In this document: positions 1-64,000 of the stretch, one piece after another
Layout: each line of letters starts with the position of its first letter
Position numbering within the stretch: position 1 is the first letter of the stretch
Assembly (NCBI GenBank): GCA_001899635.1
Contig: MKVQ01000024.1
Location: forward strand, 62,001-126,000
DNA length: 64,000 nt
Source: Myxococcales bacterium 68-20
GTDB taxonomy: Bacteria; Myxococcota_A; Polyangia; Polyangiales; Polyangiaceae
Reading direction: 5' to 3'
The notes under the pieces: model-generated
Told to the model about the DNA's origin: nothing
Database searches by the model: none
What the model saw: only the letters and a program-made list of their open reading frames with translations
Translations under genes and position numbers: made by a program

Positions 1-2
1 CG

Positions 3-524
3 GCCTGGCTGAGCCTGGCCGATCGCCGCTACCTGGAGTTCGACGAGCGGGCTCGCGGCGACTGGCTCGGGCCGGTCCGCGGGCCGCTCTGGTGCGGCTT
101 CACCTGGCTGACGCCGGCGCTGCACGAGGCGGATGACTCGCCATCGGAATGGGAGTCGGCATTCGTGTATCTGGCGCGGCTTGCCCACCATCTGCTGCCC
201 GAGGCCGCTCATGCCGCCTACCGCGCCTGGCTGGAGGGCTGCATCGACCGGATCGTCCTGCATCATCCGGCGCCGGTCGTGCGACCGACCGAGGACCTCT
301 TTGGTCGATGGACGGAATGGCGGCGCGGCCCCTATGTCACCGCGGCCTGCTTCGATCTCAGGACGCCCTACGATCCCACCGCCGAGCATGACCGGCTGGA
401 GCACCTGCTGCAGTCCGCGGACATCGCCGAGAACCCGCTGCTGAAATCACCCGCGGCGCTGGAGGAGGAAGGGTTGGACCATCCCTATCAGGCACTGCCG
501 CCTTACGACGGATTGAAAGGCTGA
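3..524 (+). CDS. Partial hypothetical protein, island paralogue A (5' end outside window)
   Basis: The reading frame is open from the first complete codon of the window to a TGA at 522-524, so the N-terminus lies upstream; 173 residues are visible. No known domain is recognised. Its C-terminal half resembles the gene at 677-1456: an aligned AxxAWLEG / EAWLEKA helix and a shared tail of the type NPxL...EGLDHPY / NPFL...QGFPGEPY. Leucine is encoded mainly by CTG, whereas the rest of the window prefers CTC, which suggests a foreign origin. A partner or immunity-type role is conceivable because related small genes in tandem often are, but nothing in the sequence shows it. Confidence 0.7.
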   Translation, partial: AWLSLADRRYLEFDERARGDWLGPVRGPLWCGFTWLTPALHEADDSPSEWESAFVYLARLAHHLLPEAAHAAYRAWLEGCIDRIVLHHPAPVVRPTEDLFGRWTEWRRGPYVTAACFDLRTPYDPTAEHDRLEHLLQSADIAENPLLKSPAALEEEGLDHPYQALPPYDGLKG

Positions 525-676
525 GTGGCGTCTGCTCGAGGGCGTCGCCGACACGCTCGACGCGGCGAGGCGTGCGCTCAACCGTCAGCGCTGGTGGGTC
601 AGAGCTTGTGATCTGCAAATATAGTTGATGTGAGCCTCGCGCCGTCTTCATCTCCTTCGTTCGGATCCTCCTCCCC
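525..676. other. Short intergenic stretch with a gene-like remnant
   Basis: No complete gene is present. One forward frame (526-624) encodes about 32 coding-like residues (WRLLEGVADTLDAARRALN...) before a TAG, and it uses CTC leucine codons like the native part of the window. It could be a remnant of a disrupted native gene or chance. Confidence 0.3.
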
Positions 677-1456
677 ATGTTGAATCGCCCCGCCCACATC
701 CCCGCCGCCGTCACCCAGGCCCCGCTCACCTTCTCCTGGAGCAACGAGATCGCGCTGCGTCTCGACGACTTCGACGCAGTGCCGCCGCGACTGGGGAACG
801 CGCTGGAGAAGGTCAACTACAAGGGCAAGATGGCCCTCGCCCTGGGCTGCCTGGAATGGGTGGTCTGGCGTCTGTCGGGCTTGACCGATGTGCAGGACGC
901 GCTGCAGCGGATCGAAGCCGGCTGGGCCTCTCAGGTGTCCGTGGCCTATGCGCGCAGCCTGAACCTCGCGAGCGTGCGCGACGAACTCACCGCGCCCGGC
1001 GACCCGGCCCGCCCGCTGCAGACCGCGCTGATCCGCCTGGAGATGCTGCAGCTGATCTACCGCAAGGGCAAGACGCAGATGATCTCCATGTCCGGCCGCT
1101 GCGCGCTGCTGGCCTTCCATGTGCTGCCGCCCGACAGTGGCTTCGAGGCCTGGCTGGAGAAGGCGCTGGTCGCGATGGCCGTCACCGATCTCTGCGGTCC
1201 CGACTACGACCGCCGCGCCCGCAGCTTCGACTACAGCGGCGAAGCGGCGGTGCCCCGCGCCTGGCTCGATGACCTGAGCGTGCCGCGCGACCCGGCGGCC
1301 GCGGCCGCCGACTGGAACGCCTTTTTCACGGCCGCCGATCCCGCGAGCAATCCGTTCCTCGTGCCCGCCGACGAGATGCGCGCGCAGGGCTTCCCCGGCG
1401 AGCCCTACGTTTTTGAAGCCGCACCAAGCGGCCCGCGGACCGGCCCGAGCCAGTAG
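677..1456 (+). CDS. Hypothetical protein, island paralogue B
   Basis: A 259-residue protein of unknown function that starts at an ATG. There is no signal peptide or membrane segment. The sequence looks mostly alpha-helical, with several Trp and Leu-rich amphipathic stretches, and ends in a Pro/Gly/Ala tail. It is related to the partial gene ending at 524: the pair shares a motif RxALLAFHVLP / RLAHHLLPE, then an AWLE helix, then NPFLVPADEM / NPLLKSPAAL and GEPY / DHPY near the end. Leucine is mostly CTG, unlike the CTC-rich genes right of 1.7 kb. It is the last gene before the 3' end of a tRNA-Leu, a typical place for integrated DNA. Function is not assignable. Confidence 0.75.
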   Translation: MLNRPAHIPAAVTQAPLTFSWSNEIALRLDDFDAVPPRLGNALEKVNYKGKMALALGCLEWVVWRLSGLTDVQDALQRIEAGWASQVSVAYARSLNLASVRDELTAPGDPARPLQTALIRLEMLQLIYRKGKTQMISMSGRCALLAFHVLPPDSGFEAWLEKALVAMAVTDLCGPDYDRRARSFDYSGEAAVPRAWLDDLSVPRDPAAAAADWNAFFTAADPASNPFLVPADEMRAQGFPGEPYVFEAAPSGPRTGPSQ

Positions 1457-1734
1457 CGTGAAGACGTCGAGCGTCAGCTCGCGGCGCTCGGTGCCGCCAA
1501 GACGAACTACCTCGCGAGCGGCGTGAAGCTTCCACCGTTCTTCGACGATGGTGAGCAAAGGTCGACAAACAGCACGGGCGGCGCACGAGGCCGGGCTCGC
1601 CGACATTCACCCGCTCGACGAGCTCATCCCGGAGGTCGGGAGCCGTGCTCGCGGCTCCGGACGCGGCTCCCAAGGGAAACCTCAGCAGTTTCTTGCCTGC
1701 GGATCCACAGGGGACATCCCTGGTGATCACGCTT
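1457..1734. other. Gene-free junction between island genes and tRNA-Leu
   Basis: No full gene is seen. The first 120 bases can be read as a CTC-rich, coding-like fragment (REDVERQLAALGAAK...), which may be the decayed end of a native gene. The stretch abuts the CCA end of tRNA-Leu and would be expected to contain an attachment-site boundary, but no duplicated tRNA end is visible inside the window. Confidence 0.35.
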
Positions 1735-1820
1735 TGGTAGCCCCTCTCGGACTCGAACCGAGACGCCCTTCCGGGCCAGAGATTTTAAATCTCCTGCGTA
1801 TACCGTTCCGCCAAGGGGCC
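1735..1820 (-). tRNA. tRNA-Leu (anticodon UAA)
   Basis: Read on the minus strand, the sequence folds as a class II tRNA of 86 nt including an encoded CCA. The 7-bp acceptor stem is GGCCCCT / AGGGGCT. The anticodon stem GGAGA / TCTCT holds the loop TTTAAAA with anticodon TAA. A long variable arm (around GGCCCGGAAGGGC) and a T arm with GGTTCGAGTCC follow. The anticodon and the long variable arm identify leucine, decoding UUA/UUG. The 3' end points left, towards the compositionally different genes at 1-1456. Confidence 0.95.
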
Positions 1821-1834
1821 GCGCGACGAGGTCG

Positions 1835-1856
1835 CCTGGTCGATCGATCGACCAGG
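1835..1856. promoter_or_regulatory. Perfect 22-bp palindrome upstream of tRNA-Leu
   Basis: The 22 bases read identically on both strands, with arms CCTGGTCGATC / GATCGACCAGG and no loop. They lie 15 bp upstream of the mature 5' end of tRNA-Leu and 57 bp upstream of the gene at 1913. There is no T-tract, so a terminator is unlikely; a dimeric-protein operator or a restriction/recombination site fits better. Confidence 0.5.
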
Positions 1857-1912
1857 TAGCCATACTACCAAAGGCTTTGTCGCGTTGTCCGCTTGGCTCA
1901 GAATGCGCAGCC

Positions 1913-2431
1913 ATGCGACGGAAGAACCTCGCCTTTGCTTTCGCGCTCAGCGCGGCCGCTCTCACGATCCCCGGTCTCGCCCATGCGGACCAGTCGATCA
2001 TCAAGAACCCGGGGGATCACCCCTCCTACCGCTTCGAGGCCGAGCCCCACGGGCTCATCGGCTTCGGCGGTCCGTTCCGCCACGGTCGCGGAGAGCTCGG
2101 CGCGGGCTTCCGCGGCACGGTGGTCATCGTCGACAACGGCTTCGTGAAGTCCATCAATAACAGCGTCGGGATCACGTTCGGCGGCGACCTCTTCTTCGGT
2201 CGCGGCACGCTGTTCATCCCCGTGGCGATGCAGTGGAACTTCTGGCTCTCGACCCACTGGTCGGTCTTCGCCGAGCCGGGCATCGGGTTCGCCGCGAACC
2301 GCGATCGCGACCGCGATGCCGTCCACCCCGTGCTCATGCTCGGCGGTCGCTACCACTTCAACGACAAGGTCTCGCTGACGATGCGGCTCGGCTACCCCGC
2401 CTTCACGATCGGCGCGTCGTTCTTCCTCTGA
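1913..2431 (+). CDS. Small exported protein, probable outer-membrane beta-barrel-like
   Basis: A 172-residue protein. The ATG at 1913 is chosen because it gives a clean Sec signal peptide (MRRKNLAFAFALSAAALTIP... ending ...LAHA) cleaved near residue 24; an upstream in-frame start at 1877 would bury it. The mature part alternates Gly/aromatic and polar residues (GITFGGDLFFGRG, WNFWLSTHWSVFAEPGIG, GGRYHFNDKVSLTMRLGYP) and ends ...GASFFL with a C-terminal aromatic pattern, as in small outer-membrane barrel proteins. It stands alone, convergent with the leucine operon. Specific function is unknown. Confidence 0.75.
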   Translation: MRRKNLAFAFALSAAALTIPGLAHADQSIIKNPGDHPSYRFEAEPHGLIGFGGPFRHGRGELGAGFRGTVVIVDNGFVKSINNSVGITFGGDLFFGRGTLFIPVAMQWNFWLSTHWSVFAEPGIGFAANRDRDRDAVHPVLMLGGRYHFNDKVSLTMRLGYPAFTIGASFFL

Positions 2432-2504
2432 CGCGCTCGTTCCTCGACGCTGGCCTTCACGATCGAAGGCCAGCGCGAGGGTACGACCTGGATGCGCTAT
2501 CGGG

Positions 2505-4514
2505 TCAGGAGGCCTTCTTCTCCTCGTCCTCCTCCAGGACGACGAGCTCGGCGCCTTCGCTGACCTGCTCGCCGACGCCGTAGACGAAGCGCTTCACGAC
2601 GCCTGCGCGCGGAGCGGAGATCGTCAGCTCCATCTTCATCGCCTCGAGCACCATGAGCGCCGCGCCCTTCTCGACCTTCGCTCCCTCGGCGGCGACGTGG
2701 GCGATGACCTTCCCGGGCATCGGCGCGCGCAGGCCGCCGCTGTGCGAATCACCGTTCGTCTCGACGTAGAGCGGATCGACGACGTCGAGCTCGCACCGCG
2801 TGCCGTCGGCGAACACATGGAGGCGGGCGCCGTCCGGGACGGCCGTCGCCCGGAGCGCGCTCCCGCCGAGCGTGAGGCGAAGGGCGTGGCCACTCAGCAC
2901 CTCGAAGCCGACGCGCGTGGGTGGAGCGTCGGCCTTGCCGACCGCGACGTCGTACTGCCCTTCGGACACGAAGGTCGCGAAGAGCTCGCGGGTCTCCTCG
3001 CCGTGGCGAAGCGTGACGAGTTGAGGTGCAGACGCTCCGAGGCGCCAGCCGTCGACCGGCGCCCACGGCGAGCCTGCCTCGGTCGCGGTGGCCGCCGCTC
3101 GACGCGCGAGCTCGGCGGCCGTTCCCACGAGCCACGTGCTCTCCGGCGGAGCGTTCCGCTCCGGCAAGAGGGTGTCGCGCTCGCGCTCGATGAGGCCGGT
3201 ATCGAGACGTGCCTTCGCGAACGACTCGCTGCGGACGAGCCGTCCGAGGAACTCGACGTTGCTCTCGACGCCGACGATCTCGTAGCGATCGAGCGCGCCG
3301 GCGAGTCGAGCGAGCGCGGAGTCGCGGTCCTCTCCCCACACGATGAGCTTCGCGATCATCGGGTCGTAGTGCGGCGTGATCGCATCGCCCTGCTCGACCC
3401 CGGTGTCGACGCGAACGTTCTCCGAGACCGGCGGGGGCACGAGGTGCACGAGCCGCCCGGTCGACGGGAGGAAGCCTGCGCTCGGGTTCTCGGCGTAGAT
3501 GCGCGCCTCGATCGAGTGGCCGTTGATCGTGAGCTCGTCCTGGCGGAGCGGGAGCTTCTCGCCGGAAGCCACCCGGAGCTGCCACTCGACGAGATCGACA
3601 CCGGTGATCTTCTCGGTCACCGGATGCTCGACCTGGAGGCGAGTGTTCATCTCCATGAAGTAGAAGGTGCCCGCCTGGTCCGCGATGAACTCCACGGTCC
3701 CGGCGCCGGCATAGCCGACCGCCTGTGCGGCGCGGATGGCGCTCCTGCCCATCGCCGCCCGCCGCTCCTCCGTCATGCCCGGTGCAGGCGCCTCCTCGAG
3801 GACCTTCTGGTGACGGCGCTGGACCGAGCAGTCGCGCTCGAAGAGGTGCACGTAGTTGCCGTGCTGATCGCCGAAGATCTGGACCTCGATGTGTCGCGGG
3901 CGCTCGATGTAGCGCTCGACGAGGACGTGATCGGAGCCGAACGAGCTCGCCGCCTCGCGCTTGCACGACGCGAGGGCCGCTGCGAAGTCCGACGCGACGT
4001 CGACGCGGCGCATTCCCTTGCCGCCGCCGCCCGCGCTCGCCTTGATCAGCACCGGGTAGCCGATGCGTGAGGCCTCGTCGGCGAGACGCTCCGGGCTCTG
4101 CTCGTCCCCGTGGTAACCCGGCGTGAGCGGAACGTCGAACTTCTCCATCAACGACTTGGCGACCGACTTCGAGCCCATCGCTCGGATCGCGGACGCGCTC
4201 GGGCCGACGAACACGATGCCCTGCGCGGCGCAGGCCTCGGCGAGCTCGGCGTTCTCGGAGAGGAAGCCGTAGCCCGGGTGGATCGCCTCGGCGCCCGACG
4301 CCTTCGCCGCGGCGAGGATCTTCTCCACCGAGAGATAAGACTCGCGCGGCGGCGCAGGTCCGAGCAAGACGGCGCGGTCGGCGAGGCGAACGTGGCGGGC
4401 CGAGGCGTCGGCCTCGGAGTAGACGGCGACCGTCGTGATGCCGAGACGGCGCGCGGTGTCGATGATCCGGCAGGCGATTTCGCCGCGGTTGGCGATGAGG
4501 AGCGAGCGAAACAT
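2505..4514 (-). CDS. liuD: Methylcrotonyl-CoA carboxylase, biotin-carrying (alpha) subunit
   Basis: A 669-residue biotin carboxylase plus biotin carrier protein, which carboxylates biotin for the conversion of 3-methylcrotonyl-CoA to 3-methylglutaconyl-CoA in leucine breakdown. The start MFRSLLIANRGEIACRI matches the family's canonical N-terminus; the longer open frame upstream is shadow. An ATP-grasp biotin carboxylase domain (ASAGGGGKGMR, EMNTRLQVEHPVTE) fills residues 1-450. The C-terminal biotinyl domain carries EAMKMEL with the lysine at residue 627, and the protein ends in an acidic/Lys tail. It lies 8 bp downstream of the carboxyltransferase subunit gene. Propionyl- or geranyl-CoA carboxylase is the alternative, but the neighbouring isovaleryl-CoA dehydrogenase argues for methylcrotonyl-CoA. 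Confidence 0.92.
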   Translation of the reverse strand: MFRSLLIANRGEIACRIIDTARRLGITTVAVYSEADASARHVRLADRAVLLGPAPPRESYLSVEKILAAAKASGAEAIHPGYGFLSENAELAEACAAQGIVFVGPSASAIRAMGSKSVAKSLMEKFDVPLTPGYHGDEQSPERLADEASRIGYPVLIKASAGGGGKGMRRVDVASDFAAALASCKREAASSFGSDHVLVERYIERPRHIEVQIFGDQHGNYVHLFERDCSVQRRHQKVLEEAPAPGMTEERRAAMGRSAIRAAQAVGYAGAGTVEFIADQAGTFYFMEMNTRLQVEHPVTEKITGVDLVEWQLRVASGEKLPLRQDELTINGHSIEARIYAENPSAGFLPSTGRLVHLVPPPVSENVRVDTGVEQGDAITPHYDPMIAKLIVWGEDRDSALARLAGALDRYEIVGVESNVEFLGRLVRSESFAKARLDTGLIERERDTLLPERNAPPESTWLVGTAAELARRAAATATEAGSPWAPVDGWRLGASAPQLVTLRHGEETRELFATFVSEGQYDVAVGKADAPPTRVGFEVLSGHALRLTLGGSALRATAVPDGARLHVFADGTRCELDVVDPLYVETNGDSHSGGLRAPMPGKVIAHVAAEGAKVEKGAALMVLEAMKMELTISAPRAGVVKRFVYGVGEQVSEGAELVVLEEDEEKKAS

Positions 4515-4522
4515 GGCGTTCT

Positions 4523-6130
<1,608 letters not shown>

Positions 6131-6137
6131 GGCTTCC

Positions 6138-7313
6138 TCAGGCCGTCTCCGCGAAGAGCTCGCGGCCGATCAGCATCCGGCGGATCTCGGAGGTGCCGGC
6201 GCCGATCTCGTAGAGCTTGGCGTCGCGCAGGAGGCGCGGCGTGGGGAACTCGTTGATGTACCCGTTGCCGCCCAGGATCTGGATCGCCTCGAGGGCCATC
6301 CAGGTCGCCTTCTCGGCAGCATAGAGGATCGCGCCGGCCGCGTCCTTGCGGAGCGTCCGGGCGTGGTCGGCACGGTCGCACGCCTTGCCGACCGCGTAGA
6401 CGTAGGCTCGGCACGCCGACCACGTCGAGTACATGTCCGCAAGCTTCGCCTGGATGAGTTGGAACGTGCCGATGCTCTGCCCGAACTGCTTGCGCTCGTG
6501 CACGTAGGGAAGGGTGACGTCGAGGCACGCGCGCATGATGCCGAGCGGACCGCCGGAGAGGACCGCGCGCTCGTAGTCGAGGCCCGACATCAGCACGCGA
6601 ACTCCGCCGCCCACGGGGCCGAGCACGTTCTCCTCCGGCACCTCGCAGTCCTCGAAGAAGACCGGGTAGGTGTTGGAGCCGCGCATGCCGAGCTTGTCGA
6701 GCTTCTCGCCGAACGAGAGGCCCTTCGCGTCCTTGTCGACGATGAAGGCGGTGATGCCCTTCGGACCCGCGGCGGGATCCGTCTTGGCGTAGACCACCAT
6801 CACGTTGGCCTCACCGCCGTTCGTGATCCACATCTTCGAGCCGTTGAGCAGGTAGCGGTCGCCCTTCTTGTCCGCCTTGAGCTGCATGCTCACGACGTCC
6901 GAGCCCGCACCGGGCTCGCTCATCGCCAGCGCCCCGACGTGGTCTCCGGAGACGAGCTTGGGGAGGTACTTCTGCTTCTGCGCCTCGCTGCCGTTGCGGT
7001 GGATCTGGTTGATGCAGAGGTTCGAGTGCGCACCGTACGACAGCGCCACGGACGCCGACGCGCGGGAGAGCTCTTCCATCACGACGATGTGGGCGAGGTA
7101 GCCGAGGTTCGTCCCGCCGTACTCCTCGGTCACGGTCATGCCGTGGGCTCCGAGATCGCCGAGCTTCTTCCACAGATCTTCGGGGAACAGATTCTGCCGA
7201 TCGATCTCGGCCGCGCGCGGCGCGATCTCCTTGTCGGCAAAACGTCGAACGGTGGCGCGAAGCGCGTCGATGGACTCGCCGAGCTCGAATCCGAGCTCCG
7301 TGAACTGCGTCAT
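6138..7313 (-). CDS. liuA: Isovaleryl-CoA dehydrogenase
   Basis: A 391-residue acyl-CoA dehydrogenase that oxidises isovaleryl-CoA to 3-methylcrotonyl-CoA with FAD, passing electrons to ETF. The ATG at 7313 follows a GGAGAT Shine-Dalgarno and gives the normal family length; the frame continues upstream without coding features. Signature segments include the FAD-site [14 protein letters not shown] and [12 protein letters not shown], and [14 protein letters not shown], whose Glu248 is at the catalytic base position specific to isovaleryl-type enzymes. It is the first gene of the leucine operon. Other enzymes of the pathway (3-methylglutaconyl-CoA hydratase, HMG-CoA lyase) are not in the window. 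Confidence 0.93.
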
Positions 7314-7353
7314 GAGTATCTCCGTCGTCGGCGCCGCCACACCGGCGCCGACG

Positions 7354-7412
7354 CAGGATGGTAGGCTGCAGGAGGTCGCAGAATCGGCCAGGATGGTTGC
7401 AGATCCTGCCAA
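7354..7412. promoter_or_regulatory. Putative AraC-type operator in front of the leucine operon (box 1)
   Basis: The segment ends 41 bp upstream of the isovaleryl-CoA dehydrogenase start. It contains two direct copies of CAGGATGGT (7354-7362 and 7389-7397, 35 bp apart) and ends in GGTTGCAGATCCTGCCAA. About 45 of 54 aligned bases match the segment at 9785-9838 upstream of the AraC-family gene, with one 3-bp gap. A shared binding site for that regulator is the simplest reading. Confidence 0.6.
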
Positions 7413-7605
7413 GCTATCGGGAGCCATGCGCGCGCGGGCAGGGGCCCTCGGCCCGGGGGCCCCGAGGGGAACACGCGCGGAGCGACGCCGAGCGAGGGGA
7501 CAATCCCAGCCACTCAGCGCGACTCAGCGCGACCTTGCCTCGAGCGAGCGCTCGTCACGCTCGACCTCGTCCGGGCGCTCGCTGTAGCGGCGATGGGACG
7601 ATCTG

Positions 7606-7731
7606 ATGTGTGGTCGCTACACCACCGGTCGCGAGACGCACGCCGATGCTCGATCCGTCGCGTCGGCACGATGCGTGCTGGCGGCCCTTCATCCCCAGGT
7701 CGAGACGAATGTCGAACACGGAGGTTCGGGT
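7606..7731 (+). pseudogene. Possible remnant of an SRAP/YedK-type gene start
   Basis: An ATG at 7606 begins MCGRYTTGRE. MCGRYT is the diagnostic N-terminus of SRAP (YedK/HMCES) proteins, whose Cys2 crosslinks to abasic DNA. The resemblance stops after about ten residues, and the frame runs into the signal peptide of the next gene. Either a decayed gene start or coincidence; the frame fusion is not a likely real protein. Confidence 0.25.
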
Positions 7732-8361
7732 ATGAAGGTGGTGACGCGTAGAACGGTCCTTTCGCTCGCGGCGTTGACCGCAGCGACGGCGACGACAGGC
7801 TGCTTCGGCAGCTTCGCGGCGACGAACAAGCTGTGGAAGTTCAACGACTCGATCGCCGAGTCCAAGTGGCTCAAGTGGCTCTTGTTCCTCGGACTGATCA
7901 TCCTGCCCGTCTACAGCCTCTTCATCCTGGGTGACGCCCTCATCTTCAACACGATCGAGTTCTTCACGGACAAGAACCCGCTCAGCGCCAAGCGCGATCT
8001 CGGCAACGGGCAGCAGCTCGCCTTCGAGCGCGACCCGAAGAACCCCGATCGAGTGCGTGTCGAGCACTTCGAGCACGGCAAGCTCATCGGCACCTGGTAC
8101 GTCGAACGCGACGGTGATCGGTTCTCCGTGCTCGACGAGCATCAGCGTCTCATCGCGACGACGCGCGAGAACGATGGCTCGGTCTCGCTCGTCGATGCCA
8201 AGGGCGCCGAGCTTGCCCACGTCGACGAGGACACGCTCCACCAGGCCTCGATGCGCCTGAAGCAGACCGGCTCGCCGCGCGTTGCCCTCGGCGAGGCCCT
8301 CGACGAGCGCACGACGCGCGAGCTCGTCGCCCGTAGGGGCGGCGCGTTCCAGACGCTCTGA
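7732..8361 (+). CDS. DUF3332 family lipoprotein
   Basis: A 209-residue lipoprotein. The start ATG lies 7 bp after a GGAGG ribosome site, which decides it over the upstream ATG at 7606. The signal peptide MKVVTRRTVLSLAALTAATATTGC has a lipobox Cys at residue 24. GCFGSFAATNKLWKFN, then a membrane-like hydrophobic stretch (LLFLGLIILPVYSLFILGDALIFNTIEFF), are the hallmarks of the DUF3332 family, whose function is unknown. The C-terminal half is hydrophilic and may be a small beta domain. It is divergent from the leucine operon. Confidence 0.8.
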   Translation: MKVVTRRTVLSLAALTAATATTGCFGSFAATNKLWKFNDSIAESKWLKWLLFLGLIILPVYSLFILGDALIFNTIEFFTDKNPLSAKRDLGNGQQLAFERDPKNPDRVRVEHFEHGKLIGTWYVERDGDRFSVLDEHQRLIATTRENDGSVSLVDAKGAELAHVDEDTLHQASMRLKQTGSPRVALGEALDERTTRELVARRGGAFQTL

Positions 8362-8527
8362 CATCGGCGGCGGCGCCTCGAATCGGCGCCGGACGCGTGA
8401 CGAGAGGAGGTCGCGTGACGAGGAGTCGCGCGGCCTCTTCTCGTATGGGGAGGCGACTTGGGGCCCGCGCCCCGACCACCCGAAACGTGGGCCCCCGGCC
8501 GCGTTGCCCGAAGGGCTCAGGCCGAGA

Positions 8528-9019
8528 TCACCTCGCGTCGCCCTGCTCCGCGAGGCCGGACACGGCGAGGGCGACGGAGAGAGGGCGGTTCGCGGCCGCT
8601 TGCTCCACCCGGCGACGCCACATCAGCTGCCCCGTCTCGAGCGCGAAGGCAAAGAGGCCGGTGGCGTTGACGACGAAGACTTGTCCGCCGTCGATCAAGA
8701 GCGTCGCCGTGAAGTGGGCGATGTTCTGTCCGAGCTTCAACTCCTGCCGCCAGAGCAGGCGGCCTGTCGCGTACTCGAGACAGCAGATGTGAGCCGTGCC
8801 GTCGGCGTTCGCGAACATGCCCTTCTCGTCCATGCGAGCCGCCACCAGGACGACGCGGTGCTCGTCGGCGGCGATGCGCGTCACGTGGCGATAGTCCATC
8901 TGGCCGTCGGGAACGCGAAACTCCCACGCGACCTCTCCCGTCCCACGTTGGTACGCGGTCACGGTTCCATCGATGGCCGTGAAGACGAATGGGCTCGGAC
9001 TGGGGGGCGCTCGGTACAT
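8528..9019 (-). CDS. Short PQQ-like beta-propeller repeat protein
   Basis: A 163-residue protein with blade-like repeats: AIDGTVTAYQRGTGEVAWEFRVP, CLEYATGRLLWRQELKLG and ALETGQLMWRRRVEQ. These match the alternating 'AxDxxTGxxxWxxxL' pattern of PQQ-type propellers. Only about three to four blades are present, against six to eight in complete propellers, and there is no signal peptide, so it may be a truncated or oligomerising version. Its start region faces the Nudix gene. Ligand unknown. Confidence 0.6.
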   Translation of the reverse strand: MYRAPPSPSPFVFTAIDGTVTAYQRGTGEVAWEFRVPDGQMDYRHVTRIAADEHRVVLVAARMDEKGMFANADGTAHICCLEYATGRLLWRQELKLGQNIAHFTATLLIDGGQVFVVNATGLFAFALETGQLMWRRRVEQAAANRPLSVALAVSGLAEQGDAR

Positions 9020-9116
9020 GGTGTCAGCCTAGCGTCTCGTCGCGTGCTCGAGTCAGCGACTCGTCGACGGCCCAGTGGTCCAGCGCGTCAGGGGCGCCAT
9101 GCTATGCCGTCGCCCC

Positions 9117-9746
9117 ATGGTGGATCCGGACTGGCTGCACTGGACACGGGAGCTCCAAGCGATCGCGCAGACGGGGCTCGCGTTCGTCCGCGACCCCTAC
9201 GACCGCGAGCGCTACGAGATGGTGCGCTCCCTCGCATCCAGGATGATGGCGGCACAGACGGCAACCCCAGCCGAGCGGATCGAGGCTCTGTTCGAAGGCG
9301 AGAGCGGATACGCCACTCCGAAGGTGGATGTCCGCGGAGCCGTGTTCGACGACCGAGGCCGTGTGCTGATGGTGCGCGAGATCGCGGACCACGGGAACTG
9401 GACGCTGCCTGGAGGTTGGGCCGACGTGAACCTCACGCCGGCGGAGAACGTCGTCAAAGAGGTGCGCGAGGAGAGTGGCTTCGAAGTGCGCGTGCGCAAG
9501 CTCGCGGCCGTCTGGGATCGCACCCGTCAGGGGCATCCGCCTGCACCGTTCTCGTGCTGCAAGTTCTTCTTCCTCTGCGACCTCGTCGGGGGGAAGGAGG
9601 CGACGAGCATCGAGACGTCCGAGGTGAAGTGGTTCCGCGAAGACGAGCTGCCCGAGGACATTTCGCTTGCACGGGTGCTCCCCGGCCAGGTCCGACGCAT
9701 GTTCGCGCATGCGCGTGATGCCTCGCTTCCGACCGAGTTCGACTGA
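9117..9746 (+). CDS. Nudix hydrolase with N-terminal Hydrolase_N-type domain
   Basis: A 209-residue hydrolase of nucleoside diphosphates linked to another group X. The N-terminal [34 protein letters not shown] is the small helical domain found in the ADP-ribose-type subgroup. The Nudix box occupies residues 99-122 ([19 protein letters not shown], then EESGF); the usual Arg before the first Glu pair is Lys, a conservative change. Substrate not determinable (ADP-ribose or CDP-choline are usual for this architecture). The ATG at 9117 is preferred because the domain starts directly there. Confidence 0.88.
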
Positions 9747-9784
9747 GACGAACAGCGATCACCACGAGCGCCTGGCGCCGGCCC

Positions 9785-9838
9785 GGATGGTAGGGCGCGA
9801 GAGGTCGGAGGAACGGCCGGGGTTGCCGATCCTGCCAA
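9785..9838. promoter_or_regulatory. Putative AraC-type operator, autoregulatory site (box 2)
   Basis: The segment begins GGATGGTAGG, continues through GAGGTCG and CGGCC, and ends GGTTGCCGATCCTGCCAA, 64 bp before the AraC-family start codon. It matches box 1 at 7356-7412 in roughly 45 of 54 aligned positions, including 17 of 18 in the last block. The orientation relative to the downstream gene is opposite to that at the leucine operon. Confidence 0.6.
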
Positions 9839-9902
9839 CGTGTACGAAGCTCTACGCGTGAGAGCTCGGCGTCCCTTGCCCCGTCGTCGCGCGGAGACGC
9901 CC

Positions 9903-10886
9903 ATGGCGTTCGTGCGTGCCATCGCGCTCGCATACGAGAAATACGGCCGCTCACCGGCGCGCGCGCTCGCCCGCGCTCGGATCACGCCGGCGCAGCTCCG
10001 GAGGGAGGACGCGCGGATCGACGCCGAGCAGATGGAGACCATCTCGGCCACGGCGATGCAAGAGCTCGACGACGAGGCGCTCGGCTGGTTCTCGCGGCGG
10101 CTGCCGTGGGGCACGTACGGGATGCTGTGCCGTGCCTCGCGGGGCGCGCCGAGCTTGCGGGTGGCGCTCAAGCGCTGGTGCCGCCACCACGCGCTGCTCA
10201 CCGACGACGTCCTCTTGCGGTTCGACGAGGAGCGCGAAGGCGCGCAGCTCTGGATCGAGGAGCGCCGCGACCTCGGACCCATGCGCGAGTTCTGTCTCCT
10301 CACGAGCCTCCGCTACGTCCACGGCTATGCGTGCTGGCTCGTCGACTCTCAGCTTCCGCTCACCGAGGTCACGTTTCCGTTCTCGCCTCCGCCCCACGCG
10401 GGCACCTACGGGTTTCTGTTCCCGGGGCCGGTGCGCTTCGATGGAGCAGTCGCCAGCCTGGTCTTCGATCCGCGCTACCTCGTCCTGCCTCCGAAGCGGG
10501 ACGAGCACGCGCTCGACCTCATGCTCGAGCACGCTCTGCCGCTGACGGTTCGTCAGTATCGCCGCGACCGGCTGCTCGTCGATCGCGTGCGCGCATACCT
10601 GAGCGAGCCGAGCCATCACCCCGCGACGGCCGAAGCGGTGGCGTCGGCGCTTCACGTCTCGGTCCGCTCACTTCACAGGCAGCTCGCGAACGAAGGCGCC
10701 TCGCTCCAGGCGATCAAGGACGACGCCCGCCGTGATCGCGCGATCGCGCTGCTTCGCCGCACGGACATCCCGATCAAGCAGCTCGTGCGCATGATCGGAT
10801 TCAAGAACGACAAGAGCTTCGCCCGCGCGTTCAAGGCCTGGACGGGCCAGAGCCCGTCGGAGCTCCGCGCGTTGGCGCAGGAGTAG
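9903..10886 (+). CDS. AraC-family transcriptional regulator (arabinose_bd-type N-domain)
   Basis: A 327-residue DNA-binding regulator. The start at 9903 follows GGAGA at a good distance and begins exactly at the N-terminal sensory domain (MAFVRAIALAYEKYGRSPAR...). The middle RLPWGTYGMLCRASRGAPSL, then ALKRWCRHHALL, resembles the ligand domain of OruR/ArgR-like AraC proteins. The C-terminal domain has two helix-turn-helix units (ATAEAVASALHVSVRSLHRQ; IKQLVRMIGFKNDKSFARAF) and ends with the usual F-x-x-W-T-G-x-S-P-x-x-LR. A box shared with the leucine operon lies just upstream, so control of leucine catabolism plus autoregulation is proposed. Confidence 0.9.
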   Translation: MAFVRAIALAYEKYGRSPARALARARITPAQLRREDARIDAEQMETISATAMQELDDEALGWFSRRLPWGTYGMLCRASRGAPSLRVALKRWCRHHALLTDDVLLRFDEEREGAQLWIEERRDLGPMREFCLLTSLRYVHGYACWLVDSQLPLTEVTFPFSPPPHAGTYGFLFPGPVRFDGAVASLVFDPRYLVLPPKRDEHALDLMLEHALPLTVRQYRRDRLLVDRVRAYLSEPSHHPATAEAVASALHVSVRSLHRQLANEGASLQAIKDDARRDRAIALLRRTDIPIKQLVRMIGFKNDKSFARAFKAWTGQSPSELRALAQE

Positions 10887-10943
10887 CGCGGCCCCGAGCG
10901 TGACCGCGTGGTGCGGGGGGCGTTCACGGAGCGCGGGCGGCGC

Positions 10944-13715
10944 TCACTTCTTGGTGCCGAGAAGCACCTTCGTGAGCGGGCGGGCGCCTTGCTCGCGGAG
11001 GGCGGAGCACAGCGAGACCGCCTCGAGCGCGCTCGCGAGCCCGCGGGAGGCGCCCTCGATGCTCGCGGCGCGCGGGGTGTAGAACTTCGCGCGCTCGTCG
11101 GCCTCGGCGCTCGAGCAGCCGACGCCGGCAGCGCGGACCAGCTGGGCGCCGAGCCGGCCCGGGAGCTTCTTGCGGAGCTCGTCCCAGTGGCCACGGACCC
11201 ATGCCTCGGCGATCGGACGAGACCTCCGTCGGCCGAAGGCGGCGCTCAGCACGTAGCGCATCTCGCTCTCGTCGATCGCGCTCGTCAGAGTCACGTCGAG
11301 CGCCTTCTTCAAGAGCGCCTCATCGTCGAAGCCCATCATCGCGCGGATGGCGACGATGCGGTCCTCGCGGTTCTTCGCGCTCTTCGCTGCGGCGACGAGC
11401 GCGGCGAGGCGAGGCTCGGCTGCCTTTCGCGACGCGAGGTCGAGCGCGACCGCGCCGGTGTCTGCGTCGACGCTTGCGGGATCGGCGAGCCACTTCGTCG
11501 CGATCTCGTCGGCTTCGCGGAGCGTGGCGTCGTCCTCGACGGTGTCGCCCATCGCGATGAGCATGCTCGTGCGTACGAGCGCCTCGTCGCCGGAGCCGTC
11601 ACTTCCGGTCTTCGCCCCGGTCTTGGCTCCGGTCTTGGCCTCTGCCTGCGCCGGAGTCGGCGCCCAGCCGAGCGCCTTCTTGCGCTTGGCGAGACGCGCG
11701 AGCGAGAACTTGCGGAACGCCGCGCGGGCGTCCTCCTCCACGACCGTGTCGCTCATCGAGGTGAGGATGCGCACCACCTGATCGACGACCTGCCGCGTAT
11801 CGTCGTCGTCGAACGCGGGGAGGATCCGCAGCATCGCCTTGGGCTCGAGCGCGCCGCTTCGGACAGCTGCCCACGCGTTGGAGAGGAGCGAGATGCGCGC
11901 TCTCGGATCGAGCTCCTTCTTGTTCTCCGCGAGGCGGACGAAGTCCCGCTCCGAGAGCGAGAAGCGGTAGTAGCTCGAGCCCCAGTTCGGATGAACGTAG
12001 GCGGGGCAGTGGCCCTTGCCGGCGAGGAGTGACGGTGCACCCGCGACGAGCTCGGTGCACGTGTCCTTCTTCTCTCCCTGCGCGCGCACGCAGACCGGGA
12101 TCGTCCACGCGCTGTCGATCTGCTCCGGCAGCTTCGACCCGAGCGGGCGCCACGGCTGCGAGGCGAGCTCCACGTGCCAGCGGCCCCCGCGCTCGCACTC
12201 GAAATTCGCCGACACGTCCGGGACGCCGGGCTTGTCGAGGTACGACGACGCCATCTGGGTGACGTCCTTCCCCGACGACCGATCGAGCGCGGTGAGGAGA
12301 CGGTCTGCCTGCACGCTCTTGAAGGCGTTCTCCTGGAGATAGGCGCGCACGCCGCGCTGGAAGGCGTCTTCGCCCACCCAGCGCTCGATCGTCGCGATGA
12401 GCGCGGCGCCCTTGTCGTAGGTGATCCCGTCGAACGCCTCCTGGGCGTCGCCGACGGAGACGACGGGCTGGCGGATCGCGCGGGCAGCGGCGAGCCCGTC
12501 GAGGTCCATCACGTCGTGGGCGTCGACGACGGCGTCGAGGCGCGCGCCGTAGGCGGGCCGCCACTTGTCGACGATGCGCGCCTCCATCCAGGTCGCCATG
12601 CCCTCGTTCAGCCAGAGGTCGTTCCACCACGTCGCGGTGACGAGGTTGCCGAACCACTGGTGCGCGAGCTCGTGCGCGATGATGAGCGCCTGGCTGCGCC
12701 GCGCGCTCACCGAGGCGCGAGTCGGCTCGAGGAGGAGGCGCTCCTCGCGGAACGTGACGAGGCCGGCGTTCTCCATCGCGCCCGAGCGGAACTGGGGTAC
12801 CGCGACGATGTCGAGCTTGTCGTAGGGGTAGGGGATGCCGAACCAGTCGGCGAGCGCGTCGACGATTCCGCCGGTGGCCTCGAGGGCGAGGTCGCCCATC
12901 GCGCTCTTGCCCTTCGTGGTGATGATGCGGATCGGTGGCCGGGTGAAGCGCGTCGCCTCCTTGATCTCGAGATCGCCGACCGCGAGCGCGACGAGGTAGG
13001 TAGGGAGCGGCTGCGTGCGCGCGAAGCGGAAGCGCGTCTTGTCGCCGATCGCTTCGCGCGCGGCCTCGGGCGCGTTCGCGACCGCGATCATCGAGCGAGG
13101 CACCGTCACCGAGACGTCGAACGGCACCTTGAAGCTCGGCTCGTCGAAGCACGGGAACGCGCGGCGCGCGTCGGTCGGCTCGAACTGGGTGTACGCGTAC
13201 GAGCTCGTGCCGTCCTTCACGCGGTAGAGGCCGGACAACGAGTCGTCGAATGGTGCCGTGTACTCGAGGACGAGCAGCGCGCGGCCAGGCGGCAGTGGCG
13301 TGGGGAACGCGAGGACCAGCTCCTCGGGGGCCTTTCCTCCCTGCGCCGTGCGCGTCGAGACCGTCGCGAGCAGGCCCGGCTGCGGAGGCGGGAGGAGCGC
13401 GCGTGCCGTCGTGATGTCGAGCGAGCGGCCGTGCAGGACGACGAACGACGTCTTCTGCGGGACGTCGATCTCGATCCGTACGACCCCGCTGAAGCGCGGC
13501 TTGTCGGGATCGACGTCGAGATCGAGCGAGTATCCGACCGGCGTCGCGAGCGCTGGAAGCCGACCGCTCGCGAGCGGCGCCGGAAGCGGAGTCGGCGCCT
13601 CGTTCGCGACGGTAGGAGGGCGGGGCGATGAGGGCGGCGGTTCTCCGGGACACCCGGCGAGGAGCAGCGACGTCACCACCGCGCACCAGAAGCCCATCTG
13701 AACCGGAGGCCGCAT
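10944..13715 (-). CDS. M1-family zinc aminopeptidase lipoprotein
   Basis: A 923-residue aminopeptidase N-like enzyme that removes N-terminal residues from peptides, probably on the cell surface. The signal sequence ends with lipobox LLLAGC. GAMENAG (exopeptidase motif) precedes HELAHQWFGN with zinc ligands His348 and His352, and the third ligand Glu371 in WLNEG. The C-terminal 400 residues are helical and repeat-like, as in the ERAP1-type domain, and contain a low-complexity AEAKTGAKTGAKTGSDGS linker. The start is the ATG at 13715; a GTG three codons upstream is equally possible. A second, hypothetical exported-size gene lies close upstream in the same direction. Confidence 0.92.
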   Translation of the reverse strand: MRPPVQMGFWCAVVTSLLLAGCPGEPPPSSPRPPTVANEAPTPLPAPLASGRLPALATPVGYSLDLDVDPDKPRFSGVVRIEIDVPQKTSFVVLHGRSLDITTARALLPPPQPGLLATVSTRTAQGGKAPEELVLAFPTPLPPGRALLVLEYTAPFDDSLSGLYRVKDGTSSYAYTQFEPTDARRAFPCFDEPSFKVPFDVSVTVPRSMIAVANAPEAAREAIGDKTRFRFARTQPLPTYLVALAVGDLEIKEATRFTRPPIRIITTKGKSAMGDLALEATGGIVDALADWFGIPYPYDKLDIVAVPQFRSGAMENAGLVTFREERLLLEPTRASVSARRSQALIIAHELAHQWFGNLVTATWWNDLWLNEGMATWMEARIVDKWRPAYGARLDAVVDAHDVMDLDGLAAARAIRQPVVSVGDAQEAFDGITYDKGAALIATIERWVGEDAFQRGVRAYLQENAFKSVQADRLLTALDRSSGKDVTQMASSYLDKPGVPDVSANFECERGGRWHVELASQPWRPLGSKLPEQIDSAWTIPVCVRAQGEKKDTCTELVAGAPSLLAGKGHCPAYVHPNWGSSYYRFSLSERDFVRLAENKKELDPRARISLLSNAWAAVRSGALEPKAMLRILPAFDDDDTRQVVDQVVRILTSMSDTVVEEDARAAFRKFSLARLAKRKKALGWAPTPAQAEAKTGAKTGAKTGSDGSGDEALVRTSMLIAMGDTVEDDATLREADEIATKWLADPASVDADTGAVALDLASRKAAEPRLAALVAAAKSAKNREDRIVAIRAMMGFDDEALLKKALDVTLTSAIDESEMRYVLSAAFGRRRSRPIAEAWVRGHWDELRKKLPGRLGAQLVRAAGVGCSSAEADERAKFYTPRAASIEGASRGLASALEAVSLCSALREQGARPLTKVLLGTKK

Positions 13716-13787
13716 GGCCCACACGCTCGTTCACGCCGGGAGATCCGTCAACACCCAGCGACGGAGAGCCTGGAAGACGCGGTGCGA

Positions 13788-14288
13788 TCAGCCGCGCGAG
13801 GCAGGCGCTGCCTGCATGACGCGCGTCATCGACGGAGGCGCAGGGCGCCGGACGCTGGGCGGGCACGACGACGGTACGACGAACACATCCGATCGCTCCG
13901 GCGACTCGCGAAGCGGTCGCTCCGGTCGCTCGACCGTGCATGCGAGCGTCGGCGACGTGAGCGTGAAGGCCTTCGCTTTCGTGGTGATCACCGCGAGCGC
14001 GCCCGAGCGCCAGCGCGGTGAGAGCGACCAGAGCCCGCCCTCGTCTGCGAGGAAGCCGATCAGCTCGACGCCCTCCATGTTCGGCGGCGTCTCCCACGCC
14101 GGGACGCTGCCTGCGGCCGGTCTGGGGGCGCGGCCCGAGAACACGCCGTCCTCGAACCTGTAGAGCGTGTTGCCCGTCTCGATCGTCACGTCGCCGAGGA
14201 ACGCCTCGCCGCGAACACGCTGCCACGTCGCGGCGGTCTGCTTCCCGAGCTTGATGAGCGCCTTCTCTGCTGCCTGCCGCCGATTCAT
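13788..14288 (-). CDS. Hypothetical protein upstream of the M1 peptidase
   Basis: A 166-residue protein with no recognised domain. The ATG follows an AGGAG Shine-Dalgarno, supporting it as real. The N-terminus MNRRQAAEKALIKLGKQTAATW is a basic amphipathic helix. The middle contains beta-like segments (GDVTIETGNTLYRFEDGVF, GVELIGFLADEGGLWSLSP). The last third is Pro/Arg/Ser-rich and poorly structured. No signal peptide. It ends 72 bp before the M1 peptidase start and may share its transcript. Confidence 0.6.
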   Translation of the reverse strand: MNRRQAAEKALIKLGKQTAATWQRVRGEAFLGDVTIETGNTLYRFEDGVFSGRAPRPAAGSVPAWETPPNMEGVELIGFLADEGGLWSLSPRWRSGALAVITTKAKAFTLTSPTLACTVERPERPLRESPERSDVFVVPSSCPPSVRRPAPPSMTRVMQAAPASRG

Positions 14289-14531
14289 GTCCGCTCCTGG
14301 AGGACCTCCCCCATCCTACAGCGGCCCACCTTGCAGCCCCCGTGCCGGTGCGCGCCCGTGCGCGGGCTCCTCGAGCCTGCCCCCGATTTTGGCGGCGATC
14401 TTCGTGGCGCGGGGCTCGCGGCGACCGGGGCGAGCCACCGTCGCGCTCATCTCGAGGTCGGCCTTGCTGGCCTCGTGATCCAGGTCACCGGGGCATCCAG
14501 CGTACGGATCGTTGCGCAAGCGCGTGACGGA

Positions 14532-16104
14532 TCAGCTCGGCGGGATGGTGAGCCGGTGGAGATCGCGTCCGCGGCCGTCGACGAAGGTCACGACGAGCTC
14601 GCGCGTGTGTCCGTCGATGCGGAGCAATCCGAAGCTCGTCCCGCCGGTCGCCGGCGCTCCGCGCGTGTCCCATCCCGCGCTCGACCACTCGACCGCGGGA
14701 CCGAAGGTGTCGTCGAGCGGCTTCCGCGGGAATGCCGTCGCGTGCATCGGTCCGGCGACGAGCTCCCAGAACGGATCGAAGTCCTTGAACGACGCGCGCG
14801 CGGGATCGAGGTGATGCGCGGCCGCGTAATGCACGTCGGCGGTGACCCAGACGACGTTCTTCACCGCGCGTGCGCGGAGCCCGGAGAGCAGGCGCGCGAG
14901 CTCGACCTCCCGCTCTCGCGGTGGACCGTCTGCGTTTCCCCATCCGTCGTTTGCTTGCGTGATCGTCTTGCCACGCTCCGCGACGACGAGCCCGATCGGC
15001 ATGTTGCACGCGACGACCTTCCAGGCGGCGCGCGATCTCGAGAGCGCGTCGAGGAGCCACGCGGCCTGCTCGGAGCCGAGGAGCGCGCCCTCGTCGGGAG
15101 GTGGCTCGTTCGGGGTCCGGTACGAGCGCCCGTCGAGGAGGAAGACATCGAGGAGCGGTCCCCAGCTCACGACCCGGTACATCGGGTCTCTGCGGAGCGT
15201 CGGCGCGTATTCGTACATCGCGCGGCGAGCGTGGAGCGCGAGCACGTCGATGCGACGCTCGGTGTACCTCGGATCGTCGTCGATGACCTCGCCGGGGAAC
15301 CAGTTGTTCCGGACCTCGTGGTCGTCCCAGATCGAGAAGAGCGGCACCGCCGCCGAGAGCGCGCGCACCTCCTTCGACCTGCGCGGGTAGCGATGGGCGC
15401 CGCGGAAGTCGTCGAGCGTCTGGGCGACGTGATCCTTCGCGGGATCGGTCAGGTTGTTCCACGTGCCGCCGTCGTCGAGCGCGATCGACGGCGGGATCGG
15501 GTCGTCGGCATAGATCGCGTCACCGCAGTGGACGAATAGATCCGGCGCGCGCGCGAGCAGCGCCGCGTAGGCGGGCATCCCTCCGCGCGCGGGATCGATC
15601 CCCCAGCCCTGGCCGTTCGTGTCGCCCGACCAGGCGAGGACCACGTCGCGTCCGCTCGTCTCGAGCGGAGGCGTGCCGAACGAGCCGGCGGCCCATGGCG
15701 ACGTGTCGAACGCCGCGCGGTAGTGGATCGTGGTCCCGCTCGGCAGTGCTTCCAGCGCGACCTTGCCGATGAAGTCCGTGTCCGGTCCGACCAGTGGGCC
15801 GGCGACGCGCGTGACGCGATCGAAGCGGGGTGAGGTCGACCACTCCACGATCATCTGCTGGCGTGACGGAGCGCCGGCACGACACCACACGACCGCGCTC
15901 GACGCGGTCACGTCTCCCGATTGGACTCCCCACTCGGGCTCGATCCGCAGACCCCGTGGGTCCGAGGCATGCTCGACGGTAGATCGAGCTCTGGCACATC
16001 CCGTGAACGCGACGACGGCGGCGCCGGCGCCGCGAAGGAGATCGCGCCGGCTCACGCTTGAACGATGCGTTGGCGAAGGAGCGTGATAGCCTTTCTGCCC
16101 GCGC

Positions 16105-16106
<2 letters not shown>
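14532..16106 (-). CDS. phoD: PhoD-type alkaline phosphatase, Tat-exported
   Basis: A 524-residue PhoD-family phosphodiesterase/phosphatase. The twin-arginine signal SRRDLLRGAGAAVVAFTGC is near residue 20, with a possible lipobox. An N-terminal PhoD_N domain (GVQSGDVTASSAVVWCRA) precedes the metallophosphatase core, with HCGDAIYADDPIPP, FSIWDDHEVRNNWF and WVTADVHYAAAHH as metal-binding segments. The annotated ATG would overlap the start codon of the divergent MscS gene (16104-16107). A GTG at 16055 directly before SRRD is a shorter alternative that still keeps the Tat motif. Releases phosphate from extracellular esters. Confidence 0.88.
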
Positions 16107-17921
<1,815 letters not shown>

Positions 17922-17925
<4 letters not shown>

Positions 17926-19256
17926 GCGCGATCGCCCTGCTCATGGGCTTGCTCGTGCTCTCGTACCTCGGGAGCCTCCTCGTCGGGACGGGCAAGACGC
18001 GCGGCCTGGCATCCGGCATCGAGTTCATCGGGCTCGGCTTCGTCGTCGGTCCCCACGCGCTCGGTCTCGTCGAGCGCCCGATGATCACCGAGTTCGAGCC
18101 GATCGTGCAGGTCGCTCTCGGCTGGCTCGCGTTCGTGGTCGGGCTCGACTTCGGCCGCGTCGAAGGGCGTCGGGTCCAGACCGCGTCGACGGCGCTCGGG
18201 ATCGCGTGCGCCGTGATCACCGGCCTCGTGGTCGCGGTCGCGGTCTACTCGATGCTCGAGGTCGTGCCCATTCAGGGCATCGAGGGGACGAGCGCGATCA
18301 TCCTCGCGGCCGGCGCGGGCGCCGTCGGCGCCGAGACCGCACGCAACGCCGTCGAGTGGGTGCAGGGGAGGTGGGGCGCCCGTGGTCCGGTCTCGCGTCT
18401 CCTCGTTGACATCGGCGCGGCCGACGATCTGGCGCCGCTCGTAGCCGTCGGAGCGATCTTCGCGCTCGCTCCCTCGCCCGGTCTCACGTTGTCGCTACCC
18501 GCATGGGGCTGGTTCGCCGCGAGCATCGCGCTCGGGGCGCTGCTCGGCACCGTGACCGCGATGCTCCTTCGCGGCGCCGAAGACGACGCCGTGTGGGGCG
18601 CGCTGATCGGCACGCTCCTCCTGGGCGTCGGTGCGGCGGCGCGCTTCGGGCTCAGCACGATCTTCGTGACCTTCGTGATGGGGATCGCGCTCGCCGCCGC
18701 CTCGCCGAGCCGTCGCGCGCTCAGGAAGATCGTGATCCCCACCGAGCGCGCGGTGCTCTACCCGATGCTCCTGCTCGCCGGCGCGCGGCTCGATCCGACG
18801 CCCATCGTCGAGAACCGGATGCTCCTCGCGCTGGTCGCGCTGGTTCTCCTCGCGCGCATCCTCGGAAAGGTGATCTCCGGGCTCGTCGTCCGCGCCACGG
18901 CGCCGGCAGCGCGTCCCGCAGGCGCGTGGCTCGGGATCGTCTTGCTCTCGTCCGGGCCCGTCTCCACCGCGTGCGGGTTCGTCTTCGCTCTGCGCTTTCC
19001 GGGGCCCGTGGGCGACACGCTCCTGATCTGCGCCGTTGCCTCGGCGATCCTCGGTGAGCTCGTCTCGACGCTGTCGCTGAAGGCGATGCTCACCGAGACC
19101 GGCGAGATCGCGCCCGCCGTGGTCGCGTCGGCACCGGCCCGCACGGCGTCCATTCCGCCACCTCCGCCGTCGGCGTCGGCGTCGGCGGTCGCGCAGTCAT
19201 CGACCGAGATACCCGCAGCGACGCTTGCGGTGTCCGAGGAGAAGGCACTCGAATGA
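17922..19256 (+). CDS. Cation:proton antiporter (CPA2-like), first of tandem pair
   Basis: A 444-residue polytopic membrane protein with about twelve hydrophobic segments. GLGFVVGPHALGLV near residue 40 is the Kef/NhaP-type glycine-proline motif of Na+(K+)/H+ exchangers. Unlike KefB/KefC there is no TrkA-N nucleotide-binding domain; the C-terminal 60 residues are a Pro/Ser/Ala-rich tail. A GTGA overlap (4 bp) joins it to the channel gene and an ATGA overlap joins it to the next antiporter. The two tandem antiporters are similar in design but not near-identical and may act as a pair. Confidence 0.82.
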
Positions 19257-20635
19257 GCGGTGGCGCCCAGCCGGTCAAGGGGCTCCGCACGCGGGCGGCG
19301 GACGCGCTCAGTCTCGCGATCGTGTTCGCCCTGCTCTGGATCTGCACGAAGGTCGCGCCCGGCCTGCACGACGATGCGAGCCTGGTGTCAGGCCTCGGCT
19401 TCCTCCTCCTCGCGGGCACGCTGACGAGCGAGCTCATGGAGGTGCTCCGAGTCCCGCACCTCACCGGCTATCTGGTCGCCGGGATGGTCGCGGGCCCGCA
19501 CGTCCTTCACCTCATCGATCACGACTCGGTGAAGCGACTGGAGCCGGTCAACACGCTCACGCTCGCGCTGATCGCGCTGGCCGGTGGATGCGAGCTCCGG
19601 GTCGACGCGCTGAAGCAGGGCCTCCGCAGCCTCGCCGTCGCGATGGTGGTCCAGAGCGTCCTCGGCCTCCTCTTCGTCGGCGCCGTCTTCGTGATCGCTG
19701 CGCCGGCGATGATCCCGTTCGCGAAGGACATGCCCCTGGCAGCCGTCGTCGGCGTCGCGCTCTTGTGGGGCATCCTCGCGATCTCGCGCAGCCCGTCGGC
19801 GACGCTCGGCGTCCTCTCGCAGACGCGCGCGCAAGGTCCGCTGACGACGTTCACCCTCGGCTTCGTCATGTCCTCGGACGTCGTCGTCGTCGTGCTCCTC
19901 GCTGGAGCGATCGGCGTCGCGCGCCCGCTGATGGATCCGAACGCGGTCTTCTCGCTCGAGGCGTTCGGCGCGCTCGGCCACGAGATCGTGGGCAGCGTCT
20001 CCGTCGGGACGACGCTCGGCCTCGTCCTCGCCGCGTACCTGAAGCTCATCGGCCGGCAGCTCCTCGTCGTGCTCATCGCGCTCGGGTTCGGTGCGACCGA
20101 GGTGCTCCGCTACCTCCACTTCGATCCGGTGCTCGCGTTCCTCGTCGCCGGCTTCGTCGTGCAGAACCTCTCGAAGCAGGGTGATCGGTTCATGCACGCG
20201 ATCGAGGGGACGAGCGGCGTCGTCTACGTCGTGTTCTTCGCGAGCGCCGGTGCGCACCTCGATCTACCGCTCTTGAAGGACCTCTGGCCGGTGGCGTTGC
20301 TCCTCGCCGGTTCGCGTGCGCTGATCACGTTTGCGTCGGCGAAGCTCTCGAGTCGGATCGCGAACGACTCGCCGCGCATCCGCACCTGGGGCTGGGCGCC
20401 GCTCATCTCGCAGGCTGGTCTCACGCTCGGCCTGTCGGCGGTGATCGCGCGCGAGTTCCCCGCCTTCGGCGAGAGCTTCCGCGCGCTCGCGATCGCGACG
20501 GTGGCGATGAACGAGGTCGTCGGGCCCATCCTCTTCAAGCTGGCGCTCGATCGCACGCAGGAGTCGCGAGGCCACGCGCCCGCGCTGGCGGACGCGGACA
20601 CGGACACGGACACGGACGAGGCGCGCGCGGCCTGA
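19253..20635 (+). CDS. Cation:proton antiporter (CPA2-like), second of tandem pair
   Basis: A 460-residue exchanger-type protein with about twelve membrane segments. LLLAGTLTSELMEVLRVPHLTGYLVAGMVAGPHVL is the standard start of the Na_H_Exchanger fold, and AISRSPSATLGVL lies in the discontinuous helix region. The C-terminus ends in an unusual acidic run of alternating Asp and Thr (ADADTDTDTDEARAA) encoded by a gacacg repeat. No TrkA domain. Translationally coupled to the preceding antiporter by ATGA. Confidence 0.85.
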   Translation: MSGGAQPVKGLRTRAADALSLAIVFALLWICTKVAPGLHDDASLVSGLGFLLLAGTLTSELMEVLRVPHLTGYLVAGMVAGPHVLHLIDHDSVKRLEPVNTLTLALIALAGGCELRVDALKQGLRSLAVAMVVQSVLGLLFVGAVFVIAAPAMIPFAKDMPLAAVVGVALLWGILAISRSPSATLGVLSQTRAQGPLTTFTLGFVMSSDVVVVVLLAGAIGVARPLMDPNAVFSLEAFGALGHEIVGSVSVGTTLGLVLAAYLKLIGRQLLVVLIALGFGATEVLRYLHFDPVLAFLVAGFVVQNLSKQGDRFMHAIEGTSGVVYVVFFASAGAHLDLPLLKDLWPVALLLAGSRALITFASAKLSSRIANDSPRIRTWGWAPLISQAGLTLGLSAVIAREFPAFGESFRALAIATVAMNEVVGPILFKLALDRTQESRGHAPALADADTDTDTDEARAA

Positions 20636-20701
20636 GCGCAGTCCGAGCCAAGCCAAGATCTGGCGACCGCGCGCGGAAAACCCTGGTAGGTTAGCGCTCT
20701 C

Positions 20702-21880
20702 ATGGCGCAGGCCGTTGCCGCGAACGCACTCCCCGTCCGCCTCGCTCAGCTCGCTCGCACGCTCGAGTCGCGCTTTCTCGGTAAAGACGAGGTCATTCGC
20801 CTCCTGCTCATTGCCGTGGTCGCGGGGGAGCACGCTGTCCTCGTCGGTCCGCCCGGCACCGCGAAGAGCGCGCTCATCCGGATGTTCGCGCGGCTGCTCC
20901 ACGCGAACTACTTCGAGTACCTGCTCACGCGCTTCACCGAGCCGAACGAGATCTTCGGGCCCGTCGACATCGCGGCGTTCCGCGAGGGGCGCTACCAGCG
21001 CCGTGTCGAGGGGATGTTGCCCACCGCCGAGATCGTCTTCCTCGACGAGGTCTTCAAGTCGAACTCGGCGATCTTGAATGCGCTGCTCACGCTCCTGAAC
21101 GAGCGCCGGTACACCTCGGGCGGCATCGTCATGAAGTGCCCGCTGCTCTCGTGCTTCGGCGCTTCGAACGAGGTGCCGACGGACGAGACGCTCACGGCGA
21201 TCTTCGACCGCTTCCTCCTCCGGATCCGGTCCGACAACCTGGACGCGTACCACTTCCAGGATCTGCTCACGAAGGGCGTCCAGCACGAGATCATGGCGCT
21301 CACGGACGCGCCGATCGAGCCGATCGTCTCCGCCCGCGAGATCCAGGAGCTGCACCGCGCGTTCGCGCAGCGCATGCGCTTCACCGAGGAGTTCTTCAGC
21401 CAGTACAAGGGCCTCGTCTTCCAGATCCGCGCCGAGGGCGTGAGCCTCTCCGACCGTCGTGTCGTGAAGTTGCTCAAGCTGTTCGCGGCGAGCGCGTTCC
21501 TCGACGGTCGTGCGCAGCCGGACGCGAGCGACTTCTTCGTCCTCAAGCACATCTGGAACAACGAGGATCAGTCGGCGATCCTCGAGTCGATCGTCACGCC
21601 GGTGCTCGAGGCGCACTATCGCGATCACCCGAACGCTCGCCGCGTCGGGGCGGCCGGTATCGGCATCGAGGCGCTCGCGGGCGAGATCGACCGCGTGCGC
21701 CAGGTGCTCACGGGCGGCGGCGGCCTCTCGGACGTGCAGCTCTTCAGCCAGCTCAAGGCGCTGAACGAGATCAAGGCGGCGCTCGGCGCCTCTCCGGATC
21801 CGCGCGCGCCGGAGCTCGTGCAGCGCGTCGATCAGCTCCTCGAGGCGGCGTTCCGAAGCGGCCGCTTCGCGCAGCTCTGA
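20702..21880 (+). CDS. MoxR-family AAA+ ATPase (RavA-like)
   Basis: A 392-residue AAA+ ATPase. Walker A GPPGTAKS is at residues 49-56, Walker [12 protein letters not shown] follows, and [18 protein letters not shown] plus [14 protein letters not shown] are conserved in the RavA branch of MoxR proteins. The C-terminal 130 residues are helical. MoxR ATPases usually act as chaperones for VWA-domain partners, but no VWA protein is encoded in the window. It lies 66 bp after the antiporter operon and 20 bp before tsaB. Confidence 0.88.
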
Positions 21881-21900
21881 CGGTCGGGGAAGCTGCATCG

Positions 21901-22563
21901 ATGAAGCTCTGCGCGATCGACACTTCGACGGCGCTCGGTTCGGTGGCCCTCTACGAGGACGAGCGCCTCGTCGCGGAGGACGCCCGGCGCGTCTCGAATG
22001 CACACGGCGAGTCGCTCCTCCCGATGGTCGACGCCATCTTCGCGCAGGTTGGCTGGAAGCCGGCGGAGGTCACGCGCTGGTGCGTCGGCGTGGGCCCGGG
22101 ATCGTTCACGGGCGTACGCATCGGCGTCGCCACGGTGAAGGGCATCGTCCTCGGTACCGGCGCGGAGATCGTCGGGGTTGGCTCGCTCGAGGCGCTCGCC
22201 GCGCTCGCGGGTGACGCGACGAAGACGATCGTCTCCGCCATCGCCGCCATTCGCGGCGAGCTCTACCTCCAAGCGGGCGGCGCGTCGCGCTCGGAGCCGG
22301 TGTGCCTCGCGCCGGGCGCGATCGAGGCCTGGCTCGACGAGGTTGCACCTGCGTCGCGCGAGCGCGAGCTCGTCCTCGTCGGCGAGGCCGCCGCGAAGAT
22401 CCCTCCACTCGCGTCGCGAACGGTGACCCTTCTCACCGAGGGCGATCACGCGCTCCCGCACGCGCGAGGCGTGGCGCTCGTGGGGCGGGGGAGAGCCGCC
22501 GCGTCCGTCGAGCTCCTCGAGCCCGTCTACGTTCGCGCGCCCGAGATCACGACCCCGACCTGA
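21901..22563 (+). CDS. tsaB: tRNA N6-threonylcarbamoyladenosine biosynthesis protein TsaB
   Basis: A 220-residue ASKHA-fold protein, partner of TsaD/TsaE in making t6A37 on ANN-decoding tRNAs. [17 protein letters not shown] is the phosphate-1 motif, and [20 protein letters not shown] is the signature of the TsaB family. [10 protein letters not shown] lacks the metal-binding HxxxH of TsaD, as expected for TsaB. Length is typical. It starts 20 bp after the MoxR gene and 14 bp before the next one, probably one transcript. Confidence 0.93.
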
Positions 22564-22577
22564 TAGGATTCGATTCG

Positions 22578-23315
22578 ATGGCGGACGGCCTCACGCATCC
22601 GATGTTCCTGGGGCTCCCGAAGACGGTCCGCGATCGCATCACGGAGTGGACGAAGAGCCTCGAGGCGGCCCTCGGGGACGACCTCGTCGCCATCCTGCTG
22701 ACGGGCGGCGTTGCGCGCGGCGACTACAGGCCGGGAGAGAGCGACGTGAACGCGCTCGTCATCCTCCGCGACGCGAACTTCGAGAAGCTCGACGCGATCT
22801 CGAGCGCGATGCAGGCGGTCCGTTACGGCGCACGCGTCGAGCCGACGATCCTCACCGCGGACGAGCTCCCGGGCGCGAGCGACGCGTTCCCGCTCCTCTA
22901 CGACGAGATCAAGAAGTCGAACTTGATCCTGGTCGGGACCGATCCGTTCGCCTCGGCCGTCGTGGACGACACCCACCGGCGGCTCCGGATCGAGCAGGAG
23001 CTCCGCGAGGCGCAGATCGGCCTCCGCCGCGTGGTGACCGACGCGCTCGGCGCTCGCGAGGCGATCGGCGGCGGCGTCGGACGCAAGGTCCGGCAGGTGC
23101 GCCGTCCGCTGCGCGCGCTCCTCGGCCTCAAGGGGATCGACTGCAAGGAAGACCTCAAGAACGTGCTCGCGTGCGCCGGCGGCGCCTACGGCGTGGACGT
23201 GTCGTCGCTTGCAGCGCCGCGTGACCAGCCCGAGGCCGCTCACGAAGCGCTCACACAGCTCCTGGCGGCGGCGATCGCCGACGTCCAGTCGATGGAGACG
23301 GAGCGACTGACCTAG
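22578..23315 (+). CDS. Nucleotidyltransferase-like protein with altered active site
   Basis: A 245-residue protein. LTGGVARGDYRPGESDVNALVILRD (residues 36-60) follows the MNT/KNTase pattern G-S/G-x9-D-x-D-hydrophobic. Ser after the first Gly is Gly, and the second Asp of DxD is Asn, so catalysis may be lost. The C-terminal half is helical (TDALGAREAIGGGVGRKVR, RRPLRALLGL). It follows tsaB by 14 bp and is the last gene before a strong hairpin. The role is unknown; similar proteins are annotated as nucleotidyltransferase domain proteins. Confidence 0.65.
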   Translation: MADGLTHPMFLGLPKTVRDRITEWTKSLEAALGDDLVAILLTGGVARGDYRPGESDVNALVILRDANFEKLDAISSAMQAVRYGARVEPTILTADELPGASDAFPLLYDEIKKSNLILVGTDPFASAVVDDTHRRLRIEQELREAQIGLRRVVTDALGAREAIGGGVGRKVRQVRRPLRALLGLKGIDCKEDLKNVLACAGGAYGVDVSSLAAPRDQPEAAHEALTQLLAAAIADVQSMETERLT

Positions 23316-23369
23316 CCGGGGCTAGCTCCAATGCCGTTCGGCTAGGCGTGGCCGCCAGAGACAGAAACA

Positions 23370-23435
23370 GGAAGGCGGGAAGGCGGGAAGGATCTCATTG
23401 ATCAGACTCTCTTCCCGTCTTCCCGCCTTCCTTTT
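23370..23435. terminator. Long-stem bidirectional terminator hairpin
   Basis: The arms GGAAGGCGGGAAGGCGGGAA(G) at 23370-23390 and its complement at 23411-23431 pair over 21 bp with a single G-T wobble. A 20-nt loop separates them and TTTT follows on the plus strand. The hairpin lies between convergent genes ending at 23315 and 23549, so it can terminate both. A related AGCGGGAAGG hairpin occurs at 55519-55560 between two other convergent genes. Confidence 0.85.
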
Positions 23436-23548
23436 GAATCTCTCTCGGTTGGCTTGATCGAGCGGCTAGCCAATACGACGACGCCCGACGAGCTCGCCGG
23501 TCGGCGGGCTGTCGGGCGCGGGCCGGAGTCGATTGCGAGCGAGGCGCG

Positions 23549-24322
23549 TCAGAGGCGGGTCGGGCAGACCTTCTCGGTGTCGTTCGCCTTCGTGCAGAAG
23601 AGCTGGAGCGCGACGTTTCCGGTCGTCTGGAGGTAGTCGACCGTGATCACGTGCGTGCCCGCGACGAGGTGCACCGGTCCGGTCTTCTCGCCCGGCGCCG
23701 TCTTCACGCCGTCGTTGTCGACGATCGTCATGCCGTCGATCTGGAGGATCGCGCCGTCCTCCGCGACGAGCCGGAAGTCGTAATCCGCTGCTTCGGTCAC
23801 GACGAGCGGAGCCTCGTAGCGGATCGCGAAGTTCTCCTTGCGCGCGGCATCGACGCCCGGGAAGCCCGTGCTGAAGGCCTGCGGGGTGATGTTGAGCTCC
23901 TTCGTGAACAGGTAGCCGGCGGGCGTCATCGACCCGAGCGCCGGGACTTTGGTCGCGCCGCTGTCGACCCAGTAGATGTTGCCCTTGAAGCCGGTGGCAT
24001 CGACGGTCCCGCTGCCGAAGATCGTGGCGCCGCTGACCACGTGGCCGCCGGTCGGCACGGTGGGCGTGGTCGAGGTGCTGCTCGGGGTGGGCGTCGGGCC
24101 CGTGGGCTGGCCGGCCGTGCGCTTGCCGAGGCGGCGCACCGCCGGGCCCGAGGGCTTCGCGGTGGTGGCTGCCGGCGCGGTCGTCGCTGCCGTCGCAGGT
24201 GTGCTGGTCGCCGTCTGAGGCGTGGTGGGCTCGTTCGCACCGGTGCCCGCCCGCATCTGGAAGCTACAGGCGACGAGGGTAGAGCAGCTGATGAAAGCGA
24301 GAGGGAAGAATACGTTACGCAT
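23549..24322 (-). CDS. PA14-domain lipoprotein
   Basis: A 257-residue lipoprotein: signal MRNVFFPLAFISCSTLVAC with a lipobox Cys at residue 19, then a Thr/Ala/Pro linker (about 70 residues), then a PA14-like beta domain. The latter is shown by NFAIRYEAPLVVTEAADYDF, then RLVAEDGAILQIDGMTIVDN, and VHLVAGTHVITVDYLQTTGN. PA14 domains bind carbohydrate in many surface proteins, so sugar or glycan contact is plausible. It is followed upstream by a second leftward lipoprotein gene. Confidence 0.82.
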   Translation of the reverse strand: MRNVFFPLAFISCSTLVACSFQMRAGTGANEPTTPQTATSTPATAATTAPAATTAKPSGPAVRRLGKRTAGQPTGPTPTPSSTSTTPTVPTGGHVVSGATIFGSGTVDATGFKGNIYWVDSGATKVPALGSMTPAGYLFTKELNITPQAFSTGFPGVDAARKENFAIRYEAPLVVTEAADYDFRLVAEDGAILQIDGMTIVDNDGVKTAPGEKTGPVHLVAGTHVITVDYLQTTGNVALQLFCTKANDTEKVCPTRL

Positions 24323-24388
24323 GGAGCCTCTTCATTCGACGGAGCTCGACGTGATCTCGTTCAACGAGCCGCCGAGATTGTTTCAGAG

Positions 24389-25051
24389 TCAGTCGAAATC
24401 CTCGATCTTCCAGAGCCCGCGCTCGCGGACGAGCTGCATCGTCCCCTGGCTGTACGCCATCGTCGCACGGTCGCCGGTCTCCTCGATCGTCGCGGACGGC
24501 AGTGCCTGCTTGAGGCCGGCGACGACCTGATCGATCTCAGCCTTGTCGTGGCCCTCCCACGCGCTCTTCAGCTTCGTTGCGTCGAGGCCATCGCGATGCG
24601 CGTCGGGCACGTACTTGAGCACGACGTCGTATCGCTTCCGCTCGACGGCGCGCACGAAGCCCTGGATCGCGTGGCGCGGCGTGTCCTGCGCGTAGAGGTC
24701 GATCGCCGTCGCTTCGACCTTCCACTTGCCGTTCTCGAGGACGAGCTGGAGCTCCTGCCCGGTCGAGCTCGTGACCGTGGCGGTGACGACCGGCGTGGCC
24801 GTGGGACGCGAGAGCGCCTTCGCGATCTCCCGCACCTCCTCGGGGTTGTCCTTCACCATCCGGCGGAACGCCTCGAGCGAGACACCGCGACGCGCTTCTT
24901 CGCTGAGCATGCGGTACGCGTCCTCTGCGCGCCCCTCGTCGAGGGCACGCGAGTACGAGCGCAGGACGGAGTGCGGGTCCTCCGCTCGCGGGCTCCCGCA
25001 AGCGACGAGCGTGGAGAGCGCTCCCCAGATCGCCACCTTCGCCAATCTCAC
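24389..25051 (-). CDS. Lipoprotein with two NTF2/DUF4878-like halves
   Basis: About 220 residues. The GTG at 25051 gives VRLAKVAIWGALSTLVAC, a lipoprotein signal; an open frame reaches 25132 but adds an Arg/Pro-rich leader unlike a signal peptide. After the Cys come two similar segments, each with a 'VLRSYSRALDEGRAEDAYRM' / 'QGFVRAVERKRYDVVLKYV' helix and a final 'GKWKVEAT' / 'GLWKIEDF' strand. This points to an internal duplication of an NTF2-like fold. Function unknown. Confidence 0.7.
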   Translation of the reverse strand: MRLAKVAIWGALSTLVACGSPRAEDPHSVLRSYSRALDEGRAEDAYRMLSEEARRGVSLEAFRRMVKDNPEEVREIAKALSRPTATPVVTATVTSSTGQELQLVLENGKWKVEATAIDLYAQDTPRHAIQGFVRAVERKRYDVVLKYVPDAHRDGLDATKLKSAWEGHDKAEIDQVVAGLKQALPSATIEETGDRATMAYSQGTMQLVRERGLWKIEDFD

Positions 25052-25168
25052 GGCCGAAAGGAGTAGCACGTAGCCCCACCGGGGCGGTAGCGCCCTTGCG
25101 GGGGGGCGCCGGCACGGCCGGGGGCAGCGCAAATAGGTCGAGCGGCAGCCCGGAGCGCTCGAGTCGCG

Positions 25169-26326
25169 TCAGAGCGCGAGGACGAGCACGCGCGCGAACT
25201 GATCGGAGTGGCCGTTGTCGTCGCTCACCATCAGGAGGCTCCGGCGCCCGTCGAGAAGCGGCGGGCCGAGCGCGAGCCCCTCGAAGTTGTCGAGCAGCGG
25301 CGTCGCCTGCGGCTGCTTCGGCTTCGGCAATCCTCCGACGACGAGCGTCGAAAGGTCCACACGGAGCGTCTTCGCGAGCGCGGGGGACGTGTGGTCGAGC
25401 GCTTCGACGCCAGTGCAGCTCGCGCGGGGATCGAGTGCCGTCCGGTAGACACGCACGGTGTTGCCGTGGCCCTTCGACCATCCGCGCTCGAGCACCAGGA
25501 GCGCGGAGTCGTCGAGCGCGGCGAGGTCCGAGACGCCCCAGTCGCCGTCGTCGTAGGGCACAGGATCGGTCTCGTAGGTATGCTCGCTCACCTCGCCGCT
25601 GCTGCGGTTCATCCGGACGATCCGCACGCGCGTTCCCGCGCGCGCGGATGCCACTTCGCCGTCGCGCTCCAGCGCGGCTTCCGTCGTCGTGAAGAGGTAG
25701 CGACCGCTCGGGCTGACGGTGAGCGACTCGAGGCTCTTGTTCTTCCGTGCCGTGACGAAGTGCGGGGGCAGGGCGATGTCGCGCACGAAGCGGCCGGCGC
25801 GATCGAGCTCGATGATCCGGGGCCCCTTCTCGCTGCACACGATGAAGCCGTCCGGGACGATCGCGAGGCCCTCGAGATCGACGCGGCCCCCGATCTCGAG
25901 CTCGACGGTCTCTCCGATCCTCCACGTGCGGAGCTCGCGATCCGGGATCAGCGCGACGACGCTCGGGGTCTCGTCGTGGACGGCCCACAGCACGCCCTCC
26001 TTCGCGTCCCAGGCGATCCCCGAGAGCTCACGGCATCGCGGGTCGCCGGCGGGCAGATCGAAGGCCGACCACAGCTCGACCGCCGTTGGTGAGCACGCCG
26101 GAGGTGTTAGCGGTGCTGTAGCCACCGGTCGCGCCAGACGGGCGTCCGCGTTCGCTTGCTGGCCGCCCGAACATGCTGCTGCGAGCGCCGCTGCGGCTCC
26201 GGAGAGGAGGAGCTCCCGGCGGCCGACGAGACGACGTGCATCGGGACGGCAATCGCAAACGCCTTCGCCATCGCGAACGCCTTTGGCATCGCAGCTGAGG
26301 GAGGAGCGGCGGAGGCCGACGCGCAT
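25169..26326 (-). CDS. Phytase-like esterase-domain exported protein
   Basis: A secreted protein of about 385 residues. A Tat-like signal lies near residue 35 (GRRELLLSGAAAALAAACSGG), followed by a beta-propeller-type domain. SGIAWDAKEGVLWAVHDE, VDLEGLAIVPDGFIVCSE and LDNFEGLALGPPLLDGRRSLLMVSDD are the repeated 'esterase-like activity of phytase' family motifs. The start is uncertain: an ATG at 26326 leaves room for the lon promoter, while the open frame extends to 26389. The DNA at 26240-26290, within the signal region, has a short direct repeat that reads as imperfect 18-mers. Confidence 0.72.
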   Translation of the reverse strand: MRVGLRRSSLSCDAKGVRDGEGVCDCRPDARRLVGRRELLLSGAAAALAAACSGGQQANADARLARPVATAPLTPPACSPTAVELWSAFDLPAGDPRCRELSGIAWDAKEGVLWAVHDETPSVVALIPDRELRTWRIGETVELEIGGRVDLEGLAIVPDGFIVCSEKGPRIIELDRAGRFVRDIALPPHFVTARKNKSLESLTVSPSGRYLFTTTEAALERDGEVASARAGTRVRIVRMNRSSGEVSEHTYETDPVPYDDGDWGVSDLAALDDSALLVLERGWSKGHGNTVRVYRTALDPRASCTGVEALDHTSPALAKTLRVDLSTLVVGGLPKPKQPQATPLLDNFEGLALGPPLLDGRRSLLMVSDDNGHSDQFARVLVLAL

Positions 26327-26391
26327 GCGGCCCCGAAGTCTACTTGTTTTCTCGATGCGCTGCGCCTCCGGGGGCGGTAGGGTGTTCAATC

Positions 26392-28782
<2,391 letters not shown>

Positions 28783-28787
28783 TCGCG

Positions 28788-28817
28788 CGTCGCTGCCGGC
28801 GGCCTCCGGCAGCGACG
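28788..28817 (+). terminator. Hairpin after lon
   Basis: Perfect 12-bp arms CGTCGCTGCCGG and CCGGCAGCGACG flank a 6-nt loop, 5 bp after the lon stop. There is no T-tract, so termination may be intrinsic-weak or the hairpin may protect the 3' end of the mRNA. Confidence 0.55.
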
Positions 28818-29068
28818 AGCTCGGGCCTCGAAACGCCAGCGCCGCCGGCTTCCTGGGGACGCCCAGCTCGGCTGATCGCATGCGACCGATGCCGGATCGC
28901 CGTTCGCTCCGGCGGACGGAGAGCTCACCGTGCCGAGGCGATCACGTACGAGCGCCGGCGGCCGGAGAGGACGACGCTGTACCAGGTCGTGCAGGACGAC
29001 CTCGAGACGCGAGCGAGCTCGCGGTCGCGGATCGCGACCGCTGCTCCAGGCGCCATAGGCTCGCTCGC

Positions 29069-30280
29069 CTACGGCATGCAGTGGTCGCCCATGCAGTGGC
29101 CGGACGCGCAATCGGAGTTGGCCATGCAATGTTGGCCGTTGTTGCACGGCGTCGCGCAGCTGCCGCCGCAATCGGCGTCGGTCTCGTCGCCGTTCCTGAC
29201 GCCGTCACTGCACGTCGGCGCCAGGCACGTCTGCGCGTCCTCGTCACAAACGGTGCTGTCGCACTCTCCGTCCCACGTGCACCGGCGTCCGGGGGCGCAC
29301 GGACACGCGGACCCGCAGTCGATGTCGCTCTCCCCGCCGTTCTGCACCCCGTCCGAGCACGTCGGGTTCAGACACTTCCCCGTCGCCGAATCGCAGACCA
29401 GGCTCCAGCAGTCGCCGCCCACGAGGCAGCTCTGACCCGTCTGACACTTCGTATCGCAGGGGCCGCCGCAATCGATGTCGGTCTCGCCGCTGTCCTTCGC
29501 GTAGTTGTAGCAGCCGGGCGCCCGGCAGCGCCTGGTCGTGTCACCCCAGCGCGGCGCGGAGCAGATGCCTGTCGCGCAGTGCTCGCCGAGGTTGCACTTC
29601 TTCTCCTCCGCGCACTTCTCGTTGCAGGTGCCCCCGCAGTCGAGGTCCGTCTCGTCGCCGTTCACGACGCCGTCGTCGCATGCGGGCGCCTGGCACGTCC
29701 CCGAAGCGCACACGCCGCTCTGGCAGTCGGTCTCCGTCCGGCAGGCCTTGGTCGCGACGCACGGCGCGCACATGCCTCCACAATCGAGATCGCTCTCGAA
29801 GCCGTTCTTCTGCCCGTCGCCGCAGGTCGCGGGGATGCACTTCGCGTGCGCTCCACAAAGGCCGGAGGCACAGTCCGTCCCCGCAACGCACGCCATCCTG
29901 AGCTCGCAGGGGTCGCAGCCTCCGCCGCAATCTAGGTCGGTCTCCGTGCCGTTCTTCCGCCCGTCGTCGCAGGCAGGGGACCTGCAGAATCCCGCGACGC
30001 AGGCGCCGTTGACGCAATCGGCGTCGACCTTGCAGAGCTTCGAATCGTCGCAAGGCTTGCAGCTGCCGCCGCAGTCGACGTCGGACTCTGCGCCGGACTT
30101 GATGCCGTCGGTGCACGACGACTCGACGGGCGCCCCAGCGTCCGCCTCGATCAGGTTGGTCGCGTGCTGCGTTGGGTCGTCGCTGCAGCCGACCGCCCAA
30201 AGGGGAGAGAGCGCCACCGTCAGGAGAAGGCCGCTCAAACCAGCCGCGTATTCGGAACGTCCCGCCAAACTGCTCGTCAT
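29069..30280 (-). CDS. Cys-rich lipoprotein with seven DCGG repeats
   Basis: A 403-residue lipoprotein (ATG at 30280 after a GGGAGGG ribosome site; lipobox WAVGC). The body consists of seven repeats of about 45 residues of the form C-x-DG-x2-NG-x-E-(S/T)-D-x-DCGG-x-C-x2-C, each followed by a shorter Cys-rich loop with 'DCxSGxC'. This design recurs in myxobacterial surface proteins and probably forms small disulfide-bonded modules outside the cell. It is the last gene of the leftward lipoprotein block, separated by 133 bp from the previous one, so it may have its own promoter. Confidence 0.8.
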   Translation of the reverse strand: MTSSLAGRSEYAAGLSGLLLTVALSPLWAVGCSDDPTQHATNLIEADAGAPVESSCTDGIKSGAESDVDCGGSCKPCDDSKLCKVDADCVNGACVAGFCRSPACDDGRKNGTETDLDCGGGCDPCELRMACVAGTDCASGLCGAHAKCIPATCGDGQKNGFESDLDCGGMCAPCVATKACRTETDCQSGVCASGTCQAPACDDGVVNGDETDLDCGGTCNEKCAEEKKCNLGEHCATGICSAPRWGDTTRRCRAPGCYNYAKDSGETDIDCGGPCDTKCQTGQSCLVGGDCWSLVCDSATGKCLNPTCSDGVQNGGESDIDCGSACPCAPGRRCTWDGECDSTVCDEDAQTCLAPTCSDGVRNGDETDADCGGSCATPCNNGQHCMANSDCASGHCMGDHCMP

Positions 30281-30413
30281 TGGCTCGAGCCCTCCCATCC
30301 GGCCGAATTGGGGCGTGATGGAATGATGGTTATGCGAAAGATGGGATTTGGATTCGATCGAATTCGAGGCGCGCGACGGGCGTATCTCGTTTCGTGACCT
30401 TGGCTTCACGGGG

Positions 30414-32228
30414 TCACTTGATCGGCGACGAGTAGTTGCTGATCGGGCGGAGGCCCGTGCCAGCGACGTAGCCGTAGCTGGAGGCCAGGCCCGTTCCCCA
30501 TACGGTGATCGCGAACGGCCCGTCGCTGTACGCTTCTTGCCGGCCGTACCCGCACTTCTTGTCGCCGAACGTCTGCTCGACGTATCCCTCGGTCAACTTC
30601 ACCCACGTATATTCGAATTCGCCGTTTGCGCCGTCTAGGGGTTGGAACGTGGTGACCTCGCCGGAGCATTCGAGGAAGACGGGCTTGAATCCGGTCTTCT
30701 CCTTCCGGCGTACGATGGCGAGCGACGTGTCCGGATACGTGTAGTCGGTGAAGAAGACGTAGCGATCGAGGAACTGGTCGGCCGGGGGCACGTTGACGAA
30801 GTCCGGATCGCCGGTCGTCAGCTGCCCGGTCCCGTTGCCGTACGACGAGCCGGTCATGTAGACCGAGACGTAGAACGGATGTTCCTTGTCCTGGCTCTTC
30901 ACGACGAAGACCTCGTCCGTGAAGAAGTGGACCGATTGCCCAGCCGAGAGCGTCTCCGGGGCACCGTTCGGGCGCGACGGCGCGTACTCGAGGACGGTGC
31001 CGTTCGCGGCACCGACCATCGTGTACGGCACCTTCTCGCGGAAGTCGGTGTCGAAGGTCTGGATGCGGGAGAGGAACGGTACGACCGCGTAGCGCGATCC
31101 CCATTGCGCGACGGCCGGGATCTGCTGGCCGAGCACGTCGGCTGCCGTCGCCGCGAGGAACGTCGCCGAGGAGCCGCCGAAGAGCCCGATCGGCTTGGTC
31201 GCAGAGATGGGTGACCCGGTCAGGTTCACCCGTGGCTGCATGATCTGGAAGACCTGCCCGCGAGACAATCGGTAGGTCTTGGGCTCGCCCTGGTACGCCG
31301 CCTCGGTCTCGGGGGTGGCCCCGATGTCCGCGTTCGGCGTGATCGTGACGTCGGTGTCATCCTCCGCGGCGACGATCTGGAGCCAGCGATGATTCGGGAC
31401 CTGCGCCCAGAAGTCGAACGGGAAGTCGAATGGGCTGACGGCGATGTAGTCGTTCCCCCAGGCGGATACCGGCAAGAGGAGCGTCGCCGTCGGGTACTTG
31501 CCGATCTCGCCGCCGTACGGGTAGCTCGCGTACGCTGCCACCGGCGCATCTGCCGTGATGCGGAACGACTTCGTGAGGACGGTGCCGTGGCGGATCGGAT
31601 CGAAGTCGAGAGCGGCCTTCGTGCCGGGCGGGCAGTGGACGACCGGGCTGCCCGGTGCGTCGTTCGCCGGAGATTGATCCGACAGGAGGACGACGGCGAC
31701 CTGACCTGCGGGGAGCGGCCCGGTCAGCGGCGTGTACGTCTCGGAGCTCGCGGCCCCCTGCCGATCGACGGTGTACGTCGAGCCGGCGATGTCGAGCGGC
31801 TTGCCGTCGTATTCGGCCGAGAGCGTGATCGGCCGGTCCCACGTGTTCGCGATGAGCGCGGCGAAGCATGCTCCGTTGACGCCGGTGGCATCGTCCGGAG
31901 GCAACGTCACGAACTCGCAGCCCGCAGAGCCTCGCTGGGCCTGAGCGGCGAGGCATGCGTCGACGCATGCTTCACCATTGCAACCCTGGTCCTGGTTGCA
32001 TTGCTGAACGACCGTCTCGGCACCCTCGCAGCCATCGAGCACCTGCTTGAGGTCGCGCGAGCAGTGCATCCCGCACTTCGGGGGCTCCCCGGCGTCGGGG
32101 TCGGCGAATTGCTCGTCCGCCGTGGTGAAGCCGCGATCGGTTGCGGAGCACGCGGCGACGGCGACGATGCCGGCGACGACCCCGAGGCCGCAGAGAAGCT
32201 TGCGAGACGTGTGATTGGAAGAGCTCAT
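30414..32228 (-). CDS. IgGFc-binding-type N-terminal domain lipoprotein
   Basis: A 604-residue lipoprotein with signal MSSSNHTSRKLLCGLGVVAGIVAVAAC. A short Cys-rich segment (CGMHCSRDLKQVLDGC..., GCNGEACVDACLAAQ) precedes a large beta-rich domain. That domain carries LKSF...APVAAYASYPYGGE, ATLLLPVSAWGNDYIAV and KPIGLFGGSSATFL, characteristic of the IgGFc_binding family first named in FCGBP. In bacteria the partner is unknown, but adhesion is the usual suggestion. It sits 12 bp downstream of the RCC1-like gene. The ATG at 32228 is preferred over a GTG at 32237 because of the AGGTGG upstream. Confidence 0.85.
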   Translation of the reverse strand: MSSSNHTSRKLLCGLGVVAGIVAVAACSATDRGFTTADEQFADPDAGEPPKCGMHCSRDLKQVLDGCEGAETVVQQCNQDQGCNGEACVDACLAAQAQRGSAGCEFVTLPPDDATGVNGACFAALIANTWDRPITLSAEYDGKPLDIAGSTYTVDRQGAASSETYTPLTGPLPAGQVAVVLLSDQSPANDAPGSPVVHCPPGTKAALDFDPIRHGTVLTKSFRITADAPVAAYASYPYGGEIGKYPTATLLLPVSAWGNDYIAVSPFDFPFDFWAQVPNHRWLQIVAAEDDTDVTITPNADIGATPETEAAYQGEPKTYRLSRGQVFQIMQPRVNLTGSPISATKPIGLFGGSSATFLAATAADVLGQQIPAVAQWGSRYAVVPFLSRIQTFDTDFREKVPYTMVGAANGTVLEYAPSRPNGAPETLSAGQSVHFFTDEVFVVKSQDKEHPFYVSVYMTGSSYGNGTGQLTTGDPDFVNVPPADQFLDRYVFFTDYTYPDTSLAIVRRKEKTGFKPVFLECSGEVTTFQPLDGANGEFEYTWVKLTEGYVEQTFGDKKCGYGRQEAYSDGPFAITVWGTGLASSYGYVAGTGLRPISNYSSPIK

Positions 32229-32240
32229 GACGGCCACCTC

Positions 32241-33632
32241 TCAGAACTTCACGGTGACGGGAGTCGAGTGCGGCTCGCCGTCTTTCGTTCCTTGCCCGAG
32301 CTGGCCCGCGTCGTTCGCGCCCCAGCAAGCGACCGCGCCCGACTTCAGGAGCGCACAGACAGCCGTTCGCGATGCCGCGACGCCGACGGCGTAACCAGCG
32401 AGCTCCGTCGCGGGCCGGAAGGCCATCGAGAATTTCGCCCCGGCATCCTCGGCGATCGCGAGCCCGCCGTAGCGGTTGTCGCCGGCGCACTGGACCTTGC
32501 CGTCGGTGAGGCGAGCGCACGTCGTCTCGCCGCCGGCCGCCACCTGCTGGGCCCAGGCGAAGCCCGTGTTCATGCTCGTCTTGGTCGGCACGAGCGCCAG
32601 ATCCGGGCTGCCCGTGCCGAGAGCGGCGTATTCGCTCCGGCCCCAGCAGTAGACCTCGCCGCGGACCACGGCGCATGCGCGTCCGTAGACCATGAGCGGA
32701 GGCTGCGGATACCCCGGCGGCTGGAACGTGGTGCTCGGCGTAGCCACGAGCTTCGTCACGTCGCGGAGATCGATCGGCAGCGGATTGGGATCGAGCTCCA
32801 TCGACGACGTGCGACTCGAGAGGTTGCCCCTGGGGCCGCCGACCGTTCCCCAGCTCAGGACTTCACCCTGCTCCGTCACCCCGAGGCTCGTGAACGAGCC
32901 GTGGGACGTTCGCACGATCTTCAGGCCAGCGAGGGGGGCGCGCGCGGGCGCTCCGAGGTTGCCCTCGGTCCTTCTACCGAGCTGAGCGGTGCCGTTGTAT
33001 CCCCAACACCACGTCTCGCCCGTCGCGAGGACGGCGCAGCCCACGCGGGGACCGATGTCGACGCGGACCGCGGGCCCCGGCAGCGCGACCGGCGCCGGCG
33101 TCGGATGCGGGGCGCCGTCGGCGACCACCGCGTCGGCTTGGAGCCCGAGCAGAGCGTCGTTGTTGTCGCCCCAGCACTTCACCGCTCCGCCCTTGACGAG
33201 GGCGCAAGCGGTCTTGCCGCTCGTGCTGAGCTGCTCGACGCCGTCGAGCCCTTCGACCGTGACGACCGAGGGTGCGTCGCCCGACGCGGGCGCACGGCCG
33301 AGGACGCCGGCAGCGTTGCCACCCCAGCATCGGGCCGCCCCGCTCTTCATGCGAGCGCAGAAGTGCTCGTCGCCGGCCACCAGCTCGACGGCGCACGGCT
33401 CCTCGGTGCACGTCACCGCCTCGTCCGCGGGTTCGAACGGCGGCCGCGGGATCGGCGGAGGCGGCGCAGCCTCTCCCGCCGCATCGGCGGTCGCCGTAGG
33501 GACCGGCGGCGCGGCCGCGTCGTCGTCGTCGCCGGAGGAGATCTCGCGACTCTCGGCCGTGCAGGCGAGCACGCCAGCACCGATCGAGGCCGTCGCGACG
33601 AGCGCGGGGATCCACGTATAGATACGCTTCAT
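32241..33632 (-). CDS. RCC1-like beta-propeller lipoprotein
   Basis: A 463-residue lipoprotein with lipobox VLAC near residue 24 and a Pro/Ala/Asp linker. At least six RCC1-type blades follow: HFCARMKSGAARCWGGN, TACALVKGGAVKCWGDN, VGCAVLATGETWCWGYN, ACAVVRGEVYCWGRS, TTCARLTDGKVQCAGDN and AVCALLKSGAVACWGAN. The conserved CxW pairs with CAL cysteines may lock each blade by a disulfide, suiting an extracellular location. Gene spacing of 11-12 bp on both sides places it in the lipoprotein operon. Confidence 0.87.
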   Translation of the reverse strand: MKRIYTWIPALVATASIGAGVLACTAESREISSGDDDDAAAPPVPTATADAAGEAAPPPPIPRPPFEPADEAVTCTEEPCAVELVAGDEHFCARMKSGAARCWGGNAAGVLGRAPASGDAPSVVTVEGLDGVEQLSTSGKTACALVKGGAVKCWGDNNDALLGLQADAVVADGAPHPTPAPVALPGPAVRVDIGPRVGCAVLATGETWCWGYNGTAQLGRRTEGNLGAPARAPLAGLKIVRTSHGSFTSLGVTEQGEVLSWGTVGGPRGNLSSRTSSMELDPNPLPIDLRDVTKLVATPSTTFQPPGYPQPPLMVYGRACAVVRGEVYCWGRSEYAALGTGSPDLALVPTKTSMNTGFAWAQQVAAGGETTCARLTDGKVQCAGDNRYGGLAIAEDAGAKFSMAFRPATELAGYAVGVAASRTAVCALLKSGAVACWGANDAGQLGQGTKDGEPHSTPVTVKF

Positions 33633-33643
33633 CGTTGGTGTCC

Positions 33644-34861
33644 TCACGGCCTCTTGTGCAAGGCGATGCCGTCGCCGACGACCCAGAAGTCCTCGTTGCT
33701 GATGCCCCACGCACCGAAGAAGTCGCTCCTCACCGGTGCGCTCGTCACCATGATGACCGCCTGCGTCCACTTCGTTCCGTCCCAGTGACGGAGGCGTCCG
33801 AAGTCGCCCACCTGCCAGGCGTCGTTGCCGGACGTTCCCCAGAAGAAGTGAGGATCGGACTCGTATTGCGGCCGGTAGACGAGCTCCCAGTCCGCTGCCG
33901 CGTACGGAGCCTTGCCACGGATGTACCGGTGGCGGCCGGTGTTCGACTCCGCTCCCAGCCAGACCGTACCGTCCGCCATGGCGCCCGCTCCCATGAGCGG
34001 CTTGTGACCGTACGGCCAGTCGCTGCCGTCGGGGAGCTGCATGCGGACGGGCTCGGTCGAGCCCGGGGCGATGCGGAACAAGACGGCGACGGGGTTCCAC
34101 TGATCGTCGATCCAAGCGCCGTGCACCCACGCCCCCGAGGAGGCCGTACCGAAGACGCCCATCGGCGCGATCGCCGGGTCCGGGCTCCACGACTCCACCT
34201 TGGGGACGCCGATCCCGACCTCACTCCAGCCCGCGGGGGCGCCGGCGAAGTGCACGACGCGACTGAGCAGCGCGCCGCTGGACGGATCCTGCGCCCCGCC
34301 GACCGCCCAGATGTCGTTGGGGCCCGAGCCCCAGACCGACGAGAGCGCGACATCGGGATTGCCCGGAAGATCGGCGACCGGCGCGAAGGCGAGCGTCGCC
34401 GAGCTGCTGCCCGTACCGTGAAGGAGTCCCGTCGAGCCGGCGATCCACACGTCGGTGGCGCCGCTGCCCCAGACGCTCACGAGGGTGGCGTCGGCGAGCT
34501 CTTGGTGGACCTTCCACTGGGAGCCGTCCCAACGGAAGATCTTCCCCTGCGCGCTCACCGACCACACGACGCCCGAGCCGTCGCCCCAGACGCTCGTTAG
34601 CGTCGCGTCCTCGGGGATGTCCGTGTGGCAGAAGTTCTGGTCGGAGCACTGGCGCGGGGTAGGGAGGCTCGCCTCCTCACCGGCGTCGTCCGTCGCGTCG
34701 ACCTCGTTCGCGGGCCCGGCGTCGCCGGTGAGCTTGTTCTCGGCGTCGTCGTCGACGACGCCGATCGGCACGTCCGAGGTGGCGCACGCGGCGCCGGCCA
34801 AGACGAGAGCCGACGAGACTCCGACGGCGGCGAGGATCGGTCCTCGATGACGAACGCTCAT
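33644..34861 (-). CDS. VWGSG/VWAVG repeat lipoprotein (second of a tandem pair)
   Basis: A 405-residue exported protein, with signal MSVRHRGPILAAVGVSSALVLAGAAC. Propeller-like repeats of the form 'LxSVWGxGxxDVWxVGxxGxIxHWDGxxW' recur (TLTSVWGDGSGVVWSVS, TLVSVWGSGATDVWIAG, ALSSVWGSGPNDIWAVG, FGAWGISNEDFWVVGDG). Such repeats are common in myxobacterial secreted proteins and resemble photosystem-stability/BNR propellers. Its start codon overlaps the previous stop (TGATG), and the previous gene encodes a paralogue. Confidence 0.83.
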   Translation of the reverse strand: MSVRHRGPILAAVGVSSALVLAGAACATSDVPIGVVDDDAENKLTGDAGPANEVDATDDAGEEASLPTPRQCSDQNFCHTDIPEDATLTSVWGDGSGVVWSVSAQGKIFRWDGSQWKVHQELADATLVSVWGSGATDVWIAGSTGLLHGTGSSSATLAFAPVADLPGNPDVALSSVWGSGPNDIWAVGGAQDPSSGALLSRVVHFAGAPAGWSEVGIGVPKVESWSPDPAIAPMGVFGTASSGAWVHGAWIDDQWNPVAVLFRIAPGSTEPVRMQLPDGSDWPYGHKPLMGAGAMADGTVWLGAESNTGRHRYIRGKAPYAAADWELVYRPQYESDPHFFWGTSGNDAWQVGDFGRLRHWDGTKWTQAVIMVTSAPVRSDFFGAWGISNEDFWVVGDGIALHKRP

Positions 34862-36126
34862 CACGGGCCTCCCGGGGCCGGCGCCTTGGCGCCTTCGTAG
34901 TGCAAGACGGTGTGCTCGCCGACGACCCAGACGTCGTCGGCCGAGCTCCCCCAGATTCCGTAAAGGCTCGGCTCGTTGCCCTGGGGGAGCTGCGCGGTCG
35001 ACGCGGTGAACTCGAGGCCGTCCCAGTGGAGGATCGTCCCGTCGTCTCCCACCACCCAGATGTCCCTCGGACCCGTTCCCCAGATCGCGCGGAGGTTCGC
35101 GTTCGTCGGCGAATCGATGATCTGCCAGCGAAGGTCGTTCGCCTGGAACCGTCGAATCGTGCCGTGGTCGCCGACCGCCCAGACGTCGTCGGCCGAGCTG
35201 CCCCAGATCCCGCGGAGGACGACGGTCGCTTGGCTGTCGACCACCGTCCAGGCGAGCTTGTCGCCTTTGGTGTCCACGCCCGGAGCAGCCGGACGACCGC
35301 GCATCGTCTTGCCCGCCTCGATCGCCGAGCCCTGGTAGTTGCCGTTGGTCCTTCGATTGTCGACCAGGATCCAGACGTCGTCGGGGGAGCTTCCCCAGAT
35401 GCCCGTGACGGTCCCCTTGAGACCGCCGACGCGAGTGAGCGGGTTCTGGCCCTCCGCCACGGTGCCGGCCTTCTTGACCAGCATGTTTCCGGAGGTCTGG
35501 TTCGGAGAGTCGTCCTTCGGAAGCGCACCGATGCGGAAGTCGTCCGGCCCGAACCCGAACATCACCGTCGTCGCGGTCTCGAAGTAGGGATCGAGGCTCA
35601 GGGGAGGGAGCCGCGTCCAGCTGACGGCGCCGTTCTTGAATCCGTCCGAGCGCATGATCGTCCGCGTGTCGCTCACGGCCCACACGTCGTTCGGACCGCT
35701 GCCCCAGACGGAGAAGAAGGTCGACTTGTCCGCGATCGGTACGGCCTTCCACGTGGCGCCGTCGTAGTGGACGACGGACCCTCGCGAGCCGACGGCCCAG
35801 ACGTCGGACTTGCTCGAGCCCCACACCGAGTTGAGACGTTCCGAGGAGCGAATGCCGGAGTCGACGACGCACCAGTCGACCTGGGAGCAGTCGGGGATGA
35901 CGGTGCAGCCCGGATCGCCGGCGTCGCACGCGGCATCTGCCGCGTCCGCGTCCGATGCGTCGGGAGTGGTGAGCGTGACGCCTCCGCCGTAATCGGGAAG
36001 GTCCCCGGGATGCTCGTCGCTCGTCGCGCAGTTCGCGAGGCCGCCCATCAGGCCGAGGGCCGAGCCCAGTCCGAAGAGGGAGGCGAACGAGCGAGCGGAG
36101 GAGAGTCGGGCGAGGGAGGGCTTCAT
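34861..36126 (-). CDS. VWGSG/VWAVG repeat lipoprotein (first of a tandem pair)
   Basis: A 421-residue paralogue of the gene that follows it. Signal ...GLGSALGLMGGLANC, an Asp-rich linker, then repeats: RLNSVWGSSKSDVWAVGSRG, FFSVWGSGPNDVWAVSDTR, VTGIWGSSPDDVWILVD, LRGIWGSSADDVWAVGDHG, LRAIWGTGPRDIWVVGDDG and LYGIWGSSADDVWVVGEH. The regular 'GIWGSS-DVW-VG' spacing suggests a closed propeller of six or more blades. ATGA overlap with the upstream Cys-rich gene. Confidence 0.85.
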   Translation of the reverse strand: MKPSLARLSSARSFASLFGLGSALGLMGGLANCATSDEHPGDLPDYGGGVTLTTPDASDADAADAACDAGDPGCTVIPDCSQVDWCVVDSGIRSSERLNSVWGSSKSDVWAVGSRGSVVHYDGATWKAVPIADKSTFFSVWGSGPNDVWAVSDTRTIMRSDGFKNGAVSWTRLPPLSLDPYFETATTVMFGFGPDDFRIGALPKDDSPNQTSGNMLVKKAGTVAEGQNPLTRVGGLKGTVTGIWGSSPDDVWILVDNRRTNGNYQGSAIEAGKTMRGRPAAPGVDTKGDKLAWTVVDSQATVVLRGIWGSSADDVWAVGDHGTIRRFQANDLRWQIIDSPTNANLRAIWGTGPRDIWVVGDDGTILHWDGLEFTASTAQLPQGNEPSLYGIWGSSADDVWVVGEHTVLHYEGAKAPAPGGP

Positions 36127-37373
36127 CGCGGGAGCACTCCGGCGTCGTCCTCACAGCTCCTCGTGAGGCACTTCCCTTCGACGCACGGCTGTCCGAGGAC
36201 GCCGTCGCACTTGGCGCCGCACGCGCCGCAGTTGTTGGGATTGATCATCGTGTTGACCTCGCAGCCGTCGGACAGATCGCCGTTGCAGTCGGCCCAGCCG
36301 TCGTCGCAGGGATATTCGCAGCTCCCCTTGTTGCAGATGACGTCCTGGTGGGGACCGGCGGCCGGACAAGCGTTCACGCACGAACCGCAGTAGTTCGGGT
36401 CGTTGTTGAGGTCGCGGCAGCCACCACCCTGCTCGCCGGCGGTGCCACAGTCGGTCAGCCCGAGCCGGTCACACGTGTCGATGCACTTGATCTCCAGGCC
36501 GACGCGACCGCAGATTTGATCGGGGAGGCACTTGTTCCCGCACGCGCCGCAGTTCTCCATGCTCGTCACGGGCGTCTCGCAGCCCGACCATTCTCCTTGC
36601 GGATGGTTCGGACAGTCCTTCATGTCCTTGTCGCAGTCGCCCCAGCCGAGCTGGCAGGCGAGGTTCCCGCAGACGCCGTTCATGCACTTCGCGCGTGCAT
36701 GTTTGTCCGTCATCGCGCAGCCGGCGAACGGGCCGTCCTCCGGGATGTACGGACACTGGCGTCCACATTCACCGCAGTTCAGGTCGTTCGTATTCAGGTC
36801 GACGCACCGCCCGTTGCAGTCCGTGAACCCTGCGGGGCAGCCGCATCGACCCTCGATGCAGGGGTCGCCGTCGTTGCACTTGTTGCCGCAAACACCGCAG
36901 TTCATGGGGTCGCTGTAGACGTCGACCTCGCAGCCGTCGTCGAGAATCCCGTTGCAGTTCTGCAGCTTCATGATCGGGTCTTCGAGCGCGATCATGCACT
37001 GGAAATCACACCTCCCCTGGACGCACTGGCCGATCATGCCAATCGGCTCGTAGCTGTCGCAGCTCACACCGCATGCACCGCAATTGTTGCGGTCGTTCAT
37101 GAGGTTGATTTCGCACTTGTACGTCGGCTTGTCCGTTTCGCACGTCGTGAACGGGAATGGGCATTCCGTGGCCACGCATTGCAACAGCGTGTCGGGATCC
37201 AGTGATGCCTCGACGCCGCCGTCGGCGGGCGATGAGAAGCCCCCGTGCTCCGAGTCCCGTGACTCGGCGACGGAGACGGTGCTCGAACAACCGGCGAAGA
37301 GCCAGGCGAGCAGCGCACAGGAAACCGACAAGACTGCCGCCTTGGCGCTGCGCCCAGCGATGCGTCGATACAT
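36123..37373 (-). CDS. Cys-rich lipoprotein with NNCGACG repeats
   Basis: A 416-residue lipoprotein. The ATG at 37373 follows AAAGGAC at 8 bp; an upstream ATG at 37412 would overlap the anti-sigma-like stop as ATGA and is the alternative. Lipobox LFAGCSS. The mature part is dominated by repeats of 'DP/NxxNCGACGxxC' (DRNNCGACGVSC, DPMNCGVCGNKC, NDLNCGECGRQC, SMENCGACGNKC, DPNYCGSCVNAC, NPNNCGACGAKC) alternating with 'GCEV' segments. This is the myxobacterial 'stigma' type of disulfide-rich module. Surface location inferred. Confidence 0.83.
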   Translation of the reverse strand: MYRRIAGRSAKAAVLSVSCALLAWLFAGCSSTVSVAESRDSEHGGFSSPADGGVEASLDPDTLLQCVATECPFPFTTCETDKPTYKCEINLMNDRNNCGACGVSCDSYEPIGMIGQCVQGRCDFQCMIALEDPIMKLQNCNGILDDGCEVDVYSDPMNCGVCGNKCNDGDPCIEGRCGCPAGFTDCNGRCVDLNTNDLNCGECGRQCPYIPEDGPFAGCAMTDKHARAKCMNGVCGNLACQLGWGDCDKDMKDCPNHPQGEWSGCETPVTSMENCGACGNKCLPDQICGRVGLEIKCIDTCDRLGLTDCGTAGEQGGGCRDLNNDPNYCGSCVNACPAAGPHQDVICNKGSCEYPCDDGWADCNGDLSDGCEVNTMINPNNCGACGAKCDGVLGQPCVEGKCLTRSCEDDAGVLPR

Positions 37374-37408
37374 ATCGGGCTGTCCTTTCGCAGAAGCCGT
37401 GACAGGGG

Positions 37409-38296
37409 TCATGGCTTCGATTCGAAGTCGGGATTCGCCGAGCCGCCGCCCGAGGCGAGCGCGGTCAGCGGTTGACCGACGGCCTTCTCCAGGTGGGCGA
37501 CGTACGGCGTGCGTGGGAACCGGCGGAGAACGGCGCGGGCGCGGAGGAGGGCATCGTCCTTGCGACCGAGCTTCGAGAGCGCGTCCACCGCGACGACCTC
37601 ACGCTCCTGCGTGAGCTCGCCGCTCGGGAACAGCGCTGCATGCTCGTCGGCCAGGGAAAGCGCTCGCGCAGGGTTCGACGTGAGCGCGTCCTGCGCACGG
37701 CGGACGAGCAAGAGCTCCGGGGTCGACGTCTTTGCCGTGCTGCCCTCGGACGCCCGGCGGGGCGTCGAGTCCGAACCTGCCGTCGCGGCACGCGGCTTCG
37801 GCGCCGCTGACGGTAGCGCGTCGATCGAGACCGCGGCGATGGCGTCGCCACCGCGCTTCGGTGCGCTGTCGCCCGTCCCGCTCGCAGGCCGCGCTTCAGG
37901 TGCACCCGTGTTCGGCATGTTGCCGGACGGACCGACTCGCTCCTGCGTCGCCGGACCGGCGGCCGGCGCGATGAGCGGCGCCTCGACCGAGGTCGAGGTG
38001 GACGTGGCGCGCCACGCGAGCAGCGAGCCTGCGGCAACGGCGAGCGCAAACGCACCAGCCTTGTAGTAGTAGCCGACCTTGTTCGCGACCCGGGCCGTCG
38101 CCGTGGGGCCGGCGACTCGCGAGGTCTCCGATGGCGATGCCGGATCGAGCGCGCCCGCAGCGACGAGCCGCTTGGCGATCCGCTGCACGGCGTCGGGGCT
38201 CGGCGTGCGGCTTCGCGTCGTGCGAACGAGCTCCTGAAGCTCTCCCGCGTCGGCGTCGCCAGGACTCGTCGGAGAATCGGTGGGAACAGTCTTCAT
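37409..38296 (-). CDS. Membrane anti-sigma-like protein partner of ECF sigma
   Basis: A 295-residue single-pass protein. The N-terminal cytoplasmic part contains ELVRTTRSRTPSPDAVQRIAKRLVAAG, followed by one membrane helix (YYYKAGAFALAVAAGSLLAW, residues 75-95). A Pro/Ala/Ser linker and a C-terminal TPR-like helical hairpin (LLLVRRAQDALTSNPARALSLAD, ...DALLRARAVLRRFPRTPYV) complete it. No HxxxCxxC zinc anti-sigma motif. The position, overlapping the sigma gene by ATGA, is the main reason for proposing anti-sigma or sigma-signalling function; this pairing is common in myxobacteria. Confidence 0.7.
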   Translation of the reverse strand: MKTVPTDSPTSPGDADAGELQELVRTTRSRTPSPDAVQRIAKRLVAAGALDPASPSETSRVAGPTATARVANKVGYYYKAGAFALAVAAGSLLAWRATSTSTSVEAPLIAPAAGPATQERVGPSGNMPNTGAPEARPASGTGDSAPKRGGDAIAAVSIDALPSAAPKPRAATAGSDSTPRRASEGSTAKTSTPELLLVRRAQDALTSNPARALSLADEHAALFPSGELTQEREVVAVDALSKLGRKDDALLRARAVLRRFPRTPYVAHLEKAVGQPLTALASGGGSANPDFESKP

Positions 38297-38835
38297 GGAG
38301 CCTCTTTGATCGCCTTGGCGAGCTCGCGGCGCGCTGCGTAGAGGCGCGCGTACGCGGTGGAGAGCTGGCAGCCGACGGCCTCGGCAACCTCGCGCATGGG
38401 CATCTCCTCGACGTCGTGGAGGAGAAAGATGGTCCGCTTGTCTTCGTCGAGCGTCTCGAGCACGGACGCCAGCCGATCGACCTCCATCCCGGCGGCCGGG
38501 TCACGGCTGTGGCTGCTCTCGGGGACCTCTTCGACGGTGCGTTCGTGCCGCCGGTGGCTTCGACGTCGATACGCGGCGGCACATCGACGCGTGATCGCGT
38601 AGAGCCAGGCCCGTGGGTGTTCGACCTTCACATCGGCGAGGTGACGATGCGCGACGAGGAAGACCTCCTGGGTCTGGTCTTCGAGGTCCCCTTCCGCGAC
38701 GCCGAAGTGTCGGAGGCTACGCCATACGAAGTCGATGTAGCCGTGAAAGAGAGCTTCGAATGTCATGGGCGTGGAAGCCTCGCCTTCAGGGGCTTCCAGC
38801 GCGCTGCTGATGACGCGAACGAGCGATGCGTTCAC
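38293..38835 (-). CDS. ECF-type RNA polymerase sigma factor
   Basis: A 180-residue sigma factor. Region 2 (TFEALFHGYIDFVWRSLRHFGV, LEDQTQEVFLVAHRHLADV, PRAWLYAITRRCAAAYRR) and region 4 (LASVLETLDEDKRTIFLLHD, EEMPMREVAEAVGCQLSTA, YARLYAARRELAKAI) are complete, with no regions 1 or 3. The start could be the GTG at 38835 or the ATG at 38766, which begins right at region 2. The 60 bp upstream, before the end of the previous gene, are unusually AT-rich (a TTATAAAAATC stretch) and may hold the operon promoter. It probably drives the following lipoprotein genes. Confidence 0.92.
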   Translation of the reverse strand: MNASLVRVISSALEAPEGEASTPMTFEALFHGYIDFVWRSLRHFGVAEGDLEDQTQEVFLVAHRHLADVKVEHPRAWLYAITRRCAAAYRRRSHRRHERTVEEVPESSHSRDPAAGMEVDRLASVLETLDEDKRTIFLLHDVEEMPMREVAEAVGCQLSTAYARLYAARRELAKAIKEAP

Positions 38836-38895
38836 AGCGGGCTATAGTGCTCGTGCCCTGAGTTTTTCTAAGCGTGGCCTGTCGATTTTTATAAG

Positions 38896-39957
38896 TTATG
38901 GAAACTCGTAACTAATACCAACCGTCAGCCGGGCTCCCAGCAGCGACGATTGATGCAGGCGGAACGTCCTCCTGCCCTCGGTCGCTTCGAAGACGTCCCG
39001 GACGAGGGCGACCTCTGCTTGAGGGAGGATCTCGAAGTGCACGCGGGGCGCGAGCGGTGCTCGTACGAGCACACCTCCGCCCGCGAGCGCCATCGGGCGG
39101 GCCGCCGCCTTCACGAGTTGAAATCCGCTGGGGGCCGTCCGGAGGATGCCTCCACGAAGGGCGAGCACGGGCACGAGCTCGACCTTCGCGGCGCGAAGCA
39201 TCGTGACCCCGGCCATGGCCGTCGTGCTCAAGAGCTGGAACGCGACCACACCCCGTCCGGCGCGCACGGACGCGCCGGCCTCGAAGCTCATTTCGAGCGC
39301 GACGAGGAAGCGCGAGCGCAACCAATAGCTCGTCCGCAAGCCTACGCCCCCGCCGGCCTGCGGAAGGATCCCGACCGACGCGACCCCGACCGCGCCGAGC
39401 GCGCGCAGCGAAGGGAGCGTGGGCTCCGCATCTGCAGCGAGCGCTGCTCGGGCCGGACCTGGGGGCGGACGGCGAGGGGACGGCGGGGGGGGCGGTAGCG
39501 CAGTGGACGTCGCCTCTACGGCCGCGCTCGGCTCCGGCGGTCCGACCGGCGCCGGCTCGAACGACGACGGGCGGACGACGGAGATCATCGTGGCGAGCAC
39601 GAGCGCCGCCGGCTCTTCGATCGCCCGACACTCGTGGCCCTTCACGCGTAGCTCGCGTTCGCCGACCTCCGCTCCCGTAGCGTCTTTCACCAGGAAGGTG
39701 ACGACGAAGGCTTCTCCGTCCGCGGACACCGTGCCGCGCACGAAGAGGTCCGGTGAAGCTTCGGTCTCGTCCTCGCCGAGCCTGGTCCGCGTCGCCGCGA
39801 CCATCTCCTCGCGCGAGGGGCAGCCCTCGGGAGCGCTCCAGGCGAGGTCGAATGGAGCCGCGCCGGCCGTCGTCGCCCACGCAGCGCAGGCGATCCACGC
39901 GCGGACTGCCGTCGTCGACCTCCACCTTCGATTGCGCGCGCCGCCGTCCGGTCCCAA
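38896..39957 (-). CDS. Hypothetical exported protein upstream of the sigma operon
   Basis: A 353-residue protein. It has no in-frame ATG or GTG near the beginning, so TTG at 39957 is taken as the start, which leads into a signal-like VRAWIACAAWATTAGA. The N-terminal half has FDLAWSAPEGCPSREEMVAATRTRLG and LRVKGHECRAIEEPAALVLATMISVV, a pattern seen in many myxobacterial genes of unknown function. A Pro-rich linker follows, and the C-terminal half looks like beta strands of a membrane or surface barrel (GVGLRTSYWLRSRFLVALEM...LTVGISYEFP, ending in F-P). It lies 60 bp upstream of the sigma factor, same strand. Confidence 0.65.
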   Translation of the reverse strand: MGPDGGARNRRWRSTTAVRAWIACAAWATTAGAAPFDLAWSAPEGCPSREEMVAATRTRLGEDETEASPDLFVRGTVSADGEAFVVTFLVKDATGAEVGERELRVKGHECRAIEEPAALVLATMISVVRPSSFEPAPVGPPEPSAAVEATSTALPPPPPSPRRPPPGPARAALAADAEPTLPSLRALGAVGVASVGILPQAGGGVGLRTSYWLRSRFLVALEMSFEAGASVRAGRGVVAFQLLSTTAMAGVTMLRAAKVELVPVLALRGGILRTAPSGFQLVKAAARPMALAGGGVLVRAPLAPRVHFEILPQAEVALVRDVFEATEGRRTFRLHQSSLLGARLTVGISYEFP

Positions 39958-40302
39958 GGCGTTCGAGAAAACTCTACGCCAAGGGGCCGCGACCTCTCAG
40001 GGGTTTCCTCCCGTGCGGGAGGCGTCGCCGTCTCAGTCTTGGGAGTGGGAACCCGAGAAGACCGTGCCGCTGCCCAGATGAGTCTTCGCGGTGAGGGCAT
40101 GAGCCGTGGAGTTGCACGAGTCTCGTACCGCAATGGGCCGCCGATGACGGTGAAGAGGCCTTCGCCCGAGCTCGGCCATTCATGGGTGGCCCGTCGTAGA
40201 AGCTTTCGAGCTGCGCGCGCGGTGCTTTGACCGCGCCGCCGCCGCAGCTTCGGGGCGGCGGCGACCCAGAACACGTCTCGATCCTTGTGCTATGAACGGG
40301 CC
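39958..40302. other. Gene-free divergent region with a GC-rich hairpin
   Basis: The stretch separates the start of the leftward gene at 39957 from the rightward gene at 40303. No gene is supported. It holds a small stem (CCTCCCG/CGGGAGG near 40008) and a hairpin of arms CGCCGCCGCC (40234-40243) and GGCGGCGGCG (40254-40263). The promoters of both genes must lie here, but no consensus is clear. Confidence 0.5.
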
Positions 40303-42621
40303 GTGTTTCGCCGACTTTCGCGCCCGTATCTCATCGGCGCGATCGTCGTCACCGTAGCGCTCGGCGCGATCGGATTTCTGCCGCTCTTCGGCGGTCCCGG
40401 TTACGAGCAGGCGCTCGCTGCGGGGCTGATCGTCCCCTCCGCGGCTGCGATCGCGACGGCGATCGACTGCGCGCGGCGCGGCTCGCCTTCGCCGCTCGCC
40501 TCGGTGACCCGCGGCGTCCTCGCCGGGCTCGCGTACGTCGCGCTCGCGCTCTTCACGGCGCTCCTCCATGCCGCGCGCGTCGGCATCTGCGAGCTCTGGG
40601 GCGCGCTCCTGTATTTCGCGCTCACGGCCGGGATCGGTGGCGTGCTCGGCGGCGTCTGGGGCGCTGCCGCGGGAGAGCTCACGGGCGCGCTCGTGGCGCG
40701 AGGGCGCGTACGCCGCGTGCGCCTCGTCGCGACCCTGCTCGCACTCGCGGCTCCGGTCTCTGGCGTCGTTGCGAGCCTCTACCGCTTCTACTCGTCGCCG
40801 ATGATCTTCGCCTTCGATCCGTTCGTCGGCTACTTCAGCGGGACGCTCTACGACACGGTGATCGACGCGGGCACGTCGCTCCTCACGTACCGGCTCGGCT
40901 CGCTCGCCACGCTCACGTCGGCCGCGCTCTTCGGGTCGGTCCTCTGCCGTGACGACGAGCGCCCGTTCGGCCTCGTGCTCGACCTTCGTACCTCGGGGAC
41001 GCGCGCGCGCGCCGCCCTCGGGCTGATCGCCATGACGGCGAGCGTCGGGCTCGCGCTCGCCGGCGCCTCGCTCGGTCACTTCAGCACCACCGAGTCGATC
41101 GCCTCTGACCTCGGCGCCGAGAAGCATGGCGAGCGTTGCGATGTGGTCTACCCGTCGACGACGCGCGAGCAGGAGGCGAACCTCCTCCTCAAGGACTGCG
41201 AGGAGCAGGTCCGCGGAGTCGAAGCGCGGCTCGGCGCAAAGGGACCGGAGCGCATCCGCGCGTTCTTCTTCCGCGACGACGGCGACAAGAAGCGCCTCAT
41301 GGGCGCCGCCCACACGTACATCGCGAAGCCGTGGCGCAAGGAGGTGTACCTCCAGCTCGGGTCGTATCCACATCCCGTGCTCGGGCACGAGCTCGCGCAC
41401 GTGATCGCGGGGAGCTTCGGTCGCGGCGCGTTCCGCATCGCTGGTGACGCGGGTGGCTACCTCCCGAATCCGGGGCTCATCGAAGGAATCGCGGTCGCGG
41501 CGTCACCCGACGACGAGGACCTCACCGACGAGCAATGGGCGCGCGCGATGATGGAGATCGGGATCCTCCCGTCGATGCAGCGCGTCTTCGGGCTCGGCTT
41601 CCTCGGCGATGCGTCCGCGAAGAGCTACACGCTCGCGGGGGCATTCATCTCGTGGATGGGCGCTCGGTGGGGGATGGAGACGGTACGCACCTGGTACGGC
41701 GGTGGCGACGTGGCCGCGCTCACCGGCAAGACCTGGTCGGAGCTCGACGCCGCGTTTCGCGTTCACCTGACGACGGTGCCGCTCCCTCCCGAGGCCGAGA
41801 GCTTCGCGCGTGCGAGGTTCACCCGGCCCGGTCTCTTCGGCCGCCGATGCCCGCACGTCGTGGACGCGACGCGGCGCGAGGCCGACGTCTGCCGCGACAC
41901 GCAGCGCTTCGAAGAGGCGATCCGTCTCTACGAGCAAGCGCTCGCGAAGGACTCGGCGGACTACGCATCGCGGCACTGGCGCGCGCAGACGATGCGCCGC
42001 CACGCCGATCGCGAAAAGGGGCGGAGCGAGCTCGAGGCGCTTGCGTCGCGGAACGACGTCCCGCGCACGTGGCGCGATCGCGCCGAGGAAGCGCTCGCCG
42101 ACGCCGATTTCGTCGACGGTGATCTCGCGAGCGCGAAGAAGCGCTACGAAGGCCTCGCGGAGCGTGCGCTCGACGAGGACGCAGCGCGGACGCTCGAGGT
42201 GAAGAAGCTCGGGGCCGAGGACCCGGCCGCGCGTGAGGCGATCCAGGCGCTACTGCTCGGCGACGACAAGCGAGGGCCCGACATCTTCCTCGCGGCCACG
42301 GCGCTCGGCCGCTGGCCCGCCGCGACGCCGGACGGCCGCTCGCCGCTCGCGAGCTATCTCGTCGGACGGAACCTCGTTCAACGCGGCTTCTTCGAGAAGG
42401 GCGCGGCGACGCTCGAGGACGCGCTCGCCGGACCGCTTCCGACGCCGCGGATCGCCCGCGAGACGATCCGCCAGCGCGCGGTCGCTGCCTGCGCGCTCGA
42501 TGATCAGCCTGCGCTCGCGCGCGTGAAGGGCATCATCGAGGGGCCGGACGATCCCTTCAAGGGCGCGTCGGGTGGCCGTCGCGAGTCGACGCTCCGGATG
42601 ATCGCGCGCTGCACGCGCTGA
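40303..42621 (+). CDS. Membrane-anchored gluzincin peptidase with TPR-like tail
   Basis: A 772-residue protein. The GTG at 40303 is chosen, the frame running into a TTG 6 codons upstream. Six to seven membrane helices occupy residues 1-260. An extracytoplasmic domain then carries HELAHVIAG with ligands His362 and His366 and a likely third ligand Glu394 in GLIEGIAVA, the Peptidase_MA-like arrangement. The last 280 residues form TPR-like helical pairs ([40 protein letters not shown]). No family name is certain; the fusion of membrane part, protease and TPR is unusual. Confidence 0.78.
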
Positions 42622-42854
42622 GGCGCCGGTCGCGCGGCGCGGTGTGGGCTCGAGGACGACTTGCTCGTCGAGAGCTCCGTCATGATCGCGTTCGGCATCA
42701 CCTTGACGGTGGGGGGCGACCCAACTGAAATAGGTCGAGGCGCGTGCTGTTCGAACGCTCACAGAGCACGGGCGGGGGACGTCGAGCAGCAACGAGAGGA
42801 CGCCGCGTAGACTCCGGACCTCACGATAGGTCCAACGACGAGGAGATCCCCCGA

Positions 42855-42917
42855 ATGGTTGATGTGAAGAGGCTTCGCACGGCACCGCGGCGCGGTTGCT
42901 TCGTACCGTGCCGATGA
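42855..42917 (+). CDS. Possible 20-codon leader peptide before the collagen-like gene
   Basis: An ATG at 42855, preceded by AGGAG at good spacing, opens a 20-residue frame ([20 protein letters not shown]) whose TGA overlaps an in-frame ATG of the next gene (ATGATG at 42914-42919). This could be a coupled leader. Alternatively, a frameshift separates the true N-terminus MVDVKRLRT from the lipoprotein signal that follows. Confidence 0.35.
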
Positions 42918-44245
42918 TGGCGTTGCTGTTCGTATCGGCGTGCAGTGAGGGCCCGCAAGGGGCGACAGGCCCGCAAGGACCGGCGGGGCCGCCGGGGGAC
43001 CAAGGTGAGGGTGCAGCCGCAGCGGGCCCGCAAGGACCGGCGGGCACGCAGGGACCCGCGGGCACGCAGGGACCCGCGGGCACGCAGGGACCCGCGGGCA
43101 CGCAAGGGCCTGCCGGTGAGCAAGGACCGGCAGGCGGGCAAGGACCGGCCGGCGGGCAAGGACCGGCCGGCGGGCAAGGACCAGCGGGCGGGCAAGGACC
43201 AGCGGGCGAGCAGGGGCCGGCGGGTGCGCAAGGGCCGGCGGGGCAGCAGGGGCCGCAGGGCGACCCGGGGGCGCCGGGCAGCGCGGGCGCGCAGGGATCG
43301 ACGGGACCGACGGGGCCACAAGGATCGCAAGGTCCAAGCGGCGCGACGGGCGTCTTCGGAGATGGATCGGGCGGTGCGTTCAACGTCGCCGTCGGCTCGA
43401 CGCTCGATCTGACCACGACCGCCGGCTACAACGCGCTCGCTGGCCGGCAGCACCTCCAGTTCACCAACGTGACCATCGCCGGCACGCTCGTCGTCCCGAG
43501 CGGTGTCGTCATCCGCGCCACGGGTGACGTGACGATCTCCGGCAACTTGATCGTCGCCACCGGCAGCGAGGACAGCGGCGCAGGCGCGGCGGAGCCCGGA
43601 GTCGCGAAGGCGCCTGCGGGCGAGCCGCAGGCCGGTCGCGGGCTCAGTGCGCTCCAGTCGGCACACCTCGTCCGGCCCGGGAGCAAGGGGGGCGGAGCTG
43701 GCGCGAAGGCGGCCGGCGTACCGGGCGGTGGGGGCGCGGGCTCGCTGGCGATCGTCGCGCAGGGTACCGTCCGCGTGCCCGTGGGCGGCTCGATCATCGC
43801 CGCCGGCGAAGCGGGCGGCACGCAGACGAACACGCCCGGCGGCGGTGGCGGCGCGGGAGGCGTGGTCGTCGTCGTCGGAAAGACGGGGGTGATGGTGGGC
43901 GGTGCCGTCCGCGCGTCCGGAGGGCGAGGCGGCGACGGCAACAACGTGGGCGGCGCAGGCAAGGGGGGCGGAGGCGGAGGCGGAGGCGGAATCGTCCACC
44001 TCCTCTCGAGCTCCGCGCCCGCAGTCACGGGCACCATTGACGTGAACGGCGGCGCTGCGGGCGGAACGTCCGCGCCCACGGGCGCGAGCCAGACCGTCGT
44101 CGCCGGCGGCGGTGGTGGTGGTGGCGGCGGAAGCGGCGGCGACGGTGGCTCGGGATCCGTCAGCGCTCCCGGCCTGCCCGCAGCCGGCACCCCTGGTCAC
44201 TACCTCCAGACGGTGACGCCGAATCCGGAGAACCTCGTTCTCTGA
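42896..44245 (+). CDS. Collagen-like Gly-X-Y repeat lipoprotein with Gly-rich C-domain
   Basis: Up to 449 residues. The signal [16 protein letters not shown] (TTG at 42896; ATG 42914 alternative) ends in a lipobox. Residues about 18-150 are Gly-X-Y triplets ([12 protein letters not shown]), about 43 in number with one GEGAAAA break, predicted to form a collagen triple helix. The remainder begins with beta-helix-like strands ([33 protein letters not shown]). It continues with long Gly/Ala/Val stretches ([21 protein letters not shown]). The ribosome site belongs to a short overlapping frame. Probably a trimeric stalk on the surface. Confidence 0.8.
42954..43344 (+). repeat. Tandem array encoding collagen triplets (18-bp units)
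   Basis: Units of 18 bp such as gggacccgcgggcacgca and gcaaggaccggccggcgg are repeated with few changes, four copies in a row around 43035-43100 and three more around 43137-43190. Each unit encodes GPAGTQ or GPAGGQ, so copy-number change keeps the frame and alters stalk length. Confidence 0.85.
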
Positions 44246-44415
44246 CCTCGGCTCGAAGGAGGACGAGGCTCGAAGGACTTCGTCGCTCGAGCGTGCCGGA
44301 ACGAAACGGGCCCGTGGAACGCATCTCGGCTACGAGGCGCGTTCTACGGGACAGCGTCGGGGCGGCTCGATCTACGAGGTGTCGCTCGTCCGCCCCAAGT
44401 CGGGCGCATCGAGCT

Positions 44416-45024
44416 TCACTCCTGCACGCAGTTCTCGAAGCGGAACTGGCCGACGAAGCGGCACGACGTCTGATTCGACGCGCTCACCACCTTCGGACAG
44501 ACGACGTCGCCCCAGACACGACCGGGGGCGACGCTCTGGCTGCCTGTCGAGTAGCTGACCGTACAGTCCGCTTGCTCGTACGTCTCGCCGGTACCGCTCG
44601 TGACGACGACGCGGACGCCCGTCTGCTCGCCCGTGACCGTGAGCTTGCCGGCGATCTGGAAGCGGCCGCCGTTGGTCCCGGAGAGCGCGAGATCGCCGGT
44701 GACGTCGTGCTCGTTCGCGCCGGACGAGGTGACGGAGCAGGAGAGGCGTACGGTCCCTTGTTCGAAGCTCACGCCGTCCTTGATCGGCTGCGCCACGTCC
44801 GCGTCCTGAGGCTTGCCGAACGACCCCACGGTGAAGAGCGGGCCCGCACTCTTGCAGCCGTCGTCGGCGTCGCTCTCGAGCCGCCCTTCGAAGATCGCCT
44901 GCGGGCTGGCGACCTGGGGTCGCTCGCCGCCGGGCTCGGTTGACGAAGCCGCTCCACCCGTGCATGCTGCAACCATCGGACCGAGGACGAGCAGGCTCAG
45001 GGTGAATGCGCGGGCGACGATCAT
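44416..45024 (-). CDS. Lipoprotein of unknown function
   Basis: A 202-residue lipoprotein: signal MIVARAFTLSLLVLGPMVAAC, lipobox MVAAC. The mature part is beta-rich with paired cysteines (GCKSAG, VRLSCSVTSSG, QADCTVSYSTG, SCRFVGQFRFENC), consistent with a small disulfide-bonded beta sandwich. No family recognised. It is convergent with the collagen-like gene and lies 41 bp downstream of another leftward lipoprotein gene. Confidence 0.75.
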   Translation of the reverse strand: MIVARAFTLSLLVLGPMVAACTGGAASSTEPGGERPQVASPQAIFEGRLESDADDGCKSAGPLFTVGSFGKPQDADVAQPIKDGVSFEQGTVRLSCSVTSSGANEHDVTGDLALSGTNGGRFQIAGKLTVTGEQTGVRVVVTSGTGETYEQADCTVSYSTGSQSVAPGRVWGDVVCPKVVSASNQTSCRFVGQFRFENCVQE

Positions 45025-45065
45025 GCGCCAAGGCTACCACCCAAGACGAGCACAGCGAGCTCGCG

Positions 45066-46148
45066 TTACTTCGTCTCCGGTAGGCGGTCGGCGCAACCCC
45101 ACGCCTGGACGGTGAGCTCCCAGTCGTAGTCCCGGCTGCAGCCAAAGAGGTTGCAGCCGTCCTTCACCCGGGTGCGAATCGACCAGGTTCGGCCGTTGGC
45201 GAGATCGAGCAAGCTGGAGACGGGGATCGTCTGCTGCACCTTGATCCGATTCTCGTCCTTCTGTGCGGCGCCGATCGCGGCGGCGGCGGCATTGGCCGCT
45301 GCGCCGCCGAGGCCGAACGCCCAGCCGTAGGGGCCGTTGCCTGCGGGGCTGCCGCCGATCGCGGTTGCGGTGTCGCCCATCGCTTTCAGCGCCGCCGTCC
45401 AGGCGCCGTTGTCGACGACCTTGAAGCAGTAATAGGTGAGCGTCAGGTTGTTCGACGTGCACTCGGGCTGGGCCTGGCCCCAGAGCATTCCCTGGCCGAC
45501 GGGGAAGGGGAACTCGTCCCCGGCCTTGAGGTTGCTCGTCTTCATCGTGACCGCGGCTTCGGACGTCACGCCGTCGTTCGCCTCGACGATGCAGTAGCCC
45601 TCGCCGCCGCCAGCGTGGATCTTCAGCTTCTGCAGGCGGATGCGCAGCTGCGGATCGAGACACGTTCCCTTCGGCGGCGACGGGGGAGGAGCAGCGGCAT
45701 CGCCGGCGTCACCTGCGTCGGTCACCGGCTTCCCGTTGTCGGTGTGGACGGTGAGATCGGCGCGGAGGAGTGGATTCGCCGGAGCGCCGAGGCTGCCGTT
45801 TGCACACGCCGGAGCCACCGGGCAGACCGTCGCCTCCGACGGATCGAAATCGAAGTCGCACACCTGGCACTTCTTGGCCGACCCGCCGTCCCTGCGTCCG
45901 CCGTCCATCGAGGAGCAGAGCCGAGGATCGGGCTGTTCGACGCTCGCCTCCGGGAGGGGCGCCGTGCACACGCAATCGCCGAACGTGCGGTCGACGTCCT
46001 TGCACGTCTGCGTGCTCACGATGCCGTTGGCGCAGGTGCACGCCCGCGATTCGCCGGGGCTGCACTCGGCGAGCGGCTCACGCGCGCCCGTGGCCGCGCA
46101 TCCGATCCAGACCCCCGCTACCAAGGCCGCTGCGAGAAGTCGCTTCAA
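45066..46148 (-). CDS. Lipoprotein with Cys-rich N-terminal segment
   Basis: A 360-residue lipoprotein: signal MKRLLAAALVAGVWIGC. The segment ECSPGESRACTCANGIVSTQTCK, then DRTFGDCVC, is a small disulfide module frequent in myxobacterial exported proteins. A linker with alternating Asp/Ala and Pro (TDAGDAGDAAAPPPSPP) follows, then a C-terminal beta domain (LRIRLQKLKIHAGGGEGYCI, NNLTLTYYCFKVVDNGAWTA, NRIKVQQTIPVSSLLDL). Function unknown; extracellular. Confidence 0.78.
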   Translation of the reverse strand: MKRLLAAALVAGVWIGCAATGAREPLAECSPGESRACTCANGIVSTQTCKDVDRTFGDCVCTAPLPEASVEQPDPRLCSSMDGGRRDGGSAKKCQVCDFDFDPSEATVCPVAPACANGSLGAPANPLLRADLTVHTDNGKPVTDAGDAGDAAAPPPSPPKGTCLDPQLRIRLQKLKIHAGGGEGYCIVEANDGVTSEAAVTMKTSNLKAGDEFPFPVGQGMLWGQAQPECTSNNLTLTYYCFKVVDNGAWTAALKAMGDTATAIGGSPAGNGPYGWAFGLGGAAANAAAAAIGAAQKDENRIKVQQTIPVSSLLDLANGRTWSIRTRVKDGCNLFGCSRDYDWELTVQAWGCADRLPETK

Positions 46149-46336
46149 AGGAGCCCTCCGTCACGTTCATTCCTAACACGAGACGGAGAGAGCAAAGGTT
46201 GCTTCAGACGCCGGAACGAGCGTGTTTCGAAGGCAGTTGCCGGCGGTTCACTTCTGCGTGTCGAGCCGTTTTCGAGACTGGCACCGCGCTGTTTCTTGCC
46301 CCGACGGCCCCTCGAGTCGTGCGACGCTGGCCGGCA

Positions 46337-46873
46337 ATGATGACCGGATACAAGAAGGGCGTGCGAGTGAGGGTGGGCCATGCGGTCCTCGTCGTAGTGT
46401 CGGCAGCGGCCACGGTCGTGGCGTGCGGCTCGGAGCCGAAGAAGGAGCCGACCGCGCCGATCGCGACGGCGCCGGTGGAGACCGCGCCGGCGGTGGTGCC
46501 CGAGGCGGCAGCCGCTGCAGAGGCCGATGCCGGCGGTTCGGCGAAGCCGGACAAGCAGGCGGAGTGCGATGCGCTCGTCGACGATGCGAACAGCTCGCTC
46601 GATGCGGAGCGCATCGCCGTCGACAAGCAGTGCAAGAAGGACGCGGACTGCATGCCGATCAAGGGACGCGCGTGCGGCTTCACCTGCACGACCGGAGCGA
46701 TCCCGAAGTCGGAGGAGAAGGAGTGGAACGAGACCCTCCAGAAGGTGAAGGACGGTCAGTGCAAGAAGTGGAACGAGAACGAGTGCGCCGCGCTCAGGAC
46801 GAAGGCGCCGCCGACCTGCCAGGAGCGGAAGGTCTGGTGTGACAAGGGGCACTGCGCGCTGAAGGAGAAGTAG
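46337..46873 (+). CDS. Small Cys-containing lipoprotein
   Basis: A 178-residue lipoprotein. ATG at 46337, with a second ATG at the next codon. Signal ...GHAVLVVVSAAATVVAC with a lipobox; Pro/Ala-rich linker; then a Lys- and Cys-rich domain (CDALVDDANSSLDAERI, CKKDADCMPIKGRACGFTC, CQERKVWCDKGHCALKEK) with about nine cysteines, probably four disulfides. It is divergent from the leftward lipoprotein at 46148. Role unknown. Confidence 0.72.
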   Translation: MMTGYKKGVRVRVGHAVLVVVSAAATVVACGSEPKKEPTAPIATAPVETAPAVVPEAAAAAEADAGGSAKPDKQAECDALVDDANSSLDAERIAVDKQCKKDADCMPIKGRACGFTCTTGAIPKSEEKEWNETLQKVKDGQCKKWNENECAALRTKAPPTCQERKVWCDKGHCALKEK

Positions 46874-47101
46874 GAGCGTCCGTCGTGACGACGACGGCGC
46901 TGAGAGGCTCCCCTCGCTGCCCTCGATGCGGCGAGGAAATGGGCTGGGCGACGGGCGCGACGAACCTCGATTCTTGCTTCGATCTCTCGGCGCAGCGTCG
47001 CCCGCGTCACCTCATCGTCGAGGGACGGTCGGAACGTCAGAAAGCGGTCATTCCGTGCCCTCGTGGAGTCCTCCACAGGGCAGGGAGCGCAGAGCGCCGC
47101 T

Positions 47102-48256
47102 TCACGAGTTCCTCTGCCGGTAAAGCTGTTCGTAGGTCTTTGCCAACGTCTGCAGCTCCTCGCAGTGGTTGTCGAGTGGATGAATGGAGCTCGCCGCGCT
47201 ACCCGCGGCGAGCGCGGTCATACGCTCGGTGATCGACGCGAGAGGCGACACGAGCGCGCCGCGGATCACGACGACGATGACGCCGGCCATCAGGATGATC
47301 GCAAAGACCGCAACGAGGAGCTGCCAGACGAGCGTGTGCCGGGCGAGCCGGTTGTCTTCCTCGAAGCTCATCGCGAGCGCGACGACGCCGATCTGCTTGT
47401 TGGCGTAGTTGTAGAGCGGAATCAGCTGCACGCCGTATGGGACGTCGCTGACAGTCCTCTCGTAACTCGTCGGTGCCCGTATGTCGATATCGCCATCGGT
47501 GACGAGGGCGGTAGCGAGCTTGGCGTCCGTGGCGTGGAATCGCGTGTACTTCCCGATGCGGTTCTTCGAGCTGACCACATCGGGGGGAAGGTCCGTCGAG
47601 ATTTCCTGGAGTTGCTTTTCATGGAAGAAGACGGCGCCTTCGACCCCGAACTGGGTCTTCATGTCGTCGAGGATCGGGCCGAGCTCGAGTCCGACCTCGA
47701 AGCTGCCGGCGAGGTTCCCCGCATCGTCGAGGATCGGCACGATGCCGAAGACCGCTGGACCCGCTCGGGTGATGTCGACGCCCTTGCGTAGACTCCTCTC
47801 GTGGTGGACCTCGGCGAGCATCGACCGGTAGCTCGTCTGGTCGTCGCCGAACCTCTCCGGGCTGTGGAGACGCAAGAACGATACGCCCGGCGGGGTGTGG
47901 AACTGCGCCTGGTCGATGTCGTACTTCTCCTCCAGCAGCTTGTACGCGCGCTCGGATTGACCGAGAAGCTTCTGTCGGTCGCGTTCGATGAATGCCGCGC
48001 GCACGCTCGGAATATTGGCGAACAGCTCCGCGTCCGACGACGCCTCGTCGGACATCGACTTGAGCGTTCGGCTGAATGCGCGCCGCATCAGCTCATAGTC
48101 GCCGGTGTGGGCCGTCTCGAGGAGCCGTCCCGTGATGAGCTGGGCAACGAACGTGATTGCAACGACGACCGCCGTCGACGCGACGATGAGCAGAGCAGGT
48201 CCGATGAGCCGAAACTTCACGCCCGCACGGTCCGCCAGCGCCGAGAGTCCGGTCAA
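47102..48256 (-). CDS. Double-Cache / HAMP membrane sensor without an output domain
   Basis: A 384-residue protein. A membrane helix at residues 18-40 (IGPALLIVASTAVVVAITFVA) opens a periplasmic dCache-type domain (LFANIPSVRAAFIERDRQKL, VFGIVPILDDAGNLAGSFEVG, YGVQLIPLYNYANKQIGVVA). A second membrane helix (LLVAVFAIILMAGVIVVVI) and a HAMP-like segment (RGALVSPLASITERMTALAA) follow. It ends about 45 residues later, where a chemoreceptor or histidine kinase would continue. No output domain lies in frame immediately downstream. Confidence 0.75.
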   Translation of the reverse strand: MTGLSALADRAGVKFRLIGPALLIVASTAVVVAITFVAQLITGRLLETAHTGDYELMRRAFSRTLKSMSDEASSDAELFANIPSVRAAFIERDRQKLLGQSERAYKLLEEKYDIDQAQFHTPPGVSFLRLHSPERFGDDQTSYRSMLAEVHHERSLRKGVDITRAGPAVFGIVPILDDAGNLAGSFEVGLELGPILDDMKTQFGVEGAVFFHEKQLQEISTDLPPDVVSSKNRIGKYTRFHATDAKLATALVTDGDIDIRAPTSYERTVSDVPYGVQLIPLYNYANKQIGVVALAMSFEEDNRLARHTLVWQLLVAVFAIILMAGVIVVVIRGALVSPLASITERMTALAAGSAASSIHPLDNHCEELQTLAKTYEQLYRQRNS

Positions 48257-48410
48257 GCCTCTCCGTGTCTACCTGACGGCGGCGTCAGCTTCTCGAAGCG
48301 TCGTCCTCGCCTGTCCATCACGATGCTAGTCCGAGAGCGTGGAGAGGCTCACCCCCATCGTCGCGAAGCGTCGGAACGAAAGTCTCCTCGTGGGAGCGCC
48401 GCTCGGAAGC

Positions 48411-49526
48411 TCAGGGGCCATCGCGCCTGGAGTGTGGTCCGCCCTCGCGTAGGCCGCGATCGACTTCGAGGTCGATGTGCTTCGCTTCAGGGATTGCTGC
48501 GCGCACGGCATCCTCGATCGCATCGATCTCCTCCGCAACGACGCGCGTCGCAGCAGAGGCCACTGCGCGGAGCGCTGAACGCCGGAAGGCGCCGCTCAAC
48601 GCGTCCGGCTCGCGGGGAGCGACCTCTTCGAGTCGATCCGCGATGAAGTCCTCGGCGAACGTAATCTCTGCCTTCAATATGTACTCGGCGGGCGTGAGCT
48701 GTCGCGATTTGACGTCGCGTACGAGATGCACACTCAGCCGCGACCGCAGCACGTCGGCGAACTTCGCTTCGATTTCGGGCGGCGCGGCCTTACCCAGCAG
48801 CAGACCCCGATTCTCGATGACGAGGAAGAGGGCAACGCCGCCGAGAAGCAGACCAACTAGGATCGACCCGACCGAGTCCCAGATAGGCTGCTTGGTCCAG
48901 TACGTCAGTCCGATGCCTGCGGTTGCCAACAGCAGGCCGAACACGGCGACACCATCTTCGAGCAGTACGGCAAGCGTTGCCGGATCGGCCTTCCTACGCA
49001 GATACTTCAGGTACGGCATGCTCCCGGCGGTGCGGAGCGAGGTACGGACCGCATAGACGAGGACGGCTCCCTCGACGAGAAGGGATGCGCCGAGCACGAC
49101 GAATGTCACGGGACCGAGGTTCGGTTCGCGTGGTGAGAGGACGCCCATGATGCCGTGGTAGACGGTGACGCCACAGCCAATGAAGAAGACGCCGGACGCC
49201 GAAAGGAGCCCGAAGACGAACTGTTCGCCACCGTAACCGTAGTGATGCTCACGGTCCGGCTGCCGGGCGCTGCGACGAAGACCGACGAAGAGAAGCACCT
49301 GATTGCCCGTGTCGGCCAGGCTATGGATGGCTTCCGACAGCATCGACGCTGAGCCCGAGAACGCGAACGCGACGAGCTTGAGCGTCGCCACGAATGCATT
49401 CGCGGCGAGCGCAGCCAGGACGGACTTCGCAGACGTCTTTTCGATGGTCACGGGCTCATCGTAGTCAAACTGTCGAGCGCGGATCATCCCGCCGCGCGAC
49501 CCAACTGCACGGGGCGTGGTCGTCAC
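48411..49526 (-). CDS. Cation diffusion facilitator (zinc/metal efflux transporter)
   Basis: A 371-residue CDF protein that exchanges Zn2+ (or Fe2+/Mn2+) for protons across the inner membrane. SASMLSEAIHSLADTGNQVLL is the HxxxD metal site of membrane helix 2, LLEDGVAVFGLLLATAGIGL the second site (a D and a missing H: usually HxxxD), and the C-terminal cytoplasmic ferredoxin-like domain follows (YILKAEITFAEDFIADRL). It is closest in layout to the SLC30A9 branch. The start at 49526 is uncertain; MIRARQFDYDEP at 49487 is an alternative. Confidence 0.87.
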   Translation of the reverse strand: MTTTPRAVGSRGGMIRARQFDYDEPVTIEKTSAKSVLAALAANAFVATLKLVAFAFSGSASMLSEAIHSLADTGNQVLLFVGLRRSARQPDREHHYGYGGEQFVFGLLSASGVFFIGCGVTVYHGIMGVLSPREPNLGPVTFVVLGASLLVEGAVLVYAVRTSLRTAGSMPYLKYLRRKADPATLAVLLEDGVAVFGLLLATAGIGLTYWTKQPIWDSVGSILVGLLLGGVALFLVIENRGLLLGKAAPPEIEAKFADVLRSRLSVHLVRDVKSRQLTPAEYILKAEITFAEDFIADRLEEVAPREPDALSGAFRRSALRAVASAATRVVAEEIDAIEDAVRAAIPEAKHIDLEVDRGLREGGPHSRRDGP

Positions 49527-49920
49527 GAGCTTCGACGAAGGGATGTTGGTCCCCGTTCGCTACGTCGACAACGGTCGGCGTGGGGGATATCGATTGAGGA
49601 CTTGGTGCTCCCCTCGGTTCGACTATGCGCGGGGGTGACGCCGTTAATTCAGCCGCCGCCGCCCCCTGGGAAGCGAAGCCCCCGTGCGCGACTACCGCCG
49701 CCTGGTGGACGGCGCCGCCCGTGTCGGTCCGAGCGTTCGTCTGTTCGTTCTCCTCGCGGCGAGGAGGGGGGCGGCAATGTCAGCCACTCACGAAGGGCTG
49801 CAGCAGCCTTGCGGCTCGTGGACTTGGACCAACCAATGAGGACTTTCATTGCGGCCCGGACTACCGGCCGGGGTCCAGCAGTTGACCACGCCTGCGGGGT
49901 GAAGCCACCCGAATATATCA
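49527..49920. other. Gene-free stretch
   Basis: No gene is supported on either strand. The open frames present are short and lack signals. It contains short direct sequence pieces rich in GGGG and one TTAATT near 49645. It must contain the promoter of the CDF gene. Confidence 0.5.
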
Positions 49921-49940
49921 ATAGTGGTTGTCCACACTAT
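49921..49940. promoter_or_regulatory. Inverted-repeat operator upstream of the small basic protein
   Basis: Arms ATAGTG and CACTAT flank an 8-bp spacer (GTTGTCCA), 23 bp before the start codon. The flanking DNA is more AT-rich than its surroundings (AATATATCAATAG). The position fits repression by a dimeric regulator, possibly the product of the following gene. Confidence 0.5.
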
Positions 49941-49963
49941 CGATCCAACGGTAGGAGTGGTGC

Positions 49964-50407
49964 ATGTCCACTCTCCGTCAGACGATCGAAGCCCACGCCC
50001 ACGAGTTCGCCGCCGCCATCGTTCAGGCCCTCCGGGGCGCCAGCCTCGACGAACTGGTGAGCATCACGGGAGGCCAGGCCACTGCTCCTCGCGCACCTCG
50101 CGCGAAGACCAACGGGGCCACCACGGCCGCCCCGGAGGTCGCCAAGAAGGTCTCGAAGAAGGCCGGCCGGCTCGGTCGCCGCTCGGCTGACGACATCGCG
50201 CGGACGCTCGAGCAGATCGTGGCCGTTCTGGCGAAGCATCCCGAGGGGCTCCGTGCGGAGCAGATCAAGGCCGCCCTCAACCTCGACACGCGGGAGGTTC
50301 CGCGACCGCTCGCTGAGGGCTTGAACAGCGGCGCCCTGACGAAGTCCGGACAGAAGAGGGCAACGACCTACTTTGCCGGGGGCGGCAAGAAGCGCGCGAA
50401 GAAGTAG
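49964..50407 (+). CDS. Small basic winged-helix-like protein
   Basis: A 147-residue protein, ATG preceded by TAGGAG. The N-terminal segment MSTLRQTIEAHAHEFAAAIVQALRGASLDELVSITGG is a helical bundle, followed by a Lys/Ala-rich linker. The C-terminal DDIARTLEQIVAVLAKHPEG, LRAEQIKAALNLDTREVPRPL then KRATTYFAGGGKKRAKK has the layout of a winged helix (helix, recognition helix, basic wing) with a Lys-rich tail. DNA binding is inferred. Such proteins are frequent in Myxococcota and are usually annotated as hypothetical. Confidence 0.7.
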   Translation: MSTLRQTIEAHAHEFAAAIVQALRGASLDELVSITGGQATAPRAPRAKTNGATTAAPEVAKKVSKKAGRLGRRSADDIARTLEQIVAVLAKHPEGLRAEQIKAALNLDTREVPRPLAEGLNSGALTKSGQKRATTYFAGGGKKRAKK

Positions 50408-50776
50408 CGCTGACATCGTCATCGAGGCGGACGCCGAGTGCACGAACGTGCACGGGGCCGACGCGAGCATTCCACCTTATCGGTCGCGGATGGACGAGCA
50501 CGGCTTCGCATGCGCGAACCGCCGTGGCGTAGGCAACGACCTGCGCCACGCTCGTCGGTGGACGGCTTCGGAGAAGATGCACCCTCCTCGGGCTTGATGG
50601 CTTTCTGCGCAGCTTCAAGGTCGCGCCACCACTTCGCGACGGAAGTCGGCGAGGAGCACGCGCGAGATCCCCTCGTGCCCGAAAGGACGTCTCGGATCGC
50701 GGCGTGGCAAGGCGCTGCGCCGCGCCGTGACGCTAGCTTCGTCTGCGCCGCGCATGGCGTGCTAGACGTGGTCGCG
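50408..50776. other. Gene-free stretch upstream of the sulfatase-like gene
   Basis: No gene is supported. The same-strand frame that leads into the sulfatase-like gene has no ribosome site here and no coding features. The stretch is likely the leader region of the downstream gene. Confidence 0.45.
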
Positions 50777-52162
50777 ATGCGTGCAGTGTGTCTTGCGGCG
50801 GCCGTGACGGTCGCGCTCTTGGGCTGTAGCGGTTGTTCGAAGAAGGAGGCGGAGGCCGAGAAGCGCGTCGAGGACGCGGCGCGCGCGCCCGCTCCGGAGA
50901 AGCCTGTCGAGAAGGAGGTCGCCAGGAACGCGGGCGACGCGGGAGGCGCGCCCGAGCGTGCCGATGCAGCCCTCGCGGGCGGTCCGTACAACGTCCTCCT
51001 CCTCACGATCGACAGCCTGCGCGCCGACATGCCGTGGGCCGGCTACGAGCGACCGATCGCGCCGCGCCTGAGCGCGCTCCACGCGCGGTCGGTCTCGTAC
51101 GACAACGGCTACTCGACGTCGTCGTTCACGTCGAAGAGCGTCCCCGGCATGCTCACGGGCCGCTACCCGTCGGAGCTGGTGCGGACGGGATCGTTCTTCA
51201 CGCGATATCTCTCGGCGGATCAGTTCGTGTGCAAGCACCTGGCCGCCGAGGGGATCCCCTGCGTCGGCGGTCACGCGCACATGTACTTCGCCCCGGGAAC
51301 CTCGGGCTTCGAGACCGGCTTCGCGGCGTGGAAGATCGTGCCCGGCATCACGTTCGACTACCAGACCGATCCATACGTCACGAGCGACAAGCTCACGCCG
51401 CTCGCGATCGAGATGTTGAAGAACGTCTCCGCTCCGGCCGACGGCGGCGAGCGCCCGTTCTTCGCGTGGTTCCACTACATGGACCCGCACGACCAGTACA
51501 AGGCGCACGAGGAGAGCCCGAAGTTCGGCAAGCGGGCACGCGATCTCTACGACGAGGAGGTCTTCTACACGGACCTCTGGATCGGCAAGCTGCTCGACTT
51601 CGTCGAGGCGCAGCCGTGGGCGAAGAAGACCGCGATCATCGTGACCGCCGATCATGGCGAGGCGTTCGGGGAGCACGGCATCTACCGCCACGCGCACGAG
51701 GTCTGGGAGGAGCTCGTGCACGTCCCGTTCTTCTTCTACGTTCCGGGCGTGACGCCGCGCAGAATCGCGGCGGCACGCGGGCACGCGGATCTCGCGCCCA
51801 CGGTCGTCGAGCTCCTCGGAGCGAAGAACGTCCCCGCGCTCCCGGGCAAGAGCCTCTTGAAGGAGCTCGCGGGCGGGGAGGCGGAGGAGCGCGACGTCAT
51901 CGTCGACCTTCCGGAGGACGACTACAACGAACGCCGCCGCGCGCTGATCTACGGGCGGAAGAAGCTGATCGCGTTCGGCAACGACGTCCGGTTCTCGCTC
52001 TTCGACCTCGAGGCGGACCCGCGCGAGCAGACCGACCTCATCAAGAAGGAGCCCGAGCTCGCCGCCGAGATGCGCCGTCGCTACAAGGAGGCGAGCAAGA
52101 AGATCGAGGACGTCGCTCCGCGCGGCGGCATCCCGAAGAAGGACGCGAAGAAGGAGAAGTGA
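50777..52162 (+). CDS. Sulfatase-fold lipoprotein with Thr at the nucleophile position
   Basis: A 461-residue lipoprotein (signal MRAVCLAAAVTVALLGC). It has the alkaline-phosphatase superfamily metal motifs LLLTIDSLRAD and VTADHGEAFGEHG. In place of the sulfatase signature C-x-P-S-R-x2-(L)2-T-G it has T-S-K-S-V-P-G-M-L-T-G, with Thr118 aligned to the formylglycine Cys. This is the situation in phosphoethanolamine and lipoteichoic acid transferases, not sulfatases. Substrate unknown; periplasmic side of the membrane. The last residues are Lys-rich. The SNF2 gene starts 113 bp later. Confidence 0.82.
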   Translation: MRAVCLAAAVTVALLGCSGCSKKEAEAEKRVEDAARAPAPEKPVEKEVARNAGDAGGAPERADAALAGGPYNVLLLTIDSLRADMPWAGYERPIAPRLSALHARSVSYDNGYSTSSFTSKSVPGMLTGRYPSELVRTGSFFTRYLSADQFVCKHLAAEGIPCVGGHAHMYFAPGTSGFETGFAAWKIVPGITFDYQTDPYVTSDKLTPLAIEMLKNVSAPADGGERPFFAWFHYMDPHDQYKAHEESPKFGKRARDLYDEEVFYTDLWIGKLLDFVEAQPWAKKTAIIVTADHGEAFGEHGIYRHAHEVWEELVHVPFFFYVPGVTPRRIAAARGHADLAPTVVELLGAKNVPALPGKSLLKELAGGEAEERDVIVDLPEDDYNERRRALIYGRKKLIAFGNDVRFSLFDLEADPREQTDLIKKEPELAAEMRRRYKEASKKIEDVAPRGGIPKKDAKKEK

Positions 52163-52274
52163 CCGGGCGACGCGTCGGCAGTCCCTCGAGCTCGTGAGCC
52201 GCCGAGCTCGAGCAGGAGAGCCGGGCGGCGCTCTGCGGTTGCGGCCGGAGCCTCGCGAGGGGCATGCTCGGCAC

Positions 52275-55200
52275 GTGACCGCCCCGGCTGACGCCTGGAT
52301 CTCGAGGATCGCTCCCGAGCTCGTCGATGCTCGCTTCGGCGCCGAGGTCGTCTCTGCGGCGCTCGCGGCGCCGCGGGTCTACGCGGGCGCCCCTGCGCTC
52401 GACGCGGCCTCTCGGCTCGTCGCGAGCGTGGTCGCTGCTCCCGGCGGCAAGCGCCTCTCGACGCCGCTCGACGTGTCGGTGCGCGTCCGGGAGCCGAACG
52501 CAGTGCTCGACGTCGCCTGCGCGTGCCGGCATCCGCGCGTCTGCGAGCATGTCGTGTGGCTGCTCGTCGACGTGGCGTTTCATCCCGCGCTCCGCGCCGC
52601 GATCGCCGCGCGCGTGCCGACCGAGACGCTGACCTCCGAGCTCCCGGCGGTGCGAGCGAGCGCGCTGGAGGAGCGCACGCTCGGCGAGCGTCTCTCCGCA
52701 TGGCTTCCTTCGCGCACGCTGGACGAGGCGTGGGAGCTCGATGTCGAGGCGATCGCGATCTCCACCGCCGCCGCCGCCGAGCCGAGGACCGCGCTGCTCC
52801 TCCGGCATCGCCGGCCGACGCATCGCGCGCTCGTGCCCGCGCGCGACGTCCTCGCGGCGCGGCTCGCACCGCGCCATCGTAGGCTCGTCGAGCTCACGGC
52901 TCCGTACCACCTCGACAAGAACGTGCTCGTCGCGACGCGCGGGCAGGCGTCGATCCTGGCGCATCTCCTGCGCGACGAGATCGGCCTCTACGCCAATCGC
53001 TTCAAGGCGCGTGTTCGCTTCTCGCGTGAGCTCGTGAGCCCGCGCGTCGAGCGTGACGGCGATCGGCTCGTTGCGCGCTGGTTCACCGAGGGTGGTGCGC
53101 TCGTCGGTGATGCCGGCACGACGTTCCTCCTCGCGGGGCCGTTCCCGTATCTCTGGCAGCCGGCCGAGCACGCGTTCCATCAGGTCGCGTCCGAGGTCGA
53201 TCTCGACGCCGCGCTCGGCATGGCCCGTGTGCCTTCGCTGCCGCTCGGAGGCGACAACGAGGAGCGCGTGGGCCGCGCGCTGCTCCTCCGCGGCCGCGGT
53301 CTCGGCGTGACGCTCCCGGCCCCCGAGGTCTTCGGTCTCCCGCCGCTCGTGAAGCCGTCGTTCGAGCTGCGCCTTTCAGGCACGCCGCTCGACGTGGTCG
53401 GAGACCTCACGGCCGTGTACTCGATCGGCAAGGTGCCGGTAGCCGCACACCGGAAGGACGGCGACGGTCGTGACGTCGAGGCCGAGGCCGAGGCGCTCGC
53501 ACGTGTCCACGAGGCCGGCTTCGCCGCCACTCAGCGCGGCTTGATGGCATCGGAGGAACGCGCGGTCCTCTTGTGGCAGGAGGGCCTCGCTCGCCTTCGT
53601 GCGTCGGCTTCGCCTCGCTTCGAGGTGCTGGTGGCGGAGTCGCTCGCCAACACGAAGGTCGGGCCGCCGGTACAGATGGACCTCCGCGTGAGCTCCGAGG
53701 TGGGGTGGCTCGAGGCCGAGCTCGAGTTCCGCGCCGGCGCGCTCGGTGTCGAGCTGGCGCGGATGCATCGCGCGCTCGCGGAGGGCCGGCGCTGGGTGGT
53801 CCTCGAAGGCGGCACGCTCGCGCGGATCTCCGAGGACGTCGCCGCGCTCGTCGACGAGGCGCGCACGCTCGACGCGGGCAGGGGAGCGATGCGTCTGCCT
53901 CCGCATCAGTTCGGGCGGATCGCGCGGTGGATCGAGCTCGCCGATCGGCCGGACTCGCGGATCGCCGTCGCGGTCGATCCACGCGCCGAGTCACTCCGTG
54001 CTCGCTTGCGCGATCTGGCGAAGAGCCCGCGCGCGTGCGTCCCCTCGAGGCTCGAGACGACGCTGCGCCCGTATCAGCTCGTCGGCCTCGCGTGGCTCCA
54101 GCTCCTGAAGGAGCTCGGCGCGGGCGGGCTCCTCGCCGACGACATGGGCCTCGGCAAGACGCTGATGACGCTCTCGTTCCTCGCGCGCTGGAAGGAAGAC
54201 GGCGGCGCCCGGCCGGCGCTCGTCGTCGCGCCGACGTCGGTCGTCGGCAACTGGGTCCGCGAGGCGGAGCGCTTCACGCCCGGGCTCCGCGCGATCGCGT
54301 GGACAGGGCCGGCCGCCGGGAGGCGAGAAGCGGCGCTCGACGAGCACGATCTCGTCGTGACGACGTACGGTCTCCTCCGTCGTGAGGCGACGCGGCTCGC
54401 GAAGACGCGCTTCGGCTGCGTGATCCTCGACGAGGCGCAGAACGTGAAGAACCCGGCGTCGGCGACGGCACGGGCTGCGCGCCGGCTCGACGCCGAGATG
54501 CGCCTCGCGCTCACGGGCACGCCGGTCGAGAACCGCCTCTCGGAGCTCTGGTCGCTGATGACGTTCGCGAACCCCGGGGTGCTGGGGACGGCGGCGGATT
54601 TCGACGAGCGCTACGAGCGCCCGATCGGAATCCGCCCCGACGGCGCCGTCGCCGCGGAGCTGCGTGCGACGGTGCGACCGTTCATCCTCCGGAGGACGAA
54701 GGCCGAGGTGCTCGTCGATCTGCCCCCGAAGACCGAGATCGATCGCGTGTGCGTGTTCGGGCTGAGACAGAGGCGTGCCTACGACGCGCTTGCGCTCGCG
54801 GTGCGCGAGGCCGTTCGCCGGGCTCCGGAGCGTCGGCAGGGCGCGCGGACACAGCTCGCCGTCCTCACCGCGCTCCTGCGGCTCCGGCAGATGGCGTGCG
54901 ATCCTCGCCTCGTCGATCCGGAGGCGCGCCCGGAGGACAGCGCGAAGCGCGCGAGCTTCCTCGACCTCGTCCGCGAGCTCGTCTCCGAGGGGCGCCGCGC
55001 GCTCGTCTTCTCGCAGTTCGTCGAGCTGCTCACGCTCTGGCGCGAGGACCTCGATCAGGCGAAGGTCGCCTACGAGTATCTCGACGGCTCCACGACCAAT
55101 CGCGAGGCCGTCGTCGATCGCTTCCAGAACGGGACCGCGCCGCTGTTCTTGATCTCGCTGAAGGCAGGAGGCGCCGGGCTGAACCTGACCGCGGCCGACA

Positions 55201-55487
55201 CGGTCATCCATTGCGACCCGTGGTGGAACCCTGCGGCGGAGGACCAGGCGACCGATCGCGCGCATCGGATCGGACAGCAGCGCGCGGTCACGGTCGTCCG
55301 CCTCGTCGCGCGCGGGACGGTCGAGGACAAGATCGCGCTTCTCAAGCGTCAGAAGCGGGAGCTCGCGGAGGCGATCGTCGGCGCGGACACGAGCGCGCTC
55401 TCGGGCCTCGCGGACGAGGACATCGACGTGCTCCTCGGGGACGTCGAAGGCGAGCTCGACGACGAGCCCGACGCGGAGGGCACGTAG
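52275..55487 (+). CDS. SWIM zinc-finger / SNF2 helicase-like ATPase
   Basis: A 1,070-residue SWI2/SNF2 ATPase that translocates on double-stranded DNA. The SWIM zinc motif CxCx5CxH has ligands C82, C84, C90 and H92. A long middle domain of about 430 residues is followed by the ATPase: RPYQLVGLAWLQLL, Walker A DDMGLGKT (Lys628), the DEAQ box at 719-722, LALTGTPVENRL, LISLKAGGAGLNLTAADTVI and DQATDRAHRIGQ. Start: GTG at 52275; a GTG at 52194 would add 27 Arg/Gly/Pro-rich residues. Roles of bacterial SNF2 proteins include transcription recycling and DNA repair; which applies is unknown. Confidence 0.88.
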   Translation: MTAPADAWISRIAPELVDARFGAEVVSAALAAPRVYAGAPALDAASRLVASVVAAPGGKRLSTPLDVSVRVREPNAVLDVACACRHPRVCEHVVWLLVDVAFHPALRAAIAARVPTETLTSELPAVRASALEERTLGERLSAWLPSRTLDEAWELDVEAIAISTAAAAEPRTALLLRHRRPTHRALVPARDVLAARLAPRHRRLVELTAPYHLDKNVLVATRGQASILAHLLRDEIGLYANRFKARVRFSRELVSPRVERDGDRLVARWFTEGGALVGDAGTTFLLAGPFPYLWQPAEHAFHQVASEVDLDAALGMARVPSLPLGGDNEERVGRALLLRGRGLGVTLPAPEVFGLPPLVKPSFELRLSGTPLDVVGDLTAVYSIGKVPVAAHRKDGDGRDVEAEAEALARVHEAGFAATQRGLMASEERAVLLWQEGLARLRASASPRFEVLVAESLANTKVGPPVQMDLRVSSEVGWLEAELEFRAGALGVELARMHRALAEGRRWVVLEGGTLARISEDVAALVDEARTLDAGRGAMRLPPHQFGRIARWIELADRPDSRIAVAVDPRAESLRARLRDLAKSPRACVPSRLETTLRPYQLVGLAWLQLLKELGAGGLLADDMGLGKTLMTLSFLARWKEDGGARPALVVAPTSVVGNWVREAERFTPGLRAIAWTGPAAGRREAALDEHDLVVTTYGLLRREATRLAKTRFGCVILDEAQNVKNPASATARAARRLDAEMRLALTGTPVENRLSELWSLMTFANPGVLGTAADFDERYERPIGIRPDGAVAAELRATVRPFILRRTKAEVLVDLPPKTEIDRVCVFGLRQRRAYDALALAVREAVRRAPERRQGARTQLAVLTALLRLRQMACDPRLVDPEARPEDSAKRASFLDLVRELVSEGRRALVFSQFVELLTLWREDLDQAKVAYEYLDGSTTNREAVVDRFQNGTAPLFLISLKAGGAGLNLTAADTVIHCDPWWNPAAEDQATDRAHRIGQQRAVTVVRLVARGTVEDKIALLKRQKRELAEAIVGADTSALSGLADEDIDVLLGDVEGELDDEPDAEGT

Positions 55488-55518
55488 CAACCATCGAATC
55501 GGGGCGACGACAAACGAG

Positions 55519-55560
55519 AAGCGGGAAGGTGGACCGGAGACCGATCCTTCCTTCCCGCTC
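55519..55560. terminator. Bidirectional terminator-like hairpin of the GCGGGAAGG type
   Basis: AAGCGGGAAGG (55519-55529) and its partner CCTTCCCGCT (55550-55559) pair around a 20-nt loop, between a rightward gene ending at 55487 and a leftward one ending at 55611. The arms share the GCGGGAAGG core with the hairpin at 23370-23435. No strong T-tract. Confidence 0.6.
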
Positions 55561-55610
55561 GTGTGCCTCGTTCGGCGCATCGCTCGTGAAGAGCGACGCG
55601 CGCTACGGCT

Positions 55611-56594
55611 TCACGCGATCTGGGCGTTGTTGCCCGCCTCGAGCGCCTCGACGGAGTCGATCATCGGCGTCTGTCCGCGCGAGGCGGCGACGCGGCCGCC
55701 CTCCGGCGGATCGAACGGCGCCCGTCCGAGCTGCTTCGTCTCGAAGCGCGGGAGGAACGCGGGGATGACGTAGCCGCGGATGACCCACCACCAGAAGCTC
55801 CTCCAGTTGAGGTCCGGGTGGATCTTGTCGGCGATCTTCGCGTGCTCCGCGTACGCGGTGCTCCAGTGCGCCGCGGCGTTGGCGTGATGCACGGTGTGGA
55901 GGCCGTTGTTGAACACGAGGAAGTTGAACACGCGCCCGGTGATGTTCCGCGAGTGGTTGTACTTCGACCACGGATCGCAGTGCACGTGCTGCATGTAGTT
56001 GAACCACATCATCGAGTACGAGCCGAGGAGGGTCGGGAGGCCGAAGGCGAAGATCCAGACCTTGAACCCGACCCACACGCCGTTCAGCGCGACGGACGCG
56101 ATGAGCGTTCCGACGAGCGCTCCGATCCAGACCACATACTGCGTGATGATCTGTCTGTAGAGCCTGGGGTTCGCGGTCTTCGCCTTGGCGATGTACTCCT
56201 TGATCGGAAACGACTGGTAGTACGCCGAGACGAAGAAGTAGCTGAGCGCGATGTACCAGACGTTCCGGTTCGTGTGGCGCCACGTGATCGTCGCGTCGCC
56301 CTCGCGGTTCAGGTGCTTGTGGTGATTGAGATTGTGGGTCGGGACCCACGCGAAGACCGGGTACCCGTAGAAGATCGAGAGCCAGTACGAGTAGAAGGAA
56401 TTCAGACGCTTCGACGTGAACGTCGGGCAGTGCTGGTGGTTGTGAACCATCGTGCCCGCAGCCACCGCGAGGTAGAGGCTCAGCGGCGTGAGGTACGGCA
56501 GCAGCGTCGGGTTCCTGAGCTGCGCGACGAGTACCACGGGCATCGCGAGGGCCCAGACCAGGGAGCGGTAGTCGGCCGGATTACGCGGAAGCAT
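55611..56594 (-). CDS. Membrane fatty-acid desaturase
   Basis: A 327-residue di-iron desaturase of the membrane type. The three His clusters are NHQHCP (HxxxH-like start) plus HNLNHHKH, the central QHVHCD, and GLHTVHHANAAAHW. Hydrophobic spans (LVWALAMPVVLVAQL, YLTPLSLYLAVAAGT, VVWIGALVGTLIASVA, MWFNYM) place it in the inner membrane. It probably introduces a double bond in phospholipid acyl chains; the position is not predictable. ATG at 56594 (M-L-P-R-N-P-A-D-Y-R-S-L) is preferred over a start at 56645. Confidence 0.9.
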   Translation of the reverse strand: MLPRNPADYRSLVWALAMPVVLVAQLRNPTLLPYLTPLSLYLAVAAGTMVHNHQHCPTFTSKRLNSFYSYWLSIFYGYPVFAWVPTHNLNHHKHLNREGDATITWRHTNRNVWYIALSYFFVSAYYQSFPIKEYIAKAKTANPRLYRQIITQYVVWIGALVGTLIASVALNGVWVGFKVWIFAFGLPTLLGSYSMMWFNYMQHVHCDPWSKYNHSRNITGRVFNFLVFNNGLHTVHHANAAAHWSTAYAEHAKIADKIHPDLNWRSFWWWVIRGYVIPAFLPRFETKQLGRAPFDPPEGGRVAASRGQTPMIDSVEALEAGNNAQIA

Positions 56595-57086
56595 CGGGCT
56601 TTGGGGTAGCTTCGACTGGTTCGTGGAGCAAGCGCGAAACCACACATTTTTCCGTCAGGACCGTGTCATCGTGAGGGCTGCGCAGCGCTCTTCGCAGTCT
56701 CGGGTGCAGACTTTGCCGATGGCGGCTCTCAGGCCTTCTCGGCCATCGCTCGTGGCGCAAATCCCGCGGGTGGGGGCGCGGACTCGGGGGATCGTCACGG
56801 CACCTGCGGAGCAACTCGAAGCGCTCCCCCGGTCGCTGGTCGCGTGCGTTGGCGAGGCAACGGAGGAGGCCGTCCCCAGCGCGTAGTCGTCTACGCGCGG
56901 GGATCGCTGATGCTCTCGGACGCGAATCGTGGGGAGTGCCGGCAACGGAGTCAGATGGCTGAGGTTCGGGCGCGCCGGCGGTTGGAGACCGTCCCTCGCG
57001 TTCGACTCCTCCGCGGGCGTCGAGCCGTCCGCCGGTTCGCCAGCGCGCATTCGCGGCGAGCGGTCCCGTCGGCTTCGGGATCGCGT
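56595..57086. other. Gene-free stretch left of the heptamer repeat
   Basis: No gene is supported. A 5'-leader region for the desaturase must be near 56600. Open frames on both strands are mostly a consequence of high GC and of the heptamer repeat, and have no ribosome sites or family resemblance. Confidence 0.5.
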
Positions 57087-57230
57087 GCTCGTCGCTCGTC
57101 GCTCGTCGCTCGTCGCTCGTCGCTCGTCGCTCGTCGCTCGTCGCTCGTCGCTCGTCGCTCGTCGCTCGTCGCTCGTCGCTCGTCGCTCGTCGCTCGTCGC
57201 TCGTCGCTCGTCGCTCGTCGCTCGTCGCTC
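57087..57230. repeat. Heptamer tandem repeat (GCTCGTC, about 20 copies)
   Basis: An uninterrupted array of the 7-bp unit GCTCGTC spans about 144 bp (20.6 units). Because 7 is not a multiple of 3, it stays open in all frames on both strands and creates artificial ORFs of SLVARRS or RATSDER repeats. It lies 18 bp beyond the stop of the leftward gene at 57248, in its 3' untranslated region. Confidence 0.95.
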
Positions 57231-57247
57231 GCGTGGAGAGCGATTCG

Positions 57248-57799
57248 CTACCGCTCTTCCCATTCGATCGTGAGCGTCCAGTTCTCCGGGGCGAGGAGGT
57301 CGCCTTCGTCTCGTCCGCACGCGACGTGGTTCGCGACGCGGGTCGGGACGTTGATGCCGGCGATCGTCGGATCGTCGGTGGGCGGCGCCGGATGCCGGCG
57401 GTAGCGCTCGGTGCGGGCGATGCCGGATGCCGTGTAGAGGGCCCAGGTCTCGACGCCTCCGTTGGAAGGGACCGGCACGCACACGCTACCGAATCGGAAC
57501 GCGCCGACTTCGGTGGGCGAGGCGCTGCGCGGGGTGAAGCGCACGGCTCGGAGCCGGTCATGCCGCGTGGTGTCGATCGGGAGCCGGAAGAGGACCCAGT
57601 TCGCGTGCGTGCGGGCACCGAGCCCGTTGAGACGAACACGGAGGGCGGTGACCTCTGCGGTCCTCCGGGTCCACGTCTCCGCGAGCGGACCGCTCGGGTG
57701 GACCGGCCCCCGCTCGAGCGGTTCGTCCGGGAGGACCTGGCGGTTCGGCGGTAGCGTCAGCCCGAGGAGCGCGAGCGCACCGATCCGCCGCCACGACAT
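57248..57799 (-). CDS. Hypothetical exported protein next to the heptamer array
   Basis: A 183-residue protein; ATG at 57799 gives MSWRRIGALALLGLTLPPNRQ, a signal-peptide-like N-terminus. The mature part contains LRVRLNGLGARTHANWVLFRL, LRAVRFTPRSASPTEVGAFRF and TWALYTASGIARTERYRR; it resembles a compact beta domain. No family recognised. Its stop lies 18 bp before the heptamer repeat, so a change of repeat number affects only the transcript end, not this protein. Confidence 0.6.
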   Translation of the reverse strand: MSWRRIGALALLGLTLPPNRQVLPDEPLERGPVHPSGPLAETWTRRTAEVTALRVRLNGLGARTHANWVLFRLPIDTTRHDRLRAVRFTPRSASPTEVGAFRFGSVCVPVPSNGGVETWALYTASGIARTERYRRHPAPPTDDPTIAGINVPTRVANHVACGRDEGDLLAPENWTLTIEWEER

Positions 57800-57879
57800 G
57801 GCCTCGACCATAATCCGGCTCGCGGGAATCGAGGCCAACAAGCGTCGCGCCGCGAGTTCCGCTAAAGAGGGCTCCGGAC

Positions 57880-59439
57880 ATGACCACGGCTACATCCTTC
57901 ACGCCGGAAGAGCTAGAGCGCTGCATCACCCTGCTCGAGACGCTCGTCGGGGACCCTGCGCGCCTGACGACGATGGAGCGTGAGGCGCGGGTCAGGCTCC
58001 TGATGGCGGCCGGGCGGCTCTCGCGGCCGACGCGCGAGGAGAGCCGGGTCAAGGGCAGGGCGTTCCGGAAGAAGGCCCGCAAGGAGCTCGTCGCGCACGA
58101 TCGCGCCGCAAAGGCTGCGACCGAGATCCGGACCGTGCGCAGCGCCGAGGTCTTCGTCGCGCCTCCGCAGCTCGTCGGCGGCGCGCCGGAGGGCTCCGAG
58201 GTGCGCGAGCTGCTCCAGCCGCGGAACTGCTACGTCTGCAAGGAGGAGTACCGCCGGCTCCATTTCTTCTACGACGCGATGTGCCCGTCGTGTGCGGAGC
58301 TCAATTATGCGAAGCGGTTCCAGACGGCGTCGCTCGAGGGGCGGACGGCCCTCATCACGGGCGCGCGCATCAAGATCGGCTTCCAGTCCGCGCTGATGAT
58401 GCTCCGCGCGGGAGCGCGCGTGCTCGTCACGACGCGCTTTCCGCGCGACGCCGCAGCGCGCTTCGCTCGCGAGGACGACTTCGCGAAGTGGAAGGATCGC
58501 CTGGAGGTGTTCGGTCTCGATCTCCGCCACTCACCGAGCGTCGAGATCTTCGCGCGCTACATCACGCAGACCGAGTCGCGTCTCGACATCCTGATCAACA
58601 ACGCGGCCCAGACCGTCCGTCGCCCGGCGGCGTTCTACGCGCACATGCTCGATATGGAGCGACGCGCCTTCGCCGAGCTGCCGTCCTCCGTGCAGTCGGT
58701 CCTCCACGCGCATGAGGAGTGCAAGGCGGGGATGGCGGTCGAGGCGGGGCCTGCGCTCGAGCAGGGCAGCGGCCCCGCGGCGGGGTCGACCGGCTTCGTC
58801 GCCTGGCGCGGGGGCGACGGACCCGGGGTCGGCATCCGTGCCTCGGCGGCGCTCTCGCAGATCCCGTGCGCGTACGACGACACGTCGCGCGACCACGAGC
58901 TGTTCCCGTCCGGGCGTTCCGATGCCGACCTCCAGCAGGTCGATCTCCGCGCCATCAACAGCTGGCGGCTCAAGCTGAGCGACGTTCCCTCGCCGGAGAT
59001 GCTCGAGGTCCAGCTCGTCAACGCGGTCGCGCCGTTCATCCTTTGCAGCAAGCTCAAGCCGCTGATGGCCCGAGACCGGACGGACGAGAAGCACATCGTC
59101 AACGTGTCCGCGGTGGAGGGCCAGTTCGCGCGCCGGACCAAGACGGACAAGCACCCGCACACCAACATGGCGAAGGCGGCGCTCAACATGATGACGCTGA
59201 CGAGCGCGCCCGACTACGCGGCGAGCGGCATCTTCATGAACGCAGTCGACACCGGTTGGGTGACGGACGAGGATCCGATCGCGATCTCCCAGCGCAAGCA
59301 GGAGATGCACGACTTCCAGCCGCCGCTCGACATCGTCGACGGCGCTGCGCGCGTCTGCGATCCGTTCTTCTCCGGTCTCATCACAGGCACGCACGTCTGG
59401 GGGAAGTTCCTCAAGGACTACGCTCCCGCGCAGTGGTGA
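57880..59439 (+). CDS. SDR-family oxidoreductase-like protein with N-terminal zinc ribbon
   Basis: A 519-residue protein. Residues 1-110 are helical and basic, followed by a zinc-ribbon CYVC...CPSC (C117, C120, C135, C138). The Rossmann SDR domain starts at TGARIKIGFQS (160-170), DILINNAAQ marks strand 4, and NVSAVEGQF follows. At the YxxxK site it reads TNMAK (Thr428, Lys432), so the catalytic Tyr is missing. A 130-residue insertion lies between the two halves. This is a distinct, uncharacterised SDR branch. The stop overlaps thiD by GTGA. Confidence 0.78.
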   Translation: MTTATSFTPEELERCITLLETLVGDPARLTTMEREARVRLLMAAGRLSRPTREESRVKGRAFRKKARKELVAHDRAAKAATEIRTVRSAEVFVAPPQLVGGAPEGSEVRELLQPRNCYVCKEEYRRLHFFYDAMCPSCAELNYAKRFQTASLEGRTALITGARIKIGFQSALMMLRAGARVLVTTRFPRDAAARFAREDDFAKWKDRLEVFGLDLRHSPSVEIFARYITQTESRLDILINNAAQTVRRPAAFYAHMLDMERRAFAELPSSVQSVLHAHEECKAGMAVEAGPALEQGSGPAAGSTGFVAWRGGDGPGVGIRASAALSQIPCAYDDTSRDHELFPSGRSDADLQQVDLRAINSWRLKLSDVPSPEMLEVQLVNAVAPFILCSKLKPLMARDRTDEKHIVNVSAVEGQFARRTKTDKHPHTNMAKAALNMMTLTSAPDYAASGIFMNAVDTGWVTDEDPIAISQRKQEMHDFQPPLDIVDGAARVCDPFFSGLITGTHVWGKFLKDYAPAQW

Positions 59440-60314
59440 AGCGGATCATCGATATGGACTCCCCCAAGCTCGAATCACGTCCCAGGTTCTCCGGTCCCCG
59501 AGGCCGGGTGCTCGTCATCGCCGGCTCCGACTCCGGAGGCGGAGCCGGGATCCAGGCCGACATCAAGACCGTGACCATGCTCGGCGGCTACGCGGCCACC
59601 GCGGTGACGGCGATCACGGTGCAGAACACGCTCGGCGTCACCGGGGTCACTCCGATCCCCGTCGACGTGATCGAAGCACAGGGCCGCGTCGTGCTCGACG
59701 ACATCGGCGCGGACGCGATCAAGACGGGCATGCTCGGTGACGTGGAGACGGTCGAGACCGTCGCGCGGCTGATCGATCATGCGGGCGGTGTCCCGTCGGT
59801 GATCGATCCGGTGATGATCGCGAAGGGCGGTGCAGCCCTCCTCCCGCCTCGAGCGCTGAGCGCGATCACCTCGCTCCTCGTCCCGCGCTCGGCGCTACTG
59901 ACGCCGAACGCGCCCGAGGCGGCGACGCTGACGGGGCTCGTGACGGAGACCACCGACGACCTCCGGCGCGCCGGCGAGGCGCTGCTCGCGATGGGCGCGA
60001 AGGCCGTCATGATGAAGGGCGGACACGTCGCCGGCGAGCACGTCGTCGACGTCCTCATGTGGCCGGGCGGCGAGGCGGTCTTCGAGGGAGCGCGGATCGA
60101 CACGCGCCACACGCACGGCACCGGCTGCACGCTCGCGTCGGCGTGCGCGACTGGGCTCGCGCAAGGGCTCCCGCTCCGGGACGCGGTCGCGCGAGCGTGG
60201 GCGTACGTCCGCGAGGCGCTGCTCCGCGCGCCGGGCTTCGGCGCCGGTCACGGGCCGCTCGATCACGGCTGGCCGGTCCGGAAAGCGGCGCGTGCCTTGG
60301 TCGAAGACAAGTGA
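59436..60314 (+). CDS. thiD: Hydroxymethylpyrimidine/phosphomethylpyrimidine kinase ThiD
   Basis: A 292-residue ribokinase-fold kinase that phosphorylates HMP and HMP-P in thiamine synthesis. VLVIAGSDSGGGAGIQADIKT is the family signature, DPVMIAKGG and the anion hole THGTGCTLASACATG complete the active site. The GTG at 59436 overlaps the previous stop by 4 bp; an ATG at 59454 is possible. No other thi genes are in the window. Its stop overlaps the next start (GTGA). Confidence 0.93.
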   Translation: MKRIIDMDSPKLESRPRFSGPRGRVLVIAGSDSGGGAGIQADIKTVTMLGGYAATAVTAITVQNTLGVTGVTPIPVDVIEAQGRVVLDDIGADAIKTGMLGDVETVETVARLIDHAGGVPSVIDPVMIAKGGAALLPPRALSAITSLLVPRSALLTPNAPEAATLTGLVTETTDDLRRAGEALLAMGAKAVMMKGGHVAGEHVVDVLMWPGGEAVFEGARIDTRHTHGTGCTLASACATGLAQGLPLRDAVARAWAYVREALLRAPGFGAGHGPLDHGWPVRKAARALVEDK

Positions 60315-62719
60315 AGCTCACGCTCGGTTGCAGGTCGGTCGCGTTGGGCGGGGCGCTCGTGGCGCTCGCTGCGTGTGCGCCGGCGGCATCGCCGCGGCCG
60401 AGCGGCGCCGACGCACCTGTCGCGAGGGCCGCCCGCGACGACGCTCCGGCACGACCTCGCCGAGCGCGGGTGCCTCCCGTTCCGGCGCCGAAGCGTCCCG
60501 TCGTCCATACCTTCTTCGGCACGGACGTCACCGACGACTACGAGTGGCTCGAGGACGGACAGAGCGCCGAGGTGCAGGCATTCAACGATGCACAGAATGC
60601 GCTCACGCGCTCGACGCTCGACGCGCTCCCGGAGCGCGCCGCGGTGCGCGCGCGAGTGGCGTCGATCTACGGAGCTGCCTCGGCGGACTGGGTCGGCGTG
60701 CAGCACCGAGGCGGTCGCCTCTTCGCGTTGAAGAGCGCTCCGCCGAAGCAGCAGCCGATCCTCGTCGACCTCGGACCGGTGACGGCGCCGAGAGCGCCGG
60801 ACGTCGCGAGCGAGCGCGTCGTCGTCGACCCGAACGCGATCGACCCCTCCGGCAAGACGACGATCGACTTCTTCGTCCCGTCCCCCGACGGCCGCATCGT
60901 CGCCGTGTCGCTGTCGAAGGGTGGATCCGAGAGCGGTGACATCCATCTCTTCGACGTCGCCACCGGTAAGGCGCGTCGCGAGACGATCGCGCGCGTGCAT
61001 GGCGGGACGGCGGGCGGGAGCGTCGCGTGGAACGCGGACGGCAGCGGCCTCTACTACACGCGCTATCCGCGCGACGGCGAGCGGTCGGCCGTCGATCTCG
61101 ACTTCTACCAGCAGGTCTGGTTCCACAAGCTGGGGACGCCCGAGTCCGCCGACACGTACGCCATCGGGAAGGACTTTCCGCGCATCGCCGAGACGGAGCT
61201 CGTGAGGAGCGACGACGGCAAGCGGATCCTCGCTCATGTCTCGAACGGGGACGGCGGAGAGGTCGAGCATCATGTGCTCGACGGCGGGAAGTGGCTCCGC
61301 CTCTCGCGATTCGAGGACGAGCTCTCGGCGGCCGCGTTCGGGCCGGACGGGAAGGTGTACGCCGTCTCGCGAAAGGACGCTCCGCGCGGGAAGATCGTCG
61401 TGTTTGCCCCGCCATTCGATCGTGCGTCCGCCACCGATGTCTTGCCCGAGGGAGACGCGGTCATCGAGGACGTGATCGTCACGAAGGGGGCGCTCTACGT
61501 CGTCGAGACCGCCGACGGCCCGTCGCGCCTCCGCCGATTCCCGCTCGGGGAGAAGCCGCAGCCGCTCGCGCGCGAGATCCGGCCCTCGAAGCCGGCGAAA
61601 GGCGTGAAGCCGGTGAAGGGCGCGAAGCCGGCGAAGGGCGTGAAGCCCGTGAAGAAGTCGCCGCCGCCCCCACCTCCGCCGCCTCCGCCGCCTCCGACGA
61701 CGATCGCGCTGGGTGCCCGTGGTCACGCAGCTGCGGTCCTGCCTCTTCCGCCGGTGTCGAGCGTCAGCGCCGCGCTACCGATCGGCGAGGATCTCCTCGT
61801 CCGTATCGAGAGCTTCGTCGAGGCGCCGAAGTGGCTCCTCTATCGCGCGAGCGAGCATCGCCTCGTCGCGACGTCCCTCGCGAAGAAGGCCGCGTACGAC
61901 ATGAGTGACGTCGAGGTCGTGCGCGAGACGTGCGTGTCCAAGGACGGAACCCGAGTCCCGATGAGCATCCTTCGCAAGCGCGGAGCGAAGCTCGATGGAT
62001 CGTTGCCGGCGTACCTCACCGGCTACGGCGGGTTCGGCGTGACGCTCAAGCCGCGCATGCGTGCGACCTACCGCATCTGGCTCGACAGCGGCGGTGTCGT
62101 CGCGGAGGCGAACCTCCGCGGCGGAGGCGAACGCGGAGAGGCGTGGCATCGCGCGGGCAACCTCACGAACAAGCAGAACGTGTTCGACGACTTCGCTGCG
62201 TGTGGGCGCGCGCTCGTCGACCTCGGATACACGAAGCCGGAGCGGCTCGCGATCAGCGGGCGCTCGAACGGGGGCCTCCTCGTGGGCGCCTCGCTCGTGC
62301 AGAACCCTTCGATGTTCCGGGCGGTCGCCGCGGGCGTCGGCATCTACGACATGCTCCGGACCGAGCTAAGTCCGAACGGCGCCTTCAACGTCACGGAGTT
62401 CGGGTCGGTGAAGGACGAGGCGCAGTTCCGCGCGCTCCGCGCCTATTCGCCGCTCCACAACGTGAAGGACGACACGGCCTATCCGGCGGTCCTCTTCATG
62501 ACCGGCGCGAACGATCCGCGCGTCGACCCGTATCACTCGCGGAAGATGACCGCGCGGCTCCAGGCGGCGACGTCGTCGGAGCGACCGATCCTCCTCCGTG
62601 CGAGCGAGGGCACGGGCCACGGAATGGGCACGCCGCTCGCGGCGGAGATCGACGAGGTTACCGACATGCTCACGTTCCTCCTCCACGAGGTGGGCGCGAG
62701 CGTGCCGGCGTCGAAGTGA
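60311..62719 (+). CDS. Prolyl oligopeptidase-family (S9) lipoprotein with Lys/Pro insert
   Basis: An 802-residue serine peptidase (start GTG, overlapping thiD). Signal MKLTLGCRSVALGGALVALAAC with a lipobox. A seven-bladed propeller domain includes DVTDDYEWLEDGQSAEVQAF and WNADGSGLYYTRY. The alpha/beta-hydrolase core has GRSNGG with Ser652, GANDPRVDPYHS and GTGHGMG for the triad. Between blades, residues 427-462 form a Lys-Pro-Val-Lys-Gly repeat followed by twelve prolines, absent from ordinary family members. Cleaves short Pro-containing peptides. Confidence 0.9.
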   Translation: MKLTLGCRSVALGGALVALAACAPAASPRPSGADAPVARAARDDAPARPRRARVPPVPAPKRPVVHTFFGTDVTDDYEWLEDGQSAEVQAFNDAQNALTRSTLDALPERAAVRARVASIYGAASADWVGVQHRGGRLFALKSAPPKQQPILVDLGPVTAPRAPDVASERVVVDPNAIDPSGKTTIDFFVPSPDGRIVAVSLSKGGSESGDIHLFDVATGKARRETIARVHGGTAGGSVAWNADGSGLYYTRYPRDGERSAVDLDFYQQVWFHKLGTPESADTYAIGKDFPRIAETELVRSDDGKRILAHVSNGDGGEVEHHVLDGGKWLRLSRFEDELSAAAFGPDGKVYAVSRKDAPRGKIVVFAPPFDRASATDVLPEGDAVIEDVIVTKGALYVVETADGPSRLRRFPLGEKPQPLAREIRPSKPAKGVKPVKGAKPAKGVKPVKKSPPPPPPPPPPPPTTIALGARGHAAAVLPLPPVSSVSAALPIGEDLLVRIESFVEAPKWLLYRASEHRLVATSLAKKAAYDMSDVEVVRETCVSKDGTRVPMSILRKRGAKLDGSLPAYLTGYGGFGVTLKPRMRATYRIWLDSGGVVAEANLRGGGERGEAWHRAGNLTNKQNVFDDFAACGRALVDLGYTKPERLAISGRSNGGLLVGASLVQNPSMFRAVAAGVGIYDMLRTELSPNGAFNVTEFGSVKDEAQFRALRAYSPLHNVKDDTAYPAVLFMTGANDPRVDPYHSRKMTARLQAATSSERPILLRASEGTGHGMGTPLAAEIDEVTDMLTFLLHEVGASVPASK

Positions 62720-62752
62720 GCGCCGAGGCGAGCCGCCGAGCGCGGTCGCGGG

Positions 62753-62950
62753 TCACTCGTCGTCGGCGGTCTCGTTCGCGACGTTCTGCGGGGCAAGCGC
62801 CGAGCGCGAGTCGTCCGGATCGACCGACCACGCTTTCTGCATTCGCGCGAGCACGCGCGACCGTTCGGCGATGCCAGCTCGATGGGCAAAGGAGACGCTT
62901 TGGGGGCGGCTCGCGGACGGGATGCGTCCTCGTCGGTACCACGACCTCAT
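62753..62950 (-). CDS. Small hypothetical protein (65 aa)
   Basis: The ATG at 62950 is preceded by GAGG at 8 bp and the third positions are GC-rich, so it looks coding. Arg-rich N-terminus (MRSWYRRGRIPSASRPQSVS) and acidic C-terminus (NETADDE). No signal peptide or known family. It is convergent with the peptidase gene and divergent from the partial gene at 63019. Confidence 0.45.
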   Translation of the reverse strand: MRSWYRRGRIPSASRPQSVSFAHRAGIAERSRVLARMQKAWSVDPDDSRSALAPQNVANETADDE

Positions 62951-63018
62951 GCTAAGAACCTCGCGCCCGGCGCTCTGGGGAGCGCAGGGACCGGGCGTTC
63001 GAAGGAGTCAATCTGCGC

Positions 63019-64000
63019 ATGGTCCGTCGCAATCTTCGTGTCCTCGCCGTCGTGGGCCTCGGAGCGATGGCGGCGTGTGGTGATGGGGCGAGCGTTCCCA
63101 GCTCCGGGGCGGCGGACGACGCCGGCGTCGCGCCGCAGGCCTTCGGCGAGCTCGTCTCGGTCGAGCAGATCGCCGTCTACCAGGCGGTGAAGGTATCGCT
63201 CGTCTCCGAGGGGGCGACGGTGGTGCCGAACGCGCCCGTCATCGCGAAGCGTCCCGCTCTCGTTCGGCTGCACGCGAAGGCCCCGCTCAGCACCAAGGTC
63301 CCGAAGCTCGTCGCGGAGCTTCGGGTTCGCAATCCCGGCCAGCCGGACGTCGTGCTGCAGAGCGGACCGCGCCCGCTCGGGGCGTTCCAGGAAGGCGACC
63401 TGTCGTCGTCCTTCTACTGGGAGCTCGAGGCCGAGCAGGTGACGCAGGGTGCCCAGCTCTCCGTCGAGATCCGCGACCCGAGCGGTGCCGATCCAAGCGT
63501 CATCCGATATCCGTCGACGGGCGAGCTCTCGATGAACGTCGGAGCCTTCGAGCCGACGCTCAAGGTGAAGTTCGTCCCGATCAAGTACCAGGCGGACGGC
63601 TCGGATCGCGTGCCCGCGATGGATGACCTCACGATCGAGGGCTACCGCCAGGCGCTCTACAAGATGTACCCCGTCACCGCCGTCGACATCTCCGTGCGCG
63701 ACGTCGTTGCCTGGCCGCTCGTGGTGCGAGGGGACGGCGAGGGATGGAGTCAGCTCCTCGATGCGGTCATGGAGACGCGCGAAGACGACAAGCCCGCCGA
63801 CGATGTCTACTACGTCGGCGTCTTCGTGCCGGCCGCGACGCAGCGCGAGTACTGCGAGGCCGGATGCGTTCTCGGGGTCGCTCCCGCGGTCGGTCTCGCC
63901 GAGAACGTCTCGCTCCGGACCGCGATGATCGTCGGCTACCACTCGGAGCACTTGCACGGCACGCTCGCCCAGGAGCTCGCCCACGCGATGGGCCGGATGC
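63019..64000 (+). CDS. Partial exported lipoprotein with metallopeptidase-like motif (3' end outside)
   Basis: 327 residues are visible. ATG after AAGGAG; signal MVRRNLRVLAVVGLGAMAAC with lipobox. The body is beta-rich (LVRLHAKAPLSTKVPKLVAE, GAQLSVEIRDPS). Near the window's end QELAHAMGR (Q318-R326) has the spacing of the HExxHxxGR zinc motif of secreted metallopeptidases, but Gln replaces the first His. The rest of the domain is not visible, so peptidase function cannot be judged. Confidence 0.65.
   Translation, partial: MVRRNLRVLAVVGLGAMAACGDGASVPSSGAADDAGVAPQAFGELVSVEQIAVYQAVKVSLVSEGATVVPNAPVIAKRPALVRLHAKAPLSTKVPKLVAELRVRNPGQPDVVLQSGPRPLGAFQEGDLSSSFYWELEAEQVTQGAQLSVEIRDPSGADPSVIRYPSTGELSMNVGAFEPTLKVKFVPIKYQADGSDRVPAMDDLTIEGYRQALYKMYPVTAVDISVRDVVAWPLVVRGDGEGWSQLLDAVMETREDDKPADDVYYVGVFVPAATQREYCEAGCVLGVAPAVGLAENVSLRTAMIVGYHSEHLHGTLAQELAHAMGRM

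Follow-up and report, generated by a model that had tools for sequence, protein, structure and literature searches.

Regulators and cargo with separate histories in a sigma-headed operon of predicted surface lipoproteins present in over 100 divergent copies in one myxobacterial genome

Background

In FecIR-type signalling and in the glycan-utilisation loci of Bacteroidetes, paralogous surface systems are found beside their own sigma/anti-sigma pair. The operon described here resembles these loci in that paralogous surface systems each lie beside their own sigma/anti-sigma-like pair, but it differs in that no TonB receptor or FecR match was found among the proteins searched, the cargo is homologous in all copies, and the histories of regulator and cargo are unlinked. 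A second point of comparison is the vmp system of Borrelia hermsii, for which passages of PMC6011951 describe a single expression site set against about 60 silent genes, with recombination copying surface-lipoprotein coding blocks beside a fixed expression region. The present genome differs in its more than 100 sites, every one of them equipped with an ECF sigma factor; the blocks hold five genes, the joint lies inside a gene, and the only reassortment seen is slow. Extreme numbers of sigma factors in large genomes are also on record: passages of PMC4598750 count 109 sigma factors for Sorangium cellulosum and more than 115 ECFs for Gemmata obscuriglobus. In the present genome, 131 sigma genes of one family were found in the fifth of the genome that was examined, 125 of them heading the same three-gene run. 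No description of such an operon was found in full-text searches of the PMC literature, and the passages of ECF reviews that were consulted name none.

The locus probably belongs to a very large family of units that are each built of two parts, for which we use the terms socket and cassette. The socket would comprise the upstream gene U, the sigma gene S, the anti-sigma-like gene A, the presumed promoter before S, and the first part of the Cys-rich gene C, which encodes a signal peptide and linker. The cassette would comprise the remainder of C together with P1, P2, R and I, so that five predicted lipoproteins form one block.

The locus

Genes S, A, C, P1, P2, R and I follow one another almost without gaps in the window (the whole 64,000-nucleotide stretch of DNA analysed), all on the minus strand (Table 1). 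The first-pass annotation had described an ECF sigma gene and an anti-sigma-like gene joined by an ATGA overlap and followed by five tightly packed exported genes, an order that was reproduced together with its coordinates. That reading overlooked the copy number, the upstream gene U and the joint within the Cys-rich gene. None of 9 window proteins matched a PADLOC model of anti-phage defence at E 0.001.

Table 1. Coordinates of the genes and candidate elements of the locus
Feature	Position	Strand	Remarks
U	38896..39957	(-)	gene upstream of sigma; signal-peptide-like start; socket
U-S gap	38836..38895	(-)	candidate operon promoter
S, ECF sigma factor	38293..38835	(-)	Sigma70_r2 and r4_2
A, anti-sigma-like	37409..38296	(-)	start overlaps S stop (ATGA)
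C, Cys-rich gene, whole	36123..37412	(-)	ORF
C, first part	37182..37412	(-)	signal peptide, lipobox, linker; socket; joint here placed by analogy
C core, NCGACG Cys-rich lipoprotein	36123..37181	(-)	cassette start; PF04885 (Stig1), E 9.7e-10
P1, VWGSG propeller lipoprotein	34861..36126	(-)	lipobox ANC, by eye
P2, second VWGSG propeller lipoprotein	33644..34861	(-)	cassette
R, RCC1-type propeller lipoprotein	32241..33632	(-)	RCC1_2, E 1.3e-34; RLD, E 3.1e-47
I, IgGFc_binding-domain lipoprotein	30414..32237	(-)	PF17517, E 4.9e-92; stop codon is cassette 3' end
D, DCGG-repeat lipoprotein	29069..30280	(-)	passenger outside conserved unit

Regulatory genes and upstream region

The S protein, of 180 amino acids, matches PF04542 with 32.4 bits (cut-off 24) and PF08281 with 43.9 bits (cut-off 25.7), and scores above the cut-off of TIGR02937; it is an ECF sigma factor, a short protein with Sigma70 regions 2 and 4_2. 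Sigma70_r2 has at least 150 matches in the host genome, all 150 scored of 250 candidates being positive. The A proteins share a layout (alignment A1, 24 sequences) of a hydrophobic segment recognised by eye, a proline-rich linker with a recurrent V-x-x-LP-x-A motif, and a C-terminal TPR-like domain. TPR_14 was matched in 7 of the 24 and BamD at E 0.007, and neither FecR nor another anti-sigma Pfam domain was listed at E 0.01 in the 24 of 129 A proteins searched. The A protein of the window and its two VWGSG proteins have no Pfam match above cut-off.

Of the 131 sigma genes, 109 have a match to the U family in the 500 nt before them. The U proteins (alignment A2, from which one short sequence was dropped) have an N-terminal domain with two conserved cysteines and a proline-rich linker, followed by a C-terminal half that resembles an outer-membrane barrel by eye only. 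The window protein has no Pfam match, and the 17 of 134 members searched gave one unrelated low-complexity match and none to a TonB-dependent receptor; the comparison of the U profile with the PDB gave nothing below E 0.5 and no convincing relative, and single-sequence structure prediction reached a pLDDT of only 36.7, with no usable fold. Our guess from these features is that U may be a sensor or an outer-membrane barrel.

The stretch of 80 nt that precedes the S match is similar where S is similar, with a mean score of 30.0 in the 54 pairs of operons with S above 0.6 against a background of 16.5, but not where the cassettes are, the mean being 16.3 in 101 cassette-similar pairs. The U-S gap is a candidate for the operon promoter. 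The k-mers upstream of the 131 sigma genes are general words such as GAGCTC; ACGATTT occurs in 20 regions against 1.6 expected, an excess that may partly reflect the coding end of U. Patterns read off three sigma groups are present in few of their own members (3/12, 1/7 and 3/6) and absent outside them (0/100, 0/105 and 0/106), and because they were derived from the very sequences scored, no promoter consensus is claimed.

Exported proteins

A loose lipobox lies near the N-terminus of C in 78, P1 in 90, P2 in 94, R in 101 and I in 103 of 112 complete copies, compared with 1 for S, 5 for A, 2 for positions inside P1 and 17 for positions inside I when the same pattern was applied as a control. 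The C protein reaches 94.5 bits with NF041328 (MXAN_6577-like Cys-rich protein), under the curated cut-off of 100. A 19-member profile of P1 matches Ycf48 structures (E 4e-8), and I scores 308.8 bits with PF17517 against a gathering cut-off of 25.6.

Copy number and spread

The host, a member of the Myxococcota near Labilithrix, has a genome of 11.9 Mb with 141 matches to PF17517 (IgGFc_binding), nearly all in open frames. Within the 2.44 Mb examined there are 125 S-A-C runs, of which 112 are complete S-A-C-P-P-R-I operons, 97 of these with U upstream; the 13 incomplete runs were left out of the tests on 112 operons. Family totals in the same 2.44 Mb are 131 S, 129 A, 133 C, 260 P, 143 R and 141 I, and the matches to all unit families, U included, make up 10.5% of the genome. 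A set of predicted lipoproteins headed by a sigma factor had been proposed from the window alone; the 112 same-order copies, far beyond chance, bear this out and show the gene order to be conserved. No two of these operons exceed 0.9 identity in any of the seven genes, which argues against a duplicated assembly as the source of the copies, and the 14 closest copies share 84-88% DNA identity.

Eleven sister species have 0-46 PF17517 matches each. Among 37 loci of relatives, 13 are exact U-S-A-C-P-P-R-I runs and a further 5 contain one extra gene. Conservation of gene order in other Myxococcota had been suggested as a check; scattered homologues had been named as grounds for refutation, and they do not refute the reading, as most homologues lie in the same order. 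In four other genera, the IgGFc gene of the short loci (flanks of 0.9-2.2 kb) is not accompanied by an RCC1 gene. With 23 candidates scored per genome in 79 family genomes, the P2 profile (A3) exceeded 250 bits only in the host, and its best match elsewhere was partial, at 113 bits.

Two parts with separate histories

The genes of the socket co-diversify (rho S-A 0.43, U-S 0.45, U-A 0.38), as do C, P1, P2, R and I, with pairwise rho of 0.67-0.81; between the two parts, rho is 0.02-0.09 for S or A against cassette genes and -0.07 to -0.01 for U. S and A have the same nearest neighbour in 48 of 112 operons, and cassette genes in 55-70, compared with 2-7 for S or A with cassette genes, a little over chance. 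Two of the 10 socket-cassette correlations slightly exceed the largest of 30 permutations (S-C, 0.09 against 0.06; A-P2, 0.07 against 0.05), a residue that a few whole-operon duplications would give. Furthermore, strong splits of the P1-P2-R-I tree conflict with 59 of the 60 strong splits found for S+A, against 7/40 for S by A, 12/70 for P by R-I, and 7/54 for C by P1-P2-R-I. The within-part trees are thus themselves somewhat conflicting.

Sockets and cassettes have been re-paired over evolution. Because the histories of the sigma and anti-sigma genes are unlinked from those of the exported genes, a given sigma factor is not permanently tied to a given protein set, and a fixed set under joint control is not supported. 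The evolution of the five exported genes as one block is what would be expected if their products work together.

One end of the exchanged block is an in-frame joint inside C, just past the lipoprotein signal peptide, and the other is the stop codon of I. At the 5' joint, similarity begins a median of 106 nt past the lipobox Cys codon (10-90%: 66-123; 51 pairs, those with no recognised lipobox being left out), and at the 3' end it stops a median of 7 nt from the end of the I profile (10-90%: -9 to 20); S falls below 0.5 in 79 of the 84 pairs with similar cassettes. When C was split in all but 8 of the 112 operons, its signal-peptide part scored 0.32 in 65 socket-similar pairs and 0.13, equal to background, in 48 cassette-similar pairs, and the first 60 amino acids of its core scored 0.49 and 0.74, respectively, against a background of 0.42. 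No recombination end sites were noticed by eye at the unit ends.

Comparison between species

Reassortment is also seen between species. In locus L250 of a relative, U, S, A and the signal peptide are 70% identical to host locus C6:140062-137391 and the cassette is 92% identical to C16:411160-404403, the two matches lying 24 nt apart. In 9 of 19 operons of relatives, the best S and best I matches fall in one host operon, showing that reassortment is slow rather than continuous, and the lack of any pair above 0.9 identity gives no sign of present-day switching. The closest cassette copies are not older than the sampled sister-species split, and are younger by median dS. For P1, P2, R and I this median is 0.23-0.28 among 18 paralogous pairs, which were chosen as the closest and are not independent, and 0.33-0.38 between orthologs, for which 5 operons were used and the other 4 of 9 same-operon orthologs left out; P1 shows a small difference (0.28 against 0.33).

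Similarity was confined to the unit in 8 ortholog pairs: it begins between 47 nt ahead of the first position of the U match and 74 nt past it, and stops no more than 15 nt from where the last gene ends. There was no clear case of synteny beyond the unit in the regions examined, which reached at most 2.5 kb upstream, and these include L239, with an ambiguous match 6 kb from its ortholog, and L253, with an upstream flank that was too short.

Proposed function and alternatives

In the socket-cassette model, each socket would control whichever five-lipoprotein cassette is plugged into it. U, A or both would sense an extracytoplasmic cue, upon which A would let go of S and S would transcribe its own operon, and the resident cassette would then be produced and displayed at the cell surface as a single assembly. 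The cell would thus possess more than 100 versions of a single surface lipoprotein assembly, each inducible on its own, and over evolutionary time recombination would alter which cue commands which version. The first-pass annotation had suggested one surface complex, possibly for adhesion or prey contact. More tentatively, the whole may be a combinatorial surface-identity library, with more than 100 insulated sigma/anti-sigma channels and more than 100 five-lipoprotein assemblies re-plugged via a standard in-frame joint, such that the wiring from environment to surface is itself the evolving trait. Such a library might serve, for example, in the recognition of prey, partners or kin.

Other accounts of the same data can be given. 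It is unlikely, though worth weighing, that the regulators are the mobile part, and that U-S-A modules found across the family were repeatedly installed before resident cassettes. The A profile does find matches in 73 of the 79 family genomes and in 47 of 48 genera, including one genome (G030) where PF17517 was not found, and S-A is oriented away from the cassette at three host loci and at L234 and L237 of relatives; however, I has closer nearest neighbours (median identity 0.69) than S has (0.57), which weakly favours copying of the cassette, although the divergence between orthologs is alike for the two genes. Selfish or neutral amplification, by which the units spread because they copy and insert well and bring the cell little benefit, would fit the huge copy number in one species against 0-46 matches in its sisters, and the confinement of similarity between orthologs to the unit. 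We consider it rather improbable, as no recombinase gene lies within the unit, nearly all IgGFc frames are open, and dN/dS is below 1 in all seven genes tested (S, A, C, P1, P2, R and I), with medians of 0.34-0.50 for close paralogous cassettes and 0.18-0.39 for orthologs.

A system like antigenic variation, in which, as in relapsing-fever Borrelia, few units are active and silent archives supply cassettes to the active sites by copying, is also rather improbable. Cassettes here do have clean ends and have been copied between sites, and four of seven free-standing C-P-P-R-I blocks have no S-A match within 4 kb, one of the four being at a contig end. Yet vmp and vls switching needs silent promoterless copies and one expression site, and 125 of 133 C genes lie directly behind their own S-A, so that most are unlike promoterless archives and are presumably promoter-bearing. 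Similarly, the divergence of even the closest copies speaks against such switching, and inspection of 12 aligned copies (two sets of 6) by eye showed no conserved element at the flanks.

About a tenth of the genome is taken up by divergent versions of a single sigma-headed surface operon, and the re-pairing of regulators and cargo amounts to a natural experiment in modular evolution. A single genome offers more than 100 sigma-promoter pairs and surface-complex variants, with which ECF insulation and the rewiring of regulators to outputs would become directly testable. The operon also gives context to the families of PF17517, RCC1, VWGSG propellers and Stig1-like domains.

The DCGG gene

The first-pass annotation counted a sixth gene, with seven DCGG repeats, as a member of the unit. 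Its distance of 133 nt from the IgGFc stop codon stands, but by eye the repeats are six exact DCGG and one DCGS. With 0 other matches among the ORFs of the first 53 regions, it was rejected as a unit part; elsewhere in the genome it has 15 other partial matches.

Organization and copy number of the operon

The first-pass annotation had proposed an operon of sigma-controlled surface lipoproteins, and the gene layout it gave is present on the minus strand with the same genes in the same order: an ECF sigma factor (S), an anti-sigma-like protein (A), a Cys-rich protein (C), two VWGSG propellers (P1 and P2, or P), an RCC1 protein (R) and an IgGFc protein (I). A further exported-type gene (U) lies upstream. 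The DCGG-repeat lipoprotein that follows belongs to a separate family, with 15 further partial matches in the genome, and is either a hitch-hiker in the operon or unrelated to it.

Genes of the window operon and its flanks
Feature	Coordinates	Strand	Remark
U	38896-39957	minus	signal-peptide-like start; immediately 5' of S
S	38293-38835	minus	
A	37409-38296	minus	
C	36123-37412	minus	
P1	34861-36126	minus	
P2	33644-34861	minus	
R	32241-33632	minus	
I	30414-32237	minus	
DCGG-repeat lipoprotein	29069-30280	minus	starts 133 nt past I

The genome that contains the window (G000; 11,892,454 bases in 52 contigs; completeness 98.4%, contamination 4.2%) has 246 matches to propeller 2 and 141, including 3 short fragments, to PF17517 (IgGFc_binding). 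Their surroundings form 106 joined regions of 2.44 Mb, one fifth of the genome; with family profiles derived from the first 53 regions, these hold 131 S, 129 A, 133 C, 260 P, 143 R and 141 I. S-A-C starts 125 runs, and 112 of these start S-A-C-P-P-R-I, 102 exactly and 10 with extra genes 3', the remaining runs being partial, orientation-split, at contig ends, or solitary I, R, P or S genes. U precedes 109 of the 131 sigma genes and 97 of the 112 complete operons, which are carried on 35 contigs, with <3 kb separating 11 of 77 neighbouring pairs. Matches of all families, overlaps and lone genes included, have a combined length of 1.25 Mb, equal to 10.5% of the genome, and Sigma70_r2 has at least 150 matches, all 150 scored of 250 candidates being positive. 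A duplicated assembly was ruled out as the source of the copies, because all pairs among the 112 operons stay at or below 0.9 amino-acid identity in each of the seven genes; median pairwise identity is 0.25-0.40.

Some units carry a second RCC1-type gene 3' of I, with six exact S-A-C-P-P-R-I-R runs in G000 (examples of the extra gene are at C21:98596, C36:143597, C42:253341 and C49:145383), three in the related genome G003 (L255, L257, L263), and conservation in two ortholog pairs. Lower-scoring IgGFc_binding pairs or triples also occur without a surrounding unit (G000 C9:49854-54818, C4:487760-490601), perhaps the ancestral context.

Two modules with separate histories

It is very nearly certain that the units consist of two modules that reassort, a socket (U-S-A, the presumed promoter, and the signal peptide and linker of C) and a cassette (the rest of C and P1-P2-R-I). 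The identity matrices of the 112 complete operons show correlations of 0.43 for S-A and 0.67-0.81 within C-P1-P2-R-I, versus 0.02-0.09 (ten values) when S or A is paired with a cassette gene, where the maxima of 30 permutations were 0.05-0.14 and S-C and A-P2 lay slightly above their largest permuted value. The U matrix, compared without permutations, correlates with S (0.45) and A (0.38), and at -0.07 to -0.01 with the cassette. Nearest neighbours, expected to agree by chance about once, are shared in 48 of 112 operons for S-A, 45 of 97 for U-S, 48 of 97 for U-A and 55-70 of 112 within the cassette, versus 2-7 of 112 between S or A and cassette genes and 2-9 of 97 between U and cassette genes. 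In FastTree phylogenies, 59 of 60 S+A splits are contradicted by P1-P2-R-I splits and 59 of 60 by C splits (both support >=0.9); the controls gave 7/40 (S by A), 12/70 (P by R-I) and 7/54 (C by P1-P2-R-I). The window copy is itself an example: S identity with another G000 operon (C4_534521) is 0.66, and that of the cassette genes just 0.22-0.38. The two modules are also found in opposite orientation, S-A facing away from C-P-P-R-I at three G000 loci (C23:240265-248904, C4:437675-446035, C44:191790-201326) and two loci of relatives (L234, L237).

S identity is 0.19-0.42 (background median 0.31) in the 30 pairs whose cassettes are most alike (mean 0.69-0.84), and S falls below 0.5 in 79 of 84 pairs with cassette identity >0.6. 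The 14 closest cassette pairs share 84-88% DNA identity across 6.8-7.0 kb. In 12 aligned copies this similarity sets in within the Cys-rich gene, at the YC-P/A-S codons that follow the signal peptide and linker, and tails off at the stop codon of the IgGFc gene. Among the 79 pairs, the 51 with a recognised lipobox place the start at a median of 106 nt past the Cys codon of the lipobox (10-90%, 66-123; largest 907). The median distance between the end of similarity and the end of the I profile is 7 nt (10-90%, -9 to 20; largest 1494). C could be split in 104 of 112 operons into a first part of 50 aa that stops 16 residues short of the first Cys motif and a second of 60 aa that starts at the motif. 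The first part scores 0.32 in 65 socket-similar pairs, against 0.13 both in 48 cassette-similar pairs and in the background; the second scores 0.49 and 0.74, respectively (background 0.42). The joint inside C is thus confirmed, the first part tracking the socket and the second the cassette. Over all pairs the first part and socket have a rank correlation of just 0.06, a value that a lack of signal in distantly related signal peptides would explain.

Exchange between species and age of the copies

The best S and I matches of 19 relatives' operons fall in one G000 operon in 9 cases and in different ones in 10. Exchange is clearest in locus L250 of G003, where 3102-5795 matches one G000 socket at 70% and 5819-12576 the cassette of another operon at 92%. 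In the 18 closest paralogous pairs, which are not independent of one another, the genes P1, P2, R and I have a median dS of 0.23-0.28. The corresponding range is 0.33-0.38 for five operons compared with their orthologs in another species (G003 in four cases, G006 in one; selected from nine), so the closest cassette copies are young. C, excluded from these ranges, has dS of 0.54 in paralogs, its socket-derived start included, and 0.48 in orthologs. Paralogous cassette genes have dN/dS of 0.34-0.50 and orthologs, here with S and A, 0.18-0.39: the genes are constrained, and less tightly so after copying.

On the best reading, which is somewhat favoured as regards function, G000 would hold >100 versions of one surface lipoprotein assembly, each controlled separately, with recombination at the standard joint re-pairing control and assembly. 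ECF-controlled surface loci are one of the two nearest precedents. The other is vmp switching in Borrelia hermsii (PMC6011951). Among the matches listed by full-text searches of the PMC library there was no description of the operon or family.

Distribution among relatives

By Lon protease, the nearest to G000 among the matches listed is Labilithrix sp. ACE_MYX5 (77%, best segment). PF17517 has 0 to 46 matches per genome in 11 same-genus genomes, versus 141 in G000. The 37 loci taken from six relatives include 13 runs that match U-S-A-C-P-P-R-I exactly, three with an extra R behind and two with an extra A in front or an R between A and C; in two loci U-S-A is directed away from C-P-P-R-I. The remaining loci are either incomplete, several of them lying at contig ends, or have I without other members. 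Two profiles built solely from G000 sequences were searched against 79 family genomes, of which G000, G005, G008 and G010 belong to the genus. The 19-row propeller 2 profile (A3; <=23 candidates scored per genome) has no match >250 bits outside G000, the best scored candidate being a partial match of 113 bits, and G005, G008 and G010 have no match to it; the A profile (24 rows; <=34 candidates) matches in 73 of 79. The cassette therefore looks confined to a subset of the genus; the anti-sigma family is far wider. This A profile, which represents TPR-ended proteins, also matches genomes in which no PF17517 was found (G030); other matching genomes include G059, G071 and G075.

Presumed control elements

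Similarity of the 80 nt 5' of S is 30.0 in 54 pairs with S >0.6 and 16.3 in 101 cassette-similar pairs, no rise over the background of 16.5; because it tracks S and not the cassette, the presumed promoter is assigned to the socket. Of the 131 regions 5' of sigma in G000, 20 contain the word ACGATTT, versus 1.6 expected; it may represent a promoter element or else the 3' end of the U coding sequence. U itself has no recognisable relative in Pfam (17 members searched) or the PDB, and its single-sequence structure model is unusable (pLDDT 36.7). The A protein has a hydrophobic segment, seen by eye, a Pro-rich linker and a TPR-like end. In an alignment of 24 A proteins (A1), a V-x-x-LP-x-A motif recurs in the linker, possibly a docking site for a protease or partner.
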